From a bacterium (GTDB taxonomy: Bacteria; Elusimicrobiota; Elusimicrobia; UBA1565; UBA9628): a stretch of DNA of 64,000 nucleotides. This document shows, in pieces, positions 1 through 64,000 of the stretch (its first letter is position 1; each line of letters opens with the position of its first letter). A program made the translations under genes and the position numbers. The notes under the pieces are model-generated. The model was given only the letters and a program-made list of their open reading frames with translations, was not told the DNA's origin and did not search any database. The stretch is from NCBI GenBank assembly GCA_021822495.1, contig JAKAQO010000005.1:62001-126000 (forward strand), in the 5' to 3' direction.

Positions 1-83
1 CCCGGACTCTTTTTCCAGTCTGATTTTCATTTGCCATAACCCTAACAGGATGCCATATCCTTTTAAAAAAAACAAGGGGTGAG

Positions 84-2261
84 TTACGGAATGGAAATCC
101 GGCCGCCAGAAAGGGTTAATCCAGCTGGAATAATTTTAAAGGGATGAACGGAATCAGCTTCCAAGGGGAATTTCTCTTTCGCCCACATCTCAAGCAAAAA
201 ATGGGGTATCGGCGCCCGCCACAAGCGCAACGACTCCAACGAAACAATTAAATCTTGCCCGCCTTGCGCCGAATCTCCTGAAATCCTTGCGCTCACTTTG
301 GCCTGGATTGGAATTTTTCCCCACTGAGCGCTTAAATTTAAATTTTTGTCAATGGACAAACTCTTCACAGCCATATTCGGGAGGAGGCCTTGGATAAAGC
401 CGGATAAATCAGCGGATGAGATTTGGGCCGAGGAAATGTCTGCCTCATTCATCTTCAGAAAACGAAAATCCCCGTTCCATTTTTCTTTCTCATTGAGGAC
501 TGGAATGAGAGAAAGGTCTTTCATCTCGATTCTCAAATTCGAAACAGCAACCCCCTTGACGCGAATGAGCGCGGCCGAAAGTTCCGCATGAGGATAAGAA
601 GCGCTTTGAAAGTCCCAATCTCCTAAGTTCAGCGTCACATCTTCAGCTTCCGCGTTCTTGGTGGAATAAAGTTGAAAGTGAATCTTTTTTTCGCGAAAAG
701 GCGGCGCTTTGAGCTGCTTTTGCTTAAACAAAATAGCCAGGCTGTCATCTGGAAGCCGCCACTGAGCGGCCTGTTCATAATTTAAGAGAAACCAGCCGTC
801 CGGATCAAAAACAGTTTTTCGCGCGTCTTTAAGCCCGCCAGACGCAGGCCCTAAATGTCCATTCTTAAGCAAAAGAAATTCCGAGAATTCGCATAATCTT
901 TTTTGAGGGAGAACGACGCTCATCTGTTTAAGCCCCAAAACGTCTTTCATCCATTTCAGATTAAACTCGTTAAAATAAGCGGCATTGGAAACGAGGGTTA
1001 TGGGGTTGATAATTCGTTTTGAATCTGAAAGCTGGGCGGCGGTTTCCAAGACGCTTTTGAGATACCAGCGCTGATTAAGCGGCGGGTTCTGGGGAAAAAG
1101 AGAAATTTCGTGGATTGGGGTCGGAATATCCAAGGGCGAGACCCAATGCGTATTAAAATTGGCGATGGTCAGAATTTGAAACCCGGCGGCAAGCCATAAA
1201 ACCGTATTGGGCCAAGCGGATACCGCGGCAACCACAAGGCCTGAAAGCCCTGGAAGCAAAAACCCCAATTCTTTATCAGGAACGAGCGTCCAGAAAATAT
1301 AGGAAGAAACGACCATCGCTAAAATCACCCAGCCCCAATCCCGGTGGCGCTTATATTGCGCCGTTAAAATTCCTGCCAGTCCCAAGGCCCAAACCAGAGG
1401 GCCCAAGCCGTCCATCATTTTAAAAAGATAAGCGATGACCCCGCCGTTTAGAAAAGGAATCGCTAAAGAATGAGCGGCTTCAAAAAAGCCAGATATGACA
1501 AACGGAAAATGGTAGAGATACCAAGGCGAAAAAAAGAGAAGAGACAGCGCCATGGCGGAGGTAATTTTCCAGCGCTTATTTGGGAATTTAAGATTCCCCG
1601 CAGCCGCCACAAGAATGGGGATGAAATAAGAAAAAAAGCTTTCCTTCATCAACATCCCGGCGGCAAAGAGAACGCCGAAAAGAAGGCTTCCAACCCATTT
1701 TGAAAAACCCTCCGAAACCAGAAACGCCCATAACGCCGCCGCGGCCAAAGCCGACACCGGCAAGTCCCAAACCCGGGTTGTCATCATTCTCCAAATAACA
1801 GGAGAAGCGCAAAAAGAAACGACGGCCAAAACCGCGGTATAATCTGGCCTAAAAAAATAGGAGGAAGCAAAAATTGAAAGGCACAAGAGGATAAAGTAAG
1901 CGTAATTGACCCACAAGGCCGCCTGCGCGGGATGGGCGCCAGAACAAGCGAAAATCAAGCTGAGAGGATAAAGCGGGGGAGTTTCGCCGCCCGCAGATGG
2001 AGACAAGGAAATAACTTTTTTAAGGCTGAGATTTCCGTTCTGATAGTCCCGCCAGTAGTTCCAGGCAAAGTCCAGCTGCCGCGATTCAGTCCAAGAGGGG
2101 GGAAGCGAGTCTTCGGCGATAAAAGACTTAAGAAGAAGGCCCTCCCAAAAAATAAAGGCGAAAAGCCCGGCAAGGCTCAGGCCCAGCATTAGAATTTTTT
2201 TGTTGCGGGCTTTCTTAAGGGCGACTAAGTCTTCCTCATACCCGGCTATTGAGTTGGACAT
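84..2261 (-). CDS. Polytopic glycosyltransferase-like membrane protein with a C-terminal DUF2993/LmeA-like domain
   Basis: 725 residues. A short charged N-terminus is followed by about ten hydrophobic helices (roughly residues 20-380), as in GT-C/ArnT-like glycosyltransferases that use polyprenyl-linked sugars. I cannot point to a secure catalytic DE motif. The last 200 residues are soluble and beta-rich with few charges, and have the look of the DUF2993/LmeA lipid-binding family (an Ala/Ser-Leu-rich helix, then repeated strands around residues 560-725). That reading is tentative. The gene stands alone on the minus strand, divergent from the phosphohexomutase gene. The start at 2261 has no Shine-Dalgarno sequence but an extended -10 box lies 7 bases before it. 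The GT-like membrane half is fairly secure; the substrate is unknown. Confidence 0.7.
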   Translation of the reverse strand: MSNSIAGYEEDLVALKKARNKKILMLGLSLAGLFAFIFWEGLLLKSFIAEDSLPPSWTESRQLDFAWNYWRDYQNGNLSLKKVISLSPSAGGETPPLYPLSLIFACSGAHPAQAALWVNYAYFILLCLSIFASSYFFRPDYTAVLAVVSFCASPVIWRMMTTRVWDLPVSALAAAALWAFLVSEGFSKWVGSLLFGVLFAAGMLMKESFFSYFIPILVAAAGNLKFPNKRWKITSAMALSLLFFSPWYLYHFPFVISGFFEAAHSLAIPFLNGGVIAYLFKMMDGLGPLVWALGLAGILTAQYKRHRDWGWVILAMVVSSYIFWTLVPDKELGFLLPGLSGLVVAAVSAWPNTVLWLAAGFQILTIANFNTHWVSPLDIPTPIHEISLFPQNPPLNQRWYLKSVLETAAQLSDSKRIINPITLVSNAAYFNEFNLKWMKDVLGLKQMSVVLPQKRLCEFSEFLLLKNGHLGPASGGLKDARKTVFDPDGWFLLNYEQAAQWRLPDDSLAILFKQKQLKAPPFREKKIHFQLYSTKNAEAEDVTLNLGDWDFQSASYPHAELSAALIRVKGVAVSNLRIEMKDLSLIPVLNEKEKWNGDFRFLKMNEADISSAQISSADLSGFIQGLLPNMAVKSLSIDKNLNLSAQWGKIPIQAKVSARISGDSAQGGQDLIVSLESLRLWRAPIPHFLLEMWAKEKFPLEADSVHPFKIIPAGLTLSGGRISIP

Positions 2262-2268
2262 GGATAAA

Positions 2269-2277
2269 AGTATACCA
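2269..2277 (-). promoter_or_regulatory. Extended -10 promoter element for the gene at 84-2261
   Basis: On the minus strand TGG-TATACT is an extended -10 box (TGn + 5/6 hexamer). It ends 7 bases before the ATG at 2261, so transcription would start at or next to the start codon. No convincing -35 is visible. Confidence 0.45.
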
Positions 2278-2339
2278 ATCTTTTTTTAAAAATTTTTGTA
2301 GAATGAACCCAGTGGATCATAAATTAAGGGGTTTAAATC

Positions 2340-3749
2340 ATGGAAAAAGTCTTTGAGATTAGATTTGGCACCGATGGTTGGAGAGGCGTTATCGCAAGAG
2401 AATTCACCTTTCAGAATGTGCGCCGCGTTTCCCAGGCGATGGCGCAATATATGAAGGAAGAAGCCCAAAAGGACAAAAAATCCGTGCCGCCCATTATCAT
2501 TGGGTACGACCGCAGGTTCCAGTCGGAAATTTTCGCCAAGGAAGCGGCGAAAGTCTTTGCTGGCAATAAAATTAAAACCATTCTCTCTTCCGAGGTTCTG
2601 ACGACTCCGGCCGTGAGTTTCTTGACTCACAAGCTCAAATCTTGGGGCATGGTCATTACCGCCAGCCATAACCCGCCGAATTACAACGGAATTAAAATCA
2701 AGCATGACGGCCGCGGGGCGATGGAAACCATTACCCGGTCGGTCGAAGAATACATCGACAAGGATTCTCCAGCTTATGGAACTGACTTTGAAGAGAAATC
2801 TTTTAAAAAAGAATATTTGGCCTATCTTAAATCCCGCGTTAATTTAGCCAAGATAAAAAAAATTAAAAAGCCCATCGTCATTGATTATATGCACGGAGCG
2901 GCAGGGGGGCTTCTGGAAGAGATTTTATCTGGAAACAAAATCATATCCCTCCGCAGCCAAAGAGACCCGCTTTTTGGCGGGCAAGCCCCGGAACCGGTTG
3001 AAAGCCATCTCAAAGAATTGTCGGAAACTGTCGTTTCCCAAAAAGCTGTTTTAGGGATCGCCGTGGACGGAGACGCGGACCGCTTCGCTCTCGTTGACGA
3101 CAAGGGAAAATATTTGACTCCGTGTCAGATATTTCCGCTGATCATTCGCTATTTAGTGGAGAAAAAAAAGATTAAGGGAAAAATCGTTCAATCGGTCTCC
3201 ATGGGATATTTGGCCGAGCGCATGGCCAAAGATTACGGCGTTGAGTTTGAGGAATTGCCGGTCGGCTTTAAGCATGTCGCGGAAGCTCTAGCCGTCGGCG
3301 GCGCCGCGATCGGAGGCGAGGAATCCGGGGGATATTCCTGGACCAAGACCATCGCGGAAAGAGACGGACTTTTGACCGCTCTCCTTTTTCTTGAGATGAT
3401 CGCAACCGAAAACAAATCCATTTCTCAAATGTGGAATGAAATTTCGGCGAAACACGGAAAATCTTTCTTTAAACGGGTTGATTTTCACCTTCACAAACCC
3501 GTGGCGGACAAAAATCTTTTTGTTTCCCGCTTAATTAAAAAATTGCCAAAAAAGATATTAGGGTCTGAAATTAAGAACTTAATCCAGATTGACGGGCTTA
3601 AGATTTCCCTGGATGGGGGGCACTGGCTTCTCATGCGCCCTTCTGGGACGGAATCCTTAATGCGGGTTTACGCGGAATCAGATTCTGCCGAGCGCACGCA
3701 ATCTCTCTTGGAATTGGCCAAAAAATGGGTCGCCCCCAATCTGAACTAA
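2340..3749 (+). CDS. Phosphoglucomutase/phosphomannomutase family protein
   Basis: 469-residue alpha-D-phosphohexomutase that interconverts hexose 1- and 6-phosphates for surface-sugar synthesis. All four family signatures are present in order: N-terminal FGTDGWRG, the phosphoserine loop TASHNPP (about residue 108), the metal loop DGDADR (about residue 243), the sugar-binding loop GEESGG (about residue 327), and the C-terminal phosphate-binding RPSGTE (about residue 434). The start follows an AAGGGG ribosome-binding site. A sugar-1-phosphate nucleotidyltransferase follows, separated only by a repeat pair, so the two probably make a nucleotide sugar together. Substrate choice (glucose, mannose or glucosamine) cannot be read from the sequence. 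Confidence 0.93.
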   Translation: MEKVFEIRFGTDGWRGVIAREFTFQNVRRVSQAMAQYMKEEAQKDKKSVPPIIIGYDRRFQSEIFAKEAAKVFAGNKIKTILSSEVLTTPAVSFLTHKLKSWGMVITASHNPPNYNGIKIKHDGRGAMETITRSVEEYIDKDSPAYGTDFEEKSFKKEYLAYLKSRVNLAKIKKIKKPIVIDYMHGAAGGLLEEILSGNKIISLRSQRDPLFGGQAPEPVESHLKELSETVVSQKAVLGIAVDGDADRFALVDDKGKYLTPCQIFPLIIRYLVEKKKIKGKIVQSVSMGYLAERMAKDYGVEFEELPVGFKHVAEALAVGGAAIGGEESGGYSWTKTIAERDGLLTALLFLEMIATENKSISQMWNEISAKHGKSFFKRVDFHLHKPVADKNLFVSRLIKKLPKKILGSEIKNLIQIDGLKISLDGGHWLLMRPSGTESLMRVYAESDSAERTQSLLELAKKWVAPNLN

Positions 3750-3802
3750 AAAAGGGGACAGTCCCTTTTTTTGAGGGAAAAGGGGACTGTCCCCTTTTGT
3801 TT
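3747..3802. repeat. Palindromic repeat pair (inverted cores, 28 bp apart)
   Basis: Cores GGGGACAGTCCC at 3754 and GGGGACTGTCCCC at 3782, each flanked by A and T runs, fill the gap between the hexomutase stop and the next ATG. The two halves can pair into one long hairpin or fold as two small ones. The second core ends only about 10 bases before the next start codon, leaving no room for a ribosome-binding site. Confidence 0.9.
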
Positions 3803-3804
3803 TT

Positions 3805-4842
3805 ATGAAAGCCATGCTTCTGGCCGCGGGCGCGGGAACGCGGCTTCGGCCGCTCACCTATCAAATCCCCAAGCCCCTTATTCCCGTCGTCAACCGCCCG
3901 GTCATTCATTTTGTTCTGGACAATTTAGCCCGCCATGGGATTAAAGAAATCATGATTAACCTGTTCGCCCACGCCGATCAAATTCGCTCTTATTGCGGAG
4001 ACGGATCCAAGTGGGGGCTTAAACTTCAATACTCGCAAGAGCCGACTCTTCTGGGAACCGCCGGCGGAGTTAAAAGAGTGGAATCCTTTTTCAAAGGCGC
4101 GCCCTTTTTAATCATGTCGGGGGACGGCCTTTCCGATATTGATTTATCCGCCATGATCGCTTTTCATAAAAAAAAGCGCGCGATGGGAACGATTGCGGTC
4201 AAAAAGGTCGACTCCCGTTTTGAATACGGAATCACGCTTCTTAAACCTTCCGGGCGCATCACGCAGTTCGTCGAAAAACCTTCCTGGGGGGAAATTTTCT
4301 CCAATACCGCCAATACCGGAATTTATCTCTTTGAGCCGGAGGTTTTGAAATATATCCCTAAGGGAAAACCTTATGATTTCGGGCATGAGCTTTGGCCCAA
4401 ACTTTTGAAACTTAAAAAGCCCATCTTCGCCTATCCCCTCAAATCCTATTGGACCGACGTCGGAAATCTCGCGGAATACCGCAAAAGCCAAATTGACTGT
4501 TTGGACGGAAAAGTCAATATCGCTCTTCCCGGACGGCAAATTTCCAAGGGAATCTGGATTGAGGAACCGGTCTCTATTTCTCACGACGCGGTTTTAAAAG
4601 CGCCTTGCCTTATCGGCAAAAACGTCCAAATTGCCGCCTTCGCGGAAATCGGCCCCTACAGCGTGATTGGAGCCGACTCAAAAATATCCTCGCGCGCCGT
4701 GCTTAAAAATTGTATGCTTTTTGATAACGTGATCGTGGAAAAAGAAGCTCATTTATCCAACTGCATTCTAGGCCCTAAAAGCGTGGTCAAGGAAAGCATT
4801 ACCGCTTATGAAGCCGCTGTTCTCAATATGCCGCAACAATAG
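3805..4842 (+). CDS. Sugar-1-phosphate nucleotidyltransferase (NTP_transferase fold)
   Basis: 345 residues. The N-terminal nucleotide-binding loop GAGTRLRPLT with the following PKPLIPV lysine (residues 8-27) and the MSGDGLSD metal region (about residue 106) mark a nucleotidyltransferase that forms NDP-sugars from NTP and sugar 1-phosphate. The C-terminal 100 residues are hexapeptide-like (left-handed beta-helix), as in mannose-1-phosphate guanylyltransferase and GlmU-type enzymes. The key metal Asp in GDG is preserved. It follows the phosphohexomutase and precedes metK by 9 bases. Its start lies just after a palindromic repeat and has no visible Shine-Dalgarno sequence. Nucleotide and sugar specificity are not determinable. 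Confidence 0.88.
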   Translation: MKAMLLAAGAGTRLRPLTYQIPKPLIPVVNRPVIHFVLDNLARHGIKEIMINLFAHADQIRSYCGDGSKWGLKLQYSQEPTLLGTAGGVKRVESFFKGAPFLIMSGDGLSDIDLSAMIAFHKKKRAMGTIAVKKVDSRFEYGITLLKPSGRITQFVEKPSWGEIFSNTANTGIYLFEPEVLKYIPKGKPYDFGHELWPKLLKLKKPIFAYPLKSYWTDVGNLAEYRKSQIDCLDGKVNIALPGRQISKGIWIEEPVSISHDAVLKAPCLIGKNVQIAAFAEIGPYSVIGADSKISSRAVLKNCMLFDNVIVEKEAHLSNCILGPKSVVKESITAYEAAVLNMPQQ

Positions 4843-4851
4843 GAGAAAATC

Positions 4852-6063
4852 ATGGAACGAAAGGGAAGACATTTTTTCACCTCGGAATCAGTCACCGAAG
4901 GCCATCCGGACAAAGTTTGCGATCAGATTTCCGACGCCGTTTTAGACGCCGTCCTTAAAGAAGATCCCATGGGGCGCGTCGCCTGCGAGACCTTTGTGAC
5001 GAGGGGAATGGTGATTGTCGGCGGAGAAATCACGACTAAAAGCTATATTGACATTGATGAACTGGCCCGCAAGGTTATTCGCGGAATTGGCTACGATCAT
5101 CCCAAATACGGCTTTGACGCCACTTCCTGCGCGGTCTTAAACGCCATCGGAAGGCAATCCCCCGACATCGCCCAAGGAGTGGACACCGGCGGCGCCGGAG
5201 ACCAGGGCCTCATGTTTGGATATGCCTGCCGGGAAACGCCGGAACTGATGCCGCTTCCCATCATGCTCGCCCACAAACTCATTCGCCGCCTTTCCATGGC
5301 CCGCCGGGAAAATATTTTGCCCTATCTCGGGCCCGACGGCAAAAGCCAGGTCACGGTTGAGTATCTGGACGGACGCCCCTTGCGTGTCGACACGGTCGTT
5401 TTGTCCACTCAACACACGGAAGAAATTTTAGACAAAACCGGAAAACAAATTACGGCGAAAGCCAAGGAAGAAATCATTAACGCCGTCATTCGCCCGGTTT
5501 TGGGAAAACGCCTTTTGGATGAAAAGACGCGCTTTTTCGTCAACCCCACCGGAAAATTTGTGGTCGGCGGCCCGGCCTCGGACACCGGAGTGACGGGGCG
5601 GAAAATTATCGTTGACACCTACGGTGGATACGCTCCGCACGGCGGGGGGGCCTTCTCCGGAAAAGATCCGACGAAAGTGGACCGCTCGGCTTGCTACATG
5701 GCCCGCTATATCGCCAAAAACGTGGTCGCGGCGGGTCTTGCCGAAAGATGCACGGTGCAGTTGGCTTACGCGATCGGGGTCGCTGAACCGGTGGGTGTTT
5801 ATTTTGACACTCATGGAACCGGGGTTTGCGAGGAGTCAAAAATCGAAGCGGCGGTTCGCAAACATTTCTCCTTGACTCCGAAGGGGATTATCCAAACCCT
5901 GAAACTTCGGCGCCCCATTTATCAAAAAACGGCGGCCTACGGGCATTTTGGACGCGAGGAAGAAGGCTTTGATTGGGAAAAAACCGACCGGGCGGAAAAC
6001 CTCAAGGCCGAGGTCGTTGGGCGTTCAAGCGCAAGGCCCAAACGCTCGGCTGTTTTGGCTTAA
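4852..6063 (+). CDS. metK: S-adenosylmethionine synthetase
   Basis: 403 residues; makes AdoMet from methionine and ATP as a cytosolic tetramer. Visible signatures: the ATP-binding [13 protein letters not shown] near residue 17, the GAGDQG loop near residue 118, and the glycine-rich P-loop [16 protein letters not shown] near residue 265. Length is slightly above the usual 385-400 because of a basic, Ala/Arg-rich tail. It has a good AGGAG ribosome-binding site and may be cotranscribed with the upstream nucleotidyltransferase. metB-like cystathionine gamma-synthase lies 2 kb downstream on the other strand, giving a loose methionine neighbourhood. Confidence 0.97.
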
Positions 6064-6069
6064 GAGATT

Positions 6070-6831
6070 GTGAACAAAACAATCAAGAATGCCCCAGAAG
6101 CCTTATCCGGCCTTTTTGATGGGGCCACGATCATGATCGGCGGGTTTGGTTTATGCGGGCTTCCAGAAAAAATGCTGGAAGAAATTCAAAACATCAGCGC
6201 TAAAAATCTCACCATCATTTCCAACAACGCGGGAACCGACAACTACGGAATTGGGCTTCTCATCAAAAAAGGCCGGGTCAAAAAAATGATCATGTCTTAC
6301 GGCGGAGAATGCAAGGCTTTTGAGGAAGCGGCTCTCAAGGGCTTAATTGAAGTTGAGTGGACGCCGCAAGGGACCTTGGCCGAGAGAATCCGCGCGGCGG
6401 GGGCCGGAATCGGCGGTTTTTTTACGCCTACGGGATACGGCACGGTCGTCGCCGAAAGAAAAGAGACCCGCAACATTGACGGAAAAAATTATGTCTTTGA
6501 AAAACCGCTCTTTGCTGATTTCGCCTTGATTAAAGCCTGGAAGGGGGATACGCTCGGAAATCTCATTTACCGTAAAACCGCGCGCAACTTTAATCAGGCC
6601 ATGGCCACCGCCGCGAAAACGGTCATCGCGGAAGTTGAGACCTTGGTCAAACCCGGCGATCTTGAACCCGACGCCGTTCACACGCCGGGAATTTATGTTG
6701 ATAAGATTTTCCAAGGCGCAAGCTACTTAAAACCCATTGAGAAACTAACCGTCCAAGAGCCCTCCGAAAAAGGGGACAGTCCCCTTTTTCATGAAAATGG
6801 AGGAAAAAGGGGACTGTCCCCTTTTCTATAA
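6070..6831 (+). CDS. scoA: 3-oxoacid CoA-transferase subunit A, with repeat-encoded C-terminal tail
   Basis: 253 residues starting at GTG. The GGFGLCGLPE loop near residue 23 and the overall CoA-transferase family I alpha-subunit pattern identify it. With the beta subunit it moves CoA between succinyl-CoA (or acetyl-CoA) and acetoacetate. The usual subunit ends at about 233 residues, near the PIEKLTV segment. Here the frame continues for about 25 residues through a pair of palindromic repeats, reading EKGDSPLF...KRGLSPFL, and stops directly before the beta-subunit ATG. The tail therefore looks like a repeat insertion that removed the original stop. Acetoacetate could come from the homogentisate cluster at 37-41 kb. 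Confidence 0.92.
   Translation: MNKTIKNAPEALSGLFDGATIMIGGFGLCGLPEKMLEEIQNISAKNLTIISNNAGTDNYGIGLLIKKGRVKKMIMSYGGECKAFEEAALKGLIEVEWTPQGTLAERIRAAGAGIGGFFTPTGYGTVVAERKETRNIDGKNYVFEKPLFADFALIKAWKGDTLGNLIYRKTARNFNQAMATAAKTVIAEVETLVKPGDLEPDAVHTPGIYVDKIFQGASYLKPIEKLTVQEPSEKGDSPLFHENGGKRGLSPFL
6767..6826. repeat. Palindromic repeat pair inside the scoA coding sequence
   Basis: Cores GGGGACAGTCCCC at 6772 and GGGGACTGTCCCC at 6809, 37 bp apart in inverted orientation. Both are translated in frame at the end of scoA, and the second ends 10 bases before the scoB start. A stable hairpin here could act on the relative expression of the two subunits. Confidence 0.92.
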
Positions 6832-7488
6832 ATGGATAAACGAATCGTCATCGCCAAAGCCGCGGCCAAACTTCTTAAGGATGGAGATTACGTCAATCTC
6901 GGCATCGGAATTCCGACTCTCATTCCCAATTTTCTGCCGCAAAAGGTTCATATCGTTTTACATACTGAGAATGGAATGCTCGGCTACGGCCCTTACCCCA
7001 TTCGCGGCACGGAAGACCCCGATATCATTAACGCAGGAAAAGAAACGGTAACCGAAATGGAGGGTTGTTCTTATTTCGGATCTCACGAGTCTTTCGCCAT
7101 GGTCCGCGGCGGACACATTGACGCCAGCGTCCTTGGCGCGATGGAAGTCTCTGAAAAAGGGGATATCGCCAACTGGATGATTCCGGGAAAAAAGGTCAAG
7201 GGAATGGGCGGCGCCATGGACATGGTAGCCGGCGCCAAAAAAGTCATTGTCGCGATGGAACATGTGAGCAAAGAAGGCGCGCCCAAGATTTTAAAAAATT
7301 GCCAGCTGCCTCTCACTGGAAAAGGGGTGGTTTCCGCAATCGTGACCGATCTTGCCGTTTTTGAGATTACGCCCGAAGGACTTCTCTTAAAAGCCCATCA
7401 TCCGGAGACGACGATTTCTCAAATTCAGAATTTGACGGACGCGAGTTTTAAAATCGCGCCTCAACTGGACGCTTCCTTTTTTCAATGA
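6832..7488 (+). CDS. scoB: 3-oxoacid CoA-transferase subunit B
   Basis: 218 residues. The catalytic glutamate lies in TENGMLGYG (about residue 44), the family I beta-subunit signature. [11 protein letters not shown] and [15 protein letters not shown] are also typical. It abuts scoA with no gap, and the repeat pair occupies the place where a ribosome-binding site would be, so translation probably depends on coupling from scoA. The next gene overlaps its stop by 4 bases. Confidence 0.94.
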
Positions 7489-7868
7489 GAAGAGCCTCTT
7501 TTTGGATGTTTGTTATTGGATCAGCAGCCCTTTTCGCCTATTTGTTTGATTTAGTTTTTCTCTCAACGCCTAAACTTTCAAGCGCGGTTCCTCGCCCGCT
7601 TTCCAAAGCCCCCGGAATCCCCATTTTTTCTCCGCTAAAAATGCCCGCCCCGCCAAATAAAAATGAGCGCAATTACACCAACGAAGAACTTTACCACAAT
7701 CTCCAAAAACAGACCGTCAAAATGGGAATCCAAGATATCGTCAGCCCTAATGAAAAAAATTCCCAAAATGATTCGCTCCCGCCTTGGCTCAAGAAAGAAG
7801 ACAAGGGCGTCTATTTGGAGGGGAAAACGCCTTCCCTTTTGAAGGACAAGACCAAGAAACCTCAATAA
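7485..7868 (+). CDS. Hypothetical membrane-anchored protein
   Basis: 127 residues, not recognised. One N-terminal hydrophobic segment (about residues 6-26, an uncleaved anchor or signal) is followed by a proline-rich stretch and a charged Lys/Asn-rich tail, which would lie outside the inner membrane. The ATG overlaps the scoB stop as ATGA, so it is translationally coupled to the CoA-transferase genes. Codon use matches the neighbours, which supports a real gene. Confidence 0.6.
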
Positions 7869-7871
7869 TTG

Positions 7872-7889
7872 AGGGCAGTCACAAGCCCT
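7872..7889. terminator. Possible weak hairpin between convergent genes
   Basis: AGGGC and GCCCT (5-bp stem, 8-base loop) lie between the convergent ends at 7868 and 7888. The T-run is poor, so this is only a candidate. Confidence 0.25.
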
Positions 7890-9042
7890 AACTATTTAAA
7901 ATCGCCTGCTCCAAATCCGCAGTTAAATCTTCGGCGTCTTCAATGCCGATGGAGAGGCGAATGAGACCATCGGTGAGGCCGCGCTTGAGCCTTTCTTCCC
8001 TGGGGATGGCCGCATGGGTCATGGTGGCGGGATGCCCGATCAGGGACTCGACGCCGCCGAGACTTTCGGCTAAGGAAAATACTTTCATTTGAGAGGCCAT
8101 TTTCTTAGCCGCCTCAAAGCCGGCTTTGAGTTCAAAAGAAATCATCCCGCCAAAAGCGCGCATCTGTTTTTTGGCCAGCGCATGGCCCGGGTGAGATTCA
8201 AGCCCCGGATAATAAACCTTGGAAACCTGGGAATGATTCGAAAGAAAGCGCGCGATTTTAAGGGCATTCTCCGAATGCCTCTCCATTCTTAAAGCGAGGG
8301 TTTTGGTTCCGCGCAAAAGAAGGAAACAATCCATCGGCCCCGGAACGGCTCCCACCGAATTTTGAATGAATTTAAGCCGTTCATGCCAGGATTTATCCGA
8401 TGTAATGACCGCGCCTCCCACGACATCGGAATGCCCGCCGATATATTTAGTGCTCGAATGAACCACCAAATCAGCCCCGAGGCTCAAGGGTTCTTGAAGA
8501 TAAGGCGTTGCGAAGGTGTTGTCCACCGCGACCGCGACATTTTTTTCGTGGGCTAGTTTTGAAATTTCAGCGATATCAGTGATATTTAAAAGAGGGTTAG
8601 TCGGAGTTTCCAGCCATAAAAGCTTGGTCTTGGGCGTAAGCGCTTGAGAGACGGCCTCGGCATCCGTCGTATCCACAAAATCAAAAGAAATCCCAAAACG
8701 CTCAAACACTTTTGTAAAAACCCGGTAGGTCCCGCCGTAGAGATCGTTTCCACTCACGACGTGATCGCCGGAGTTGAGCGTGGAAATAACGGCGCTGATG
8801 GCGGCCATGCCGCTGGCAAAGCAAAGACCGTAATCTCCGCCTTCCAAGGCCGCGAGATTTTCTTCAAGAGCCTTTCGGGTCGGGTTTTGAGTCCTGGAAT
8901 ATTCAAAGCCCTTGTGAACCCCCGGGGCTTCCTGGACATAAGTCGAGGTCAGATAAACCGGGGTCATGACGGCCCCGGTTGAGGGATCCGGCTTTTGACC
9001 GGCATGAACGGCGCGGGTTGCGAACTTTCCTTTCGTATTCAT
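7888..9042 (-). CDS. metB: Cystathionine gamma-synthase/gamma-lyase family PLP enzyme
   Basis: 384 residues, usual length for the Cys/Met metabolism PLP family. The PLP lysine is in SSTKYIGGHSDVVGG (about residue 198), preceded by the FEYSRTQNPT substrate loop (about residue 46) and the cofactor-binding FASGMAA. It would join cysteine to an activated homoserine, or cleave cystathionine; sequence alone does not separate synthase from lyase. A palindromic repeat pair separates it from the upstream ATPase gene, which is read in the same direction, so readthrough is possible. Confidence 0.9.
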   Translation of the reverse strand: MNTKGKFATRAVHAGQKPDPSTGAVMTPVYLTSTYVQEAPGVHKGFEYSRTQNPTRKALEENLAALEGGDYGLCFASGMAAISAVISTLNSGDHVVSGNDLYGGTYRVFTKVFERFGISFDFVDTTDAEAVSQALTPKTKLLWLETPTNPLLNITDIAEISKLAHEKNVAVAVDNTFATPYLQEPLSLGADLVVHSSTKYIGGHSDVVGGAVITSDKSWHERLKFIQNSVGAVPGPMDCFLLLRGTKTLALRMERHSENALKIARFLSNHSQVSKVYYPGLESHPGHALAKKQMRAFGGMISFELKAGFEAAKKMASQMKVFSLAESLGGVESLIGHPATMTHAAIPREERLKRGLTDGLIRLSIGIEDAEDLTADLEQAILNS

Positions 9043-9049
9043 GATTGAT

Positions 9050-9112
9050 AAAAAAAGGGGACAGTCCCCTTTTCTTCCATTCTACAAAAAAAAGGGGACT
9101 GTCCCCTTTTTT
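9050..9112. repeat. Palindromic repeat pair (inverted cores, 37 bp apart)
   Basis: Cores at 9057 (A centre) and 9094 (T centre), filling the gap between the ATPase stop and the metB start. The T-run of the right arm overlaps the ATPase stop codon. Confidence 0.92.
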
Positions 9113-11759
9113 AAGCGTCGGCTTGATGAAGGTTGAGAAAACGCATCTTGACCTGATGAGCCAGCATCGCATACGCCAAAAGAGTCAAAAGAAGCCAGGG
9201 CCAAAAAGCCCAGGGAAGCGGCACAAGGCCGATGTAGGAAGCGATGGGGGAATACGGAAGAAGGGCCGCGATGGCGGCAATGCCGCCGGTCGTCAAAAAG
9301 AGCCCGGGACTGGCCCAACTTTGAATAAAGGGAATATGGCGAGTTCGAATAATATGAACCACCAAGGTCTGAGTAATCAAGGATTCCACAAACCATCCCG
9401 TATGAAACAGGCGTTCTAAATATTCCTTAGTCGCCTGCGGGGTTCCGGGAACGGAAAAAAGGTGACAACCAAAAAACCACATCATCAAGGCAAAAGTCGT
9501 GTAATCAAAAAGAGAACTCACCGGTCCTAACCACAGCATGAATTTTTTAATGAGCGAAATATCCCATTTTCGGGGTTTTTTCAAATAATCCTCATCCACG
9601 CGGTCAAAAGGAATTCCGACCTGGGAAAAATCATAAAGAAGATTGTTGACAAGGATTTGAATGGGTTCCATGGGAAGAAAGGGGAGAAGATAAATCGCTC
9701 CCAGCATGCTAAACATATTCCCAAAGTTAGAGCTTGCCCCCATGCGGATGTATTTGATGATGTTTCCAAAAACCTTCCGGCCTTCAATGATCCCATCGTC
9801 CAAGACCATGAGGCTTTTTTCAAGCAAAACGATGTGGGCCGATTCCTTGGCGACGTCTGAAGCGGTGTCGACCGAAATTCCCACGTCCGCGCTTTTAAGG
9901 GCGGAAGCGTCGTTAATTCCGTCGCCTAAAAAGCCGACTACATGTCCATTCTCTCTTAAGGTCGTGATGATTTCTTCTTTTTGAGTCGGAGACAAGCGGG
10001 CGAAAACTGAATGTTTTAAAACCATCTCCTTAAATTCCTGGGGTTCCATTTTTTGAAGAACGTCTCCCGTCATAATTTCAGAAACCTCAAGCCCGACGTC
10101 CTTGCAGACTTTTTTGGTCACGAGAGAATTGTCTCCGGTCAGAACCTTAACCGCGACCCCGGCCCGGTTGAGAGCCTCAATGGCGACCGCGGCCGAATCT
10201 TTCGGCGGATCAAAGAAGGCGATATATCCCAAGAGAATCAAATCTTTCTCGTCAGCGGATGAGAAATTTTCCTTGGCGGTGGAAAAATCTCGGTAGGCGA
10301 CGGCCAAAACGCGGTAGCCGTCCGCGCTGAGGCTTTCATACTCCTCCAACAAATCGCGCTTGAGCATATCGATTAGAGGATAAACGGCGTCATCGACTTG
10401 ATAGCGGTTGCAAACGCTAAAAATTTCTTCGACCGCGCCCTTGCAGATAAGAACGTGATCTCCCTCGTAATCGATAACCACCGACATTCTCCGGCGCACG
10501 AAATCAAAGGGAATTTCATCTACTTTTCGGCAGCTACGCTCAACATCTAAATCCGAGTGGGCCAAAATCGCCTTGTCGAGCAGATTGCGAAGCCCGGTCT
10601 GATAAAAGCTGTTCATGTAGGCGTATCTTAAGACGTCGTCTGATTCGCGATTAGTAACATCCACATGTTTTTCAAGAATAATGCGGTCTTGAGTTAAAGT
10701 CCCCGTCTTGTCGGTGCAGAGAACATCCATCGCGCCCAGATTTTGGATGGAGCTTAAGCGTTTGACGATGACTTTTTTTGAGGACATCATTAAAGCGCCC
10801 TTGGACAAATTGACGGTGACAATCATCGGAAGCATTTCAGGAGTAAGTCCCACGGCGACGGCCAGCCCAAACATCAAGGCGTCCAACCATCCGCCGCGGG
10901 TAATTCCAACCAGGAAAAAAACGACCGCGACCATCACGATCATGAAGCGAATCATCAGCCAGGTAAAATCCGATATGCCGCGGTCAAAGCTGGTCAAAAC
11001 TTTTTGCGCGCCCAATTTTTTGGATATTTCGCCAAAATAAGTTTTTCCTCCGGTCACGACCACAACGCCCTTGGCGCTGCCGCTAAGAACATTCGAGCCC
11101 TGAAAGCAAAGGTTTCCCAACTCAAGGCTGGTCTTGCCCGCCGAATCACAAGGCAAGGTATTTTTTTCAACCGGCATCGATTCGCCGGTCAAGGCCGCCT
11201 GGCTGACGAAAAAATCCTTGGCGGAGACGAGCCTCAAATCGGCCGGGATAATCGAACCCGCGGCCAAAACGACAACGTCTCCGGGGACCAGGTTTTCTGG
11301 GGGAATGGAATGTTCCTGCCCGTTTCTCAAAATAAGGCAAGTGGTCTTCACCATCGCGATCAGTTTTTCGACCGCGTTATTGGAACGAGTTTCCTGGACA
11401 TAGGACAAAATGACGCTCAAAAAAAGCATTCCAAAAACGACTACGGCGGACCTCAAGTCTCCCATGAAAAGAGAAATGGCGGCAATAACCGTTAGCTGGA
11501 TAATGAGAGGATTTTTAAAACGCGCGAGAAAATCAAGAACTAAATTTTTTTTCCGGGGGTCTTGCGCGAGATTGGGTCCAAAAAATTCGAGACGTTTTTG
11601 CGCCTCTTCTTCCGTCAGACCTTGTTCGCTGGAATTAATTTGGTTTAAAAACTCAGGCGCCGGAAGAGAGGCCGCCTCCGCAAGCGATGGATAATGTGGA
11701 AGAGCCTCTTGTTCCGCATTTAACATTTGGGAACTTTCGCTTATTTCCAATGAATTCAT
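9111..11759 (-). CDS. mgtA: Magnesium-transporting P-type ATPase (type IIIB)
   Basis: 882 residues, typical for MgtA/MgtB. Ordered features: N-terminal cytosolic region with GLTEEEAQKRL, actuator loop TGES (about residue 195), phosphorylation loop DKTGTLT (about residue 349), nucleotide-binding region, hinge GDGINDASALK (about residue 625), and C-terminal helices containing LPFLPMEPIQILVNNLLYD, a hallmark of the Mg2+-importing subgroup. It acts in the inner membrane, bringing in Mg2+ at the cost of ATP. The gene is divergent from the AI-2E-type permease gene. I saw no long leader that could hold an M-box riboswitch (only about 60 bases separate it from the divergent gene). Confidence 0.94.
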   Translation of the reverse strand: MNSLEISESSQMLNAEQEALPHYPSLAEAASLPAPEFLNQINSSEQGLTEEEAQKRLEFFGPNLAQDPRKKNLVLDFLARFKNPLIIQLTVIAAISLFMGDLRSAVVVFGMLFLSVILSYVQETRSNNAVEKLIAMVKTTCLILRNGQEHSIPPENLVPGDVVVLAAGSIIPADLRLVSAKDFFVSQAALTGESMPVEKNTLPCDSAGKTSLELGNLCFQGSNVLSGSAKGVVVVTGGKTYFGEISKKLGAQKVLTSFDRGISDFTWLMIRFMIVMVAVVFFLVGITRGGWLDALMFGLAVAVGLTPEMLPMIVTVNLSKGALMMSSKKVIVKRLSSIQNLGAMDVLCTDKTGTLTQDRIILEKHVDVTNRESDDVLRYAYMNSFYQTGLRNLLDKAILAHSDLDVERSCRKVDEIPFDFVRRRMSVVIDYEGDHVLICKGAVEEIFSVCNRYQVDDAVYPLIDMLKRDLLEEYESLSADGYRVLAVAYRDFSTAKENFSSADEKDLILLGYIAFFDPPKDSAAVAIEALNRAGVAVKVLTGDNSLVTKKVCKDVGLEVSEIMTGDVLQKMEPQEFKEMVLKHSVFARLSPTQKEEIITTLRENGHVVGFLGDGINDASALKSADVGISVDTASDVAKESAHIVLLEKSLMVLDDGIIEGRKVFGNIIKYIRMGASSNFGNMFSMLGAIYLLPFLPMEPIQILVNNLLYDFSQVGIPFDRVDEDYLKKPRKWDISLIKKFMLWLGPVSSLFDYTTFALMMWFFGCHLFSVPGTPQATKEYLERLFHTGWFVESLITQTLVVHIIRTRHIPFIQSWASPGLFLTTGGIAAIAALLPYSPIASYIGLVPLPWAFWPWLLLTLLAYAMLAHQVKMRFLNLHQADA

Positions 11760-11782
11760 CGCTCATTAGCTTAGCAAAATAA

Positions 11783-11798
11783 TTGGGGACTGTCCCTG
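11783..11798. repeat. Single degenerate palindromic repeat core
   Basis: TTGGGGACTGTCCC at 11783-11796 has the T-centred core but lacks the flanking A and T runs. It lies in the divergent mgtA/permease promoter region. Confidence 0.7.
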
Positions 11799-11803
11799 AT
11801 TAT

Positions 11804-11812
11804 TGATAGAAT
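11804..11812 (+). promoter_or_regulatory. Extended -10 element for the permease gene at 11821
   Basis: TGA-TAGAAT is an extended -10 box ending 8 bases before the ATG at 11821. A start at the TTG at 11803 would lie within this promoter, so ATG 11821 is preferred. The weak -35 (TTGGGG at 11783) is formed by the degenerate repeat. Confidence 0.4.
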
Positions 11813-11820
11813 TACCTAGC

Positions 11821-12780
11821 ATGACGAAAGAACAGAAGACCTCTTATATCCTTTTTGGACTGTGGGCCGCGCTGATTGTTTGGCTTCAACTGGGAGCGGC
11901 ATTGCTGGCGGGTCTCATTTCCCTGATGATTTTGGAAGCCGCCAAGAAACCTTGGTCAAAAAAGTTGGGAGAGACCTCTTCTAAAACCCTGGCTTTATTT
12001 ATTTTTATCGTCATTTCCCTGGCCTTTTTCTGGGTGCTGGCCGCTTTCGTGCGCCTGGCCGCCATTCGCGCTCCCATGATTGCGTCCCTCTTTATTCCAA
12101 AGATTAAAGCCTTGGCGGATTACTGGGGGATTTCTCTCCCGTTTGACAACCTTGACGACATTCGCGCCTTGATCGCCAATTCCGCGAAAGACAATCTCAG
12201 GCAGATTACCCATGCCAGTTCTCTTCTTACGAAAGGTTTTCTCCAAATCGCTCTTTCAATTTTCGCCGCCATCGCGGCCTTTTGGAGAAATCCAAATAAA
12301 GAATCGTCCCACGCCACGTTTAACGACAAGCTCCGCGCGGAAATGTCCAAGCGAATGGAACTCTTCATGGACGGTTTTAAAAGAGCCTTCGGAGCGCAAT
12401 TTACGATTTCCCTCATCAACACCGGGCTGGTTTCTTTTTTACTTTTAATTCTCCAAATTCCTTACATCCGTTTTTTAATGACGGCAACTTTCGTTTTGGG
12501 GCTTTTACCCGTCATTGGAGGCGCGATCACCAACGCCGCGATTTTAGCGGCAGCCTTGACTGTTTCAACCCGAACCGCGATTTTAGCCTTGATCTCTCTC
12601 TTGGTTTTACATCACGCGCAGTATCCCATCCAAGGCCAAGTTCTCGGCGAACAAATGAAGGTTCCCGCTTGGGAAATTCTCGTGGGTCTAATTTTAGGAG
12701 AAGCGATTTTGGGAGTCGCCGGAATGGTTTTGGCTCCGGCTTTGGTTTTTTATCTTCACTCGGAGTTAAGCCAGTCGTAA
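11821..12780 (+). CDS. AI-2E/YdiK-type permease-like membrane protein
   Basis: 319 residues from ATG 11821 (an in-frame TTG at 11803 is possible but overlaps the likely -10 box). Seven or eight hydrophobic helices with a soluble segment in the middle (about residues 90-190) and the C-terminal LGLLPVIGGAITNA...HHAQYPIQGQVLGEQMKV arrangement match the AI-2E transporter superfamily (PF01594). Those proteins export varied small solutes; despite the name an AI-2 role is not implied. It is alone on the plus strand, with a single palindromic repeat as terminator. Confidence 0.75.
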   Translation: MTKEQKTSYILFGLWAALIVWLQLGAALLAGLISLMILEAAKKPWSKKLGETSSKTLALFIFIVISLAFFWVLAAFVRLAAIRAPMIASLFIPKIKALADYWGISLPFDNLDDIRALIANSAKDNLRQITHASSLLTKGFLQIALSIFAAIAAFWRNPNKESSHATFNDKLRAEMSKRMELFMDGFKRAFGAQFTISLINTGLVSFLLLILQIPYIRFLMTATFVLGLLPVIGGAITNAAILAAALTVSTRTAILALISLLVLHHAQYPIQGQVLGEQMKVPAWEILVGLILGEAILGVAGMVLAPALVFYLHSELSQS

Positions 12781-12803
12781 AAAAGGGGACTGTCCCCTTT
12801 TTT
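12779..12803. terminator. Single palindromic repeat acting as bidirectional terminator
   Basis: AAAAGGGGAC-T-GTCCCCTTTTTT forms a GC-rich stem followed by T-runs on both strands. It sits exactly between the convergent ends at 12780 and 12802, which is the layout of a two-way Rho-independent terminator made from one repeat unit. Confidence 0.7.
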
Positions 12804-13395
12804 AGTTGCCGCGGAGAAAAAGCTTGATCATCTCCGCTCCCGCGTAAAAATAAAGCTCGCAGCGAATGGTAAAATCAGATTTAGACATTACGACATTGGA
12901 GACCACCAGCAAATTAGCGCCGTCGACTTTCTTGAATCCCTGTTCAATAAGGTTTCGGCGATTTCCCTCCGATATCTCCGGCACGGACAAGATTAGAAGA
13001 GTCGAAAATAATTCCCCCAACTCCCCGCAAAAGCCGTGCGCGACGATGTTCGATATCTCCTTGACCACGTCCTGGGGGGGAAACTGAGCGCTTGCGCCCA
13101 CCTGCCGGTAATTTTTGCTCCAAGCCTGCCCTAGCAAAGCGACGCTGTCAGGAGACATAATCATATGGACGCCCAGGGGAATCCCATCTTGAAGGGGAAG
13201 ATACGCCGACCAATACGGCTTGTCAGATTCCGGAAAAGTTGAAAAAAGCGGGGTCGCGAAATTGTGATAAATGGAGGAAGCCGTACATTTCCAGGGTTCT
13301 TGGCTTAATTTAGAAAGGTAATCCGCTGTTTTTTGCGCGCCCATATCCAAGGCGCTTAAAAGCAACTTCTGTTCTCTTGCCGAGAGAGCGTCCAT
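12802..13395 (-). CDS. CheC/CheX-type CheY-phosphate phosphatase
   Basis: 197 residues. The family active-site consensus [DS]x3Ex2Nx22P is exactly met near residues 108-137: D-VVK-E-IS-N, then 22 residues (HGFCGELGELF within them), then P. In CheC, CheX and FliY the Glu and Asn remove phosphate from CheY-P. The gene lies 3 bases after a CheY-like receiver and would be its partner. There is no CheA, CheW or methyl-accepting receptor in the window. Second active-site copies found in classical CheC are not visible, so it is closer to CheX or a one-site CheC. Confidence 0.75.
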   Translation of the reverse strand: MDALSAREQKLLLSALDMGAQKTADYLSKLSQEPWKCTASSIYHNFATPLFSTFPESDKPYWSAYLPLQDGIPLGVHMIMSPDSVALLGQAWSKNYRQVGASAQFPPQDVVKEISNIVAHGFCGELGELFSTLLILSVPEISEGNRRNLIEQGFKKVDGANLLVVSNVVMSKSDFTIRCELYFYAGAEMIKLFLRGN

Positions 13396-13398
13396 GAC

Positions 13399-13761
13399 TT
13401 AAGGGAAAACTTGCGCCAAAGCGGCCTTAATATCATCAACCACAAAGGGTTTGAGCAAAATTCCTGAAGCTCCCATTAACAAGGCCTGCTTTTGGAGCAT
13501 TTTTTGATCATTGGCGGTCACGATCAAAATTTTTGCTTGGGGATGTTTGAGCCGCAATTCTTTTAGAACGAAAAGACCGTCCATATCTGGAAGGGAAATA
13601 TCCAGGGTCATTAAATCCGGGTTGTGCTTGGCGTAATTGGCGATGGCGTCTTTGCCATTTTCGGCAAAGCCGACCACCGTGTGCCCCAAGCCTTCAAGAG
13701 TCGTAGTTAATAGGTCTCGCATCATCGGCAAGTCTTCGACGACGAAAATATTTTTTCCCAT
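13399..13761 (-). CDS. CheY-like single-domain response regulator
   Basis: 120 residues, receiver domain only. Acidic pocket ED (residues 9-10), phosphorylation Asp in LMTLDISLPDMDG (about residue 54), the TAND switch Thr and the LLKPF Lys are all present, so it should be phosphorylated normally. No output domain: it must act by binding another protein. It lies directly upstream of the CheC-type phosphatase and 60 bases downstream of the next receiver gene in a leftward block. Confidence 0.9.
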   Translation of the reverse strand: MGKNIFVVEDLPMMRDLLTTTLEGLGHTVVGFAENGKDAIANYAKHNPDLMTLDISLPDMDGLFVLKELRLKHPQAKILIVTANDQKMLQKQALLMGASGILLKPFVVDDIKAALAQVFP

Positions 13762-13820
13762 GACTTTTTCTTTTTGATTTCCTCTCTGAACGCCTTATTC
13801 TATGCAAAACCCCGCGAAAG

Positions 13821-14198
13821 TCAAGCGTTCAAACGGCGTTCCAGCGCCTTGACCCGCGCCAGAAGAACTTCTCGTTCAAAGGGCTTGGTCACGTATTCAT
13901 CCGCGCCCCGGTTGTATCCGCGAATTTGCTCGACAAGCAAAGCCCGGACGGTCAGCATGAGAATCGGCAATTGGGCAAAACGAGGATCTGTGCGAATGCG
14001 CTCGGTGAGTTGAAGTCCGTCAAGCCTCGGCATATTAAGGTCAAATATTCCCATGTCAATTTTATTTTTTTCCAGCTTTTCCCAGCCTTCCTGGCCGTCC
14101 ACGGCCTCGACCACCTCATAGCCGTCTTCTTCAAGCATCATGCGAAGGATGTCCCGCACGCTCGCATCGTCATCCGCGATTAGAATTTTTTTAGCCAT
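13821..14198 (-). CDS. Single-domain response regulator
   Basis: 125 residues. DDD acidic pocket (residues 9-11), phosphoacceptor in GIFDLNMPRLDG (about residue 54), conserved Thr in MLTVRA and Lys in VTKPF. The extended C-terminal helix (VLLARVKALERRL) is typical of receiver domains that are usually joined to an output domain, here missing. It has a GGAGG ribosome-binding site and lies 2 bases after the winged-helix regulator. Confidence 0.9.
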   Translation of the reverse strand: MAKKILIADDDASVRDILRMMLEEDGYEVVEAVDGQEGWEKLEKNKIDMGIFDLNMPRLDGLQLTERIRTDPRFAQLPILMLTVRALLVEQIRGYNRGADEYVTKPFEREVLLARVKALERRLNA

Positions 14199-14200
14199 CG

Positions 14201-14893
14201 CTATTTTTTCCTCCGCTGGATGACATTGGCGCTGTCCAACTCCCAGACATAACCAATGCCGTGAACGGTCTTGATATAGAAGCCTGATTCCCCCAGCTTT
14301 TTACGCAGGGCCTCGATATGTTTGTCAACGGTCGAGGCTTGAACGCTATCGGAGTCAGAACGAATCATCTGAAGGAGAGTTCTTCTTTCCAAGGCAACCC
14401 CGGGGCGTTCCAGGATAAACGCGAGGAGATCAAACTCCGTTTTCGTCAAATCGAGGGGTTTTTGATTTAAAACCGCAATTCGCCCCAGGCGGTCGATTTC
14501 GATTTTTCCGTCTTGAGATTTCAGCGTTCCAACAGCTTCCGGTTTAACGAAGCGTCGAAACACCGCCTCAAGCTTAGCCGACAAAAGCTCTCCCGGCATA
14601 TCCGGAGAAACCACGTCATCGGCCCCGGCGTTTAAAAGTTCGATGAGGCGCGCCGCATTTTGAAGACGGGAAGAAACTAAAAGAGAAAGCCGTGTTTCTT
14701 TCTCCCGAATAAGGTTTAAGCTTTGGGCATCGGGCAAAATTGATTCGAAGATAATGACGGTTCCCGGGGGCTTCGGCAAAAGGGCCAAAGCGCTTTTAAA
14801 ATCCGTGCTTCTTAAAACTTTCCAGCCCCGGAGTAAAAATGCCTCCTCCCAGTTTTTTCCCAGCAATTCCGGCCCCGCGATTAGGATTTCCAT
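14201..14893 (-). CDS. OmpR-type winged-helix regulator with degenerate receiver (Glu at phospho-site)
   Basis: 230 residues. The C-terminal 100 residues are a full Trans_reg_C winged helix (LTKTEFDLLAFIL..., STVDKHIEALRKKL, IKTVHGIGYVWEL). The N-terminal half has receiver length and pattern but lacks the paired acidic residues after the first strand (AGPELLG instead of DDD). The strand that normally ends in the phosphoacceptor Asp reads VIIFESILPD, with Glu in its place, and the conserved Lys is also gone. It is probably a phosphorylation-independent, perhaps constitutively active, DNA-binding protein. First gene of the leftward signalling block. Confidence 0.85.
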   Translation of the reverse strand: MEILIAGPELLGKNWEEAFLLRGWKVLRSTDFKSALALLPKPPGTVIIFESILPDAQSLNLIREKETRLSLLVSSRLQNAARLIELLNAGADDVVSPDMPGELLSAKLEAVFRRFVKPEAVGTLKSQDGKIEIDRLGRIAVLNQKPLDLTKTEFDLLAFILERPGVALERRTLLQMIRSDSDSVQASTVDKHIEALRKKLGESGFYIKTVHGIGYVWELDSANVIQRRKK

Positions 14894-14920
14894 TTATTTA
14901 AATTAATCTAGCAAATTGCG

Positions 14921-15028
14921 GAAGAAAAAAAAGGGGACAGTCCCCTTTTCCTCATAAACTTAAGGTCGGGGACAGTGCCGTCCCTAAGAATTATGAAGAA
15001 GAGGCACAGTCCCCTTTTTTCTTCGTTA
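14921..15028. repeat. Composite repeat, copy 1 (three spaced cores)
   Basis: About 105 bases nearly identical to 27622-27730. It contains a full core (14933), an interrupted core GGGGACAGTGCCGTCCC (14968) and a partial core (about 15002), spaced 34-35 bases. Unlike the short repeats it contains stop codons. It ends about 45 bases before the giant surface-protein gene and could supply its promoter or leader. Confidence 0.88.
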
Positions 15029-15071
15029 TTTCTTCGTGATTGATCCCGGCATTTAGACTACACTCTTAAGG

Positions 15072-18000
15072 ATGCGAAAAAAGAACATTTGTGAACTCGT
15101 CTCCGAAGGCGCCCAACAAAAACGTTCCCAAAAATTAGGAAGATGGGGACTCTCCCTAACTCTCCTCATTTTTCTCGCCGCCCAAGCAAAAGCACAGGTG
15201 CAAAATATTATCTCGACGCCGACCTATCCAGCCAACGGCTCTTATTTTAATCTGCAAAACCAAACGCCGAACTTTAACTGGTTCGGCCCTTCCACAACGA
15301 CAATTCAATTAGCGACTTCTCCTGTTTACAATCTTCAGGTCGGCACTGACCCCACCTTTGCCGCCGGCCTTGTTATTAACGTGCAAATTGCCGCCGTGAT
15401 CCCAAGCACCGGCCTCCCAAACGCTTATGGCTCCTACCTGTCTGGAACTTCTCTAACCAATAACACCACTTATTATTGGCGCGTCTATGCGACAGATAGC
15501 TCCGGAGGCGAAAGTATGTCTTGGAGCACATTTAGCTTTGTGACTGATTTTGCCCCTGATTCTAACCTTTCAGCATCTTACTCGGGAACGTTGAACTCTT
15601 TAGGACAGACTACTCCAGAAAACCAGTTTGTTTCTTTATCCAATGGCGCGACATCTCAATTATCCGTTTCGGCTTCATTCAGTGGGATTGCGGTTTCAAG
15701 CTCCGCCGTACCGTTAACCGGGGATAGCGCTAGTTTTACACAAGGAACCAGCGGCTACGGTGTCCTCTATTCGACCAATTCCGGCACGACCTGGGAGGAT
15801 TACTCCTCATTAGGCATAAATGTTCCAGCAGCTGGCGGTGGAGCTACGATCTGGAATTTAGCTGTTTTTAACGGTTTTCTCTACGCTGGTCTAAGCAACG
15901 GTTCTATCATTCACACAAATAATGGAACGAGTTGGAATACGGATTATACTGGTTCAAATTATGGAATTGGTGGTTTTACCATATATAAAAACACTCTTTA
16001 CGCCTCAAACCACGACGGTAGTAATGCGTATATGGTCTCAATTACCAACGCTGGAACGGTCAACCGAGCCACTGTATTCAACTCTGGAGCGGGTGTGAGT
16101 AAACCAGTCGTTCTTAATAATACTCTTTTCGTCGAAGCTTCTTATACTGGAATCCCCGCAGGAGATCCTGGAGCTGGCAACGCTGGAGGCGGAATTTTTG
16201 CGTCACAAGACGGCATCCATTGGGTTCAAACGTCCGGTGTTGGCGTATGTAGCGACAACTTTGACCAGCTTTTTACATTTAATGGAGAGCTTTATGCAAA
16301 TGTACAATCAGGGGGTTTTGGATGCAGCGGGTTATTCGTAAGCCCAGATGGGGTCAATTGGACAACAATTGACAATCAAAGCGTTCCAGGAACTGTTAAT
16401 ACCGCCACAGTTTTTAATGGAAAACTTTATATTGGAGTAAACAATGGAGGCTCAAACCCGCTCCTCTATTCATCCACTAATGGGCAAAGCTGGTCAGCGG
16501 ACAATGGAACACTGACCCAACCTTCCTTGGGGGGCAGTGTCAACGATCTTAATGTGGTCAATGGCAAGCTTTACGCCGGTATTTCCACGACCACTGCCAG
16601 AATATATGTGACCGAGGATGGAAACAACTGGTTTCCATCAATTTCAGGCGGCACAGGACAAACAGGAGCAGGAGCGCCCGTTTATTTTAATGGGAATTTT
16701 TATGCCGCCGCTGGTCCCGATATCATCACCATCTCGCCCTTTAGCGCCTCTCTACCTGGTTCTAATGGAGAGCCTTCTGGAACGCTTTCTGCCGTCAGTC
16801 CGCAACTTGCCGCTTCAACCACGACAACTACTTGCGGCGGAGTGTCTCCTTGCAACGCAACCAACCAAGTCATATTTACCGCAAGCGATATGGCAGGAAA
16901 CACCCTCATGTCTGGTCCTTATGCTATTTTAGTTGACACCGAGGTCGGGGTCGCCATTTCAACGCCCAGCTATCCGGGAACGCCGACAGTGGGACAGTCT
17001 CCTCCGGGGACAGTCCCTTACGTGAACGTTCAGCCCAATTTCGACTGGATTGGGCCTTCAACCGGGGTCGCTTCGGCTTTGCAGCAGCCCGCCAATTTTT
17101 TTCTTGAGGTCTCATCCAACGATCCAACTTTTTCGCCTTCTAATATTGTGATTAGCACCTCGACTCCGGTCGTCGTTTATTCCACCAATGTCCCCACCGC
17201 CAACGGAGCCTACCTTTCGCCTTACGTGCTGGGAAATAACACCACTTACTATTGGCGCATCTATATAAAGGATAATCTGGGCGGAACCAGCCCCACATCC
17301 CCAACCTATAAATTTATCACGGATTTTGCTCAACCCGCAGTGTCCACCTCCAGCTTTCAGAGCATCAATGCCCAAAGCTCGCTCTTACCGGAAAATCAGT
17401 TTAACGATCTCGCTTCGGGCGTCACCGCCCAAATTACGGTCCAAGATACTAATTCAGGCCTTGCCGTTTCGACCAGCGCGCTTTCTTTCGCGGGGGATGG
17501 ACATGATGACCCTCCAATAACCTCGGGGTTTGGAATTATCTATTCCACAAATGCCGGGTTCTCATGGATAGTGCAGTCCACCTCCGCTGAAGCCAACAAC
17601 GGCAGCGCGGTGGGAACGGGAATTCGCTCATTAGCTGTATTTAATGGGGATATCTACGCTGGGGATTACAGCGGTCATGTCTATTACAGCGCCGACGGCA
17701 ACACCTGGAGCGCGGGAACTCCCGGGACAAACCCCATTCAATCTTTAAGCGTCTTCAATGGAATCTTATACGCCGGAGACGGCGGAGGATATATTTACTC
17801 AAGTTCAAACGGCAGCACTTGGAGTACAACTAATGGCGGCTCTGCCGTTGGGGCAGGCATACTCGCAATGACCGTCTTTAACGGACAACTTTATGCCGGA
17901 GATAATTTTGCCCGCGTTTTTGTCATGGATGCAAGTGGAAATTGGCATAACGTAGACGGCGGAACTGTTGGAACGAGTTCCATTGAATCCTTGGCCGCGT

Positions 18001-21000
18001 TCAACGGCCAACTCTATGCCGGAGATTATTATGGAAATATCTATGCCAGCACAAACGGAAGCTCTTGGAACAGTCTTGGAACTATCGGCAACTCCGGCTC
18101 TCTAATTGAGACCATGGCTGTTTTCAATGGAAAGCTTTACGCTGGAGACAGTAATGGGTTTATTCATTTTAGCGCTAATGGAGCGTCATGGACCACCAGT
18201 AATAATGGAAGCGCTGTTGGATCTGGAATTACCGCTTTAACTGTCTTTAACGGCCAACTTTACGCTGTAGACGCTCTTGGTTATGTTCATATCAGCGCAG
18301 ACGGAGTTCATTGGAACTCAATCAAGGTCGCTACGCAAGGAACGGGATTAGCTGGATTTAATGGAAACCTCTATGTTGGCGACTATTACGGCGCCGTCTA
18401 CAGAGCCATCCCTCTTGCCGCGACGCTTTCCGGGTCCGACGGGACAACGGCCAGCCAAACCTTGTCGGCAAACAACCTCAATCTCGTTCAATCCACCACA
18501 ACCGCGACCTGTGGCGGGACTTCGCCTTGCAGCGCGACCGATCAAATCATATTTACCGCCTCTGATTTAGCAGGAAATGTCGTCGAAAGCGGGCCGTACG
18601 CGATTTTGGTAGACACCACCGTGGCGCCGGCGATTTCGACGCCTTCCTATCCTTTAAACGGAGCTTACCTCAATTTCAACCCTAATTTTAACTGGACCGG
18701 ACCCTCAACCAGCATCGTCTCCGGGCTTTTGGCCCCTTCCTATTATCAACTTGAGGTTTCAAGCAATGATCCCACCTTCGCGACGGTCTTCGTCAATATT
18801 TCCACGCCCATTCCGCCGGTCAATACCGGTCTTTCCACCGATAACGGCGCCTATATTTCTACTTATACGTTTGCCAATCTGACCACTTATTATTGGCGCG
18901 TAAGAACTATTGATGGGTTCGGCGGAACCAGCCCCTGGTCCACAACCTTTAGTTTTACCACTGATTTCTCAAGTCCAACGGCCGTCGGCGGAAGTTTCGC
19001 GACGCTCAACAGTCTCGGGGGGCTTGTTCCAGAAAATCAGGTCACGGTTCTCCAGTCAGGCGTCACTGCTCAGATTAATATTACCGATATCGGTAGCGGG
19101 TTCTCCGCCTTTAATTCCTCAAATTATTCCGTCAGGTATTCCACCAACGCCGGCCTCTCCTGGATTTCAGAACCCTTTTCCGCGCTCGCTTTTACGGGCT
19201 CTATCGGCCAAACCTCGACTCAAACCTTCACGGCCTACGGTCTTAATCTCGCCGCCTCAACCAATTCTTATGTCTGCGGGGGAATTTCTCCTTGCGGCGC
19301 AACCAACCAAGTTGAATTTACTTTTTCCGATCAGGCCCTCAATTTCAGCACGGCCGGCCCTTTTGCCGTCATTGTAGATACTCATTCAACCGATGTTTTG
19401 GTCTCCACGGCCAATGTCGCGCCTTTGGGAATCCCCCAAAACACCTCGGTTGCCTTTATCCGCCTGACCTTGAACAGTCTCACTGGAACCGCACCCTGGA
19501 CCGGGCTCACGGTTCAAAGGCTCGGCAGTGGAACGGACGCGGATGTTCAAAACGTCGCCATCTACCGTGATAACGCGGGAACCGGAATATTTTCTCCCTC
19601 GGATACTCAAATCACCCAAAATGCGGTCTTTTCGGGGGGAATCGTCAATTTAACAATGACCAATCCCGAGAGTATTACGACCTCGACCAAGACCTATTTC
19701 CTTGTCTATACCGCGGCCCCGGGGGCGCTGGTCGGAGATGGGCTCGCGGCGGAAATTACATCAACCGCCTCTTTTACCTTCAGCAACGGATACCAGATGA
19801 GTTCGGCCCAGACGACGATTTATCCCTTGATCTCCAGCACCGCCACCGTGGTCGACGGTCCCAATTATCTCTACATCACTCCGGCGAGCCAAGCCCCCAA
19901 CGATGCCCCGCCCGGAACAGCCAACATCGAGATGCTTTCTTTAAAAGCCTATACGAATACTGGAACAAGCACTCTTTCCAAAATTGTATTTCATCTCCTA
20001 GGAACCGGGGCTTCTAATGACATCAGCTCCATCTCCATCTACAGAGACTCAAACGGCACTGGGGTTTATGCCCCCAATGACAGTTTGGTGACCAGCGGCT
20101 CGGACTCCTTTTTTAACGGAGTCTCAACCGTCGCTTTCACGACCACCATCGCCTCCGAAACCGTGACCACCTCTCCCATTTATTATTTCGTCCTCATCAG
20201 CTTGTCTCCGAACGCGCCATTAGGAGATACCTTAGGAATATCTATTTCCACTACCTCGGACGTCGAGCTGATAGACGTCTTAGATACGACTACTTTTACG
20301 ACCAGCCCCGCGGCCTCCTCTCTTTTGACCATTGAATACATCAATACCTTGAACGTTCAGGGAGTCAACCAAATCCCGTCCTCCCTTTTACAGGGTCAGC
20401 AATACGCCATTTTAAAAGCGAGTTTTACGGTTTCGACTGGGGAAACTTCGTTTAACGGAATCACTATCACGCGCATAGGACTCGGCCATGATTCGGATGT
20501 TTCGGCCGTCAGGGTGTGGCAGGACCCCGCTCCACCCGAGACCTTTAACCCCGCGACCTTTTTGCAGTTGAGTTCAGGAACCTTTGTGAACGGAAACGCG
20601 CAGCTAAACTTCCCGCTTCAAACCTTGTCCGCCGGAACCACCTACGTCTATTACGTGACCTATAACATTAGTCCCACCGCCCTTCAGGGAGACACCTTGG
20701 GCGGAAGAATTACCAGTAATCTCGATATCTCAGACACCAATCCCGGAACGACGATTGTCGGCAATTTCTCGATTAATTCGGCCACTTCCCCCGTGGTTCC
20801 AACAACCGCAGGGCTTTTTGTCAGCGCTCAAAATGTCGCCCCGAGTGATCTCTTGCAAGGCGCGACCAATCAACAAATGCTCAATTTGACGATGGATACC
20901 ACTCAATACTCAGTTCTTTTGGGAGCTTTGACCTTTAATTCCTTGGGAACGGCTTCTTCTTCCGATATTTCGCGGGTGGAAGTCTACCAAGACCTCGTGG

Positions 21001-22706
21001 GAAACGGAATTTTAAATACATCGACCGACCCGCTTTTAAGCGCGGTTTCATACCCCTTTATCTCGGGAACCGGCATCATTCCCTTTTCGCCGGGAATCAC
21101 CATCAGCACTATTCCCATCCGGCTTCTGGTCGCGGTAGACGTTTCAACCGGAGCCAATTATCTCAACAATGATTTTGGAATCGGAATTTCAACTCCCGCC
21201 AATATCTCAATCAACGCGCCCAATTTTGTCGTTCCCTCAACCACCACATTCCCGGCCGATTCAAGTATTATTCCCATTACGAAAGCCCCGGATGTCATGA
21301 GCGTTTTCCCGACTTCCTTGATGGATGTCAACGGCGTCGTTCAAGGCCAAAACGCGCCGGCGGCGAAACTGAGTTTAGTCACCCAGCACAGTTCCGTGAC
21401 CTGGACGACGATTTCCGTTCAAAGAAGCGGCACCCTGCCGGATTCGGGAGTTGATTCCGTCAATATTTATGACGACGTAGATCAAAATGGTGTTCTTGAC
21501 TCTTCGGATGTCCTAGTGGGAAGCGCGCCCTTTGTTTCCGGAACAGCCAATATTTCTTTCTCCACCGCGCAACTGGTCAGCCCCGCAGGAGCGGATTATC
21601 TCATTACGCTTCAAATTGACCCTAACGCTACTCCGGGAGACACCATTGGAATTTCCTTGTCCGGCGTGTCCAACTTTACCGTGTTGCCCCCGGACACCGT
21701 CTCGGGTTCAAGCCTTCCGTTTAACTCGGCCTTAGGGCCGGTTCTCAATATTAAAACTCCCACTCAACCCATCGTCACTTTCCCGAACGGAGATTATTCC
21801 AGCTCCTTTGATTCGGTCGGCTTTATCTGGTATTCAACGGTCGCCGTCGGTTCCATTTCCAGCGCGGCCTATGCCGTGGGAACGACTCCCGGGGGAACCG
21901 ATATCGCGCCGTATACCGCCATTCCTTTTGCGGCGTCTAGTTTCACCGCGACCAATCTTCTCCTCTCTAACGGGGCCACTTATTATGTCTCGGTGGAAGC
22001 CACCTCTAACTACGGCTTTACCAGCCCGCCGGGAATCAGCCCCGGGTTTTTGGTTGATTTAATCACCCCAGGGTCGCCGACCAATCTCAGCGCCAATGTC
22101 GGCGTAAGCTCGATTTATCTGACCTGGGATCCGGGAACAGTCGGGCCCTCAGGCGCTTCGGGATATCTTCTCGAATATTCAGACGTCGAACATCCGACCT
22201 GGTATAACGCCAAGACCGGAGCGGTCACCGCCCTGGCCGCCGGCCCCCATGGAACTCTTTCGGCCAATTTCATTCCCTCTTCGCCGTTTTTGTTCAACAA
22301 TCCGCCGCAAGGAACCCTTCTTTTCCGCGTTAGTTTAGTCAACGGCGCGGGGGTTCAAAGCGCCCCGTCCAATTCGATCAGGGTTCTCTTTGGAACGCAG
22401 TCAAACGCTGGAATATCGAACGTCTCATCCTATCCCAATCCCTTTAACTCAAATTCCGGAGTCGCGACTATCGTCTACACCTTGGATACTCCGGGGAATG
22501 TCTCCATTCAAATCTACAGCGTCTTTGGGAGTCTCGTCAAAAGCCTCTCTTATTCTGGTGGAAGCGTGGGGGGGCAAGCCGGCGTCAATACCGTGACCTG
22601 GGACGGAACCGACTCAGGCGGACGCAAAGTCTCCAAGGGCATCTACATCGCCGTCCTCAAAGCCAATGGTATGAGCGTCCAATACAAAATCGGGGTCAAT
22701 CACTGA
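15072..22706 (+). CDS. Giant secreted repeat protein with T9SS/FlgD-like C-terminal domain
   Basis: 2,544 residues. Signal peptide (LSLTLLIFLAAQAKAQ, residues about 27-42). Then three related modules beginning ISTPTYP/ISTPSYP near residues 45, 630 and 1188, each an Ig/Fn3-like unit (FNWFGPS...TYYWRVY...FVTDF). The first two are followed by propeller-like repeats of the type VFNGKLYAGDSNG...GTSW. From about residue 1443 come five units of about 157 residues (starts near 1443, 1600, 1758, 1915, 2073), each with a QG/PG..N..ML...L motif. Two Fn3-like units follow, and from residue 2447 a YPNPF...WDGTDSGGRKVSKGIY domain resembling type IX secretion sorting or FlgD-Ig domains. Very rich in Ser, Thr, Asn and Gly, as in adhesins. 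AAGG directly abuts the ATG, an abnormal spacing. The PorV-like gene 660 bases downstream suits a secretion partner. Confidence 0.9.
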   Translation: MRKKNICELVSEGAQQKRSQKLGRWGLSLTLLIFLAAQAKAQVQNIISTPTYPANGSYFNLQNQTPNFNWFGPSTTTIQLATSPVYNLQVGTDPTFAAGLVINVQIAAVIPSTGLPNAYGSYLSGTSLTNNTTYYWRVYATDSSGGESMSWSTFSFVTDFAPDSNLSASYSGTLNSLGQTTPENQFVSLSNGATSQLSVSASFSGIAVSSSAVPLTGDSASFTQGTSGYGVLYSTNSGTTWEDYSSLGINVPAAGGGATIWNLAVFNGFLYAGLSNGSIIHTNNGTSWNTDYTGSNYGIGGFTIYKNTLYASNHDGSNAYMVSITNAGTVNRATVFNSGAGVSKPVVLNNTLFVEASYTGIPAGDPGAGNAGGGIFASQDGIHWVQTSGVGVCSDNFDQLFTFNGELYANVQSGGFGCSGLFVSPDGVNWTTIDNQSVPGTVNTATVFNGKLYIGVNNGGSNPLLYSSTNGQSWSADNGTLTQPSLGGSVNDLNVVNGKLYAGISTTTARIYVTEDGNNWFPSISGGTGQTGAGAPVYFNGNFYAAAGPDIITISPFSASLPGSNGEPSGTLSAVSPQLAASTTTTTCGGVSPCNATNQVIFTASDMAGNTLMSGPYAILVDTEVGVAISTPSYPGTPTVGQSPPGTVPYVNVQPNFDWIGPSTGVASALQQPANFFLEVSSNDPTFSPSNIVISTSTPVVVYSTNVPTANGAYLSPYVLGNNTTYYWRIYIKDNLGGTSPTSPTYKFITDFAQPAVSTSSFQSINAQSSLLPENQFNDLASGVTAQITVQDTNSGLAVSTSALSFAGDGHDDPPITSGFGIIYSTNAGFSWIVQSTSAEANNGSAVGTGIRSLAVFNGDIYAGDYSGHVYYSADGNTWSAGTPGTNPIQSLSVFNGILYAGDGGGYIYSSSNGSTWSTTNGGSAVGAGILAMTVFNGQLYAGDNFARVFVMDASGNWHNVDGGTVGTSSIESLAAFNGQLYAGDYYGNIYASTNGSSWNSLGTIGNSGSLIETMAVFNGKLYAGDSNGFIHFSANGASWTTSNNGSAVGSGITALTVFNGQLYAVDALGYVHISADGVHWNSIKVATQGTGLAGFNGNLYVGDYYGAVYRAIPLAATLSGSDGTTASQTLSANNLNLVQSTTTATCGGTSPCSATDQIIFTASDLAGNVVESGPYAILVDTTVAPAISTPSYPLNGAYLNFNPNFNWTGPSTSIVSGLLAPSYYQLEVSSNDPTFATVFVNISTPIPPVNTGLSTDNGAYISTYTFANLTTYYWRVRTIDGFGGTSPWSTTFSFTTDFSSPTAVGGSFATLNSLGGLVPENQVTVLQSGVTAQINITDIGSGFSAFNSSNYSVRYSTNAGLSWISEPFSALAFTGSIGQTSTQTFTAYGLNLAASTNSYVCGGISPCGATNQVEFTFSDQALNFSTAGPFAVIVDTHSTDVLVSTANVAPLGIPQNTSVAFIRLTLNSLTGTAPWTGLTVQRLGSGTDADVQNVAIYRDNAGTGIFSPSDTQITQNAVFSGGIVNLTMTNPESITTSTKTYFLVYTAAPGALVGDGLAAEITSTASFTFSNGYQMSSAQTTIYPLISSTATVVDGPNYLYITPASQAPNDAPPGTANIEMLSLKAYTNTGTSTLSKIVFHLLGTGASNDISSISIYRDSNGTGVYAPNDSLVTSGSDSFFNGVSTVAFTTTIASETVTTSPIYYFVLISLSPNAPLGDTLGISISTTSDVELIDVLDTTTFTTSPAASSLLTIEYINTLNVQGVNQIPSSLLQGQQYAILKASFTVSTGETSFNGITITRIGLGHDSDVSAVRVWQDPAPPETFNPATFLQLSSGTFVNGNAQLNFPLQTLSAGTTYVYYVTYNISPTALQGDTLGGRITSNLDISDTNPGTTIVGNFSINSATSPVVPTTAGLFVSAQNVAPSDLLQGATNQQMLNLTMDTTQYSVLLGALTFNSLGTASSSDISRVEVYQDLVGNGILNTSTDPLLSAVSYPFISGTGIIPFSPGITISTIPIRLLVAVDVSTGANYLNNDFGIGISTPANISINAPNFVVPSTTTFPADSSIIPITKAPDVMSVFPTSLMDVNGVVQGQNAPAAKLSLVTQHSSVTWTTISVQRSGTLPDSGVDSVNIYDDVDQNGVLDSSDVLVGSAPFVSGTANISFSTAQLVSPAGADYLITLQIDPNATPGDTIGISLSGVSNFTVLPPDTVSGSSLPFNSALGPVLNIKTPTQPIVTFPNGDYSSSFDSVGFIWYSTVAVGSISSAAYAVGTTPGGTDIAPYTAIPFAASSFTATNLLLSNGATYYVSVEATSNYGFTSPPGISPGFLVDLITPGSPTNLSANVGVSSIYLTWDPGTVGPSGASGYLLEYSDVEHPTWYNAKTGAVTALAAGPHGTLSANFIPSSPFLFNNPPQGTLLFRVSLVNGAGVQSAPSNSIRVLFGTQSNAGISNVSSYPNPFNSNSGVATIVYTLDTPGNVSIQIYSVFGSLVKSLSYSGGSVGGQAGVNTVTWDGTDSGGRKVSKGIYIAVLKANGMSVQYKIGVNH
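16989..17020. repeat. Repeat core inserted in the giant surface-protein gene
   Basis: GGGACAGTCTCC (16991) and GGGGACAGTCCC (17007) lie in frame and are read VGQSPPGTVPY. The two sister modules of the same protein have only a short NGAYL/NGSYF loop here, so this is an insertion into the second module. Confidence 0.75.
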
Positions 22707-23374
22707 TATGAAAAAAAGGGGACAGTCCCCTTTTTGGGGGAAATCTCGAAAAAGGGGACTGTCCCCTTTTTTGGCCGCCCGATGCGGCGCTCAAGCCCCA
22801 TTTCCTCTCTTATCTCTTGCTCACGCTCACCACCATACACTATTTCTTTATAAAAATAAGCCCTCTCCTGGGCAGAATTTCCAAGAGATAAATAACCTGG
22901 GCTTTCCTCCAGAAAAGGGGACTGTCCCCTTTTTCCTGTATAGAATCCATAGCTGGACCAAGAGTAATCTTCCGGTTTTTTCACGATGGCTGCGCGAACG
23001 GGGTTTAACTCAATATAACGGCCACAGAAAAGCAGGCTTCTCTCCGTTGGCAACAAGACGCTTTTATAACGCCCCTGCCAGAGATGACCCACCAGAGAAT
23101 TTTTTCCTCGGAAATAATCGGAATATCCCTGCAAAAGTCTTTGCATCGCCTTACCCAGGTCTTCCGCTTTTTGAACTTGAGCTAAGAAATGAACATGATT
23201 TGGCATTAGGACATAATGATACAGGTGAAAAGGATTTTTTTTCTTCGCCCATTTCAGAAGAGCTAAGAATTTTTCATAATCTAAATCTTCCTGAAATATC
23301 TTCTGTCGGTTATTCCCACGAGCCATCAGATGATAAAACATTCCCTCAAGCACATTTCTCCTCTGTCTTGGCAT
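22700..23374 (-). CDS. REP-associated tyrosine transposase (RAYT, Y1_Tnp/IS200-like family)
   Basis: 224 residues. The HUH metal motif is PNHVH (His60 and His62). The catalytic Tyr is in LQGYSDYFRGK (Tyr84 or Tyr87), followed by the family signature GHLWQGRYKS and ELNPVRA. Such single-copy enzymes nick and rejoin palindromic REP elements. The gene has a strong AAGGAGG ribosome-binding site. Its own frame contains three copies of the local repeat: KRGQSPF near residue 155 and two KKGTVPFF copies forming the C-terminus. Its stop overlaps the giant gene's stop by 7 bases tail to tail. No IS ends or target duplications are visible. It is the obvious candidate to mobilise the repeats in this window. 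Confidence 0.93.
   Translation of the reverse strand: MPRQRRNVLEGMFYHLMARGNNRQKIFQEDLDYEKFLALLKWAKKKNPFHLYHYVLMPNHVHFLAQVQKAEDLGKAMQRLLQGYSDYFRGKNSLVGHLWQGRYKSVLLPTERSLLFCGRYIELNPVRAAIVKKPEDYSWSSYGFYTGKRGQSPFLEESPGYLSLGNSAQERAYFYKEIVYGGEREQEIREEMGLERRIGRPKKGTVPFFEISPKKGTVPFFSYQ
22711..22772. repeat. Palindromic repeat pair encoding the RAYT C-terminus
   Basis: Cores at 22718 (A centre) and 22754 (T centre), inverted, 36 bp apart, lying between the convergent stop codons. Both are translated on the minus strand as KKGTVPFF. Confidence 0.92.
22911..22935. repeat. Single repeat core inside the RAYT gene
   Basis: AAAAGGGGACTGTCCCCTTTTT with its core at 22917 is read in frame on the minus strand as GKRGQSPF, in a loop region well after the catalytic motifs. 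Confidence 0.9.
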
Positions 23375-25032
23375 ATCACCCCTCCTTTCCGCCTAGATTC
23401 TCTGCTATATTTCATACGGCAGAAACACAAAAAAAGTTCCCTCAAAAAAAGGGACAGTCCCTTTCTCGGTTAAAATTCCTAAAAAAAGGGACTGTCCCTT
23501 TTTTCTTATTTCTACTTCTCTCTTCCATATCGGCTTCCGCAGCCAGCAGCTTCTATGCCGGTTCTCCTAACGAAATTTTCCAGTTCGGAGCTGACGCCAG
23601 GGCCATGGGAATGGGAAACGCTTATACCGCAATCGCTGGCGGCGCGTCTTCTCTTTACTACAACCCCGCAGGACTCGGCCTTCTCAATGGTCCCGATATC
23701 AGCGCCATGCAGGCCAGTCTCATTGGCGGCGCGGCTTATGAAAATTTATCCTATGCCCAGAATTTTTCAAAGATGCCTGGAGCTTGGGGAGTTGAAGCCC
23801 TCAACATGGGCGTTGGAGGGGCCGAGCAAAGGGACTCTCAAAATAATTTGACCGGAAGTTTTGGCTTTCAAGAAACCGGATATGGAGCGGGATTTGGATT
23901 GCGAAATGTCGTCATTCCAGGTTTATCATTGGGAGGATCTTTCCAAGGGCTCAGCCGAAGCTTAGGTGGAAGTTCTTCCGACATGCTCTATGGAGCCAAT
24001 CTCGGCGCCCAATACGGCCCTTTTTTTGATAATATGGTGACCGCCGGACTCGTTCTCCAAAACGGCTTTAACGGAGCGCAAAACACCTTTGACCGGTTGC
24101 CTACGGTTCTACGCGCGGGCCTGGCCGTCACTCCCATCGACAATCTTCTTATCTCCGCGGACTATGGAAACGACGGAGATTATGGAATAGGCGCGGAATA
24201 TAGAATATGGATGTTCGCCCTGCGAGCCGGATATATGCCGGAAGGCCTCACCTTTGGCGCTGGAATCTATTATAAATCAATGGAAGCCGATGTCGCGATG
24301 GTCAATGATCCGATTTTTGGAATGGGGGAGCGGTTTTCGATCAACTACCGATTCGCGGGGAAGAAAAAAGAAAAGCCTCTCCAGACTTATACCAACAGTT
24401 ATCTTGACGCCGCGAAAAAAGAACTTAATATTCGCAATTACCTCAGCGCGCAACTGGCTCTTGAAGAAGCGATGGGGATTGATCCAACCCAGATTCCCCA
24501 AATATGGAAGGAAAAACTCAAACTTCTTCAAGCGTTCAATCAATATTTAGATCTCAAGAATCGACCGGATGAGGTTAAGACTCTTCTCGCTAATGATCCG
24601 GCGGCGATACTCGCCCAAAAATCGATTTTTTCTTATTTAGAGGGGCGTGACGGCGATGCGATGATTTGGGCCTCCGTGGCCGCTGGAACGGCTCATAAAT
24701 CCATGCCCTATATTGACTTTATCAAGACAATGGCTTATCTTACGAGTATGAAGGTTTCGGAAGGAGATTTGTTGCCGCCGGCCGAATATGTTTCCAAAAA
24801 AATGGAGACTGCTCTTCAGGACATTTATCAAAAACGCTTCGCGAATTCAGTCAGAGATTGCCAACAGGCCATTGTGGTCAACCCGAAAGAATCTTCCGCC
24901 TGGACTCGTCTTGGCAGCGCTTATTTTGCCTGGGGACACAAACAAGAAGCCAAAAAGGCTTATCAAAAAGCCCTGGAGCTCGATCCCAAGGATGAAAATC
25001 TTAAGAAATTCATGGAGATCTATATCAAATGA
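23368..25032 (+). CDS. PorV/UPF0164-like outer-membrane protein with C-terminal TPR region
   Basis: The mature part starts near position 23540 (ASSFYAGSPNEIFQFGADARAMGMGNAYTA), the conserved opening of the PorV/PorQ/UPF0164 beta-barrel family. GGASSLYYNPAGL follows. The barrel extends to about position 24360, then a helical part ends in a clear TPR (WTRLGSAYF...ALELDPKD). A signal peptide is present (FLFLLLSSISASA) but no ATG or GTG precedes it in frame downstream of the transposase gene. The nearest in-frame start is TTG 23368, and the start region is occupied by a repeat pair. I give that TTG as the formal start with low confidence. PorV proteins carry cargo out through type IX secretion in Bacteroidota; here the neighbour cargo would be the giant protein. 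Confidence 0.75.
   Translation: MAYHPSFPPRFSAIFHTAETQKKFPQKKGQSLSRLKFLKKGTVPFFLFLLLSSISASAASSFYAGSPNEIFQFGADARAMGMGNAYTAIAGGASSLYYNPAGLGLLNGPDISAMQASLIGGAAYENLSYAQNFSKMPGAWGVEALNMGVGGAEQRDSQNNLTGSFGFQETGYGAGFGLRNVVIPGLSLGGSFQGLSRSLGGSSSDMLYGANLGAQYGPFFDNMVTAGLVLQNGFNGAQNTFDRLPTVLRAGLAVTPIDNLLISADYGNDGDYGIGAEYRIWMFALRAGYMPEGLTFGAGIYYKSMEADVAMVNDPIFGMGERFSINYRFAGKKKEKPLQTYTNSYLDAAKKELNIRNYLSAQLALEEAMGIDPTQIPQIWKEKLKLLQAFNQYLDLKNRPDEVKTLLANDPAAILAQKSIFSYLEGRDGDAMIWASVAAGTAHKSMPYIDFIKTMAYLTSMKVSEGDLLPPAEYVSKKMETALQDIYQKRFANSVRDCQQAIVVNPKESSAWTRLGSAYFAWGHKQEAKKAYQKALELDPKDENLKKFMEIYIK
23443..23503. repeat. Palindromic repeat pair at the start of the PorV-like gene
   Basis: Shortened cores GGGACAGTCCC (23451) and GGGACTGTCCC (23488), inverted, 37 bp apart. 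The right copy is read KKGTVPFF directly in front of the signal peptide core. Confidence 0.88.
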
Positions 25033-25095
25033 AAAAAAGGGGACAGTCCCCTTTTGGGGACATTTCTTTAAAAAAGGGGACAGTCCCCTTTTTTC
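25032..25095. repeat. Direct (tandem) repeat pair
   Basis: Cores GGGGACAGTCCCC at 25039 and 25076, both A-centred: the only pair in direct orientation, but with the same 37-bp spacing. It fills the gap between the PorV-like stop and the ribosome-binding site of the kinase-FliF-FliG gene. Confidence 0.9.
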
Positions 25096-25108
25096 TTTGG
25101 AGGTTGTC

Positions 25109-27622
25109 ATGGACATATTAATGATTATTTTTATCCCAAGTCTTTTTCTTGTGTTGGGAGCCCTGATGTTTATCGTCAGCCGGGTCATGGAGTTTTCACA
25201 ATCCAACCGTTATTTCGCAAAACAACGAGGAAACAGTCTTATGTTTACACGTTTCATGACTCAAATCGCCATAGCGAAAAGCCAACTGGGAAAAAGGGCC
25301 CAGGAACTGGAAGCCCTCTCCATGCGTCTTCAAATGAACAATGAAGAGCTCGCGAGGCTCAACAATCTCAAGATGAAATTTCTTTCCATGGCGGTTCATG
25401 ATATTCGAAACCCCTTGACCGCCATTACCGGCTATAGCGATATCCTGTCTCGCAACAAAAATATTGGTCCGAAAGAACAAGTCCTCTCGAAAATGATCTT
25501 GACCGCGACGCGGCAAATCAACCACCTCATGGGCGACTTGACCGATCTGGCCGTCATCGAAGCGGGAAAATTCAAGATGGAAATGGCGCCCTTTGATCTG
25601 GCCGGACTCATCCAAGAAGTCGGCGCGACGCTGGCTCCTGGAGCCTCTAACAAAGGCGTCATTCTTTCTGTTCTGGAACCTCCGTCGGGAATCATCATCA
25701 CCGCCGACCGCTACCGCATTTGGCGCGTTTTGACGAATCTTTTAGGCAACGCCGTCAAATTTACTCCCTCGGGCGGCCGCGTTGAACTGAGAGCCGAAGT
25801 CGCGGCGGGAATGGCCATGATTTCCGTTCAAGATAATGGTCCCGGAATTCATCCCACCGAACGCCGAAAAATTTTTGAAAAATTCTACCAGTCAAAGCAC
25901 ATCAAGGATGAAAAGGCCCGCAAGGGCGGCTGGGGGCTGGGACTCGCCATCGCCCAAGAAATTGTTCAAGCTCACGGAGGGGAAATTGGGGTTGACAGCC
26001 GCGGTCTCGGGCATGGATCCACTTTTTGGGTTCGCATTCCTCTTAAAGCTCGGCGCCCCATTCGCTCTAGCCCCATGCGCCTTTCTCTTGCTTTAATCGG
26101 GTTTTTAGCTCTTTCTTTTATTCCGAAAAAAACTGGGGCTCAAACTGTTCCCTTTCTTGAAAAATCCAAGTTCGAGAAATCCCTAGAAACCAAGGTGGAC
26201 GGGGTTCTCCTCAATATCCTGGGGCCCAATCGGGCCAAGGTCATCATCAACGCGACCTTAAACTTTACCAAGACGGAAAGTTTTCAAACCGAAGGCGCAA
26301 GCGTCACAACCACAAAAACCTCGGGGCTACCTTATCTCTGGCAAGAGCCCAGCAAAACGGCGCAGCCCGAAGAACTTCTTCCTGGAGTGCCGCTTGATTC
26401 CGGAGGCCCTGCTCTTCCCATGCCACCGCCGTCAATTAAGGGATATAAAAAAGAAGATTCCTTTCCCGCCGAATTTATCAAGAGGTTGGATGTCACTCTC
26501 ATTTTGGACAATTCCGTTAAGGGAAATCGCAGCGCCGAAATCGGCAAAATTACATCCGACCTTCTCAATCTCAATCCCAAACGGGGGGATTCTTTAACCG
26601 TGGTCCACACCGAGTTTTCTCCTATTTGGAAAACCGTCTGGTATTCTCCGGCCACTGCGGGCATGCTTCTTAAATATATTTTGACCGGGTTTCTCTTTTT
26701 CATGGCCTTGATCGTCATCGCTATCGGATTCATAAAAATCGCCAACGCCATGCGCATGATGGCTAACGCCCAAGCTCAGCAAATTTCCATGGAAATGAAG
26801 GGACTCGATGGCGAGGGGGGAAGCGGACCAGGAGGGCTTTTAGGACACAATACGCTCATGATTGGGGATCAAAAATCAGGAGAAAACGTCCCTGAGAATA
26901 AAAATGAACCCGTCATGTTCGACGTAGGGATGGATCAGGTAGAAACCCTGGCTCAAATGCTTCTCCCCGAACCGGCCAATAACATTGCCATTGTCGCGTC
27001 CCGCCTAACCCCGGATGTTTCGAAAAGACTCATTGAGGCCCTTCCCCCGGAACTGGCGACGCAAGTCATCAGCCAACTCGCTCGTCCGCGCTTTATCGAT
27101 CCGGAAATTATCGTCAACTTAAAGGAAGAGCTGGAACGGCGTCTTTCCGGCGCGGTGGGAGGCGTTCATTATCTCTCGGAACTCATGTCGGCCGCCAGCC
27201 AAAAGAGGCGCCATGAGATGCTCGAAGCCGTTCGCGCGCAAAACCCGAACCTCGCGGAAGAACTTAGAAAAAGAGTCTTTTTCATCGAGGATCTTTCAAA
27301 GCTGAGCCAACAGGAATGGTCATACCTCTTATCCTTGGTCACCTATCAAGAATGGAGTGCGGCCCTTCATGAGGGACCCCAAGTGGTCGTCGAAGCCATT
27401 AAGCAAAATCTATCGGAAAAAGCCTGGGGGGTTCTTAGCGAAATGATTGAAACGGCTTCTCCCAGCATAGAACAAGCGGAAATAGCGCAAGACAAAATCG
27501 GTCAAAGCGTCTCGGAACTCATCAAGGAACAGAGAATCAAGACCATCGCACCACAATTGGGACTTCAGGTTCATGAATCTCCAATTGAGGAAGAAAAAGG
27601 CGCAGAAAGCAACAAAAAGTAA
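25109..27622 (+). CDS. Histidine kinase - FliF (C-terminal) - FliG fusion protein
   Basis: 837 residues from ATG 25109, which has a TTGGAGG ribosome-binding site. (1) Residues 1-25 are a membrane helix. A coiled coil leads to a complete histidine kinase: H-box HDIRNPL (about 97), N-box NLLGNAVKF, DNGPGI and GGWGLGLAIA, ending near 315. (2) From Met323 comes a hydrophobic or signal-like segment, then a FliF C-terminal-type region. VDGVLLNILGPNRAKVIINATL is FliF-like at its start, and KRLDVTLILD and GDSLTVVHTEF are FliF-like at its end. (3) TM helix about 519-542. (4) From about 608: FliG middle domain (LPPELATQVISQLARP, VGGVHYLSELM) and FliG C domain (AEELRKRVFFIEDL). Topology is consistent: kinase inside, FliF part in the periplasm, FliG inside. 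FliF ring-building domains 1-2 are missing. There is no stop or ribosome-binding site before Met323. A lost stop codon or internal restart remains possible. A MotA/MotB pair follows. Confidence 0.85.
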   Translation: MDILMIIFIPSLFLVLGALMFIVSRVMEFSQSNRYFAKQRGNSLMFTRFMTQIAIAKSQLGKRAQELEALSMRLQMNNEELARLNNLKMKFLSMAVHDIRNPLTAITGYSDILSRNKNIGPKEQVLSKMILTATRQINHLMGDLTDLAVIEAGKFKMEMAPFDLAGLIQEVGATLAPGASNKGVILSVLEPPSGIIITADRYRIWRVLTNLLGNAVKFTPSGGRVELRAEVAAGMAMISVQDNGPGIHPTERRKIFEKFYQSKHIKDEKARKGGWGLGLAIAQEIVQAHGGEIGVDSRGLGHGSTFWVRIPLKARRPIRSSPMRLSLALIGFLALSFIPKKTGAQTVPFLEKSKFEKSLETKVDGVLLNILGPNRAKVIINATLNFTKTESFQTEGASVTTTKTSGLPYLWQEPSKTAQPEELLPGVPLDSGGPALPMPPPSIKGYKKEDSFPAEFIKRLDVTLILDNSVKGNRSAEIGKITSDLLNLNPKRGDSLTVVHTEFSPIWKTVWYSPATAGMLLKYILTGFLFFMALIVIAIGFIKIANAMRMMANAQAQQISMEMKGLDGEGGSGPGGLLGHNTLMIGDQKSGENVPENKNEPVMFDVGMDQVETLAQMLLPEPANNIAIVASRLTPDVSKRLIEALPPELATQVISQLARPRFIDPEIIVNLKEELERRLSGAVGGVHYLSELMSAASQKRRHEMLEAVRAQNPNLAEELRKRVFFIEDLSKLSQQEWSYLLSLVTYQEWSAALHEGPQVVVEAIKQNLSEKAWGVLSEMIETASPSIEQAEIAQDKIGQSVSELIKEQRIKTIAPQLGLQVHESPIEEEKGAESNKK

Positions 27623-27730
27623 AAGAAGAAAAAAAAGGGGACAGTCCCCTTTTCCTCATAAACTTAAGGTCGGGGACAGTGCCGTCCCTAAGAATTATGA
27701 AGAAGAGGCACAGTCCCCTTTTTTTCTTCG
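27622..27730. repeat. Composite repeat, copy 2
   Basis: Nearly identical to 14921-15028 over about 105 bases, with cores at 27637, 27672 and about 27706. It separates the kinase-FliF-FliG stop from the coiled-coil gene and ends about 45 bases before that gene's ATG, as copy 1 does before the giant protein gene. Confidence 0.9.
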
Positions 27731-27775
27731 TCATTTCTTCATGATTAAATGCCGCTTTTGTTCTACCCTATAACT

Positions 27776-28720
27776 ATGAGTGAAAGTCCAAAAGGTTCTA
27801 TCTTTTCCTCATTAAGGGCATTAGAGGAAGTTCTGGAAGAAACTCCCACTGCAATACCTACTCCGCAAAACGTTTCTCCCGCTCCTGTTCAAGCCGCACC
27901 ACCGCCACCCACTCCCACGCCCATGAGTTCAACGCCGCCCGTTGATTCTTCAAGCGAAGCTCTCAAATCCGTGGAAGCAAAGATTGAAAAAATCGATCAA
28001 AAAATTCAGGAATTAGGAAATCTCCCAATCTCGCCAAATCTTGATCGCATTGAAGCTCTTGAGAAAAACCTACAACAGATGCAGGAGCGGGCCATCCAGG
28101 CAGAAGTTGCGCTCAGAGAACGAGAAAAATCCCAAGAAGCCGCAAGACGTGAGACAGAATCTCTTCTTCAAAATCTAGCATCCCAAAGACGACTCGAAGA
28201 ATCCGACAGGCAAATGAAGGAGAACCTGTCCTACTGCCGGCACCGCATCGAGGAATTAGAAGAGCGGCAAGCCTCTCTCAAAATTTCAGATACGCAACAG
28301 TCGGAGCATGAGTTTAAATCGCTCTTAAAAAATTTTATGGAACAAATCGACCTTAAAACAGCCCCGATTTTAACGTCTCTCCTTGAACTCAAGAAAGAGA
28401 ATCAAAACCGCGAAAAAGAGAGTCTCAATATGGAAAAAAGGATAGGCCATCTTGAAACCAAAACCGCTAATAAAAGCCAAGTTGACGCTCTGCGCGAAGA
28501 CTTCCTCCATTTAAAACAGTCCGTGGAAAAAATTAATTTGGAAACATCGGAAAAGCTCGATAAAATAACCGCGGCATTAAGCCTATTGTCGCTTAAACTC
28601 CACAAAGATAAGGCAACAGAAGAATTAATCATTCTCGATAAAGAGTTTCAAAAAATACACTCTATTCTCAACGCCAATATTTCCAACTCTCCCAAACAAA
28701 CAGGAATAGCCCCTGATTGA
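27776..28720 (+). CDS. Proline-rich coiled-coil protein of the motor cluster
   Basis: 314 residues from ATG 27776 (an upstream in-frame ATG at 27749 lies near the end of the repeat). Not recognised as a family. Residues 1-60 are low-complexity Pro/Ala/Thr-rich (PAPVQAAPPPPTPTPM). From about 65 to 290 it is almost entirely heptad coiled coil rich in Glu, Lys and Leu. No signal peptide or membrane helix, so it should be cytosolic. Position between FliG and MotA suggests a structural or signalling link in the motor, but that is context only. Confidence 0.75.
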   Translation: MSESPKGSIFSSLRALEEVLEETPTAIPTPQNVSPAPVQAAPPPPTPTPMSSTPPVDSSSEALKSVEAKIEKIDQKIQELGNLPISPNLDRIEALEKNLQQMQERAIQAEVALREREKSQEAARRETESLLQNLASQRRLEESDRQMKENLSYCRHRIEELEERQASLKISDTQQSEHEFKSLLKNFMEQIDLKTAPILTSLLELKKENQNREKESLNMEKRIGHLETKTANKSQVDALREDFLHLKQSVEKINLETSEKLDKITAALSLLSLKLHKDKATEELIILDKEFQKIHSILNANISNSPKQTGIAPD

Positions 28721-28721
28721 T

Positions 28722-28751
28722 TTGGAATTCTCTTTTCTTTCCTTATATAAT
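28722..28751 (+). promoter_or_regulatory. Sigma70-type promoter in front of motA (leaderless)
   Basis: TTGGAA (28722) and TATAAT (28746), 18-base spacer. Only 7 bases separate the -10 box from the motA ATG, so the transcript would begin at the start codon. The -35 sits just after the coiled-coil gene stop. Confidence 0.55.
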
Positions 28752-28758
28752 AGGCATC

Positions 28759-29496
28759 ATGGAACTGACATCGATTATCGGCCTTGGAGCAATTTTAACT
28801 CTAACCGCAATTGGGCTCGCCACGGGAGGGCTCCCGGCGGTTTTCATCAACTGGCACGGAATCGGCATCGTCCTGGGCGGCACTTTTTGCGCCTTGATGA
28901 TTAACACTCCCCTGGATATCTTGCTCAGAACTGGAGCGGCTATAACAGATTTAGTTTCAGCCGATCCTTACGTCGATCGCATCGCCCTTGTGGACGCGAT
29001 CATGGCCTTGGCTCAAGAGGTTCAATCCCGAGGAATCAGCGCCTTTAACAACGTCAACAAAACGGTTGCCGCTGGGTATCTCGCTTATGCCGCTCAAATT
29101 GCCGTCGAATACAATAATCCTGAAACCCTCCGGCAGGTCCTGGAAAATGAGATTATTCAAAACTCCGATTTACAAAATGAAGCGGTCAACGTTTTTAGAA
29201 CCGCAGGAATTTTGGCGCCGATGTTTGGGCTTTTAGGGACCTTGATCGGAATTGTCGAAGTTCTGCGCCAAATCGCCAACCCCGCTCAAGTAGGCTCCGC
29301 CATGGCAGTCGCCATTACTACCGCTTTTTATGGTATTGCGACGGCTAACGTTTTTTGCGTGCCAATAGCTGGGAAATTGAGAATCAGGTATTGGAGAGAA
29401 ACGCAGGCTAAAACCATGGTTTTAGAAGGCGTCTATGAAATTCTTCAACGAACGCCCACCGTCATCATCTCCAGGAAACTAAAATCTTATTTATGA
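28759..29496 (+). CDS. motA: MotA-type stator protein (proton channel)
   Basis: 245 residues. Four-helix MotA layout: helices 1-2 at about 5-50, a cytoplasmic loop, then helix 3 (TAGILAPMFGLLGTLIGIVEVL, with the conserved Pro and Gly) and helix 4 (ITTAFYGIATANVFCVPIAGKL, with the second conserved Pro). With MotB it would use the ion gradient to push on a rotor. In the cytoplasmic loop the usual GLLALE glutamate reads GISAFN, so one stator charge known to face FliG seems missing (alignment by eye). It has its own promoter and is followed by motB after one repeat. Confidence 0.9.
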   Translation: MELTSIIGLGAILTLTAIGLATGGLPAVFINWHGIGIVLGGTFCALMINTPLDILLRTGAAITDLVSADPYVDRIALVDAIMALAQEVQSRGISAFNNVNKTVAAGYLAYAAQIAVEYNNPETLRQVLENEIIQNSDLQNEAVNVFRTAGILAPMFGLLGTLIGIVEVLRQIANPAQVGSAMAVAITTAFYGIATANVFCVPIAGKLRIRYWRETQAKTMVLEGVYEILQRTPTVIISRKLKSYL

Positions 29497-29521
29497 TAAA
29501 AAAGGGACAGTCCCCTTTTTC
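29497..29521. repeat. Single repeat core between motA and motB
   Basis: AAAAAAGGGACAGTCCCCTTTTT with its core at 29504, starting just after the motA stop. No ribosome-binding site fits between it and the motB ATG. Confidence 0.88.
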
Positions 29522-29527
29522 TTGATT

Positions 29528-30220
29528 ATGAGACGATCACGGCACGAAGACCTCGAAAATCAACTCGCGAAATCCGCCCAATGGGCTATTACCTACGGCG
29601 ATTTCATGAGCTATCTCATGATTTTCTTTCTCATCATGTTCTCTTTTACGCTCTCCAAATCCGGAGGGAAAACCACGGAAAACGTTAAATATCAGGAATC
29701 CTTGATTAAAATCCAGAAAGTCTTTGGGGGAAAAGGAAGCTCCCTGGATTACGATCGCCTCATTAAGCGCGAAAAAGAAGAGTCCATGGTGACCCAACTC
29801 AAACAGGCTCTGGACAAGAAAGACTTGTCCAAATACGCGAAAATAGAAACCTGGGATAAAAAAATTCGATTAATTCTCGCTAGCGCGGTTCTTTTCGATT
29901 CAGGGCGAGCGACCTTGGCCCCGCGCTCGGAAAAAATTCTGGCCGCCGTCGCCCAACAGCTTAAGACTTTGGACAACCCCATTCAAATTGAAGGCCATAC
30001 CGACAACGTGCCAGTTCGCGGCGGACGTTATAAGTCCAACTGGGAACTTTCGATGGCGCGGGCTTATTCCGTGCTGGTCTTTTTGGAAAAGCAGGGCATC
30101 GCGCCTCAGCGCTTATCCGCGATTGGCTACGGCAAGTATCATCCCATTGCCGACAACAACACCGCGGAAGGACGCGCTAAAAATCGTAGAATCGAGATAG
30201 ATTTATTACGGACAGAATGA
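29528..30220 (+). CDS. motB: MotB-type stator protein with OmpA-like peptidoglycan-binding domain
   Basis: 230 residues. One N-terminal helix with the proton-carrying Asp in the family context TYGDFMSYLMIFFLIMFS (about residue 28). A linker follows, then the OmpA-like domain from about residue 115 (VLFDSGRATL, IEGHTDNVPVRGG, SMARAYSVLVFL, NRRIEIDL), which anchors the stator to peptidoglycan. The retained Asp argues for a working ion channel. ATG 29528 is preferred over the in-frame TTG 29522. It directly follows motA and precedes a HEAT-repeat protein by 13 bases. Confidence 0.93.
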   Translation: MRRSRHEDLENQLAKSAQWAITYGDFMSYLMIFFLIMFSFTLSKSGGKTTENVKYQESLIKIQKVFGGKGSSLDYDRLIKREKEESMVTQLKQALDKKDLSKYAKIETWDKKIRLILASAVLFDSGRATLAPRSEKILAAVAQQLKTLDNPIQIEGHTDNVPVRGGRYKSNWELSMARAYSVLVFLEKQGIAPQRLSAIGYGKYHPIADNNTAEGRAKNRRIEIDLLRTE

Positions 30221-30233
30221 GGAGAAATTAAAT

Positions 30234-31253
30234 ATGAAAAAGTCATTTGCGGTTCTATCTTTGAGCCTAGTTTTGTCGACGCTCGCTTTTTCAGCAGTCT
30301 CATCGCAAGCGAATAATTCAACAAGCTCTCCCGCCCAAGGGGCCACGGTCCCACATCCAAAAATTCCTCAGGATCCTTATCTGACAGCTCTTGACGATAT
30401 CAAAAGTCCCATTCCCTCGGTTCGCTTAGCAGCCGTTCAAGTCTTGTCCCAAAACCGCAATCCCGCCTCTATCGCGCCTTTGACAAAAGCCCTTTCCGAT
30501 AAAAGTCCGGCTGTCTGCGCCGCCGCGATTCACGCCTTGGGCCTTTTGAGGGTTAAAGCCGTGGCTCCAAAAATCGCGCAACTGCTCGCCACTTCCCCGT
30601 CTTCCCAAGTGAGGCAAAATGCGGCCGTCGCCTTGGCTTATCTGGCTGACCCGGCGGCCATCCCCACTTTAATTTCCGCCATATCCGATTCGCATCAAAG
30701 CGTTCGCTATGCGGCAATCAAAACTTTGGGCAGTCTCCACGCCCAGGCCGCGGTACCCGCCCTCATCAACACGCTCAAAAGTTCCAACGCTAATATTCGA
30801 GAGACTGCCGCCGCGGCCTTGGGGCAAATTCAATCTCCTCAAGCCTCCTCCGCTCTTGCCGGTTTGACGACCAATCCCAACATCCAGGTCCGGGAAGCCG
30901 CCGTCATCGCGCTGGGCTCGACCGGAGGCAAGGCCGCTATTTCTCCACTTCTCAAGGCGCTTAAAGACGCGAATTTTTCCGTCAGCCTTGACGCAGCGCG
31001 TTCTCTTTCAAAACTGGGAAATTTTAAGGGAAAAAGCGTCGCTCTCAAAGGACTTAGCCAAAAAGATCCCTTTCTTAGGCAAGAAGCCGTTACAATTTTA
31101 GGAATGACCGGAGGGAAAAAATCTCTCCGGGCTATTGAAAAGCTCTCTAAAAAAGAAAAGGATCCCGCGACGATTAGCCTGATTGGCTTTGCCGAAGCCC
31201 AGATTAAGGGACGCCTCGGAATCAAACCCGCACCGCAATCGCGTAAGAAATGA
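30234..31253 (+). CDS. Secreted HEAT-repeat protein
   Basis: 339 residues. Signal peptide (residues 1-26, ending FSAVSSQA), a short Ser/Pro-rich linker, then about seven HEAT-like repeats of about 31 residues from residue 48 on (VRLAAVQVLSQ, VRQNAAVALAYL, VRYAAIKTLGSL, IRETAAAALGQI, VREAAVIALGST). This is the PBS-lyase type HEAT family used for protein binding. Location is periplasmic or outer surface. Good GAGGAG ribosome-binding site; the stop overlaps the next start (ATGA). In this cluster it could be a periplasmic scaffold, which is inference. Confidence 0.88.
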   Translation: MKKSFAVLSLSLVLSTLAFSAVSSQANNSTSSPAQGATVPHPKIPQDPYLTALDDIKSPIPSVRLAAVQVLSQNRNPASIAPLTKALSDKSPAVCAAAIHALGLLRVKAVAPKIAQLLATSPSSQVRQNAAVALAYLADPAAIPTLISAISDSHQSVRYAAIKTLGSLHAQAAVPALINTLKSSNANIRETAAAALGQIQSPQASSALAGLTTNPNIQVREAAVIALGSTGGKAAISPLLKALKDANFSVSLDAARSLSKLGNFKGKSVALKGLSQKDPFLRQEAVTILGMTGGKKSLRAIEKLSKKEKDPATISLIGFAEAQIKGRLGIKPAPQSRKK

Positions 31254-33265
31254 GACGCCTCTTTGGCCTTTTCTTTTCGTTGGCCCTGAGTTTCCTTTTT
31301 ATTTTTCTTTATCGGCCGCCCTTATTTAGAATCCAGGCCAACGATGTCTTCAATAATTTGGAGAATTCCTGGCAGGATTTTCTTTTTCGCCTTAACAAGG
31401 ATCATTTAAGACGCGGAGACCCCCGCATTATCATTGCCGCTATTGATGACCCGACCCTCCATCAGTACGGATATCCTCTCCCTCGAATAGTGTACGCGAA
31501 ACTCCTAGATCGTCTTCGCGAACTTAAAGTCAAAACCGTGGCCTTTGACGTTCTTTTTCCCGAGCACAGAAAGGGAGATTTTGAATTCGCTCAAGCTCTA
31601 GGAAAATTTAAAGAAAACGTTCTCGCTTATGCTTATGATAAAAATAGTTCCCAACATTTCGTTTTGCCCGCGCCTCCGCTTTATCAAGCCGCAAAAAGTC
31701 TTGGGTATGTCAATGTAGGAGATTCCATAGACCCTGATGGGCATATCCGACAGTTTCAGATTTTTCAATCTTCTTTTAAAAACCCGAAAAAAAATTCCAT
31801 GGGAGAAGCTCTCTCGGTTCCGACGCTCGCCTATTTTACCGGGCAACTCTTTCAAAAGACGACCGGCATCGCCCCAACGGATGCGCATTTCTATCTTAAT
31901 GTCAGGCCTCCAACTTATGCCAATGATCAGAACGTGTTTTTTTCTTATCCCGTTTTTTCCATCGCTAAGATTTTAAACAATAAGCTTCCGCAAAAAGAGA
32001 AAGACGCCTTGAAAGGCTCTTTGGTTTTAGTCGGTTCAACCGCTCTTTCCGCTTTCGATCATTATCCATCTCCCTTTAGCGACGTCAGCCCCGGAGTGGA
32101 ATATCACGCTAACATTCTGGATAATCTTCTTCATCGCGACTGGATGCGCTTCTTTTCTCCTTTCTATCAGATTCTCATCATCCTCTTATTTATCTGGATT
32201 CCCTTTTTCCTAAGACGCGCGCCAACGCAGTGGGAAACGCTCTCGGTTTTCGGAGTTTTTCTGGCCTGGACTGGTTTTTGCGAATGGCAATTTCTGAAAG
32301 GCGTTCGCGTGGAATTCGTCCTTCCCTCCACAGCTCTTCTAACCTCTTTTATCGGCGAAACTATCCATCAGGCCTTGACCGAGGGGCGCGAGAAAAAATT
32401 CATCAAGAACTTATTCGCTCAATTTGTTTCTCCCGAAGTAGTCGAGGATCTCGCAAAGAATCCGGATAAAATCAAGCTAGGGGGAGAGAAAAAAGACATG
32501 ACGGTTCTTTTTCTCGATATCGCCCATTTTACCAGCATCTCGGAAAAGATGTCGCCGGAAGAGCTCATCAAATTTCTCAACCGCTATCTTTCGCGTTTAA
32601 GCCAGGTCATTCACGATCACGGCGGTGTCGTTGACAAATACATTGGAGATTCCATCATGGCTTTTTGGAACGCGCCCCTTGAGGTCAAATCCCATCGCGT
32701 CAAGGCCTGTCTTGCGGCCCTGTCTCTTCAAGACGCCGTTTTGGAACTCAATAAGAACCTTCCTTCAAGCATCCCTCATCCGCCTCAAGTCAGAATTGGA
32801 ATAAACTCCGGCTTTGTCACCGTGGGCCTCACTGGAAGCGAACACAAACTTCAATATACCGTTATCGGAGACGAGGTTAATTTAGCCTCTCGCCTTGAAG
32901 GAGCCAATAAGTTCTTCAAATCACAGACGATGATCAGCGAAGCCGTTTACGCCGAAGCCAAAGCAGAAATTGAAGTCCGGGAAATCGGAATTATCCGCGT
33001 TCTGGGTAAGGAAACTCCCATCAAGACTTATCAGATTTTAGCTCGAAAAGGGGCGTTGTCTCGCGCCTGGAAAACAGCTCTTCCTATCTACAATCAAGCG
33101 CTTCAGGATGTCCGCAATAAAGAATACGTCAATGCCATCGCCCTCTTTGAGACTTTCCTTAAAATTATTCCCAATGATGGGACCGCTTCGTTTTATCTCT
33201 CCGCATGTAAAAAAGCTCAAGAGAGCACTCCCTGGGACGGAATTATTCATTTGACCGCCAAATAA
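31250..33265 (+). CDS. CHASE2-domain adenylate/guanylate cyclase
   Basis: 671 residues. N-terminal membrane helix (residues 5-23), periplasmic CHASE2 sensor domain (about 55-300, containing RGDPRIIIAAIDDPTL and VKTVAFDVLF), three membrane helices (about 303-375), then a class III cyclase domain (about 420-600). Both metal-binding Asp residues are present (LFLDIAHFTSISE and YIGDSIMAFW), and the transition-state segment GDEVNLASRLEG follows. The C-terminal 70 residues are TPR-like. It would produce cAMP in response to an external signal. Start overlaps the HEAT-protein stop by 4 bases, so the two are coupled. Confidence 0.93.
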   Translation: MRRLFGLFFSLALSFLFIFLYRPPLFRIQANDVFNNLENSWQDFLFRLNKDHLRRGDPRIIIAAIDDPTLHQYGYPLPRIVYAKLLDRLRELKVKTVAFDVLFPEHRKGDFEFAQALGKFKENVLAYAYDKNSSQHFVLPAPPLYQAAKSLGYVNVGDSIDPDGHIRQFQIFQSSFKNPKKNSMGEALSVPTLAYFTGQLFQKTTGIAPTDAHFYLNVRPPTYANDQNVFFSYPVFSIAKILNNKLPQKEKDALKGSLVLVGSTALSAFDHYPSPFSDVSPGVEYHANILDNLLHRDWMRFFSPFYQILIILLFIWIPFFLRRAPTQWETLSVFGVFLAWTGFCEWQFLKGVRVEFVLPSTALLTSFIGETIHQALTEGREKKFIKNLFAQFVSPEVVEDLAKNPDKIKLGGEKKDMTVLFLDIAHFTSISEKMSPEELIKFLNRYLSRLSQVIHDHGGVVDKYIGDSIMAFWNAPLEVKSHRVKACLAALSLQDAVLELNKNLPSSIPHPPQVRIGINSGFVTVGLTGSEHKLQYTVIGDEVNLASRLEGANKFFKSQTMISEAVYAEAKAEIEVREIGIIRVLGKETPIKTYQILARKGALSRAWKTALPIYNQALQDVRNKEYVNAIALFETFLKIIPNDGTASFYLSACKKAQESTPWDGIIHLTAK

Positions 33266-33266
33266 C

Positions 33267-33980
33267 ATGATTATATTTTGGCGCCTCTTATTTGGGCATT
33301 TATTGGCGGATTTTACGCTCCAAACCAATGCCGTCAATCGCTGGAAAAGAAAAAATATTTTTGGGATGCTGTTTCACTGCGCCATGCACCCCGTTCTCTA
33401 CGCGCTTTTAACCTATCCCTATCTTTCCCGTCCCTGGATTGAATGGAAAAGTTTCAGTCTAAACGGATGGGCTTGCGTAATCATTCTTTTTTTAGTTCAT
33501 TGGCTTGAGGATGAATGGCGGGTTTTCACTATCTTTAAATACCGCACTCCGGACAATACGCTTTACTTTCTCTGGGATCAAGTCATCCACGTCGCGCTGA
33601 TTTTCGCGGTAGCGCCTCTTTTGGCCTTTTCCAACCCTTCCCAAGGGTTTATCCCCGAGAAATGGCCTATCCTAGGATGCCTGTTTGTTATCGCGACTCA
33701 TTTCAGCGCCATTCTGATTTATTTCATCGAACAAGATTTTTTCGGGACGCCCTTTCCAGGAACTTTCAAAAAATATTCCCAGATGGCCGAACGCCTGGGG
33801 CTTGTCCTTTGTTTTTTCGCGCCTCATGATCTCTGGCCTGTATTAGCCTCGGCTTGGATCGGAAGCATGGCTTTTCTCCGCATAAAAAAACGCGATCAAT
33901 TCTCATGGACCAGCTTCTTGATTGGCGCTCCTCTCGCCGGGATTTGCGGTTTTCTCTCCAGAATCTTGTATTATCATTAG
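33267..33980 (+). CDS. DUF3307-like integral membrane protein
   Basis: 237 residues, hydrophobic throughout with about six or seven helices. The opening GHLLADFTLQTNAVNRWK is the usual N-terminal signature of DUF3307 (PF11750) proteins, function unknown. The ATG follows the cyclase stop by one base, so it is the last gene of the motor-region run before a repeat and the thiolase gene. Confidence 0.75.
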   Translation: MIIFWRLLFGHLLADFTLQTNAVNRWKRKNIFGMLFHCAMHPVLYALLTYPYLSRPWIEWKSFSLNGWACVIILFLVHWLEDEWRVFTIFKYRTPDNTLYFLWDQVIHVALIFAVAPLLAFSNPSQGFIPEKWPILGCLFVIATHFSAILIYFIEQDFFGTPFPGTFKKYSQMAERLGLVLCFFAPHDLWPVLASAWIGSMAFLRIKKRDQFSWTSFLIGAPLAGICGFLSRILYYH

Positions 33981-33983
33981 TAG

Positions 33984-34008
33984 GAAAAAGGGGACAGTCC
34001 CCTTTTTC
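33984..34008. repeat. Single repeat core upstream of thiolase
   Basis: AAAAAGGGGACAGTCCCCTTTTT with its core at 33990, directly followed by the AAGGAGG ribosome-binding site of the thiolase gene. May end transcription from the motor cluster. Confidence 0.9.
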
Positions 34009-34020
34009 AAGGAGGCATTT

Positions 34021-35166
34021 ATGGAAGATATTTTTATTCTCTCAGCCGCAAGAACACCGATTGGCTCATTAAACGGTTCTCTCGCCGCCTACAGCGCGCC
34101 GCAACTAGGAGGAAAAATTTTAGCTGAGGCGGTCAAACGAGCCGGAATTTCGCCGGAAGTTTTAAGCGAAGTCGTCATGGGAAACGTATTATCCGGAGGA
34201 GTCGGTCAAGCCCCGGCCAGGCAAGCGATGATGGCGGCCCAATTTCCCGTTTCGGTGGGGGCGACAACTGTCAATAAGGTTTGCGGTTCCGGACTTAAGG
34301 CGGTCATGATGGCTGCCCAATCCATCGCCTTGGGCGAAGAAGATTATGCCGCCGCGGGAGGAATGGAATCCATGTCCCAATCTCCCTTCCTGCTTGAAAA
34401 AGCTCGAAGCGGATACCGTTATGGAAACGGGGTTTTGATCGATTCCATTTTAAAAGACGGTCTCATCGATCCCTATTCCAATTGGCACATGGGGGAATGC
34501 GGAGAATTGTGCGCGGAAACCCACTCCATCAGCCGTGAAATGCAGGACGCTCACGCCGCCGAAAGTTACGCGCGGGCTCTTAAGGCTCAGCAAAGCGGCG
34601 CTTTTTCAGAGGAAATTTTCGCCATTGACGGAATCGCCTTGGATGAGGAGCCGGGCCGGGGAAAGCCGGAAAAAATAGCGCGTCTTAAACCCGCCTTTAA
34701 ATCCGGCGGAACCATTACCGCGGCTAACGCCTCAAAACTCAACGACGGCGCCGCGGCTCTCGTTTTGGCCAGCGTCAAAGGCGCCGCCGGGAAAAAACCT
34801 TTAGCCCGCATCGCGGGATGGGCCACTTTTTCGCAAGAGCCCAAATGGTTTACGACCGCGCCAGCCGGAGCCATCGAAAAACTTCTCAAAAAGACGGGCT
34901 GGCCCAAGGAATCAGTTGATCTTTTAGAGGTGAACGAAGCCTTTAGCGTGGTCGCTTTAGCCGTTCAAAAGCTCGCGGGCCTTCAACCAGAAAAAATCAA
35001 TGTCAACGGCGGGGCGGTCGCTTTAGGACATCCCCTGGGAGCCAGCGGAGCGCGAATTTTAGTCACGCTCTTATACGCTTTGAAAGCGCGGCAAGGAAAA
35101 CGCGGAATTGCGGCCATTTGTCTGGGAGGGGGAGAATCCGTTGCCGTCGCCATCGAAAGAATTTAA
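34021..35166 (+). CDS. Acetyl-CoA C-acetyltransferase (thiolase)
   Basis: 381 residues from ATG 34021, behind an AAGGAGG site. The reading frame is open further upstream, but that part only covers the repeat. Catalytic residues are present: nucleophile Cys in VCGSGLKAV (about 88), His in GGAVALGHPLGASGAR (about 340) and Cys in CLGGGES (about 370). It joins or splits acetoacetyl-CoA and acetyl-CoA. With the CoA-transferase at 6-7.5 kb it would complete use of acetoacetate released by the homogentisate pathway genes at 37-41 kb. Confidence 0.95.
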   Translation: MEDIFILSAARTPIGSLNGSLAAYSAPQLGGKILAEAVKRAGISPEVLSEVVMGNVLSGGVGQAPARQAMMAAQFPVSVGATTVNKVCGSGLKAVMMAAQSIALGEEDYAAAGGMESMSQSPFLLEKARSGYRYGNGVLIDSILKDGLIDPYSNWHMGECGELCAETHSISREMQDAHAAESYARALKAQQSGAFSEEIFAIDGIALDEEPGRGKPEKIARLKPAFKSGGTITAANASKLNDGAAALVLASVKGAAGKKPLARIAGWATFSQEPKWFTTAPAGAIEKLLKKTGWPKESVDLLEVNEAFSVVALAVQKLAGLQPEKINVNGGAVALGHPLGASGARILVTLLYALKARQGKRGIAAICLGGGESVAVAIERI

Positions 35167-36643
35167 GCTTCCAAAAAAACTTTCGCTTTTCGATTTGAGG
35201 CTTTTGGACGGTTCGGTTCGGGCCGCCTTAGACCCTTTAAGCGCAAAAAAAATCAAAAAATCGCGCGCCATCGTCGAAAAAATTGCCGCTGGCCAAAACC
35301 CGGTCTATGGAATAAACACTGGTTTTGGCAGTCTCGCCTCCCAAAAAATCCCCAAAGAAAACCTCCTCGAACTTCAAAAAAATCTCGTTCTCAGCCACGC
35401 CTGCGGGGTTGGGGAAATTTTAAGCGAAAAAGAAGCTAAGGCCATTCTGTTTTTACGGCTTAACGAGCTTTGCCGGGGTTATTCCGGCGTCAGAATGAAT
35501 CTTGTCGAACATATGCTTCGAATTTTCAATTCCCCGGCTTCTCCGCGAATTCCCTCTCAAGGTTCCGTCGGGGCAAGCGGAGATTTGGCTCCTCAGGCGC
35601 ACATGGCGATTCTTCTTCTTGGAGAGGGAGACGCATTTTTCAATGGGAAACTCATGCCCAGTAGGGAAATTTTGCGCGCGCTCAAACTATCGCCGCTCCA
35701 ACTGGAAGCAAAAGAAGGCCTTTCTTTGATTAACGGAACGCAGGCCATGCAAGCCGTGGGGGGACTGGCCCTATCCTCCGCCTATCGAATTTTTGAGACC
35801 GCGCAAAAAACCGCCGCGCTCAGCCTTGAGGCTCTCACCGGAAGCCCGGTTCCCTTTGAAGAGAAAATTCAAAAACTCAAACCCCACCCGGGTCAAATTG
35901 AAACGGGACGAACACTCACACAACTTTTGAAAGACAGCCCTCTCCGGAAATCTCACCTGCTCAACGATCTGCGCGTTCAGGACCCTTACAGTCTTCGTTG
36001 TCTTCCTCAAGTCCACGGCGCGGTCTTAGACGCGCTTGAGTTTTCCAGAAAAACCGTCGAGCGCGAAATGGAGAGCGTGACCGATAATCCTCTCGTCTTT
36101 CCTGACGGCAAAATTATTTCCGCCGGAAACTTTCATGGGCAAGCCTTGAGCTTCGCTTTTGATTTCGCGGCCATGGCCCTGACCTCCCTGGGAAACATCT
36201 CCGAACGAAGAACTTTCCAACTAATTTTAGGTCAAGCTCCGCGGCTTAAGCCTTTTTTGGCCCAAAGACCCGGACTTGAGTCTGGTTGGATGATTGCCCA
36301 AGTCGCGGCGGCGGCCCTGGCCTCTGAAAACAAAACCCTCGCCCACCCCGCCTCCTCCGATTCAATACCGACCTCGGCCAATCAGGAAGACTTTGTCAGC
36401 ATGGGAATGAACGCGGCGCTCAAACTTAAGCGAATTCTCCAAAACGTTTCCCGCATCGTCGCTATTGAAATGCTTTGCGCGGCCTGCGCGATGGAATCGC
36501 ATAAACCCCTCAAGCCCGGAAAAGGAATTCGCGATTTTATCAAGAAACTGAACGCTCAAATAGACACCTCGCCCAGAGAGCGCCCTTTATCTCCTGAAAT
36601 TGAAAAAGCCCATCTTTTAATTTTAGATGGATATTTCGATTGA
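35141..36643 (+). CDS. hutH: Histidine ammonia-lyase family protein
   Basis: 500 residues from TTG 35141, chosen because a GGAGGGGGAG site precedes it. It overlaps the thiolase end by 26 bases. The MIO cofactor triad Ala-Ser-Gly is in GSVGASGDLAPQAH (about residue 145). YGINTGFG, the SHACGVG selectivity segment (His as in histidine lyases rather than Leu as in Phe lyases), and TSANQEDFVSMG are present. It would convert histidine to urocanate. No hutU, hutI or hutG lies nearby, and the surrounding genes are for tyrosine breakdown. An aromatic amino acid as real substrate is therefore worth keeping in mind, although the selectivity His speaks for histidine. Confidence 0.9.
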   Translation: MPSPSKEFKLPKKLSLFDLRLLDGSVRAALDPLSAKKIKKSRAIVEKIAAGQNPVYGINTGFGSLASQKIPKENLLELQKNLVLSHACGVGEILSEKEAKAILFLRLNELCRGYSGVRMNLVEHMLRIFNSPASPRIPSQGSVGASGDLAPQAHMAILLLGEGDAFFNGKLMPSREILRALKLSPLQLEAKEGLSLINGTQAMQAVGGLALSSAYRIFETAQKTAALSLEALTGSPVPFEEKIQKLKPHPGQIETGRTLTQLLKDSPLRKSHLLNDLRVQDPYSLRCLPQVHGAVLDALEFSRKTVEREMESVTDNPLVFPDGKIISAGNFHGQALSFAFDFAAMALTSLGNISERRTFQLILGQAPRLKPFLAQRPGLESGWMIAQVAAAALASENKTLAHPASSDSIPTSANQEDFVSMGMNAALKLKRILQNVSRIVAIEMLCAACAMESHKPLKPGKGIRDFIKKLNAQIDTSPRERPLSPEIEKAHLLILDGYFD

Positions 36644-36668
36644 CAAAAGACTCAAACTTCTCTAAGAT
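36640..36668 (+). promoter_or_regulatory. Near-consensus sigma70 promoter, leaderless
   Basis: TTGACA (36640), 17-base spacer, TAAGAT (36663). The ATG at 36675 starts 6 bases after the -10 box, which is where the transcript itself should start. No ribosome-binding site exists. Confidence 0.7.
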
Positions 36669-36674
36669 AAAACC

Positions 36675-37349
36675 ATGAACGCCTATACAAGCTTGATCCT
36701 TGATCCGTTAAGCGACGCCTTAACACGTTTTGCGTCGCATCTGCCGCAGCTCGCGGCGGCGATTGTCTTATTGATTATCGGAATGTTCGTGGCCAGAGCT
36801 TTGCGCACGGTCGTTGACAAGCTCTTTGAGCGCGCTCATCTTGACGAGTATACCAGCAGAATCGGGCTCAACGAGGTTTTCTCGCATTTGGGCTTTGGGA
36901 AATCTCCCGCTTATGTGGCCTCGTTTCTGATCTACTGGTTTATTTTGTTTATCTTCATTATTTCCGCGGCCAATGCGGTGAACATGACGGTGGTTTCAAA
37001 TCTCCTTGAGAAATTCGCGCTTTTCCTGCCCACACTGGTCGCAGCCCTTCTCATTCTGTTTGGAGGACTTTTTTTCGCGCGTTTTCTCTCGACCGTCGTT
37101 GAGAACGCGGCAAAGTCAAACGGCATAGCCGGAAGCGCTTTTATCGCTGAGATTGCCTATACCTTCGTTCTTGTATTCACGGCGATGACCGCTCTTCAAC
37201 AGTTGGGATTTAAAATGGAACTCTTAACAGTCGCAATCGAAATTATTTTTGCCTCGGTAGGCCTGGCTGCGGCCATCGCTTTTGGTTTGGGCGGAAAAGA
37301 AGCGGCGGCTGATTTAATCCGCGATTTTGTCAAGAAATCAAAAGGTTAA
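36675..37349 (+). CDS. Conserved TM-helix protein related to mechanosensitive channels
   Basis: 224 residues. Four or more hydrophobic helices (about 23-45, 80-103, 112-138, 155-175 and 185-205). The segments IVLLIIGMFVARALRTVVDKL and AAIAFGLGGKEAAADL match the conserved TM-helix repeat (PF05552) found in small MscS-related proteins. It lacks the MscS beta and C-terminal vestibule domains, so channel activity is not certain. Monocistronic between hutH and the tRNA gene (opposite strand). Confidence 0.75.
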   Translation: MNAYTSLILDPLSDALTRFASHLPQLAAAIVLLIIGMFVARALRTVVDKLFERAHLDEYTSRIGLNEVFSHLGFGKSPAYVASFLIYWFILFIFIISAANAVNMTVVSNLLEKFALFLPTLVAALLILFGGLFFARFLSTVVENAAKSNGIAGSAFIAEIAYTFVLVFTAMTALQQLGFKMELLTVAIEIIFASVGLAAAIAFGLGGKEAAADLIRDFVKKSKG

Positions 37350-37355
37350 AAGATT

Positions 37356-37426
37356 GGGCCGTAGAGGATTTGAACCTCTGACATCTGTCGTGTGAGGACA
37401 GCGCTCTACCGCTGAGCTAACGGCCC
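37356..37426 (-). tRNA. tRNA-Val (anticodon CAC)
   Basis: 71 bases on the minus strand fold as a cloverleaf: acceptor GGGCCGT/ACGGCCC, D arm GCTC/GAGC, anticodon stem CTGTC/GACAG with loop CTCACAC (anticodon CAC, reads GUG), and T arm AGAGG/CCTCT with TTCAAAT loop. No CCA is encoded. Confidence 0.95.
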
Positions 37427-37455
37427 GATTTTCTAATTTTACAAAATTTAGATAG

Positions 37456-37472
37456 TTAGGGACAGTCCCTAA
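37456..37472. repeat. Short repeat core
   Basis: TTAGGGACAGTCCCTAA is a 17-base palindrome with the A-centred core but without A/T runs, 9 bases before the fumarylacetoacetase start. Confidence 0.7.
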
Positions 37473-37480
37473 TTCTCATT

Positions 37481-38518
37481 ATGAAGCTTTTAAGTTTTGA
37501 AATTTCAACGCCATTAGGACCTCAGGAGCGCCTCGGGGTTTTATGGGGCGTTCATATCGTCGATCTCAACCTCGCCGCCCGTCTTAGATTTAAAGCGGAA
37601 GAGAAATCCAATCCTGAAAGACTGGCCAATGCCTTCGTTCCGCCGGAAATCATCGCTTTTTTAGAGATGGGAAATGAATCTTTCTTGGCCGCAAAGGAAA
37701 CGCTTAAATTTTTGGAGACTCAATTTTCCCAAAAAACGCCTTTGGGGACGAAAGGCGAAAAGATATTTTATTTAGAGACGGAAATCCGTTATCTTCCGCC
37801 CGTTCCTCATCCCGGCGCGCTAAGAGATTTTTTCGCTTTTGAAGATCACGCCCTTAAGGCCTCCGAGCGCCGCAACGAGCCCCTGAGCCAATCTTGGTAT
37901 GATCAACCCATTTATTATAAAGGAAATCACCGGGAAATTTATGGGCATAGGGCGATGATTCCCTGGCCTAGTTATACCCGGCGTTTTGATTTTGAACTTG
38001 AAATCGCCTGCATCATTAAAAAGAAGGGCCGCGACATTCCGGTTGAAAAAGCGGGCGACTATATCGCCGGATATTCGATTTTAAACGATTTTTCCGCCCG
38101 CGATATTCAAAAAAACGAGATGGTTTGCCGCATGGGCCCCGCCAAGGGCAAAGATTTCGCGACCGGCCTCGGGCCTTATCTGGTGACGCCTGATGAAATC
38201 AAAAACCAAAATAATCTCCCGATGTCTGTTTCCATCAACGGGGAAAAATGGAGCGAGGGAAATTCCGGCGGCCGGTATTGGAGTTTTGAGACCATGATTT
38301 CCCACATCTCCCAGGAAGAAACGATTTATCCCGGAGACATTCTGGGATCGGGCACCTATTACCGCGGTTGCGGGCTGGATTTAGACCGTTGGGTCAAAGC
38401 TGGCGACATCATCGAACTTGAAGTCGAAGGCCTTGGAAAACTCATCAACACCGTTGGAACGCCCAAAGAGCAAAAACAGCTAAAATACCCGAGAAAAGAA
38501 CATGCCCTTGATCGTTAA
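37481..38518 (+). CDS. Fumarylacetoacetate hydrolase family protein
   Basis: 345 residues. The C-terminal FAH fold starts near residue 110 (LRDFFAFEDHA). Metal-binding acids are in FDFELEIACI (about 168) and NDFSARDIQ (about 205). GSGTYYRGCG and GDIIELEVEGLG near the end are also typical. Together with the next genes it gives the last step of tyrosine breakdown, cutting fumarylacetoacetate to fumarate and acetoacetate. The homogentisate dioxygenase start overlaps its end by 17 bases. Confidence 0.9.
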   Translation: MKLLSFEISTPLGPQERLGVLWGVHIVDLNLAARLRFKAEEKSNPERLANAFVPPEIIAFLEMGNESFLAAKETLKFLETQFSQKTPLGTKGEKIFYLETEIRYLPPVPHPGALRDFFAFEDHALKASERRNEPLSQSWYDQPIYYKGNHREIYGHRAMIPWPSYTRRFDFELEIACIIKKKGRDIPVEKAGDYIAGYSILNDFSARDIQKNEMVCRMGPAKGKDFATGLGPYLVTPDEIKNQNNLPMSVSINGEKWSEGNSGGRYWSFETMISHISQEETIYPGDILGSGTYYRGCGLDLDRWVKAGDIIELEVEGLGKLINTVGTPKEQKQLKYPRKEHALDR

Positions 38519-39710
38519 GCGCGGAGAAGTTCCCAAAACCCCGCACACCGAATTTTACGGGCGGAAAAATATTTTATCCCTTGAAGAGATTCATGGAACC
38601 TATGGTTTTTCCGGGGCCTTTTCAAGAAAAATGCACTTGCGCCGCTATCCTACGGTTCAAACGGAAAGCCCAAAACTTTTGCCTTTAAGTCTCACAAGTC
38701 CGCTTCTTCAAAACGCCCCGCTCAGCCCTTATCATCTCCTGACCGGTAAAATTCCCTATCAAGAAACTTTCGAGTGTTCAAGGCATTGTCTTCTCAAAGG
38801 TCTCACCGCATCAATTTCAGTTTCCAAACCCCTCCTTTCATCCCCAGAAAACGAGTTTTTTAGGAACGCGGAAAGACATGAATGTCTTTTCGTCCAGGAG
38901 GGAAACGGGATTTTAGCCAGCGAATACGGAGAACTTAAATTTAAAGAAAGACAATATCTCGTGATTCCCAAGGGAACGACCTATCAATTCCGCCTTTCAA
39001 CAAAGCGCGCTTTTTTTCTCATCATCGAATCTCTTTACCCCATTCGGTTCGCGCCGCACTACCTCAATTCCGACGGTCAGGCGACCTTGATGTCTCCGGT
39101 CATTGAAACTGAAATCGGAATTCCCGATTTTAAAGAGCCTTTAGATATCTCGGGGAAATTTAACATTCTTTCCAAACACAACGATGGGCAAGTCACAAAA
39201 ATCGTCTTGGGCCATCATCCCTTTGATCTCATCGGCTGGGAAGGGGCGCTTTACCCCTTTAGCTTTGACTCATCCGATCATCATTCCATCGCCCGGGAAA
39301 TTCACACCGCGCCTCCAGTTCGGCAAACCTTTCAGGCTGGAAACGCGCCGCATAGCGGTTTTTCCATCTGCACCTTCCGAGCTCAAATTGAGGGTTGGAA
39401 TCCCAAGGACGTGCCTGCGCCCTACGCGCATTATAACGTCGATTCCGATGAAATGATGTTTTTTTCAAACACGACTTACGAAGCCAGAAAAGGAATTGTT
39501 GAACCGGGATCCATTACCTTTCATCCGGCCGGGCTTCCGCACAGCCCGCATGGAGACGCCGCCAAAAAATCGTTTAGCTCCCGCGGAAAGCTTTCGAATT
39601 ATTTAGCCGTCATGTTGGATACTTTTTTTGAATCTCTTCAGCCTACCAAAGAAGCCCTCAAATACCACGACCCCCAATATCCGCTCAGTTGGGCTAGGGC
39701 GCAAATATGA
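38502..39710 (+). CDS. hmgA: Homogentisate 1,2-dioxygenase
   Basis: 402 residues, a little shorter than the usual 430. N-terminal KRGEVPKTPHTEFY is typical. The cupin iron site is visible near residues 310-345: His and Glu in AHYNVDSDEMMFF and His in FHPAGLPHSPHG. It opens the ring of homogentisate to maleylacetoacetate. It overlaps the fumarylacetoacetase gene and the flavin-reductase gene (4 bases), so the three are coupled. No maleylacetoacetate isomerase gene was seen in the window. Confidence 0.92.
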   Translation: MPLIVKRGEVPKTPHTEFYGRKNILSLEEIHGTYGFSGAFSRKMHLRRYPTVQTESPKLLPLSLTSPLLQNAPLSPYHLLTGKIPYQETFECSRHCLLKGLTASISVSKPLLSSPENEFFRNAERHECLFVQEGNGILASEYGELKFKERQYLVIPKGTTYQFRLSTKRAFFLIIESLYPIRFAPHYLNSDGQATLMSPVIETEIGIPDFKEPLDISGKFNILSKHNDGQVTKIVLGHHPFDLIGWEGALYPFSFDSSDHHSIAREIHTAPPVRQTFQAGNAPHSGFSICTFRAQIEGWNPKDVPAPYAHYNVDSDEMMFFSNTTYEARKGIVEPGSITFHPAGLPHSPHGDAAKKSFSSRGKLSNYLAVMLDTFFESLQPTKEALKYHDPQYPLSWARAQI

Positions 39711-40372
39711 AAACAGAAAAAGGGGACAGTCCCCTTTTTAGCAAAAAAAGGGGACTGTCCCCTTTTTTTCCCGTGGATGTGGACAACTTAAGCGTCCGGG
39801 AGCGCTACCATCTTCTGGTTTCAACCGTTATTCCGCGCCCCATCGCCTGGGTTTCAAGCGTTAATCAAAAGGGGCAAACCAACCTCGCGCCGTTTAGTTT
39901 TTTTAATGCCATCGCGGCCAACCCCATGAGCGTCTGTTTTGCTCCCGTCAACGATCGGAACGGAAAGCCCAAGGATACGCTTCTCAATATCAAGGAAACC
40001 AGACAATTCGTCGTCAATATCGCCAATGAAGATAATGCGGAAAAGATGAACGCGACTTCCGAAACCTATCCCTACGGAGTCAGCGAATTTGAAAAGGCGG
40101 GACTCACCCCGCTTCCATCTTTAAAGGTTAAGCCGCCGCGTGTTTTGGAATCGCCCGTCCAGATGGAATGCGAACTGCTCCAAATTGTCACTTTAAGCGA
40201 AGGCCCCTTGGGCGGGAATCTCGTTATCGGCAAAGTCGTTATGTTTCACGCCGATGAAAAAATATGGAATAATGGGGATATTCGGCATCAAGATTTAAAA
40301 GCCGTGGGCCGCATGGCGGGAAATTGGTATGCGAGAACCCGAGACGCTTTTGAGCTGATAAGGCCCAAATAA
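39707..40372 (+). CDS. Flavin reductase-like (FMN-binding split-barrel) protein with repeat in its N-terminus
   Basis: 221 residues. Body from VDNLSVRERYHLLVSTVIPRPIAWVS onward, with FSFFNAIAANP and NFVVNIANED, is the flavin reductase-like domain (PF01613), which binds FMN. Residues 3-21 are encoded by two palindromic repeats (EKGDSPLFSKKRGLSPFF). The ATG overlaps the hmgA stop as ATGA, so this start is probably used and the repeat is translated. A GTG at 39772 after the repeat is an alternative. Substrate unknown; such genes occur near homogentisate genes in other bacteria. Confidence 0.88.
   Translation: MKTEKGDSPLFSKKRGLSPFFPVDVDNLSVRERYHLLVSTVIPRPIAWVSSVNQKGQTNLAPFSFFNAIAANPMSVCFAPVNDRNGKPKDTLLNIKETRQFVVNIANEDNAEKMNATSETYPYGVSEFEKAGLTPLPSLKVKPPRVLESPVQMECELLQIVTLSEGPLGGNLVIGKVVMFHADEKIWNNGDIRHQDLKAVGRMAGNWYARTRDAFELIRPK
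39716..39769. repeat. Palindromic repeat pair inside the flavin-reductase gene
   Basis: Cores at 39722 (A centre) and 39750 (T centre), inverted, 28 bp apart, both translated in frame at the N-terminus. Confidence 0.92.
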
Positions 40373-40387
40373 AGAGGAGAAACTTTA

Positions 40388-41146
40388 ATGAAAAAACCAT
40401 TCATGAATTTTGTCGTGGACCACATGACTTTTCTGGTTGAACCTCGGTTTTATCCCGTAACCTACGCCCTCTTTAGAATTATCTTTGGGCTTGGAGATGA
40501 GGATATCATCTACAACAAACGCCGCAAATGGCCAGGGGAAAATCAGGAAAAATCCATGACCTTTGCCGCGCGCCTGGGGAAATACGAGGGAAAGCCCGGA
40601 CTCGATCAATCCATCGTCGCCGTCGTTCAGCCTTCCGAGCCTGATTCCCAACCTTCTCATGTCCGGGAAATGCTCAAAACTCGGGGAGGCTCGGCCCATT
40701 GGCAGCATATCGCGCTCAGAACGCCGGATTTGATGGCCTTTCACAAATACGCGCTTGAGCGGGGGGTCAATTTCATCACGCCCATTCTCAAGGACGCGGA
40801 AGAAGATTTAATTCAGGTTTTTAGCGGAGAGTGGAAGCTCCCCGGAATGCCGCCGAGCGGCATCTTTTTTGAGTTCGTGCAAAGAAACCCTTCAAAAGAA
40901 CTTCTTGAAAAGATTTCTTCCAACCGCGAGGCCTTTTTCCGCGATAAAACATTTTTGGGACTTTATCAAGAAAAAGAAGCTGAATATCAAAGCAAAAAAG
41001 TCCGTCCTTTCATTGACGACGAACTTTTCTTTGAAATCGAGAAATCGCTGGCGGGAAAACCCATCTGGGAATTGGGCGAAAAAGATTTTCGCGTGGTTGA
41101 AGAAAAAATGAAAAACTACGCGCGCGCCCTGCTTGCCCATTCCTAA
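40388..41146 (+). CDS. 4-hydroxyphenylpyruvate dioxygenase-like VOC protein (single catalytic domain)
   Basis: 252 residues, against about 350 for usual HPPD. The metal triad of HPPD and related VOC dioxygenases is visible: His in NFVVDHMTFLV (about 11), His in HWQHIALRT (about 102) and Glu in GIFFEFVQ (about 161). Only the catalytic module is present, followed by a helical tail of about 80 residues instead of the family's N-terminal domain. Position next to hmgA and fumarylacetoacetase makes conversion of 4-hydroxyphenylpyruvate to homogentisate the likely role. Good GAGGAG site. Whether one VOC pair suffices for activity is unclear. Confidence 0.75.
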   Translation: MKKPFMNFVVDHMTFLVEPRFYPVTYALFRIIFGLGDEDIIYNKRRKWPGENQEKSMTFAARLGKYEGKPGLDQSIVAVVQPSEPDSQPSHVREMLKTRGGSAHWQHIALRTPDLMAFHKYALERGVNFITPILKDAEEDLIQVFSGEWKLPGMPPSGIFFEFVQRNPSKELLEKISSNREAFFRDKTFLGLYQEKEAEYQSKKVRPFIDDELFFEIEKSLAGKPIWELGEKDFRVVEEKMKNYARALLAHS

Positions 41147-41158
41147 GAAAACCGTCGT

Positions 41159-41929
41159 TTATTTCCGCGGAGAGAGTAGGCCGCGCAAAGAGAACTCAGC
41201 GCTCACATCGCCTAAAATAGCGTCTTCTCCAAAGGCGGCCATTTCAAGCCTGGCCGAATTAAAAGTTTTTTTCCCTGGACGGATATCAAGACCAGCGATA
41301 TAAATTTTTCCAGAACTCGCATAATTTTCGCCAAAGCTTATTTTTTGCCTATCTAGTTGATGAGAATCCAGGAACTTTTCCGCTTGGTTTTTATCGAGAA
41401 TAGAAACAATGACCGGCTGAACCTTGATTAAGCGCTTTTGGGAAATAAAAAATCTCAATTCCAGATGTTTGCGCAATTCTTTCAATGATTTGGGAAACAG
41501 CGAAATAATGAGTTCTCCCTTGACTGGATTTCCGTAAAGCGCGGCAAGAACCTTGGCGGAAGACTCCTCACCCTTGAGAACCTTTTTAAGCGTCACTTTC
41601 TTAGTCTTTTTATTTTTAATTTTCTCAACCACATTTTGAATCTGGCGAATAAATAGCGCGGATTTAAACTTTTTCTTTTTTTCTTTAAAAACCGAAATAG
41701 GCTTCCAATGCGCTGAATCTTTTGGAATAAAAACACCTGAAGACGCTTTGTGTTTTTTCGCCTTTTTCTTTAATTTTTTTTTATTTTTTTTGTTTGAGCT
41801 CTTCGGCAAGGCCTTATGATGGGGTTTTGATTGCAGCGGAGCGTTTTGAGAGTTTTGAGCCGGCAAATTCATGGAAAACGCAGCCGATAAAAAAAGCCCA
41901 AGCGTCAAAAGCGAAAAAAGTTTTTTCAT
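41159..41929 (-). CDS. Secreted Lys-rich hypothetical protein
   Basis: 256 residues, not recognised. Signal peptide (residues 1-24, ending FSMNLPA). A strongly basic low-complexity stretch (about residues 37-66, mainly Lys) follows, then a mixed domain with alternating hydrophobic strands from about 85 to 250. The ATG overlaps the valS stop by 4 bases, so it is the last gene of the speA-to-valS run. Envelope or nucleic-acid/peptidoglycan contact through the basic stretch is only a guess. Confidence 0.7.
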   Translation of the reverse strand: MKKLFSLLTLGLFLSAAFSMNLPAQNSQNAPLQSKPHHKALPKSSNKKNKKKLKKKAKKHKASSGVFIPKDSAHWKPISVFKEKKKKFKSALFIRQIQNVVEKIKNKKTKKVTLKKVLKGEESSAKVLAALYGNPVKGELIISLFPKSLKELRKHLELRFFISQKRLIKVQPVIVSILDKNQAEKFLDSHQLDRQKISFGENYASSGKIYIAGLDIRPGKKTFNSARLEMAAFGEDAILGDVSAEFSLRGLLSPRK

Positions 41930-44640
41930 ACAAGAACCTTAATCAAATCCTCAAGACGCGCTTTTTTAGACCGCGCCGTATCATAAAGCAAACGAGTTTC
42001 AGAGACGTCTTCCGGCGCCGCCTTTGAAAGGTAATTGGAATCGGAAAGCTTTTGAGACAATTTACTCAAGTCGCTTTCAACTTTTTGAAGCTCTTTTCCC
42101 AGGCGTTCGGCTTCTTTTTTAAAATCAATCAAACCCTCAAGCGGGACATAAAAGCTAAAGCTTGAGGAAACCGCGGAAGCGACCTTGGCGGACAACCCAC
42201 CATTTGTGGAGTTAAGAAAAGAAACCTCTTTCCCACCGGTTAACGCGACCAAATAAGAGAGGTTCTGTTTTAGGAATTTCAGCTCCAAGGAATGTTCGCC
42301 TTGACAGATGATTGGAATCTTAAGCCCCGGCGAAATCCCAAGTTGAGAGCGCAAAGATCTTAAAGAGGCAACCGCTTCAATTAAAGCGCTCATTCCTTTT
42401 TGAGTTTCTTCCGTAATTTTAGTTTCCGGAACGCTCGGGAAACGGGAATTCATCAAAAAATCCGCCGGTTGAATATCCCATCTCTTTAAGACCGAATAAA
42501 TTTCTTCCGTCACAAAAGGCATCAAGGGATGAAGCATTTTGACCACGCCAATCAAAATTGTCACTAAAACGCGAAAGGCCGTTTTTCGAGCGTTTAAATC
42601 AGAACCTTGAAGCCTGAGTTTGGCAAGCTCCACATACCAATCGCAGAATTTATCCCACAAAAATTCATACATTTGCTCCGCCGCGCCGGCGAGATTGTAA
42701 GCTCCCACCTCTTCTCGAACAGAGGCAATCATCTTTTGATACTCCGATAAAATCCAAAGATCCGCCGCCTCCAACGGAAAATCCTGGAGATCGCCCAATT
42801 CTTCCGGGCTCACCGCGTTCATCAAGGCAAAGCGCGCCGTATTCCACAATTTGTTGGTGAAATTACGCCCAGCAATCAGCGAATCTTCCGAGAAAATGAT
42901 GTCTTTCCCGGGACGGGCCTGGGAAATCAAGGAGAAACGAAGAGCATCGGTTCCGTATTTCTCCATCATTTGGAGGGGATCCACCACATTCCCCAGGGAT
43001 TTAGACATTTTTTTTCCCTTTTTATCACGGACAATGCCGTGAATAAAGGCTTCCGAAAAGGGAACCTTCCCGGTAAAATAGAGGCCCATCATCTGCATCC
43101 GGGCAACCCACAAATAGATAATTTCATAGCCCGTGACGAGAATTTGAGTCGGATAATAGCGCGCGAGATCATCAGTCTTATCCGGCCAGCCAAAAACTGA
43201 AAAAGGCCAGAGGGCGGAAGAAAACCAGGTGTCTAAAACATCGGGGTCCTGGATAAACTCAGAGCCTCCGCAAGCAGAACAGGTTTTTGGTTTTTCGCTC
43301 GCGACCACTCCCTTGAGATTAGGAATTTGATGGAAAGGAGTATCTTTCGAAATAGCGTTACATTTGAGGCAATACCAGACGGGAATTTCATGCCCCCACC
43401 AAATCTGGCGGGATACGCACCAATCGCGAATATCAAGCAACCAATCCCGATAAGGCTTTTCCCAGGACACAGGATAAATTTTAAATTGCCCGGCGTCCAG
43501 CGCCTTTAAAGCCTCTGCGGCCAAGTCCTTGGTTTTGACAAACCACTGCTGAGAGAGTAACGGCTCTATAATTTCCTGACAACGGTAGCAAACCCCGACC
43601 GCGTGGGGGTGGGGTTCGGTTTTTTCCAAAAGACCTTGGGATTCCAAGTCCTGAAGAATTTTTTTGCGCGCCTCTTCTCTGGATAAACCGGCATAAACAC
43701 CGCATTCTTCCGTCATCTTTCCCGCGGGAGAAATGACTTTAAGGCGGGGAAGCTTGTGGCGAAGCCCCATTTCAAAGTCATTGGGATCATGGGCCGGAGT
43801 GACTTTAACTGCGCCTGTTCCAAAAGAGGAATCCACAAAACCATCAGCAATGACCGGAATTTCCCGGTTGACGAGAGGCAAGCGCAGTTTTTTTCCAATT
43901 AAGGCTTGATAGCGCCGATCGTCTGGATGAACGGCAACAGCCACGTCTCCCAGCATGGTTTCGGGCCGAGTCGTGGCCACGACTAACCCCGCGCCGCCTA
44001 AAACCTCCGGGTAGCGGATATGCCAGAGATTTCCCTTTCTTTCCTCATGTTCTACTTCAATATCGGATAAAGCCGTTCCGCATCTCACGCACCAATTGAC
44101 CAAACGCTCTCCGCGGTAAAGAAGTCCATCGTCCCACAATTTTTTAAACGCATGAAAAACGGACGTTTTCCGTTTTTCATCCATGGTAAAAGCCTCGCGG
44201 CTAAAATCAAGCGAACACCCCAGTTTTTTCAGCTGGCCTAAAATTGTTTCTTTGCAATGAACCGTCCAATCTTCCATGCGACTGGTAAAAGCCTCGCGGC
44301 CAAGCCGAATCCGGGAGGTGTTTTCCGTCTTTAAAATTTTTTCCATCACGGTTTGAGTCGCAATGCCGCCGTGATCGGTTCCGGGAACCCAGCAGAGGTC
44401 TTTCCCCGACATTCTCTTTGAGCGAGCCAAAAAATCCTGAATTGTGTTATTAAGCGCGTGCCCGATATGAAGCGCTCCCGTTACGTTCGGAGGGGGGATG
44501 ACCAGGGAATACGGCTCTCGATTTAAATCGGAATGAGAGTTAAAAATCCCGGATTTAGCCCAGTTGAGAACCCAACGAGCTTCGACATCCTTGGGGATAT
44601 AGGCTTTGTCCCAGGTTTTTATTTCGGTCGTTTCATTCAT
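41926..44640 (-). CDS. valS: Valyl-tRNA synthetase
   Basis: 904 residues, usual length. Class I signatures: PPPNVTGALHIGHALNN (HIGH, about residue 50) and KKMSKSLGN (KMSKS, about residue 533). The editing domain holds the Cys-rich zinc-type segment CVRCGTALSDIEVEHEE. The C-terminal coiled coil (FKKEAERLGKELQKVESDLSKL) is the ValRS arm that contacts tRNA. Start overlaps the receiver gene stop by 4 bases. Coincidentally the window also carries tRNA-Val. Confidence 0.98.
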   Translation of the reverse strand: MNETTEIKTWDKAYIPKDVEARWVLNWAKSGIFNSHSDLNREPYSLVIPPPNVTGALHIGHALNNTIQDFLARSKRMSGKDLCWVPGTDHGGIATQTVMEKILKTENTSRIRLGREAFTSRMEDWTVHCKETILGQLKKLGCSLDFSREAFTMDEKRKTSVFHAFKKLWDDGLLYRGERLVNWCVRCGTALSDIEVEHEERKGNLWHIRYPEVLGGAGLVVATTRPETMLGDVAVAVHPDDRRYQALIGKKLRLPLVNREIPVIADGFVDSSFGTGAVKVTPAHDPNDFEMGLRHKLPRLKVISPAGKMTEECGVYAGLSREEARKKILQDLESQGLLEKTEPHPHAVGVCYRCQEIIEPLLSQQWFVKTKDLAAEALKALDAGQFKIYPVSWEKPYRDWLLDIRDWCVSRQIWWGHEIPVWYCLKCNAISKDTPFHQIPNLKGVVASEKPKTCSACGGSEFIQDPDVLDTWFSSALWPFSVFGWPDKTDDLARYYPTQILVTGYEIIYLWVARMQMMGLYFTGKVPFSEAFIHGIVRDKKGKKMSKSLGNVVDPLQMMEKYGTDALRFSLISQARPGKDIIFSEDSLIAGRNFTNKLWNTARFALMNAVSPEELGDLQDFPLEAADLWILSEYQKMIASVREEVGAYNLAGAAEQMYEFLWDKFCDWYVELAKLRLQGSDLNARKTAFRVLVTILIGVVKMLHPLMPFVTEEIYSVLKRWDIQPADFLMNSRFPSVPETKITEETQKGMSALIEAVASLRSLRSQLGISPGLKIPIICQGEHSLELKFLKQNLSYLVALTGGKEVSFLNSTNGGLSAKVASAVSSSFSFYVPLEGLIDFKKEAERLGKELQKVESDLSKLSQKLSDSNYLSKAAPEDVSETRLLYDTARSKKARLEDLIKVLV

Positions 44641-45014
44641 GGTTTTAGATGAGATTTAATCTTAGCGATTAAACGGTTGATATCAATAGGTTTGAGCACG
44701 TATTCGACCGCGCCCGCGTCAATTCCGGCCAAACGATCAATTTTTTCTGTCGAAGAAGTAAATAAAATAACGGGAATATCCTTGGTCTTTGGATTTTGCT
44801 TGAGTTTTCGGCAAATGTCCAGACCGTTAAAATCCCGGATATAGAGGTCCAGCAAAATCACGTCGGGTTTGGCCGCTTCGGCTTTTTGAACGAAATCCTC
44901 TCCGGGAACCTCAAAAGCCTCAACCTCCATCCCGGCCCAGCCAATCGCGGCTCCAACCGCTTCGCGTAAAAGCTCGTCATCGTCCACCAAAAGAATTTTG
45001 GCTTTCTTTTCCAT
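44637..45014 (-). CDS. CheY-like response regulator
   Basis: 125 residues, receiver only. Acidic pocket DDDE (residues 11-14), phosphoacceptor in VILLDLYIRDFNG (about residue 56), Thr in LFTSSTEK, Lys in VLKPIDI. All residues needed for phosphorylation are present. GAGGTGA ribosome-binding site. It lies between phoH and valS, an odd place for a regulator, so its partner kinase must be elsewhere; the kinase of the FliF-FliG fusion is one candidate. Confidence 0.9.
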   Translation of the reverse strand: MEKKAKILLVDDDELLREAVGAAIGWAGMEVEAFEVPGEDFVQKAEAAKPDVILLDLYIRDFNGLDICRKLKQNPKTKDIPVILFTSSTEKIDRLAGIDAGAVEYVLKPIDINRLIAKIKSHLKP

Positions 45015-45022
45015 ATTTCACC

Positions 45023-46327
45023 TCACAATAAATCGGAAGCGAGAGCCGCTAAAAGGCTTCTTTCGCTTTTGGTAAAAGTCACATGCCCGTAAAGCCCTTG
45101 CCCTTTAAAACGCTCGACTAAGTAAGTCAAACCGTTGGAGGCGGAATCCAAATAATAATTATCTATTTGGTAGGGATCTCCCGTCAAAACGATTTTTGCG
45201 CCTTGCCCCGCGCGCGAGATAATTGTTTTTACTTCATGCGGAGTCAAGTTCTGGGCGTCGTCAATAATGATGAAAAGGTTTGGAAGCGTACGGCCCCTTA
45301 GATACGTCACAGCCTCAATTTCAAGCATCCCTTCTTCCATCAGCATTTGAATGTCCATATCGGAAGTCTCTAAAGACCCGTGCGGACGCTCCAAAAGATA
45401 GCTTAAATTGTCATAAATAGCGCCCATCCAATTGGTCAGTTTCTCTTCCTTGGTCCCCGGCAAAAAGCCGATGTCATGCCCAACCGCCACGACCGGGCGC
45501 CCCACGAATATCCGCCGATAATATTTTTCCTCGAGAGTTTGTTGCAAAGCGGTCGCCAAGGCCATCAAGGTTTTTCCCGATCCCGCCAGTCCCACCAAGG
45601 TCACGAGTTGAATCTCCTTACTCAGCAAAAGCTCCAAGGCGAAGCGCTGTTCGACATTCAAAGGCTTAATTCCCCAAGGAACCGAATCGGCGTGAGAAAG
45701 AGGTAAGAGACTTCCTGTTTTTTTATCAAATCTTGTCAAAGCTGTTTGCGATGGGGAAGCTCTCAAAAGAATAAATTCATTGGGCGCCGCTTCGATTTTC
45801 AAATCGGAAGCCGGTATTTTCTTTTCTTTATAAAACCGGTCGATGACCGAAGGTTCAACCGCCTCTTCCCGCCAACCGGAATAAAGCTCGGAGACATCCA
45901 CTTTTTGCTTCTCATAGTCTTCCGTCTCAAGGCCCAAGGCGTCCGCCTTAATGCGAAGATTGATATCCTTAGATATAAAAACGACATGCTCTTCTATCTT
46001 GCTGAGATAAAGAGCGGAGCCTAAAATAGCGTTATCTTTATGCTGAATGGGGAGCTCTTTGGGGAGGTTGGCTACAGTTTTAAGTTCGACTTTGAGCTTA
46101 CCACCATTTTCCAGATCGACCCAATCGGAAAGCCGCCCGCGCCGGCGAAGTTCGTCGAGTTTTCTAGCCACCAGCCGCGCGGAACGGCCGCGCTCATCGT
46201 TAGAGCGTTTAAAAGAGTCAAGCTCCTCGATAACGCCAAGCGGAATCACGACCCTTGAACCCGCAAACGAAAACGGAGCGAGCGGATCATGCAAAATGAC
46301 GTTGGTGTCTAAAACAAATGTTTTCAT
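45023..46327 (-). CDS. PIN-domain/PhoH-family ATPase (PhoH2, YlaK-like)
   Basis: 434 residues. N-terminal PIN nuclease-like domain (VLDTNVILHDP with the first acidic residue, then GVIEELDSFKRS and the later Asp residues, about 1-150). C-terminal PhoH ATPase with Walker A GLAGSGKTL (about 247), Walker B IIIDDAQN (about 352) and the motif TGDPYQID. Proteins of this fused type are RNA helicase/nuclease candidates. Its ends overlap or nearly touch the neighbours (hemW upstream overlap of 4 bases). Confidence 0.93.
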   Translation of the reverse strand: MKTFVLDTNVILHDPLAPFSFAGSRVVIPLGVIEELDSFKRSNDERGRSARLVARKLDELRRRGRLSDWVDLENGGKLKVELKTVANLPKELPIQHKDNAILGSALYLSKIEEHVVFISKDINLRIKADALGLETEDYEKQKVDVSELYSGWREEAVEPSVIDRFYKEKKIPASDLKIEAAPNEFILLRASPSQTALTRFDKKTGSLLPLSHADSVPWGIKPLNVEQRFALELLLSKEIQLVTLVGLAGSGKTLMALATALQQTLEEKYYRRIFVGRPVVAVGHDIGFLPGTKEEKLTNWMGAIYDNLSYLLERPHGSLETSDMDIQMLMEEGMLEIEAVTYLRGRTLPNLFIIIDDAQNLTPHEVKTIISRAGQGAKIVLTGDPYQIDNYYLDSASNGLTYLVERFKGQGLYGHVTFTKSERSLLAALASDLL

Positions 46328-47460
46328 AAAAGGGCCTCGCTTGGACTCCTTAGTTCTATTCCATCAAAAGGGGGCACAAATTCCATAAATACCTGATTGG
46401 CCACAAACACGCCTTCTTTCGTCAATCTAAAAACATCCCCGCGTCTTTCAATAAGGCCGCGAGAAATCAAGGAATTCCACTGAGCGTCAAAAACCCGGAG
46501 AGATTCCTCGGGCGGAACATATCCTTTAATCATCCGCAACCCTAAAAAAGCCATTTCACCCAAGCGCTCGACTCCTTTAAGCTTCTCCGAAGAAGACGCG
46601 GAGATTTGGCCCGACTCAACTTTCACGCAGTACGGAATCAATCGGTCCTCATTGGTCGAGCGAACTCCGTTTAGATGAGAAGCCGCTCCGCACCCAAGCC
46701 CCAGATACTCGCCGTTTCCCCAGTAAATCTTATTATGCAAAGATTCTGCCCCCCGGCGCGCGAAATTCGATATTTCATAATGGATAAAACCCGCTTCTTT
46801 TAACATCTCAATAGAACGTTCAAACATCTCTCGAGCCAAATTCTCATCAATCTTGACTTCTCTTTTCGAGAACAAAGTCCAATCCTCCACCTGAAGCCCG
46901 TAAAGGGAAATATGGTCCGGAGACAAATCAAGAACCCGCTTTAAAGTTTGAAGATGAGTTTCAAGATTTTGCCCGGGAAGGCCGTACATTAAATCCACGG
47001 AAACTGAAAACCCGCCCGCTTCTTTTACATTTGAAAAAACATCGAAAAAATCTTTGGAGGAATGTTGGCGCCCAATTAATTTAAGCAGATGGTCATCGAG
47101 GGTTTGAAGCCCAAGACTGAGCCGATTGATTCCCGATTCTTTTAGAATTTTAATTTTATCCGCGTCAAGGCTTTCGGGATTAGCCTCAAACGTCGCTTCT
47201 TTAAAATTGGCCAAAGGAAAGCGAGCATGAATAATTTTAAAAAGCGTTTTTAATTCCTCCGCTGAAAGTTCAGACGGGGTTCCGCCGCCGATGTAAAGAG
47301 TCTCCGGATTAAACTCAGGAAAAAAAGAGGCTTCTTGGTCCAAGGCCGCCAAATAACGAGAAATCGTTTTCTTTTGCCCGGAAAACGCCGTGAAATCGCA
47401 ATAAAAGCACTTAATGGAACAGAACGGAATATGCAGATAAAGCCCGCGCGACAGTTTCAA
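46324..47460 (-). CDS. hemW: HemW-like radical SAM protein (heme chaperone)
   Basis: 378 residues. The 4Fe-4S/SAM motif CSIKCFYCDF (CxxxCxxC, residues 14-21) starts just after LYLHIPF. IGGGTPS, GLQTLDD and YGLPGQ follow, all typical of HemW, long annotated as oxygen-independent coproporphyrinogen oxidase. HemW lacks the extra Cys of true HemN, and that is so here, so heme chaperone is the better reading. Located in the leftward speA-phoH run. Confidence 0.93.
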   Translation of the reverse strand: MKLSRGLYLHIPFCSIKCFYCDFTAFSGQKKTISRYLAALDQEASFFPEFNPETLYIGGGTPSELSAEELKTLFKIIHARFPLANFKEATFEANPESLDADKIKILKESGINRLSLGLQTLDDHLLKLIGRQHSSKDFFDVFSNVKEAGGFSVSVDLMYGLPGQNLETHLQTLKRVLDLSPDHISLYGLQVEDWTLFSKREVKIDENLAREMFERSIEMLKEAGFIHYEISNFARRGAESLHNKIYWGNGEYLGLGCGAASHLNGVRSTNEDRLIPYCVKVESGQISASSSEKLKGVERLGEMAFLGLRMIKGYVPPEESLRVFDAQWNSLISRGLIERRGDVFRLTKEGVFVANQVFMEFVPPFDGIELRSPSEALL

Positions 47461-47463
47461 ATC

Positions 47464-49440
47464 TTAAGTCTCAACAAAATTAGATTTTGAAGCGAGATCG
47501 GTAGCCCGTCGAGCCCATGTCTTTGGCGCATTCCCATAATCAATATAGGTGTATTTTTTCATCGCCGCTTCGTATTCATCCAGCAAGTCAACGCCTTCGC
47601 GAGGCTTAATCGCGCCCGAGCGAACGCAGGAGTCAATGGCGGATTTGAGCATTTTAATGAGTTCAAAGTCGCTGTATTGAATACTCTGAAGAACATCGCG
47701 AACATTTTGACCTTGAATCATTTCCTCGATGTAATACCCGGACGGCTCTGTGGGATCTTCAAAAACGTGGACCTCGCTGACCCTTCCGAACAAATTGTGA
47801 ATATCTCCCATCGTCGCCTGATAAGCCCCCATCAGAAAAACGCCCAGATAATAGGGCTCTCCGGGTTTAATCGGATGGAGGGGAAGCGTTCCGCCCGCTT
47901 TTCGGTGACAGGCAAATTGCGAAATTTTTCCGTCTGAATCACAAGTAATATCCACCAGAGCCGCGCGGTGGGTCGGCTCTTCGTTTAAGCGCTCAAGCGG
48001 CATGATCGGGAAAAGTTGTCCAATGGCCCAGCTGTCCGGAAGAGATTGAAAAATAGAAAAATTGCATAAATACTGATCGCGCAAGGCCTTTGACATTTCT
48101 AAAATATCTTCTGGAACGTCTTTGATTTTAGAAAGGACTCCCCCAATTTCCCGGCAAAGACTCCAGAAAAGCGTTTCCGCTTTCGCCCGATCCTCAAGGC
48201 TTAAATATCCCAAATTAAACAAGGAGAACGCCTCATCCCGCCCTTGAACGGCCTGGTGATAGCTTTCGACCAGAGTCTTGGGATTTAAGTCCGTAAAAAG
48301 AGAACGCAAGGACTTGACGATATCGTGTTCATCTTCAGTGGGAGGAAACTCAGTGGGGCGAGCCCCGCCCTCGATTAAACCAAAGACGTTTACCGCCAAC
48401 ATCGAATGATGAGCGACCAGTGAACGCCCCGATTCGGTGACGATATTCGGCTCCGGCACTTTTTCTTGCCGGCAAACTTCCTGAATGGTCATGACTAAAG
48501 CACGCGCGTATTCCCTTAAATTATAGTTGACGGAACTGTCCACCGAGGAGTGAGAGCCGTCATAGTCCACTCCCAAGCCGCCGCCGCAGTCGATATATTC
48601 CATCTCAACGCCCATCTTGCGAAGCTTGGCGTAAACCCGCGAGGCCTCTTTAACCGCGTCTTTAATCGTCTGGATGTTGGTAATTTGAGAGCCGATATGA
48701 AAATGAAGAAGCTTCGCGGAAGAACTGAGGCCCGCGGCTCTCAGTTCGGAAACGGCCTCTAAAATTTCAGAGGTCGTGAGCCCAAATTTAGCCGAGTGTC
48801 CGCTGGAATATTTCCACTTTCCGCTTCCCTCGGTCTGAAGGCGAACGCGAATTCCAATCGTCGGAACGACATTGAGATCTTTGGCCGCTTTAATCAGAAG
48901 CGCAAGCTCCCCGGGCTTTTCAATGACCACGATGACTTTCTTGCCTATCTTGGTCCCGATCATGGCCAGGCGCATCATCGTCTCGTCTTTATAACCGTTA
49001 AGAATCGTCAAACCTTCCGAATGATTCATCGCTAAAACCGCGACTAATTCTCCGAGGCTTCCGGCTTCAAGGCCGAACTGATAGGGCGCTCCCGCGTCCA
49101 AAATTTCTTCCACCACTTCCCGCAACTGATTGACTTTAATCGGATAGACGCCGTAATAGCGACCTTTATATTTAAAATCCGAAACCGCCTTTTTAAAAGT
49201 TTCGTTTAAAAGCTCGACGCGATGGCGGAGGATGTCCTGAAAGCGAAAAAGAACCGGCAGGCGCAGGCCGCGGCTTAAAACGTCGTCAATGAGCCCGCGA
49301 ATTTCAATCGCATGTTCGGCGTCAAAACGCGGGGAGACGGCTAGGCGCCCTTCCGGATTAATCCCAAAATATTTAAGGCCCCATCCCTTGACATTGTAAA
49401 TGGAGGCGGAGTCGTCAACAGTCCAAGGGCGGTTGTTCAT
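47464..49440 (-). CDS. speA: Biosynthetic arginine decarboxylase
   Basis: 658 residues, the usual size for SpeA. The PLP lysine is in YYGVYPIKVNQL (about residue 98), with GLEAGSLGEL, LHFHIGSQI and CGGGLGVDYDG following as in the alanine-racemase-fold decarboxylases. It makes agmatine from arginine for polyamines. First gene of a leftward run. An extended -10 box 11 bases before the ATG and lack of a Shine-Dalgarno sequence suggest a very short leader. No other polyamine gene is in the window. Confidence 0.97.
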   Translation of the reverse strand: MNNRPWTVDDSASIYNVKGWGLKYFGINPEGRLAVSPRFDAEHAIEIRGLIDDVLSRGLRLPVLFRFQDILRHRVELLNETFKKAVSDFKYKGRYYGVYPIKVNQLREVVEEILDAGAPYQFGLEAGSLGELVAVLAMNHSEGLTILNGYKDETMMRLAMIGTKIGKKVIVVIEKPGELALLIKAAKDLNVVPTIGIRVRLQTEGSGKWKYSSGHSAKFGLTTSEILEAVSELRAAGLSSSAKLLHFHIGSQITNIQTIKDAVKEASRVYAKLRKMGVEMEYIDCGGGLGVDYDGSHSSVDSSVNYNLREYARALVMTIQEVCRQEKVPEPNIVTESGRSLVAHHSMLAVNVFGLIEGGARPTEFPPTEDEHDIVKSLRSLFTDLNPKTLVESYHQAVQGRDEAFSLFNLGYLSLEDRAKAETLFWSLCREIGGVLSKIKDVPEDILEMSKALRDQYLCNFSIFQSLPDSWAIGQLFPIMPLERLNEEPTHRAALVDITCDSDGKISQFACHRKAGGTLPLHPIKPGEPYYLGVFLMGAYQATMGDIHNLFGRVSEVHVFEDPTEPSGYYIEEMIQGQNVRDVLQSIQYSDFELIKMLKSAIDSCVRSGAIKPREGVDLLDEYEAAMKKYTYIDYGNAPKTWARRATDLASKSNFVET

Positions 49441-49451
49441 TGATTAATTTT

Positions 49452-49460
49452 ATTATATCA
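49452..49460 (-). promoter_or_regulatory. Extended -10 promoter element of speA
   Basis: TGA-TATAAT on the minus strand, a perfect -10 with TGn extension, ending 11 bases before the ATG at 49440. A leader of only about 5 bases is expected. Confidence 0.55.
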
Positions 49461-49478
49461 CGTTCGCGCTTAACAAGA

Positions 49479-49509
49479 ACGGGAATTGGGAAAAATTCCC
49501 AATTCCCGT
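49479..49509. terminator. Perfect 14-bp inverted repeat between CDGSH gene and speA
   Basis: ACGGGAATTGGGAA, a 3-base A loop, and the exact complement. It lies 27 bases past the stop of the CDGSH gene, read leftward. A short T-rich stretch follows (TCTTGTT), so it is probably the operon terminator. Its sequence differs from the main repeat family. Confidence 0.6.
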
Positions 49510-49535
49510 CTGATCATTGCTTGTATTAATTTTGT

Positions 49536-49781
49536 TTAAGGAAGATTTTTATGGCTTCCATCGCAGTAAGGCTTGGTTTTCGAGTGTTTACATCCGCACC
49601 ACGCCACCTTCTTAGCCTCGGTCAACTCAACAATGATCGGAGTCATTCCCGTATTCATTTTAGAATGACTTCCGTCGCAGTAGGGCTGATTCTTTGAATG
49701 TCCGCACGCGCACCAGGCATATTTGCCTGGCTTCTCGTCTTTAACATACGGAGCTTTTTGCGCCACTTTAGGTTCGCTCAT
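49536..49781 (-). CDS. Double CDGSH iron-sulfur protein
   Basis: 81 residues with two CDGSH motifs: CACGHSKNQPYCDGSH and CGCKHSKTKPYCDGSH. Each has the three Cys and one His that hold a 2Fe-2S cluster. Small double-CDGSH proteins of this kind are thought to take part in redox or iron handling. AAGGAG ribosome-binding site. Last gene of a marR-yceI-CDGSH operon, so probably under MarR control. Confidence 0.93.
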   Translation of the reverse strand: MSEPKVAQKAPYVKDEKPGKYAWCACGHSKNQPYCDGSHSKMNTGMTPIIVELTEAKKVAWCGCKHSKTKPYCDGSHKNLP

Positions 49782-49795
49782 GAGAAGTCTCCTTT

Positions 49796-50389
49796 TTATT
49801 TTTTCGCTTTAGGCGGAATAATCGCCTCGACATCCAGCTTGATTTTGATTCTATTTCCGACTAAAAGGCCGCCGCTTTCCAAGACCTTGTTATACATAAG
49901 GCCAAAGTCCTTGCGGTTGATCGTCGTCGTCGCAACGGCTCCCAAACGCTGATTGCCCCACGGGTCTTTAACCACTCCTCCGATTTTCATTTTTAAAACC
50001 ACGGGTTTGGTCACTCCGTGAATGGTGAGGGTTCCCAATAAGTCAGCGGTCTTGCCTTTCACGCGCTCAACTTTCACGCTTTTAAAGACAATCTCCGGAT
50101 ATTTCTTGACATCCAGGAAATTGGGCGACCGGACGTCATTATCGCGCATCTGAATGCGGGTATCAATGGAAGCCGCGTCAATATGCGCCTCCGCCTTCCA
50201 CAGCTTCGGTTTCCCTGGAACATAATCAACTGTCCCCGAGAACTTATCGAAACGTCCTTGAACCCGGCTAATGACCATGTGCTTAACGCTAAAACTAATC
50301 GTTGTGTGCACAGGATCAATTTGATACGTCGCCGCCCCCGCGGGATACGCCAAAGCGCTGACTAAAGCCAACGCCAAGTACTTTTTCAT
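49796..50389 (-). CDS. YceI-family periplasmic lipid-binding protein
   Basis: 197 residues. Signal peptide (residues 1-19, ending YPAGA), then the YceI lipocalin-like pattern: YQIDPVHTTISFSVKHMV, FSGTVDYVPG, MRDNDVRSPNFLDVKKYP, and TLTIHGVTKPV. The family binds polyisoprenoids such as quinones and is often stress-regulated. It overlaps the marR stop by 4 bases and so is coupled to the regulator. Confidence 0.94.
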   Translation of the reverse strand: MKKYLALALVSALAYPAGAATYQIDPVHTTISFSVKHMVISRVQGRFDKFSGTVDYVPGKPKLWKAEAHIDAASIDTRIQMRDNDVRSPNFLDVKKYPEIVFKSVKVERVKGKTADLLGTLTIHGVTKPVVLKMKIGGVVKDPWGNQRLGAVATTTINRKDFGLMYNKVLESGGLLVGNRIKIKLDVEAIIPPKAKK

Positions 50390-50859
50390 TTTTTTATCTC
50401 CTTTTTAGTTATTTCATTTTTACGGCCTAGCTTCCGACACAATCTTCTCAAGGTTTCCTGTTCAGACGCCGATAATGCCGACATTTCTTCTTGAATGGCC
50501 GCGGCATGGCGGGGAAAGATCTTTTGGATTAAAGCTCGCCCTTTGGACGTCAATTGAACGCTGACATATCGGCGATCTTCTCCCGCCCGAACTCGCCTCG
50601 CCAAACCGCGTTTTTCAAGGTGATCAACCACCATCGTCACATTCCCGTCAGTCTTAAGAAGTTTTTTACCTAACTCCGTTTGACACAAAGGCCCCAAATG
50701 GAAAAGGGTCTCAAGAGCCCCAAACTGGCTCGCGGTCAAGCCTTCAGCGCTCAAACGTTTTTGAAGCCTCGAAATCACCGATTCTGACGCTCGCATCAGA
50801 TTAATAAAGGCGTTTAAAGACCGGAGGCGATTTAAATCTCCCTTATAATGGCTTGGCAT
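50386..50859 (-). CDS. MarR-family transcriptional regulator
   Basis: 157 residues. Winged helix with GLTASQFGALETLFHLGPLCQTELGKKLL, the recognition helix VTMVVDHLEKRGLARR and the wing RRYVSVQLTSKGRAL. Members usually repress their own operon until a phenolic or oxidant ligand binds. First gene before yceI and CDGSH. AT-rich inverted repeats in the divergent region ahead of it are candidate operators. Confidence 0.93.
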   Translation of the reverse strand: MPSHYKGDLNRLRSLNAFINLMRASESVISRLQKRLSAEGLTASQFGALETLFHLGPLCQTELGKKLLKTDGNVTMVVDHLEKRGLARRVRAGEDRRYVSVQLTSKGRALIQKIFPRHAAAIQEEMSALSASEQETLRRLCRKLGRKNEITKKEIKK

Positions 50860-50875
50860 AGTTTAATATAGAACT

Positions 50876-50929
50876 ATTTAACCATTAACTGTTTTCATTT
50901 GTCAACTTAAATAGGCAATATGGTTAAAT
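50876..50929. promoter_or_regulatory. Divergent promoter region with ATTTAACCAT/ATGGTTAAAT inverted repeat
   Basis: ATTTAACCAT (50876) and its exact complement (50920) are 34 bases apart and each overlaps a promoter. Leftward, TTGACA (50905-50900) with TTAAAT (50881-50876) would serve marR. Rightward, TTGTCA (50899) with TGG-TTAAAT (50921-50929) would serve the gene at 50936, 6 bases before its GTG. Candidate MarR operators. Confidence 0.45.
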
Positions 50930-50935
50930 TCTAGA

Positions 50936-52567
50936 GTGGAAGAACAGCGAAACGTTAAAATCGAAATAGCTGCCGTTCTGTTTTTTTCTCTTCTCATCTC
51001 CTTATCCGGTCTCAAAGAAGCCCTTCAAATAGACGAGCCCTTTTTCCTGGCCGTGGGTTTTCATATTCTCAAGGCCCCCTTGCATCCGTTTAACTTTTCA
51101 TTTAACTGGTATGGACAAACCGTTTCATACGCGAAACTTAACAACACCCCTCCTCTCTTTCACTATCTTCTGGCCCTCGGGCTTTACTTCTCCAAGGGAA
51201 AAATCTGGCTTCTGCGCGCATTACTTATTCCCTTTGATTTACTGAGCGCGTTTTTTCTTTATTTAATCGCCGCTCGTTTTCTCAAACGCCCTCTTTGGCC
51301 GACTTTAATCGTTCTCGCCTCGCCCGCCTATCTCATCAATCTTCCGCATTTAATGCCGGAAAAGGTAATGGCGGTCTTTTCCTTTTTATCCCTCTACGCA
51401 TTGATTCGCTCTTTCGATGAAAAAAACGAGACCTGGTATTGGATTTCGGCCTTCGCCTTAAACCTGGCCCTTCTCTCAAAATACGCCGCCCTTTTTCTCT
51501 TTTTTCCGGCGCTCGCCTACTCCCTAGAACATCAAGTGCCCCTTCGGAAAATGCTCCGCTATTTTTTCATTTCCATTTTCGGGCTTCTCCTTTATTTTAT
51601 CTACGACCGGCTTACCAACCGCGCCGCGCTTACGGCCCTAAGCAGCGTTTTTGCCGCTCCCAGCATCGCGCTACTTCCTTTATATAGGACTCGCTCTTTT
51701 TTCTCTTTCGCCGGTGGTTTGGGAGTCGCGGCGACTCTCTGGCCATCCCTCTTTCTTAAAAAAAATCTTAAAGCGCAAATTCTGTGTTGGGCGGGCGCAA
51801 TCCTTCTCTTCCTGCCGTTTTTCGACACGCCCCATGCCTTGACTCCTCTTTTTCAGCGCGGGATGGGAATCACTTTTTCTTATCTAGCCCTGACGTCTTT
51901 TTGGGAATTATTTTCAGCCCGAGCGCTCAAAGGCTGGCCTTTTTGGATGAGCTGGCTTTTTTCGGCCAGCCTTCTCCAATTTTTTCTTTATTGGAGTATC
52001 GCCGCCCGGCTTTTTATCTTCATCCTGCCGCCCCTTATTTTTGGACTGGCGGAAAAAATGGAAATTCTCTTTGAGAATAACTTCAAAAAAATCATGATTA
52101 TCTCTTTTCTCTTAACGCTTTCCTTGACTCTTGTTTTAAGAGAGGTTGATTTTGCCTACGCTTCCTCGCAAAAAAAATTCGCGGAGTGGGTCAAAACCCG
52201 CTATCTGGACGCTGGGGAAAAAGTATGGTTTACCGGCCACTGGGGCTTTCAATATTACATGGAGAAAGCCGGAGCCGTGGAAGAAAACTGGCCGCCGCAA
52301 GAAATGAAGACGGGAGATATTTTCGCCGTTCCGGCCATCAATACCAATTTAATATTGCCATCTTATCTAACTACAAAGTTCAAAGAGGTTCATGAAATCA
52401 CGATCCAAAACCCCTTCCCATTCCGTTTGATGGGTTCTTCCGACATCCCCAATGGAGCGGGCTTTTACTCCAGCGTCTTTGGTTTTTTACCTTACGCCTT
52501 GAGTTCAGGGCCGCTGGATAAATTTCTCGTATTCCAAATCCAAAAAACTCCTAAAACCGTTAAATAA
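50936..52567 (+). CDS. GT39/ArnT-like polyprenyl-sugar glycosyltransferase
   Basis: 543 residues from GTG 50936. About eleven helices. The first periplasmic loop carries the acidic pair in LQIDEPFFLAVG (about residue 34), the catalytic Asp position of PMT/ArnT-type GT-C enzymes. It would move a sugar from a polyprenyl phosphate to an acceptor outside the inner membrane. Its last 76 bases overlap, in the opposite direction, the end of the next gene. The start has no ribosome-binding site but an extended -10 ends 6 bases before it. Confidence 0.8.
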   Translation: MEEQRNVKIEIAAVLFFSLLISLSGLKEALQIDEPFFLAVGFHILKAPLHPFNFSFNWYGQTVSYAKLNNTPPLFHYLLALGLYFSKGKIWLLRALLIPFDLLSAFFLYLIAARFLKRPLWPTLIVLASPAYLINLPHLMPEKVMAVFSFLSLYALIRSFDEKNETWYWISAFALNLALLSKYAALFLFFPALAYSLEHQVPLRKMLRYFFISIFGLLLYFIYDRLTNRAALTALSSVFAAPSIALLPLYRTRSFFSFAGGLGVAATLWPSLFLKKNLKAQILCWAGAILLFLPFFDTPHALTPLFQRGMGITFSYLALTSFWELFSARALKGWPFWMSWLFSASLLQFFLYWSIAARLFIFILPPLIFGLAEKMEILFENNFKKIMIISFLLTLSLTLVLREVDFAYASSQKKFAEWVKTRYLDAGEKVWFTGHWGFQYYMEKAGAVEENWPPQEMKTGDIFAVPAINTNLILPSYLTTKFKEVHEITIQNPFPFRLMGSSDIPNGAGFYSSVFGFLPYALSSGPLDKFLVFQIQKTPKTVK

Positions 52568-53709
52568 CCCACGCTCCAATATCCGGACCAAAACCAAAAG
52601 TAAGACGGTAACGCCCGGTAATTGGGAATAAGCAAAAGATTCACTGATATGAGGATAAGCAGGAACCAAAGCGATATTTTTCGATTGCCAATATCCCGCA
52701 AAACCGCTAAGAAAAGCGGCAGAATCCAAACTTGATCTCCGCAATGGGAATAGAGAGAACCTAAAAGCGCGATGGAAAAAATCAGAGCCAAGCGCTTTTG
52801 GGCAGAACCCGGACGCAGGGAAATCCATAGAATAAAAAACCCGCTAAAAACTCCGCCTATTTTTCTAAAAAATTGAAGCCAGGGCGAGGGTTCAAAGAGA
52901 GAGGCGAAAGAGGCCGCTTTGAGAAAAGAAAAAAAGTGAAGGCTTTTATAAATTTGGACGACCAGGCTTTGATCGTCAAAAAAAACAAAGCGACTCCCGT
53001 AATGAAAAAGGCTTAAGGCGAAATCTTGCCACAGAACCCAAGAAGCGTTTCCAATAAGAATCGAAAAAATCCCCAAAGCCATCGGCCAAAGACTGAGAGC
53101 GGCCGCGCGCCATTTTCGGTTCATTAAAAGAAAAAGAAATACGCACAAAAACCATTGCGGCAAAAGAGAGAGAAACCCCCACGCAAAAGTAGCCAAGGTT
53201 TCATATCCTTTTTGCCATAAAATGAGTCCCAGGACAAACGCGGCGAAAACCACGACCGCCAAACGATGATAGAAAACGCCGTGAATGAGACCGGGGAAAG
53301 AAGCGATAAAGAAAATGGCAAGGTAAGATCGCAATTCTCCAAGAGAAAATTCCGCCAAATAAAGCGAGGCATAAATCGCAAACGCCAGGGAGAGAAAAAT
53401 AATAAAAGACCAAAGATAGAAAGCCGTTTTATAAGAGAACCTTGGCAAGAATTGGAGGAGAGTGAAATCCCAAGGTGGAAGGGCCGCCGCGTAAAAACGC
53501 GACGGATAGGGGTTTCTGCGTCCCAAAAAAGAAGAGAGCGCGTTTTGAAACGTTAAGGGGTCATAAGGGTTTTGGCCACGAGCGTAAAGACTGCTTCCCG
53601 CGTATAAATAGATGAAATCCTCTCTCGGATTTTGAAGGGAAATCCATGACCAAAAGGCTGAAACAAGGAGAATGAGAAGAACTCCTAAGGTGCGCCGCTC
53701 CGCGCTCAT
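52492..53709 (-). CDS. GT87/DUF2029-like integral membrane protein
   Basis: 405 residues from ATG 53709 (an upstream in-frame ATG would overlap the previous gene; 53709 gives an ATGA overlap with it). About ten helices. The opening REDFIYLYAGSSLYARGQNPYDP is the usual DUF2029/GT87 signature, in which the Asp near the first loop is thought catalytic (alpha-mannosyltransferases in other phyla). Last gene of a leftward set of three polytopic proteins. C-terminus converges on and overlaps the gene at 50936-52567. Confidence 0.75.
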   Translation of the reverse strand: MSAERRTLGVLLILLVSAFWSWISLQNPREDFIYLYAGSSLYARGQNPYDPLTFQNALSSFLGRRNPYPSRFYAAALPPWDFTLLQFLPRFSYKTAFYLWSFIIFLSLAFAIYASLYLAEFSLGELRSYLAIFFIASFPGLIHGVFYHRLAVVVFAAFVLGLILWQKGYETLATFAWGFLSLLPQWFLCVFLFLLMNRKWRAAALSLWPMALGIFSILIGNASWVLWQDFALSLFHYGSRFVFFDDQSLVVQIYKSLHFFSFLKAASFASLFEPSPWLQFFRKIGGVFSGFFILWISLRPGSAQKRLALIFSIALLGSLYSHCGDQVWILPLFLAVLRDIGNRKISLWFLLILISVNLLLIPNYRALPSYFWFWSGYWSVGYLTVLGVFWIWNTRNLSSGPELKA

Positions 53710-56372
53710 GGCGATTTTATTACCGAGGCGTAGAGAAGGCCCACAAACCCCAAAAGAAAGAGAACCCAGCCCCAATCGGAATAAGGGGGGGAAAAACTCC
53801 AGCGCACGGAATTACTACCCGTTTCAAGATCAATGGATTGAAAAATTTCATCATAGGAACCAATCTTGGATGGAAAGCCGTTGATTTGAGCCTTCCATCC
53901 GGGCATAAAAAGTTCCCGGCGAATTAATTTCGCGGGAGCGGCGCAGTCAGCTAACGCGAAATCCCGGCGCAAACGGCTCAACTGGCAGGGACCCCCAACG
54001 AGCGAATAATAAGGCCGCGGGTTGGGCAATTCCCAAATCTTAACGAGAGAATCAGAATAAACCTCGCGAATTCCCTTAAGACTTCCGACATAACGCAAAA
54101 TTAAGCGCGCGCCTCTTCCGGGAATTTTTCCTTGAGGCCCAAAGAGAACTTGGTTTTGGCCTGGGGGCAATAGACCCGTCCAGAGAGCAAAGGGTTTTTT
54201 ACCGCCCTCATTGGAAATATCCAAAGACATCAAAACCCCCGGATGCACCCGGAGAGGGGGCGACAGCGGCACGTAAAGAAAAGAGTCGTCCTTGGTCCCA
54301 ATAAGCGAGACCTCCCCCGAGGCACAAGCTCCCTGAGCGCAAAGACGCGCTTTCATTTTTCCATCCGCGCTATTTCTATAATTTCCCTCAAAAACGCCGA
54401 CGGAGGATATTTGATTTTTCCCGCCAGGGTAAGACGGAGCGGTCAATACGACCCTTGCCGACTGCCCCGTAAAAAGAGTCAACGGCTCGGTCACCTTCCC
54501 AACCGCAAAGGCAAAGGAAAAGAGAGAAAGCCCTTCCGGACGCGTGACGACATAACGAACTCCGACTTTTTCGTAATTCTTCAAGAATTTAAGCAGAGAG
54601 TCTCTCCCCGCGCTTCTCCCATAGGGAGGCCAATCCGGAAGATAAACGGCGTTACGGGATTTAAATAGAAGCGGAAAGAGGTTTTTATTTATGAATTCAT
54701 CCCAATTTCCCGGAGCGGGAACGCCATTGTAATTAAGTTCGGCTATTTTAAAATAGGATCCATAGTTGGGGTGAATCGGATAAAAGGTATAGAAACGAGA
54801 AAGCCCGAGATGAGTTTTTAAAAAATGAATCGCGGGCCAATCAAGGCGCCGAGGATGAACCGCGCTTAGCTGGGGAACGATGAAAAACACGCAAGACTCT
54901 AGTATTAGGAGGCAAAAGAAAACGATTCTGCGGTATTCCCCGCTAAGAAATATCCAGGACGCCGCAAAAACACCAAGTTCGCCTATCGCCCAGGCATTGG
55001 ATAAAAAAAAGAAACTTTTAAAAAACCCTCCCCAGCTTCCAAAATTATGCCAAGGCCAAGCCACCGCGGCGGCAAAAAAAATCAGCGCCAATGAAGCGGC
55101 AAGCGGTAAAAAAATATTCGACTGATCATTTTTTAAATCATCAATAGCCAACGCCGCGAGAATGGAGAGAGACAATTCCCAGGACGGCGGCGAATAGCGG
55201 TAAAATTCCGATTGCGAGAGAAAAGGAATATGAGACATCAAAGATAGAATCGGCGAGAACCCAAAACTTCGAGCCCAACAAAGGAGCGCCCACGAAACGA
55301 GCAAAATCCTCAGCCCTTTTTCTCGCTTGCCTCCCGAATAGGGAATCGCAAACAGGGCTAAAAAGACCAGCGAAACCCCGGCATAGCCTCCCACGTTATC
55401 CCATACTCGCGCGAGGGTTCTATTTCCAAAGCTAAACGCCGTGGGGCCGAACACATAAGGCAAAAAAAGGGTCGCAGATCCGGCAAAAGGGAGAGAGACG
55501 CGTCCAAAAACATGAAGACGGAACACGTCGGAATTTTGAAGATAATCGCCAAAAGAGATTAAAAGTGGAGCAGCAAGTAAGAGTCCCAAAACCCCGCCGC
55601 CAATAACACGTCCGGCAAAAACCAAAGGACGCTCCGACATTCTTAGGCGAAGAAGCGCCCACAAAAGAGCCAATAGGCCGTCAATATAAGCGGTTTCCGG
55701 GAAACCAGCAAGGAGAGACCAAGCCAGGGCAAACCCAATCCAAAAAACTCCCGCGTTTTTTCCCTCTTCCGAAAAAGCGGTCTCTATTCCATAGAGGAAA
55801 AGAGGCAAAAACGGAATGGGGTGGATGGCCACATAGGAGAACCAGGAAAAAGTTCCGTTCAATGAATAAGCCATCGCTCCGGCAAGGGCCGCGAATGGGC
55901 CAAGACGCAATTTTCGCAACAATCCATAGGAAGCGAGTCCGGAAACAATTTGAAGGGATATCTTCAGCCACAAAACGCCGTTTCTCAATAAGAGCAGAAA
56001 CAAAAACGGCCAAAAAAAAGCGGCGGAAGCCGGACCTCCAGCCAAAGGCATTCCCACGCCGGAATAGGAATTCCACCAGGGAACGGTCCCGCGCAACCAA
56101 TCCAGGGCCGCAAGCTTCCCCAGCGCTTGCGTGGTATAGCCAGCATGCGGATCCAAATAGGGCGCGCCCGGAAGCGGGTGGAAAGTATGCCCAATCGCCA
56201 GGCCCGAGTTAAACCATAGGGGGTTAGGGCTAAGCCCTAAAAGAAGCAGGGGCAGATGAATCAAAAACGGAAGGAGAAAAATCGCCGCGATGGGCGCCCA
56301 CGGGAAAGATTCCAGCCATTGGTCCATTGAAACTAAAAAGCCGCTCCTGACCCGCTCAGATTGAGAAATCAT
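53706..56372 (-). CDS. YfhO-like large membrane protein
   Basis: 888 residues from ATG 56372, which overlaps the preceding stop as ATGA; the longer open frame upstream is unlikely to be used. About thirteen helices through residue 500, then a periplasmic beta-rich part (about 520-860) and a final helix. The pattern GTVPWWNSYSGVGMPLAG and the C-terminal helix after NSVRWSFSPPYSDWGW match bacterial YfhO-type membrane proteins (PF09586), related to GT-C glycosyltransferases that decorate surface polymers. Substrate unknown. Confidence 0.8.
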   Translation of the reverse strand: MISQSERVRSGFLVSMDQWLESFPWAPIAAIFLLPFLIHLPLLLLGLSPNPLWFNSGLAIGHTFHPLPGAPYLDPHAGYTTQALGKLAALDWLRGTVPWWNSYSGVGMPLAGGPASAAFFWPFLFLLLLRNGVLWLKISLQIVSGLASYGLLRKLRLGPFAALAGAMAYSLNGTFSWFSYVAIHPIPFLPLFLYGIETAFSEEGKNAGVFWIGFALAWSLLAGFPETAYIDGLLALLWALLRLRMSERPLVFAGRVIGGGVLGLLLAAPLLISFGDYLQNSDVFRLHVFGRVSLPFAGSATLFLPYVFGPTAFSFGNRTLARVWDNVGGYAGVSLVFLALFAIPYSGGKREKGLRILLVSWALLCWARSFGFSPILSLMSHIPFLSQSEFYRYSPPSWELSLSILAALAIDDLKNDQSNIFLPLAASLALIFFAAAVAWPWHNFGSWGGFFKSFFFLSNAWAIGELGVFAASWIFLSGEYRRIVFFCLLILESCVFFIVPQLSAVHPRRLDWPAIHFLKTHLGLSRFYTFYPIHPNYGSYFKIAELNYNGVPAPGNWDEFINKNLFPLLFKSRNAVYLPDWPPYGRSAGRDSLLKFLKNYEKVGVRYVVTRPEGLSLFSFAFAVGKVTEPLTLFTGQSARVVLTAPSYPGGKNQISSVGVFEGNYRNSADGKMKARLCAQGACASGEVSLIGTKDDSFLYVPLSPPLRVHPGVLMSLDISNEGGKKPFALWTGLLPPGQNQVLFGPQGKIPGRGARLILRYVGSLKGIREVYSDSLVKIWELPNPRPYYSLVGGPCQLSRLRRDFALADCAAPAKLIRRELFMPGWKAQINGFPSKIGSYDEIFQSIDLETGSNSVRWSFSPPYSDWGWVLFLLGFVGLLYASVIKSP

Positions 56373-57934
56373 TTTTTTGGAAAGAATTGAACAAGGGAAA
56401 GCTCCGGATTGTGATAGAGAATTTTGCAGGACGCCGCAGTGGAAGAGCAGGGATCCCAATTAGACGGAAAAACCGCGTAGTTGGCGTTCAAGACATGAGA
56501 AATGCCAAGCAAGGTTTTTAAATCCTTATGGAGATAAGCGGCATTAAGGTCTTCGTGAAGCGGCCAATAGAATTTTTCAACTTTATCATTAAAGGCGATA
56601 AGCATTTCAAGAGCGCGGGAATCCCCAAAAACGGAGCGGACGGATTTTAAACGAAAAAAGAAAAGCCCGTCAGGAACGAGAATCAAGGCGTCGCGAGGAG
56701 TCATCTCTCTGGTTTTTCGCGACAGGTCCGTTTCATCTTTCCACAATCGCTCCGGTTCCAAAGGGGCGCTCCAGGCTGAATGAGGGAAAGAATGGAGGAG
56801 AATAAAAACCCCTAAGACAAGAATTAAAATATTTTTCTTTCTCTCTTCCAGGGGGCGCCAAAATTCGGACGCAAGAGGAATTAGCGGGAGAATGGCCGGC
56901 ATGAAGGATCTAAATTCGGCCATGATTAAAGTCGGAGAAAACGGGAGCGTTAAAATAAAAAACCGTCCGAGAATCAGAAAACTCAACGGCAAACTCGCGC
57001 TTAAGAGAACCTGGCTTTTTTTATCTTGAATACTCCGCCAGGGCCGAGCCATGACCCAAAAGGCGAAAACAATCGCGGGATAACGTAAAAGAAAAAAGAA
57101 GATAATGATCGCCCGGAAACGGAAAATGGGCCAGCCATTGGCTGGATAAATGCCCGGAAAAGCCCAGCCGAAAAAATTCGCGCTGGGAGGGCTCCACCTT
57201 CTCAAAAACAATAAAGACGGCAAGACCCCCATAAACATAAAAATGAGAGAAAGGAAAACCGCCAGAAACGACATTTTATTTTTTGGGGGACGAACAGCGG
57301 GAACAAAAAAATAAACGGAAACAAGGGCCAAACTCATCTCAATAGCCGTGGGAGCGTGAATATTGGCCGCCAAGGCTAAAAGCCCCATTTCCCAAGGGGG
57401 CGCGGCGGGATTTTTTATTCTCCGCGCGAGAAAATAGAGAATCCATGGAAAAAGAGACAAGGCCTGCTCATGAGGGACCGCAAAATTTCCAAGCGCGAGA
57501 AAATATTGACCCGCCGGATCGGTTCCGCCGGCTAGAAGAAATAAAACCGCCAGCGCCATTGAAAGAAAGTTTTCTGAAATCTCATAAGACAGAAGGCCCA
57601 TCCCTAAAGCCGCCACAAAAAAAGTCAAACAAGAGATAAACCAATTACCCACAATCGCGTCGTGAAAGAGACGCAAACTCAAACGAGCCGTCATCTCGCG
57701 CCAAAACCAAGGATAAAGAGGCGCGACGCGAGTCACCATATAATCGCGCGCATAAAGAGACGGGTTCAGGGTGTGAATTTGAATCGGAATGAGATGGAGA
57801 TAATCAAGGCTGGCCCCTGTGGCCAACATCGAATTCCAAGACGGTGGAAAACCGCTCCACAAAAATGTCCGGAACTGAAAAACAAACGCTAATGTCAACG
57901 CGATACAGCCCAGCGAAATTTGAAAGCGTTTCAT
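56369..57934 (-). CDS. Polytopic membrane protein of unknown family
   Basis: 521 residues, about ten to twelve helices, then a soluble C-terminal part of about 120 residues. N-terminal helix (SLGCIALTLAFVFQF) is followed by a large loop. It resembles GT-C-like proteins in layout, but I do not recognise a family. First of three coupled leftward genes (each overlaps the next by 4 bases), so it probably works with the YfhO-like and GT87-like proteins on the same surface glycan. Confidence 0.7.
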   Translation of the reverse strand: MKRFQISLGCIALTLAFVFQFRTFLWSGFPPSWNSMLATGASLDYLHLIPIQIHTLNPSLYARDYMVTRVAPLYPWFWREMTARLSLRLFHDAIVGNWFISCLTFFVAALGMGLLSYEISENFLSMALAVLFLLAGGTDPAGQYFLALGNFAVPHEQALSLFPWILYFLARRIKNPAAPPWEMGLLALAANIHAPTAIEMSLALVSVYFFVPAVRPPKNKMSFLAVFLSLIFMFMGVLPSLLFLRRWSPPSANFFGWAFPGIYPANGWPIFRFRAIIIFFFLLRYPAIVFAFWVMARPWRSIQDKKSQVLLSASLPLSFLILGRFFILTLPFSPTLIMAEFRSFMPAILPLIPLASEFWRPLEERKKNILILVLGVFILLHSFPHSAWSAPLEPERLWKDETDLSRKTREMTPRDALILVPDGLFFFRLKSVRSVFGDSRALEMLIAFNDKVEKFYWPLHEDLNAAYLHKDLKTLLGISHVLNANYAVFPSNWDPCSSTAASCKILYHNPELSLVQFFPKK

Positions 57935-57935
57935 C

Positions 57936-57956
57936 TATTATAGAAACACTATAATA
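57936..57956. promoter_or_regulatory. Inverted repeat containing -10 boxes between divergent genes
   Basis: TATTATAG-AAACA-CTATAATA: perfect 8-bp arms. The right arm carries TATAAT (57950) for the rib operon, 14 bases before the ribD ATG. The left arm carries the same box for the opposite strand but too near the ATG at 57934. No FMN riboswitch fits in the 35-base gap. Confidence 0.45.
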
Positions 57957-57969
57957 TCCTATCCCACTT

Positions 57970-59013
57970 ATGAAAGGACCCAGAGAAACAGACGTCTTCT
58001 TTATGCGCAAGGCTTTGGAACTGGCCCAACGCGGAGGCGAAAAGACTCGCCCCAATCCCAAAGTCGGCTGCGTTTTAGTGAAAGACGGAAAAATCATCTC
58101 TCAAGCCTGGCATCAGAAATTTGGCGGCCCGCACGCGGAACTCTTAGCTCTTGAAAAAGCCGGTTCTCAAGCGCACGGGGCCACCGCCTATGTCACCCTT
58201 GAACCTTGCGTTTTATTTCGCGGAAAAAAAACTCCTTCCTGCGCCGAGGCTCTTATCGCCGCCAAAGTAAAAAAGGTCTTCATCTCAAGCCCTGATCCAA
58301 ACCCTAAAATATCAAACCGCGGAATTGGACTCCTTAAGGCCAATGGAATCAAGGTTCAAACTGGACTTTTGAAGGAAGAAAATCAGGAGATAAACCGCAG
58401 TTTTTTCTGGAGACATCAGCACAAGCGCCCTTATGTGGTTTTAAAACTCGCTTTAGGCCTTGATGGGAAAGCCTTCGCGCTTGGGGGAAGATCAAAATGG
58501 ATTACCGGAATAGCCGCGCGAAAAAATGTTCATCGTCTCAGAGCCCGCTTTGACGCCATCTTAGTGGGAATCGAAACGGTCCTCAAAGATAATCCCAGTT
58601 TAACTTCTCACGGACGCGGCGAAAACCCCACTCGCGTTATTTTAGACACCCGCCTCAGAATTCCGCGAAATTCCAAGGTTTTGGACGGCCAAGCGCGAAC
58701 CTTGATCCTCACCTCATCCAATCAAAAAATTCCCAATGGGAAAATTCTTCGCGTCCCCAAAAAGGACGGAAAAATTAATTTAAGGCGCGCCTTGAGGAAA
58801 TTGGCCGAACTGGGAGTCGGAAGTTTGTTGGTTGAGGGAGGCCCCACGGTCATTGCTTCTTTTCTTAAGGAAAATCTGGCCGATGAGGCTTATGTCTTTC
58901 TCGCGCCGAAATTTTTGTCTGGAACCCGCAACCCAAACCTTGCGCCGCTCCTCAAACACCCGGAATTTGAAAAAATTGGAAAAGACTTTCTCATCCATGG
59001 TAGAATCTCATAG
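57970..59013 (+). CDS. ribD: Bifunctional riboflavin biosynthesis deaminase/reductase
   Basis: 347 residues. Deaminase domain first, with zinc ligands in GGPHAELLAL (His-Ala-Glu, about residue 59) and LEPCVLFRGKKTPSCAEAL (two Cys, about 79-93). Reductase domain from about residue 150 (RPYVVLKLALGLDGK, DAILVGIETVLKDNP, SLLVEGGPTVIASFL). It carries out the second and third steps of riboflavin synthesis from GTP. First gene of a rib operon that includes ribE, ribBA and ribH. Very short leader without ribosome-binding site. Confidence 0.96.
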   Translation: MKGPRETDVFFMRKALELAQRGGEKTRPNPKVGCVLVKDGKIISQAWHQKFGGPHAELLALEKAGSQAHGATAYVTLEPCVLFRGKKTPSCAEALIAAKVKKVFISSPDPNPKISNRGIGLLKANGIKVQTGLLKEENQEINRSFFWRHQHKRPYVVLKLALGLDGKAFALGGRSKWITGIAARKNVHRLRARFDAILVGIETVLKDNPSLTSHGRGENPTRVILDTRLRIPRNSKVLDGQARTLILTSSNQKIPNGKILRVPKKDGKINLRRALRKLAELGVGSLLVEGGPTVIASFLKENLADEAYVFLAPKFLSGTRNPNLAPLLKHPEFEKIGKDFLIHGRIS

Positions 59014-59015
59014 TC

Positions 59016-59077
59016 CCTTCTCTCATAATCTTAAGGTGGGGACAATGCCGTCTAAAATCACGAGGAAAAGGCATAGG
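59016..59077. repeat. Degenerate remnant of the composite repeat
   Basis: TAGTCCC...CTCATAATCTTAAGG followed by GTGGGGACAATGCCGTC aligns with the middle of the composite repeat (14945-15010) but with many changes. It is the only member of the family found right of 40 kb. Confidence 0.6.
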
Positions 59078-59677
59078 ATGTTTTCCGGGATCATTGAAAA
59101 AGAAGGCCGAGTTAAAAAAGCGAGCGGAAGCTCTCTCTGCATTTCCGCGTCTTTGACCGGAATTAAACCCGGAGACAGCGTCGCGGTCAACGGGACCTGC
59201 CTCACTGCGTTAAAATCCCTCAAAAAAAACCTCCTCGCATTCGATTTAAGTACGGAAACATTGAAACTTACGACCTTGGGGCGGCTCAAACCCGGCCAAA
59301 CCGTTAATCTTGAGCGCGCCCTTAAACTCTCAGATGTTATCGGCGGGCACCTTGTCTCAGGCCATGTTGACGTGACGGCCCGCGTTTTGGAAAAAATAAA
59401 TTTGCCCAAGGGCTTCGCCAACATCCGCGTTGAAATTCCTAAAGCCCTCATCGGCCTCATAGCCAAAAAAGGATCCGTCACCGTTGACGGAGTCAGCTTG
59501 ACTGTCGCGACTATTGGAAAAAGATATTTTGAGGCGGCGCTGATTCCGTATACGCTTAAACACACCAATCTTGGAAAATTAAAAGAAGGCGATTTCGTCA
59601 ACCTCGAAGCCGATCTCCTGGCCCGATACGCCGCTCATTACTTATCCAGCGTAAAATTTGGGAGGACCTCTATTTGA
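59078..59677 (+). CDS. ribE: Riboflavin synthase alpha chain
   Basis: 199 residues from ATG 59078. MFSGIIEKEGRV at the start and two related lumazine-binding halves (about 1-90 and 91-195) with GDSVAVNGTCLT and KGSVTVDGVSLT. It forms riboflavin from two dimethylribityllumazine molecules. The open frame extends upstream into ribD, but 59078 gives the canonical N-terminus. Preceded by a degenerate repeat; the TTG of ribBA overlaps its stop. Confidence 0.96.
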   Translation: MFSGIIEKEGRVKKASGSSLCISASLTGIKPGDSVAVNGTCLTALKSLKKNLLAFDLSTETLKLTTLGRLKPGQTVNLERALKLSDVIGGHLVSGHVDVTARVLEKINLPKGFANIRVEIPKALIGLIAKKGSVTVDGVSLTVATIGKRYFEAALIPYTLKHTNLGKLKEGDFVNLEADLLARYAAHYLSSVKFGRTSI

Positions 59678-60900
59678 AATTCAATACCATTGAGGATGCG
59701 ATCAAAGACATCCGCAAAGGGAAAATGATCATCGTCATTGATGATCCCAAACGGGAAAACGAAGGCGATCTCATCATCGCAGCGGAAAAATGCACTGAAG
59801 CCGCCGTTAATTTTATGGCCAAACACGGGCGGGGTCTTATCTGCGTTCCAATGACCAACGAACGGCTTGACGAACTCAATCTGCACCCGATGGTCCACGC
59901 CTCTTCCTGGACCCGAGAACCGGGACGGGACACCGCGTTTTCAGTTTCAGTGGATGTTCGCCAAGGAACGACGACCGGCATTTCCGCTTCAGACCGCACT
60001 AAAACAATTCAAGCCCTCATCTCGCCAAAAACAAAACCTGACGATTTAATTCGCCCAGGACATATCTTTCCCCTGCGCTCTAAAGACGGCGGGGTCTTGG
60101 TGAGAGCCGGTCATACCGAGGCCGCTGTCGATTTAGCGCGATTGGCCGGTCTTAAACCCGCCGGAGTTATCTGCGAAATTTTAAACCAGGACGGCTCCAT
60201 GGCGCGCACGCCTCAACTCATGCGCTTTGCGAAAAAACACAAGTTCAGCATCGTCACCATTCAAGATTTAATCGAGTATCGCAGATCCCGAGAAAGGCTA
60301 GTCAAGCGCATGGCCACTGCTCATCTTCCGACGAAGTTTGGAGATTTTTTAATTCATCTCTACGAAGAAACGCTAACCGGAAAACAACACCTGGCTCTCA
60401 CTAAGGGCGTGGTCGAGGGCTCAAAAAAAGTTCTTGTGCGCGTTCACAGCTCCTGCGTTACTGGAGACGTTTTGTTTTCCGAACGATGCGATTGCGGAAA
60501 GCAACTGGCCGCAGCGCTTGAGCGCATCGGCCACGAAAAAATGGGAACTCTCATTTATCTCTCCCAAGAAGGGCGCGGGATCGGGCTTCTCAACAAGCTC
60601 AAATCCTACAATCTTCAAGATCAAGGCCTTGATACAGTGGAAGCCAATCTCGCCTTGGGGTTTAAGCCGGATTTGCGGGAATACGGAATCGGAGCCCAAA
60701 TCTTGGCCGATCTCGGGCTTTCGACTATTCGCATTTTGACCAATAACCCGCGAAAAATCGTCGGCATCGAAGGTTACGGGCTCAAAGTTGTTGAACGCGT
60801 GCCTCTTGAAACTCCGGCGACTCCGCATAACGCCCGCTATTTGCAGACTAAAAAACGAAAACTCGGACATTGGCTGACAGAGGAATCTCTTCTTCCATGA
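59674..60900 (+). CDS. ribBA: Bifunctional DHBP synthase / GTP cyclohydrolase II
   Basis: 408 residues from TTG 59674, which overlaps the ribE stop (TTGA) behind a GGGAGG site. N-terminal RibB (DDPKRENEGDLIIAAE, HTEAAVDLARLAGL) and C-terminal RibA with the zinc Cys cluster CVTGDVLFSERCDCGKQ (about residue 265) and the QEGRGIGLLNK loop. The two activities start both branches of the riboflavin pathway. The ribH ATG overlaps its stop. Confidence 0.97.
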   Translation: MKFNTIEDAIKDIRKGKMIIVIDDPKRENEGDLIIAAEKCTEAAVNFMAKHGRGLICVPMTNERLDELNLHPMVHASSWTREPGRDTAFSVSVDVRQGTTTGISASDRTKTIQALISPKTKPDDLIRPGHIFPLRSKDGGVLVRAGHTEAAVDLARLAGLKPAGVICEILNQDGSMARTPQLMRFAKKHKFSIVTIQDLIEYRRSRERLVKRMATAHLPTKFGDFLIHLYEETLTGKQHLALTKGVVEGSKKVLVRVHSSCVTGDVLFSERCDCGKQLAAALERIGHEKMGTLIYLSQEGRGIGLLNKLKSYNLQDQGLDTVEANLALGFKPDLREYGIGAQILADLGLSTIRILTNNPRKIVGIEGYGLKVVERVPLETPATPHNARYLQTKKRKLGHWLTEESLLP

Positions 60901-61342
60901 AAAAATCGAAAATTGGAATTGTCGCCTCGCGTTTTAATGAAAACGTAACGGAGCGGTTGCTCGCCAACTGCCTTAAGACCTTGGAAGCCGCAAAAATCGC
61001 GAAATCAGATATTTTGGTTATTCGCGTTCCCGGCGCTTATGAAATTCCCTGGACGCTTCAGGAAATGGCGCTAAGCGGAAAATATTCTGTTTTGATTACT
61101 CTCGGCTGCATTCTCAAGGGCGAAACCCCTCAAAACGACTACATGGCTAAAGCCGTCGTGGAAAGCATCCAAAAAATTTCTCTTGAGACCCGCGTCCCCT
61201 GCTTGTTGGGAGTCATTACCCCCAACACTGAAAAACAAGCCCTGGCACGAACGCGAGGGGAAATGGACCGCGGAAAAGAAGCGGCCCTGGCGGCCCTAGA
61301 GATGCTGTGGATTAAATCAACGCTGGGAAAAGGAACCTCTAA

Positions 61343-61346
<4 letters not shown>
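60897..61346 (+). CDS. ribH: 6,7-dimethyl-8-ribityllumazine synthase
   Basis: 149 residues from ATG 60897 with AGAGGAA upstream. VASRFNENVTERLL, VPGAYEIPWTLQEMA, LGCILKGETPQNDYMA and GVITPNTEKQALAR match lumazine synthase. The usual HF...HY pair near residue 85 is changed (KGETPQND instead of KGETxHFD), a mild departure. Overlaps nusB by 4 bases. Confidence 0.94.

Positions 61347-64000
<2,654 letters not shown>

What the first reader, a model, noticed from the sequence alone, without database searches (positions are those of the whole stretch)
25109..27622. One reading frame joins a histidine kinase, a FliF C-terminal region and FliG
The protein contains a full kinase core (HDIRNPL, NLLGNAVKF, DNGPGI, GGWGLGLAIA). 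After Met323 it has a membrane segment, the FliF beta-collar pattern, a second membrane helix, and FliG middle and C domains. FliF-FliG fusions are known as working laboratory variants in Salmonella; a natural one carrying its own sensor kinase is not something I know of. The FliF ring-building modules 1-2 are absent, so the part should not build a normal MS ring. A motor part that is itself a kinase would link rotation or load sensing directly to phosphorylation.
Basis: partly seen in the sequence, partly recalled or inferred. Interest (0 to 1): 0.88.

Follow-up and report, generated by a model that had tools for sequence, protein, structure and literature searches.

The report
Kinase-plus-rotor gene of a non-flagellar motor
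In a bacterium in whose genome no flagellum genes were found, one gene encodes a sensor kinase followed by a stripped-down flagellar rotor protein beside matching stator genes; the arrangement is real and conserved, but an internal signal peptide suggests that the chain is cut into two proteins.

Summary
Window 25109-27622 is one 837-aa frame: one membrane helix, a complete histidine-kinase core, then the FliF RBM3/collar domain, a membrane helix and FliG M+C. It is no assembly error: the same fusion, open across the joint, occurs in 14 genomes of three families of the order. Two points of the interpretation fail. (1) The joint is a Sec signal peptide ending in A|Q. Relatives in other families carry kinase and FliFG as separate genes, and their FliFG begins with this same signal peptide. 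One genome nested inside the fused clade has split again exactly there, with an ATGA overlap. So signal peptidase I probably cuts the chain into a membrane kinase and a FliF-FliG rotor. (2) Natural FliF-FliG fusions are already known (Chlamydiaceae). What is new is larger than the fusion. A conserved operon (PorV-like outer-membrane protein with TPR, kinase, FliFG, coiled coil, MotA, MotB, usually a surface protein with a type IX-like tail) occurs in genomes without detectable FlhA or FliM/N; FliFG-type proteins occur in 120 of 294 sampled genomes of the phylum. It looks like a flagellum-independent MotAB/FliG rotary motor with a dedicated kinase, perhaps serving type IX-like secretion or gliding (inferred, untested).

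The parts
25109..27622 (+). fused gene: histidine kinase - signal peptide - FliF RBM3/collar - TM - FliG M and C (837 aa)
25109..26074 (+). kinase moiety, aa 1-322: one N-terminal TM, coiled coil, HisKA (aa 88-153), HATPase_c (aa 200-313); no periplasmic sensor domain
26075..26140 (+). internal signal peptide, aa 323-344, predicted signal-peptidase I site A344|Q345
   Evidence: A at -1 in 14/14 fused proteins, Q at +1 in 13/14; homologous to N-terminal signal peptides of unfused FliFG
26141..26620 (+). FliF-like RBM3 with shortened collar, aa 345-504, periplasmic
26654..26743 (+). second FliFG membrane helix (about aa 516-545)
   Evidence: (helix 171-223 of the model), sequence
26942..27154 (+). 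FliG_M (aa 612-682); FliM-binding EHPQR motif not kept
27227..27541 (+). FliG_C (aa 707-811), stator-facing domain; R281 position usually Lys, D288/D289 acids lost
27749..28720 (+). coiled-coil protein of the operon, low conservation
28759..29496 (+). MotA (stator A subunit)
29528..30220 (+). MotB with channel Asp and OmpA-type peptidoglycan-binding domain
23524..25032 (+). PorV/PorQ-family outer-membrane protein with C-terminal TPR; conserved gene upstream
15072..22706 (+). giant surface protein (2544 aa) with T9SS type A-like C-terminal domain / FlgD_ig; conserved in the order
14201..14893 (-). OmpR-type regulator whose receiver is degenerate; related gene lies after motB in relatives
13821..14198 (-). 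CheY-like single receiver; candidate phospho-acceptor for the kinase (inferred)

Best explanation
The gene encodes the rotor and the dedicated kinase of a flagellum-independent, MotAB-driven motor. Shown by sequence: the chain is translated as one polypeptide with the order N-out TM, cytoplasmic kinase, signal peptide, periplasmic FliF RBM3/collar, TM, cytoplasmic FliG M+C. It sits in a conserved operon with MotA, MotB, a coiled coil and a PorV-TPR outer-membrane protein. Inferred: signal peptidase I cuts at A344|Q345, giving a membrane kinase and a separate FliFG. FliFG assembles through RBM3 into a ring, with its FliG C domains as the track for MotA, and MotB anchors the stator to peptidoglycan. 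No FliM/FliN switch was found, so regulation would run through the kinase, which has no periplasmic sensor but a conserved TM/juxtamembrane segment, and a response regulator. The output would be mechanical work at the outer membrane, most likely on the PorV/type IX-like apparatus (secretion or surface motility). Fusion makes the two products from one translation event, in 1:1 amounts at one place.
For: Domains by Pfam, profile and fold. Fusion in 14 genomes (13 complete ORFs plus one cut by the contig end) of three families. Separate but adjacent orthologous genes in families f4 and f13, where FliFG starts with a Sec signal peptide ending A/G|Q. Split member G034 nested in the fused clade (support 97/93), HK stop and FliFG start overlapping as ATGA. 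FlhA in 2/57 and FliM/N in 1/57 relatives, neither in the window's genome. Stator: MotB Asp and MotA P173/P222 conserved. PorV family 2.3e-20, T9SS tail 5.6e-5, SprA-like translocon in 53/57. Kinase TM/juxtamembrane about as conserved (0.61) as the coil (0.62), slightly below the catalytic domains (0.71, 0.75), in 28 orthologs.
Against: Cleavage and rotation are not shown; no experiment exists. The window's own signal peptide has KK in its c-region (IPKKTGA|Q), which may slow cleavage. The MotA-FliG charge pairs of E. coli are not kept (MotA E98 is R/K/N/Q; FliG D288/D289 lost), so the interface must work otherwise. The link to type IX secretion rests on neighbourhood, a sub-threshold SprA match (95 of 200 bits) and a GldM search without a type IX control genome. 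The C-terminal TPR and PorV domain could serve something else.
Confidence: 0.62

Rival explanations
1. The chain stays intact: each rotor subunit carries its own cytoplasmic kinase, and stator load or rotation changes kinase activity directly. The hydrophobic stretch after Met323 is then an uncleaved TM helix.
For: One frame conserved over three families with one inferred origin of the fusion. The window member has a weaker c-region (KK). Kinase and FliFG both face the cytoplasm, so the topology allows it.
Against: Short hydrophobic core with A at -1 in 14/14 and Q at +1 in 13/14, the same as in the N-terminal signal peptides of unfused orthologs. Secondary split in G034. In f13 and f4 the kinase works as a separate protein.
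Confidence: 0.23
2. The MotAB/FliFG set is a static or sensory envelope complex (load or surface sensor, proton-gated anchor) rather than a rotary machine that does work; the kinase reports its state.
For: Canonical FliG/MotA torque charges not conserved; a kinase in every class A operon examined with a complete 5' side except the second copy in G083; receivers nearby.
Against: Ion-channel residues of MotA and MotB are intact; FliG_C fold kept at 1.4-1.7 A, including the match to MotAB-bound FliG 8ucs; other rotor-stator pairs also vary in charge pattern (own knowledge).
Confidence: 0.12
3. Decaying flagellar remnant after loss of the flagellum.
For: The window's genome and most relatives lack FlhA and FliM/N.
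Against: Conserved operon order, paralogous copies (three in the window's genome), 120/294 genomes of the phylum, strong third-position bias of substitutions.
Confidence: 0.02
4. Assembly or sequencing artefact that removed a stop codon near 26070.
For: Metagenome-derived relatives; two genes in some relatives.
Against: The same open joint in independent assemblies of three families.
Confidence: 0.01

Closest known systems
Flagellar rotor FliF + FliG (MS ring / C ring)
   Same: RBM3/collar fold, TM, FliG M and C folds; MotA/MotB stator next to it
   Different: RBM1, RBM2, FliF tail and FliG_N missing, one chain, FliM-binding motif lost, no FliM/N, no export gate, rod or hook genes found nearby
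Chlamydiaceae FliF-FliG natural fusion (PMC4768692)
   Same: natural in-frame FliF-FliG_M fusion in non-flagellated bacteria
   Different: [quoted passage not shown] here RBM3 and FliG M+C are present, with MotAB and a kinase
Engineered FliF-FliG fusions of Salmonella and Vibrio (PMC4768692, PMC11481574)
   Same: FliF C-terminus joined to FliG; Vibrio fusions form MS rings
   Different: laboratory constructs; no kinase, no signal peptide at the joint
Type IX secretion / gliding motor GldLM of Bacteroidota
   Same: 5:2 proton motor that works on an outer-membrane PorV/SprA apparatus and surface adhesins (PMC8986121 and own knowledge)
   Different: here the stator is MotAB-type with a FliG-type rotor; GldM not found
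Bradyrhizobium fbcH cytochrome b/c1 polyprotein (own knowledge, not verified here)
   Same: two membrane proteins made as one chain and separated at an internal signal peptide
   Different: unrelated proteins

Membership tests
Two-component histidine kinase | HisKA with H-box, HATPase_c with N, G1 and G2 boxes | tested here: met
   HDIRNPL, NLLGNAVKF, DNGPGI, GWGLGL
FliG | FliG_M and FliG_C folds | tested here: met
FliG | FliG_N domain that binds FliF | tested here: not met
   no separate N domain; the weak FliG_N hit overlaps FliG_M; the region before it is disordered
FliG | EHPQR FliM-binding motif | tested here: not met
   H126, Q128, R160 absent in all 16
FliG | charged torque residues K264, R281, D288, D289, R297 | tested here: not met
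   only R281 is usually kept, as Lys; no acid at D289; D288 is Q or E
FliF | RBM1 and RBM2 (YscJ_FliF, PF01514) | tested here: not met
   no PF01514 match; chain too short
FliF | RBM3/collar | tested here: met
   Z 14, 2.4 A
Bacterial flagellum | export gate FlhA and switch FliM/N in the genome | tested here: not met
   none in G000 (94.7% complete); controls positive
MotAB stator | MotB channel Asp, MotA P173/P222, peptidoglycan-binding OmpA domain | tested here: met
MotAB stator | MotA R90/E98 FliG contacts | tested here: not met
   R90 is Q/H/R, E98 is N/Q/R/K/A
Type IX secretion system | SprA translocon, PorV, sorting domain | tested here: inconclusive
   all three hit, SprA and PorV of the window below the curated cut-off; sorting tail at the cut-off
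Type IX secretion system | GldL/GldM motor | tested here: inconclusive
   no match, but no type IX genome among the controls
Signal-peptidase-processed polyprotein | cleavage at the internal site | not testable with these tools
   only the motif and comparative evidence

The most novel reading that the evidence does not exclude
A phylum-wide, flagellum-independent rotary machine built from MotAB and a one-piece FliF(RBM3)-FliG rotor, with its own kinase as the switch, that drives a type IX-like outer-membrane apparatus: either a derived or an early-branching relative of the flagellar motor doing another job. In one order the kinase and rotor come as a polyprotein.
Probability: 0.4. Interest if true: 0.93.

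Novelty: new variant of a known kind. Interest (0 to 1): 0.82.

Why it matters
FliG-MotA torque generation is known only from flagella (own knowledge; nothing else found). A conserved MotAB/FliFG operon without export gate, switch or filament would be a minimal rotor-stator pair on which torque generation, kinase-based control and the origin of the flagellar motor could be tested. It would also suggest what powers an outer-membrane apparatus in a phylum where GldLM was not found.

Tried and rejected
Missing stop or assembly error: rejected, the open joint recurs in independent genomes. Internal re-initiation at Met323: no Shine-Dalgarno-like run before it, and several fused relatives have no Met near that point. 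Remnant of a flagellum: rejected by conservation and copy number. Literature on FliG, MotA, SprA, type IX secretion or gliding in Elusimicrobia(ota) found nothing on this system. The phylum is not named by the tools; Elusimicrobiota is my guess from the sequence style and from the related family of 1.3-1.7 Mb genomes without the system, and it is untested. Search for the fbcH precedent found no paper. The GldL search had no positive control. The SprA-like ORF gave no Pfam or PDB sequence hit. The second structure-prediction job was not used.

Full report
Observation. The frame 25109-27622 encodes 837 residues without a stop. Pfam finds HisKA, HATPase_c, the end of YscJ_FliF_C, FliG_M and FliG_C. 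Of 16 relatives, all match FliG_M and YscJ_FliF_C and 15 match FliG_C. A profile of the mature part finds solved FliG chains at 3.8e-34 and a FliF chain at 1.3e-4. An AlphaFold2 model (mean pLDDT 67.6; domains mostly about 70-90, linkers below 40) superposes residues 1-161 on the RBM3/collar of FliF (2.4 A over about 100 residues, Z 14) and residues 259-469 on FliG M+C (Z 16.9). The FliG_C part alone fits at 1.4-1.7 A, including FliG bound to MotAB (8ucs). RBM1, RBM2 and a separate FliG_N domain are missing.

Is the fusion real? Yes. Two same-genus assemblies (L009, L010) and genomes of three families carry the same fusion with an open joint, 14 genomes in all. Between close relatives, substitutions at the joint lie mostly at third codon positions (25 against 9 and 6 in 33 codons for L009). 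The fused sequences form one group in a tree, with a single split member, G034, nested inside it (97/93 with its neighbour; the branch below the whole group has 80/99). In G034 the kinase stop and the FliFG start overlap as ATGA exactly at the signal peptide.

What is the joint? In families f13 and f4 the kinase and FliFG are separate genes. There FliFG begins with an ordinary Sec signal peptide ending in A|Q or G|Q, followed by the same LPLDDKARYE-like start. In the fused proteins the same element lies inside the chain: A at -1 in 14 of 14, Q at +1 in 13 of 14, mostly small or aliphatic residues at -3, a short hydrophobic core before it. I therefore predict cleavage by signal peptidase I at A344|Q345. 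This is inference from motif and comparison; it has not been measured. If cleavage occurs, the kinase and the rotor are made together but act as two proteins.

The operon. In the three families of the order the gene order is: giant surface protein, PorV-TPR, kinase::FliFG, coiled coil, MotA, MotB. In f13 it is usually PorV-TPR, kinase, MotA, FliFG, coiled coil, MotB. So the kinase is a standing partner of the motor and the fusion is a local variant. The kinase has one N-terminal TM and no periplasmic sensor domain; its TM/juxtamembrane segment is 61% majority-identical in 28 orthologs, against 71-75% for the catalytic domains. A degenerate OmpR-type regulator and a CheY-like receiver lie next to the operon in the window (13821-14893), and related regulators lie after motB in f1 and f2 members. 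In the window's genus the operon is followed by a HEAT-repeat protein and a CHASE2 cyclase.

No flagellum. FlhA was found in 2 and FliM/N in 1 of 57 relatives, none in the window's genome (94.7% complete); the control genomes were positive. FliFG-type proteins occur in 120 of 294 sampled genomes of the phylum (59 of 90 genera), often as paralogs; the window's genome has two more. A few of these matches, as in flagellated G051, may be ordinary FliG (356-aa frame).

Stator and rotor surface. MotA and MotB match solved flagellar stators. The channel Asp of MotB and MotA P173/P222 are kept. MotA R90/E98 are not, FliG H126/Q128/R160 (FliM site) are not, and of the FliG torque charges only R281 is usually kept, as Lys. 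The ion channel looks functional, the rotor-stator contact is remodelled, and the FliM site is lost, in keeping with the missing FliM.

Possible work. The PorV-family protein, the T9SS-like tail of the giant protein and a SprA-like ORF in 53 of 57 relatives, with no GldM found (weak control), suggest that this motor acts on a type IX-like apparatus. That is a hypothesis from neighbourhood.

Known relatives. Engineered FliF-FliG fusions and the natural Chlamydiaceae fusion are known (PMC4768692, PMC11481574), so the FliF-FliG joint as such is not new. I found no report of a kinase-FliF-FliG gene or of a MotAB/FliFG operon without a flagellum in the papers searched; subscription papers and preprints were not available.

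Verdict. Observation confirmed; interpretation partly supported; a conserved non-flagellar MotAB/FliFG motor with a dedicated kinase is the larger finding.

Noticed in passing
L055 (window's genome, C15:140000-159900), 4152-14386: A second FliFG system in the same genome: PorV-TPR, kinase, FliFG, two more kinases, with MotA, MotB and two receivers divergent. A third (L056, 3073-11741) has a 1080-aa coiled-coil protein.
   Followed up: partly
L058 9557-11458, L059 9598-11655, L060 8035-10875: In another FliFG subclass the rotor protein carries a C-terminal TPR domain, a different natural fusion of FliFG (Pfam-tested for L059 and L060).
   Followed up: partly
L068 (G237, f13) 5714-10906: Two FliFG genes around one motA, a tandem duplication of the rotor gene.
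   Followed up: no
L075 14552-15923: Two consecutive MotB-like genes after one MotA.
   Followed up: no
window 22700-23374 (-) and 25025-25093, 27623-27723, 29489-29520: An IS200-like (Y1) transposase gene overlaps the 5' extension of the PorV ORF, and GGGGACAGTCCCC palindromes sit between the operon genes; they are translated as KKGTVPFF in ORF extensions (REP/RAYT-like).
   Followed up: partly
window 27749-28720 and f13 orthologs: The coiled-coil protein of the operon is poorly conserved except for an N-terminal KxSIFxS-like motif followed by a proline-rich stretch; possibly a docking peptide.
   Followed up: no
G000:C4:399500-409500 (L078) 1550-7300: A 1916-aa SprA/Sov-like ORF (TIGR04189, 2.2e-27, below cut-off), with matches in 53 of 57 relatives.
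   Followed up: partly
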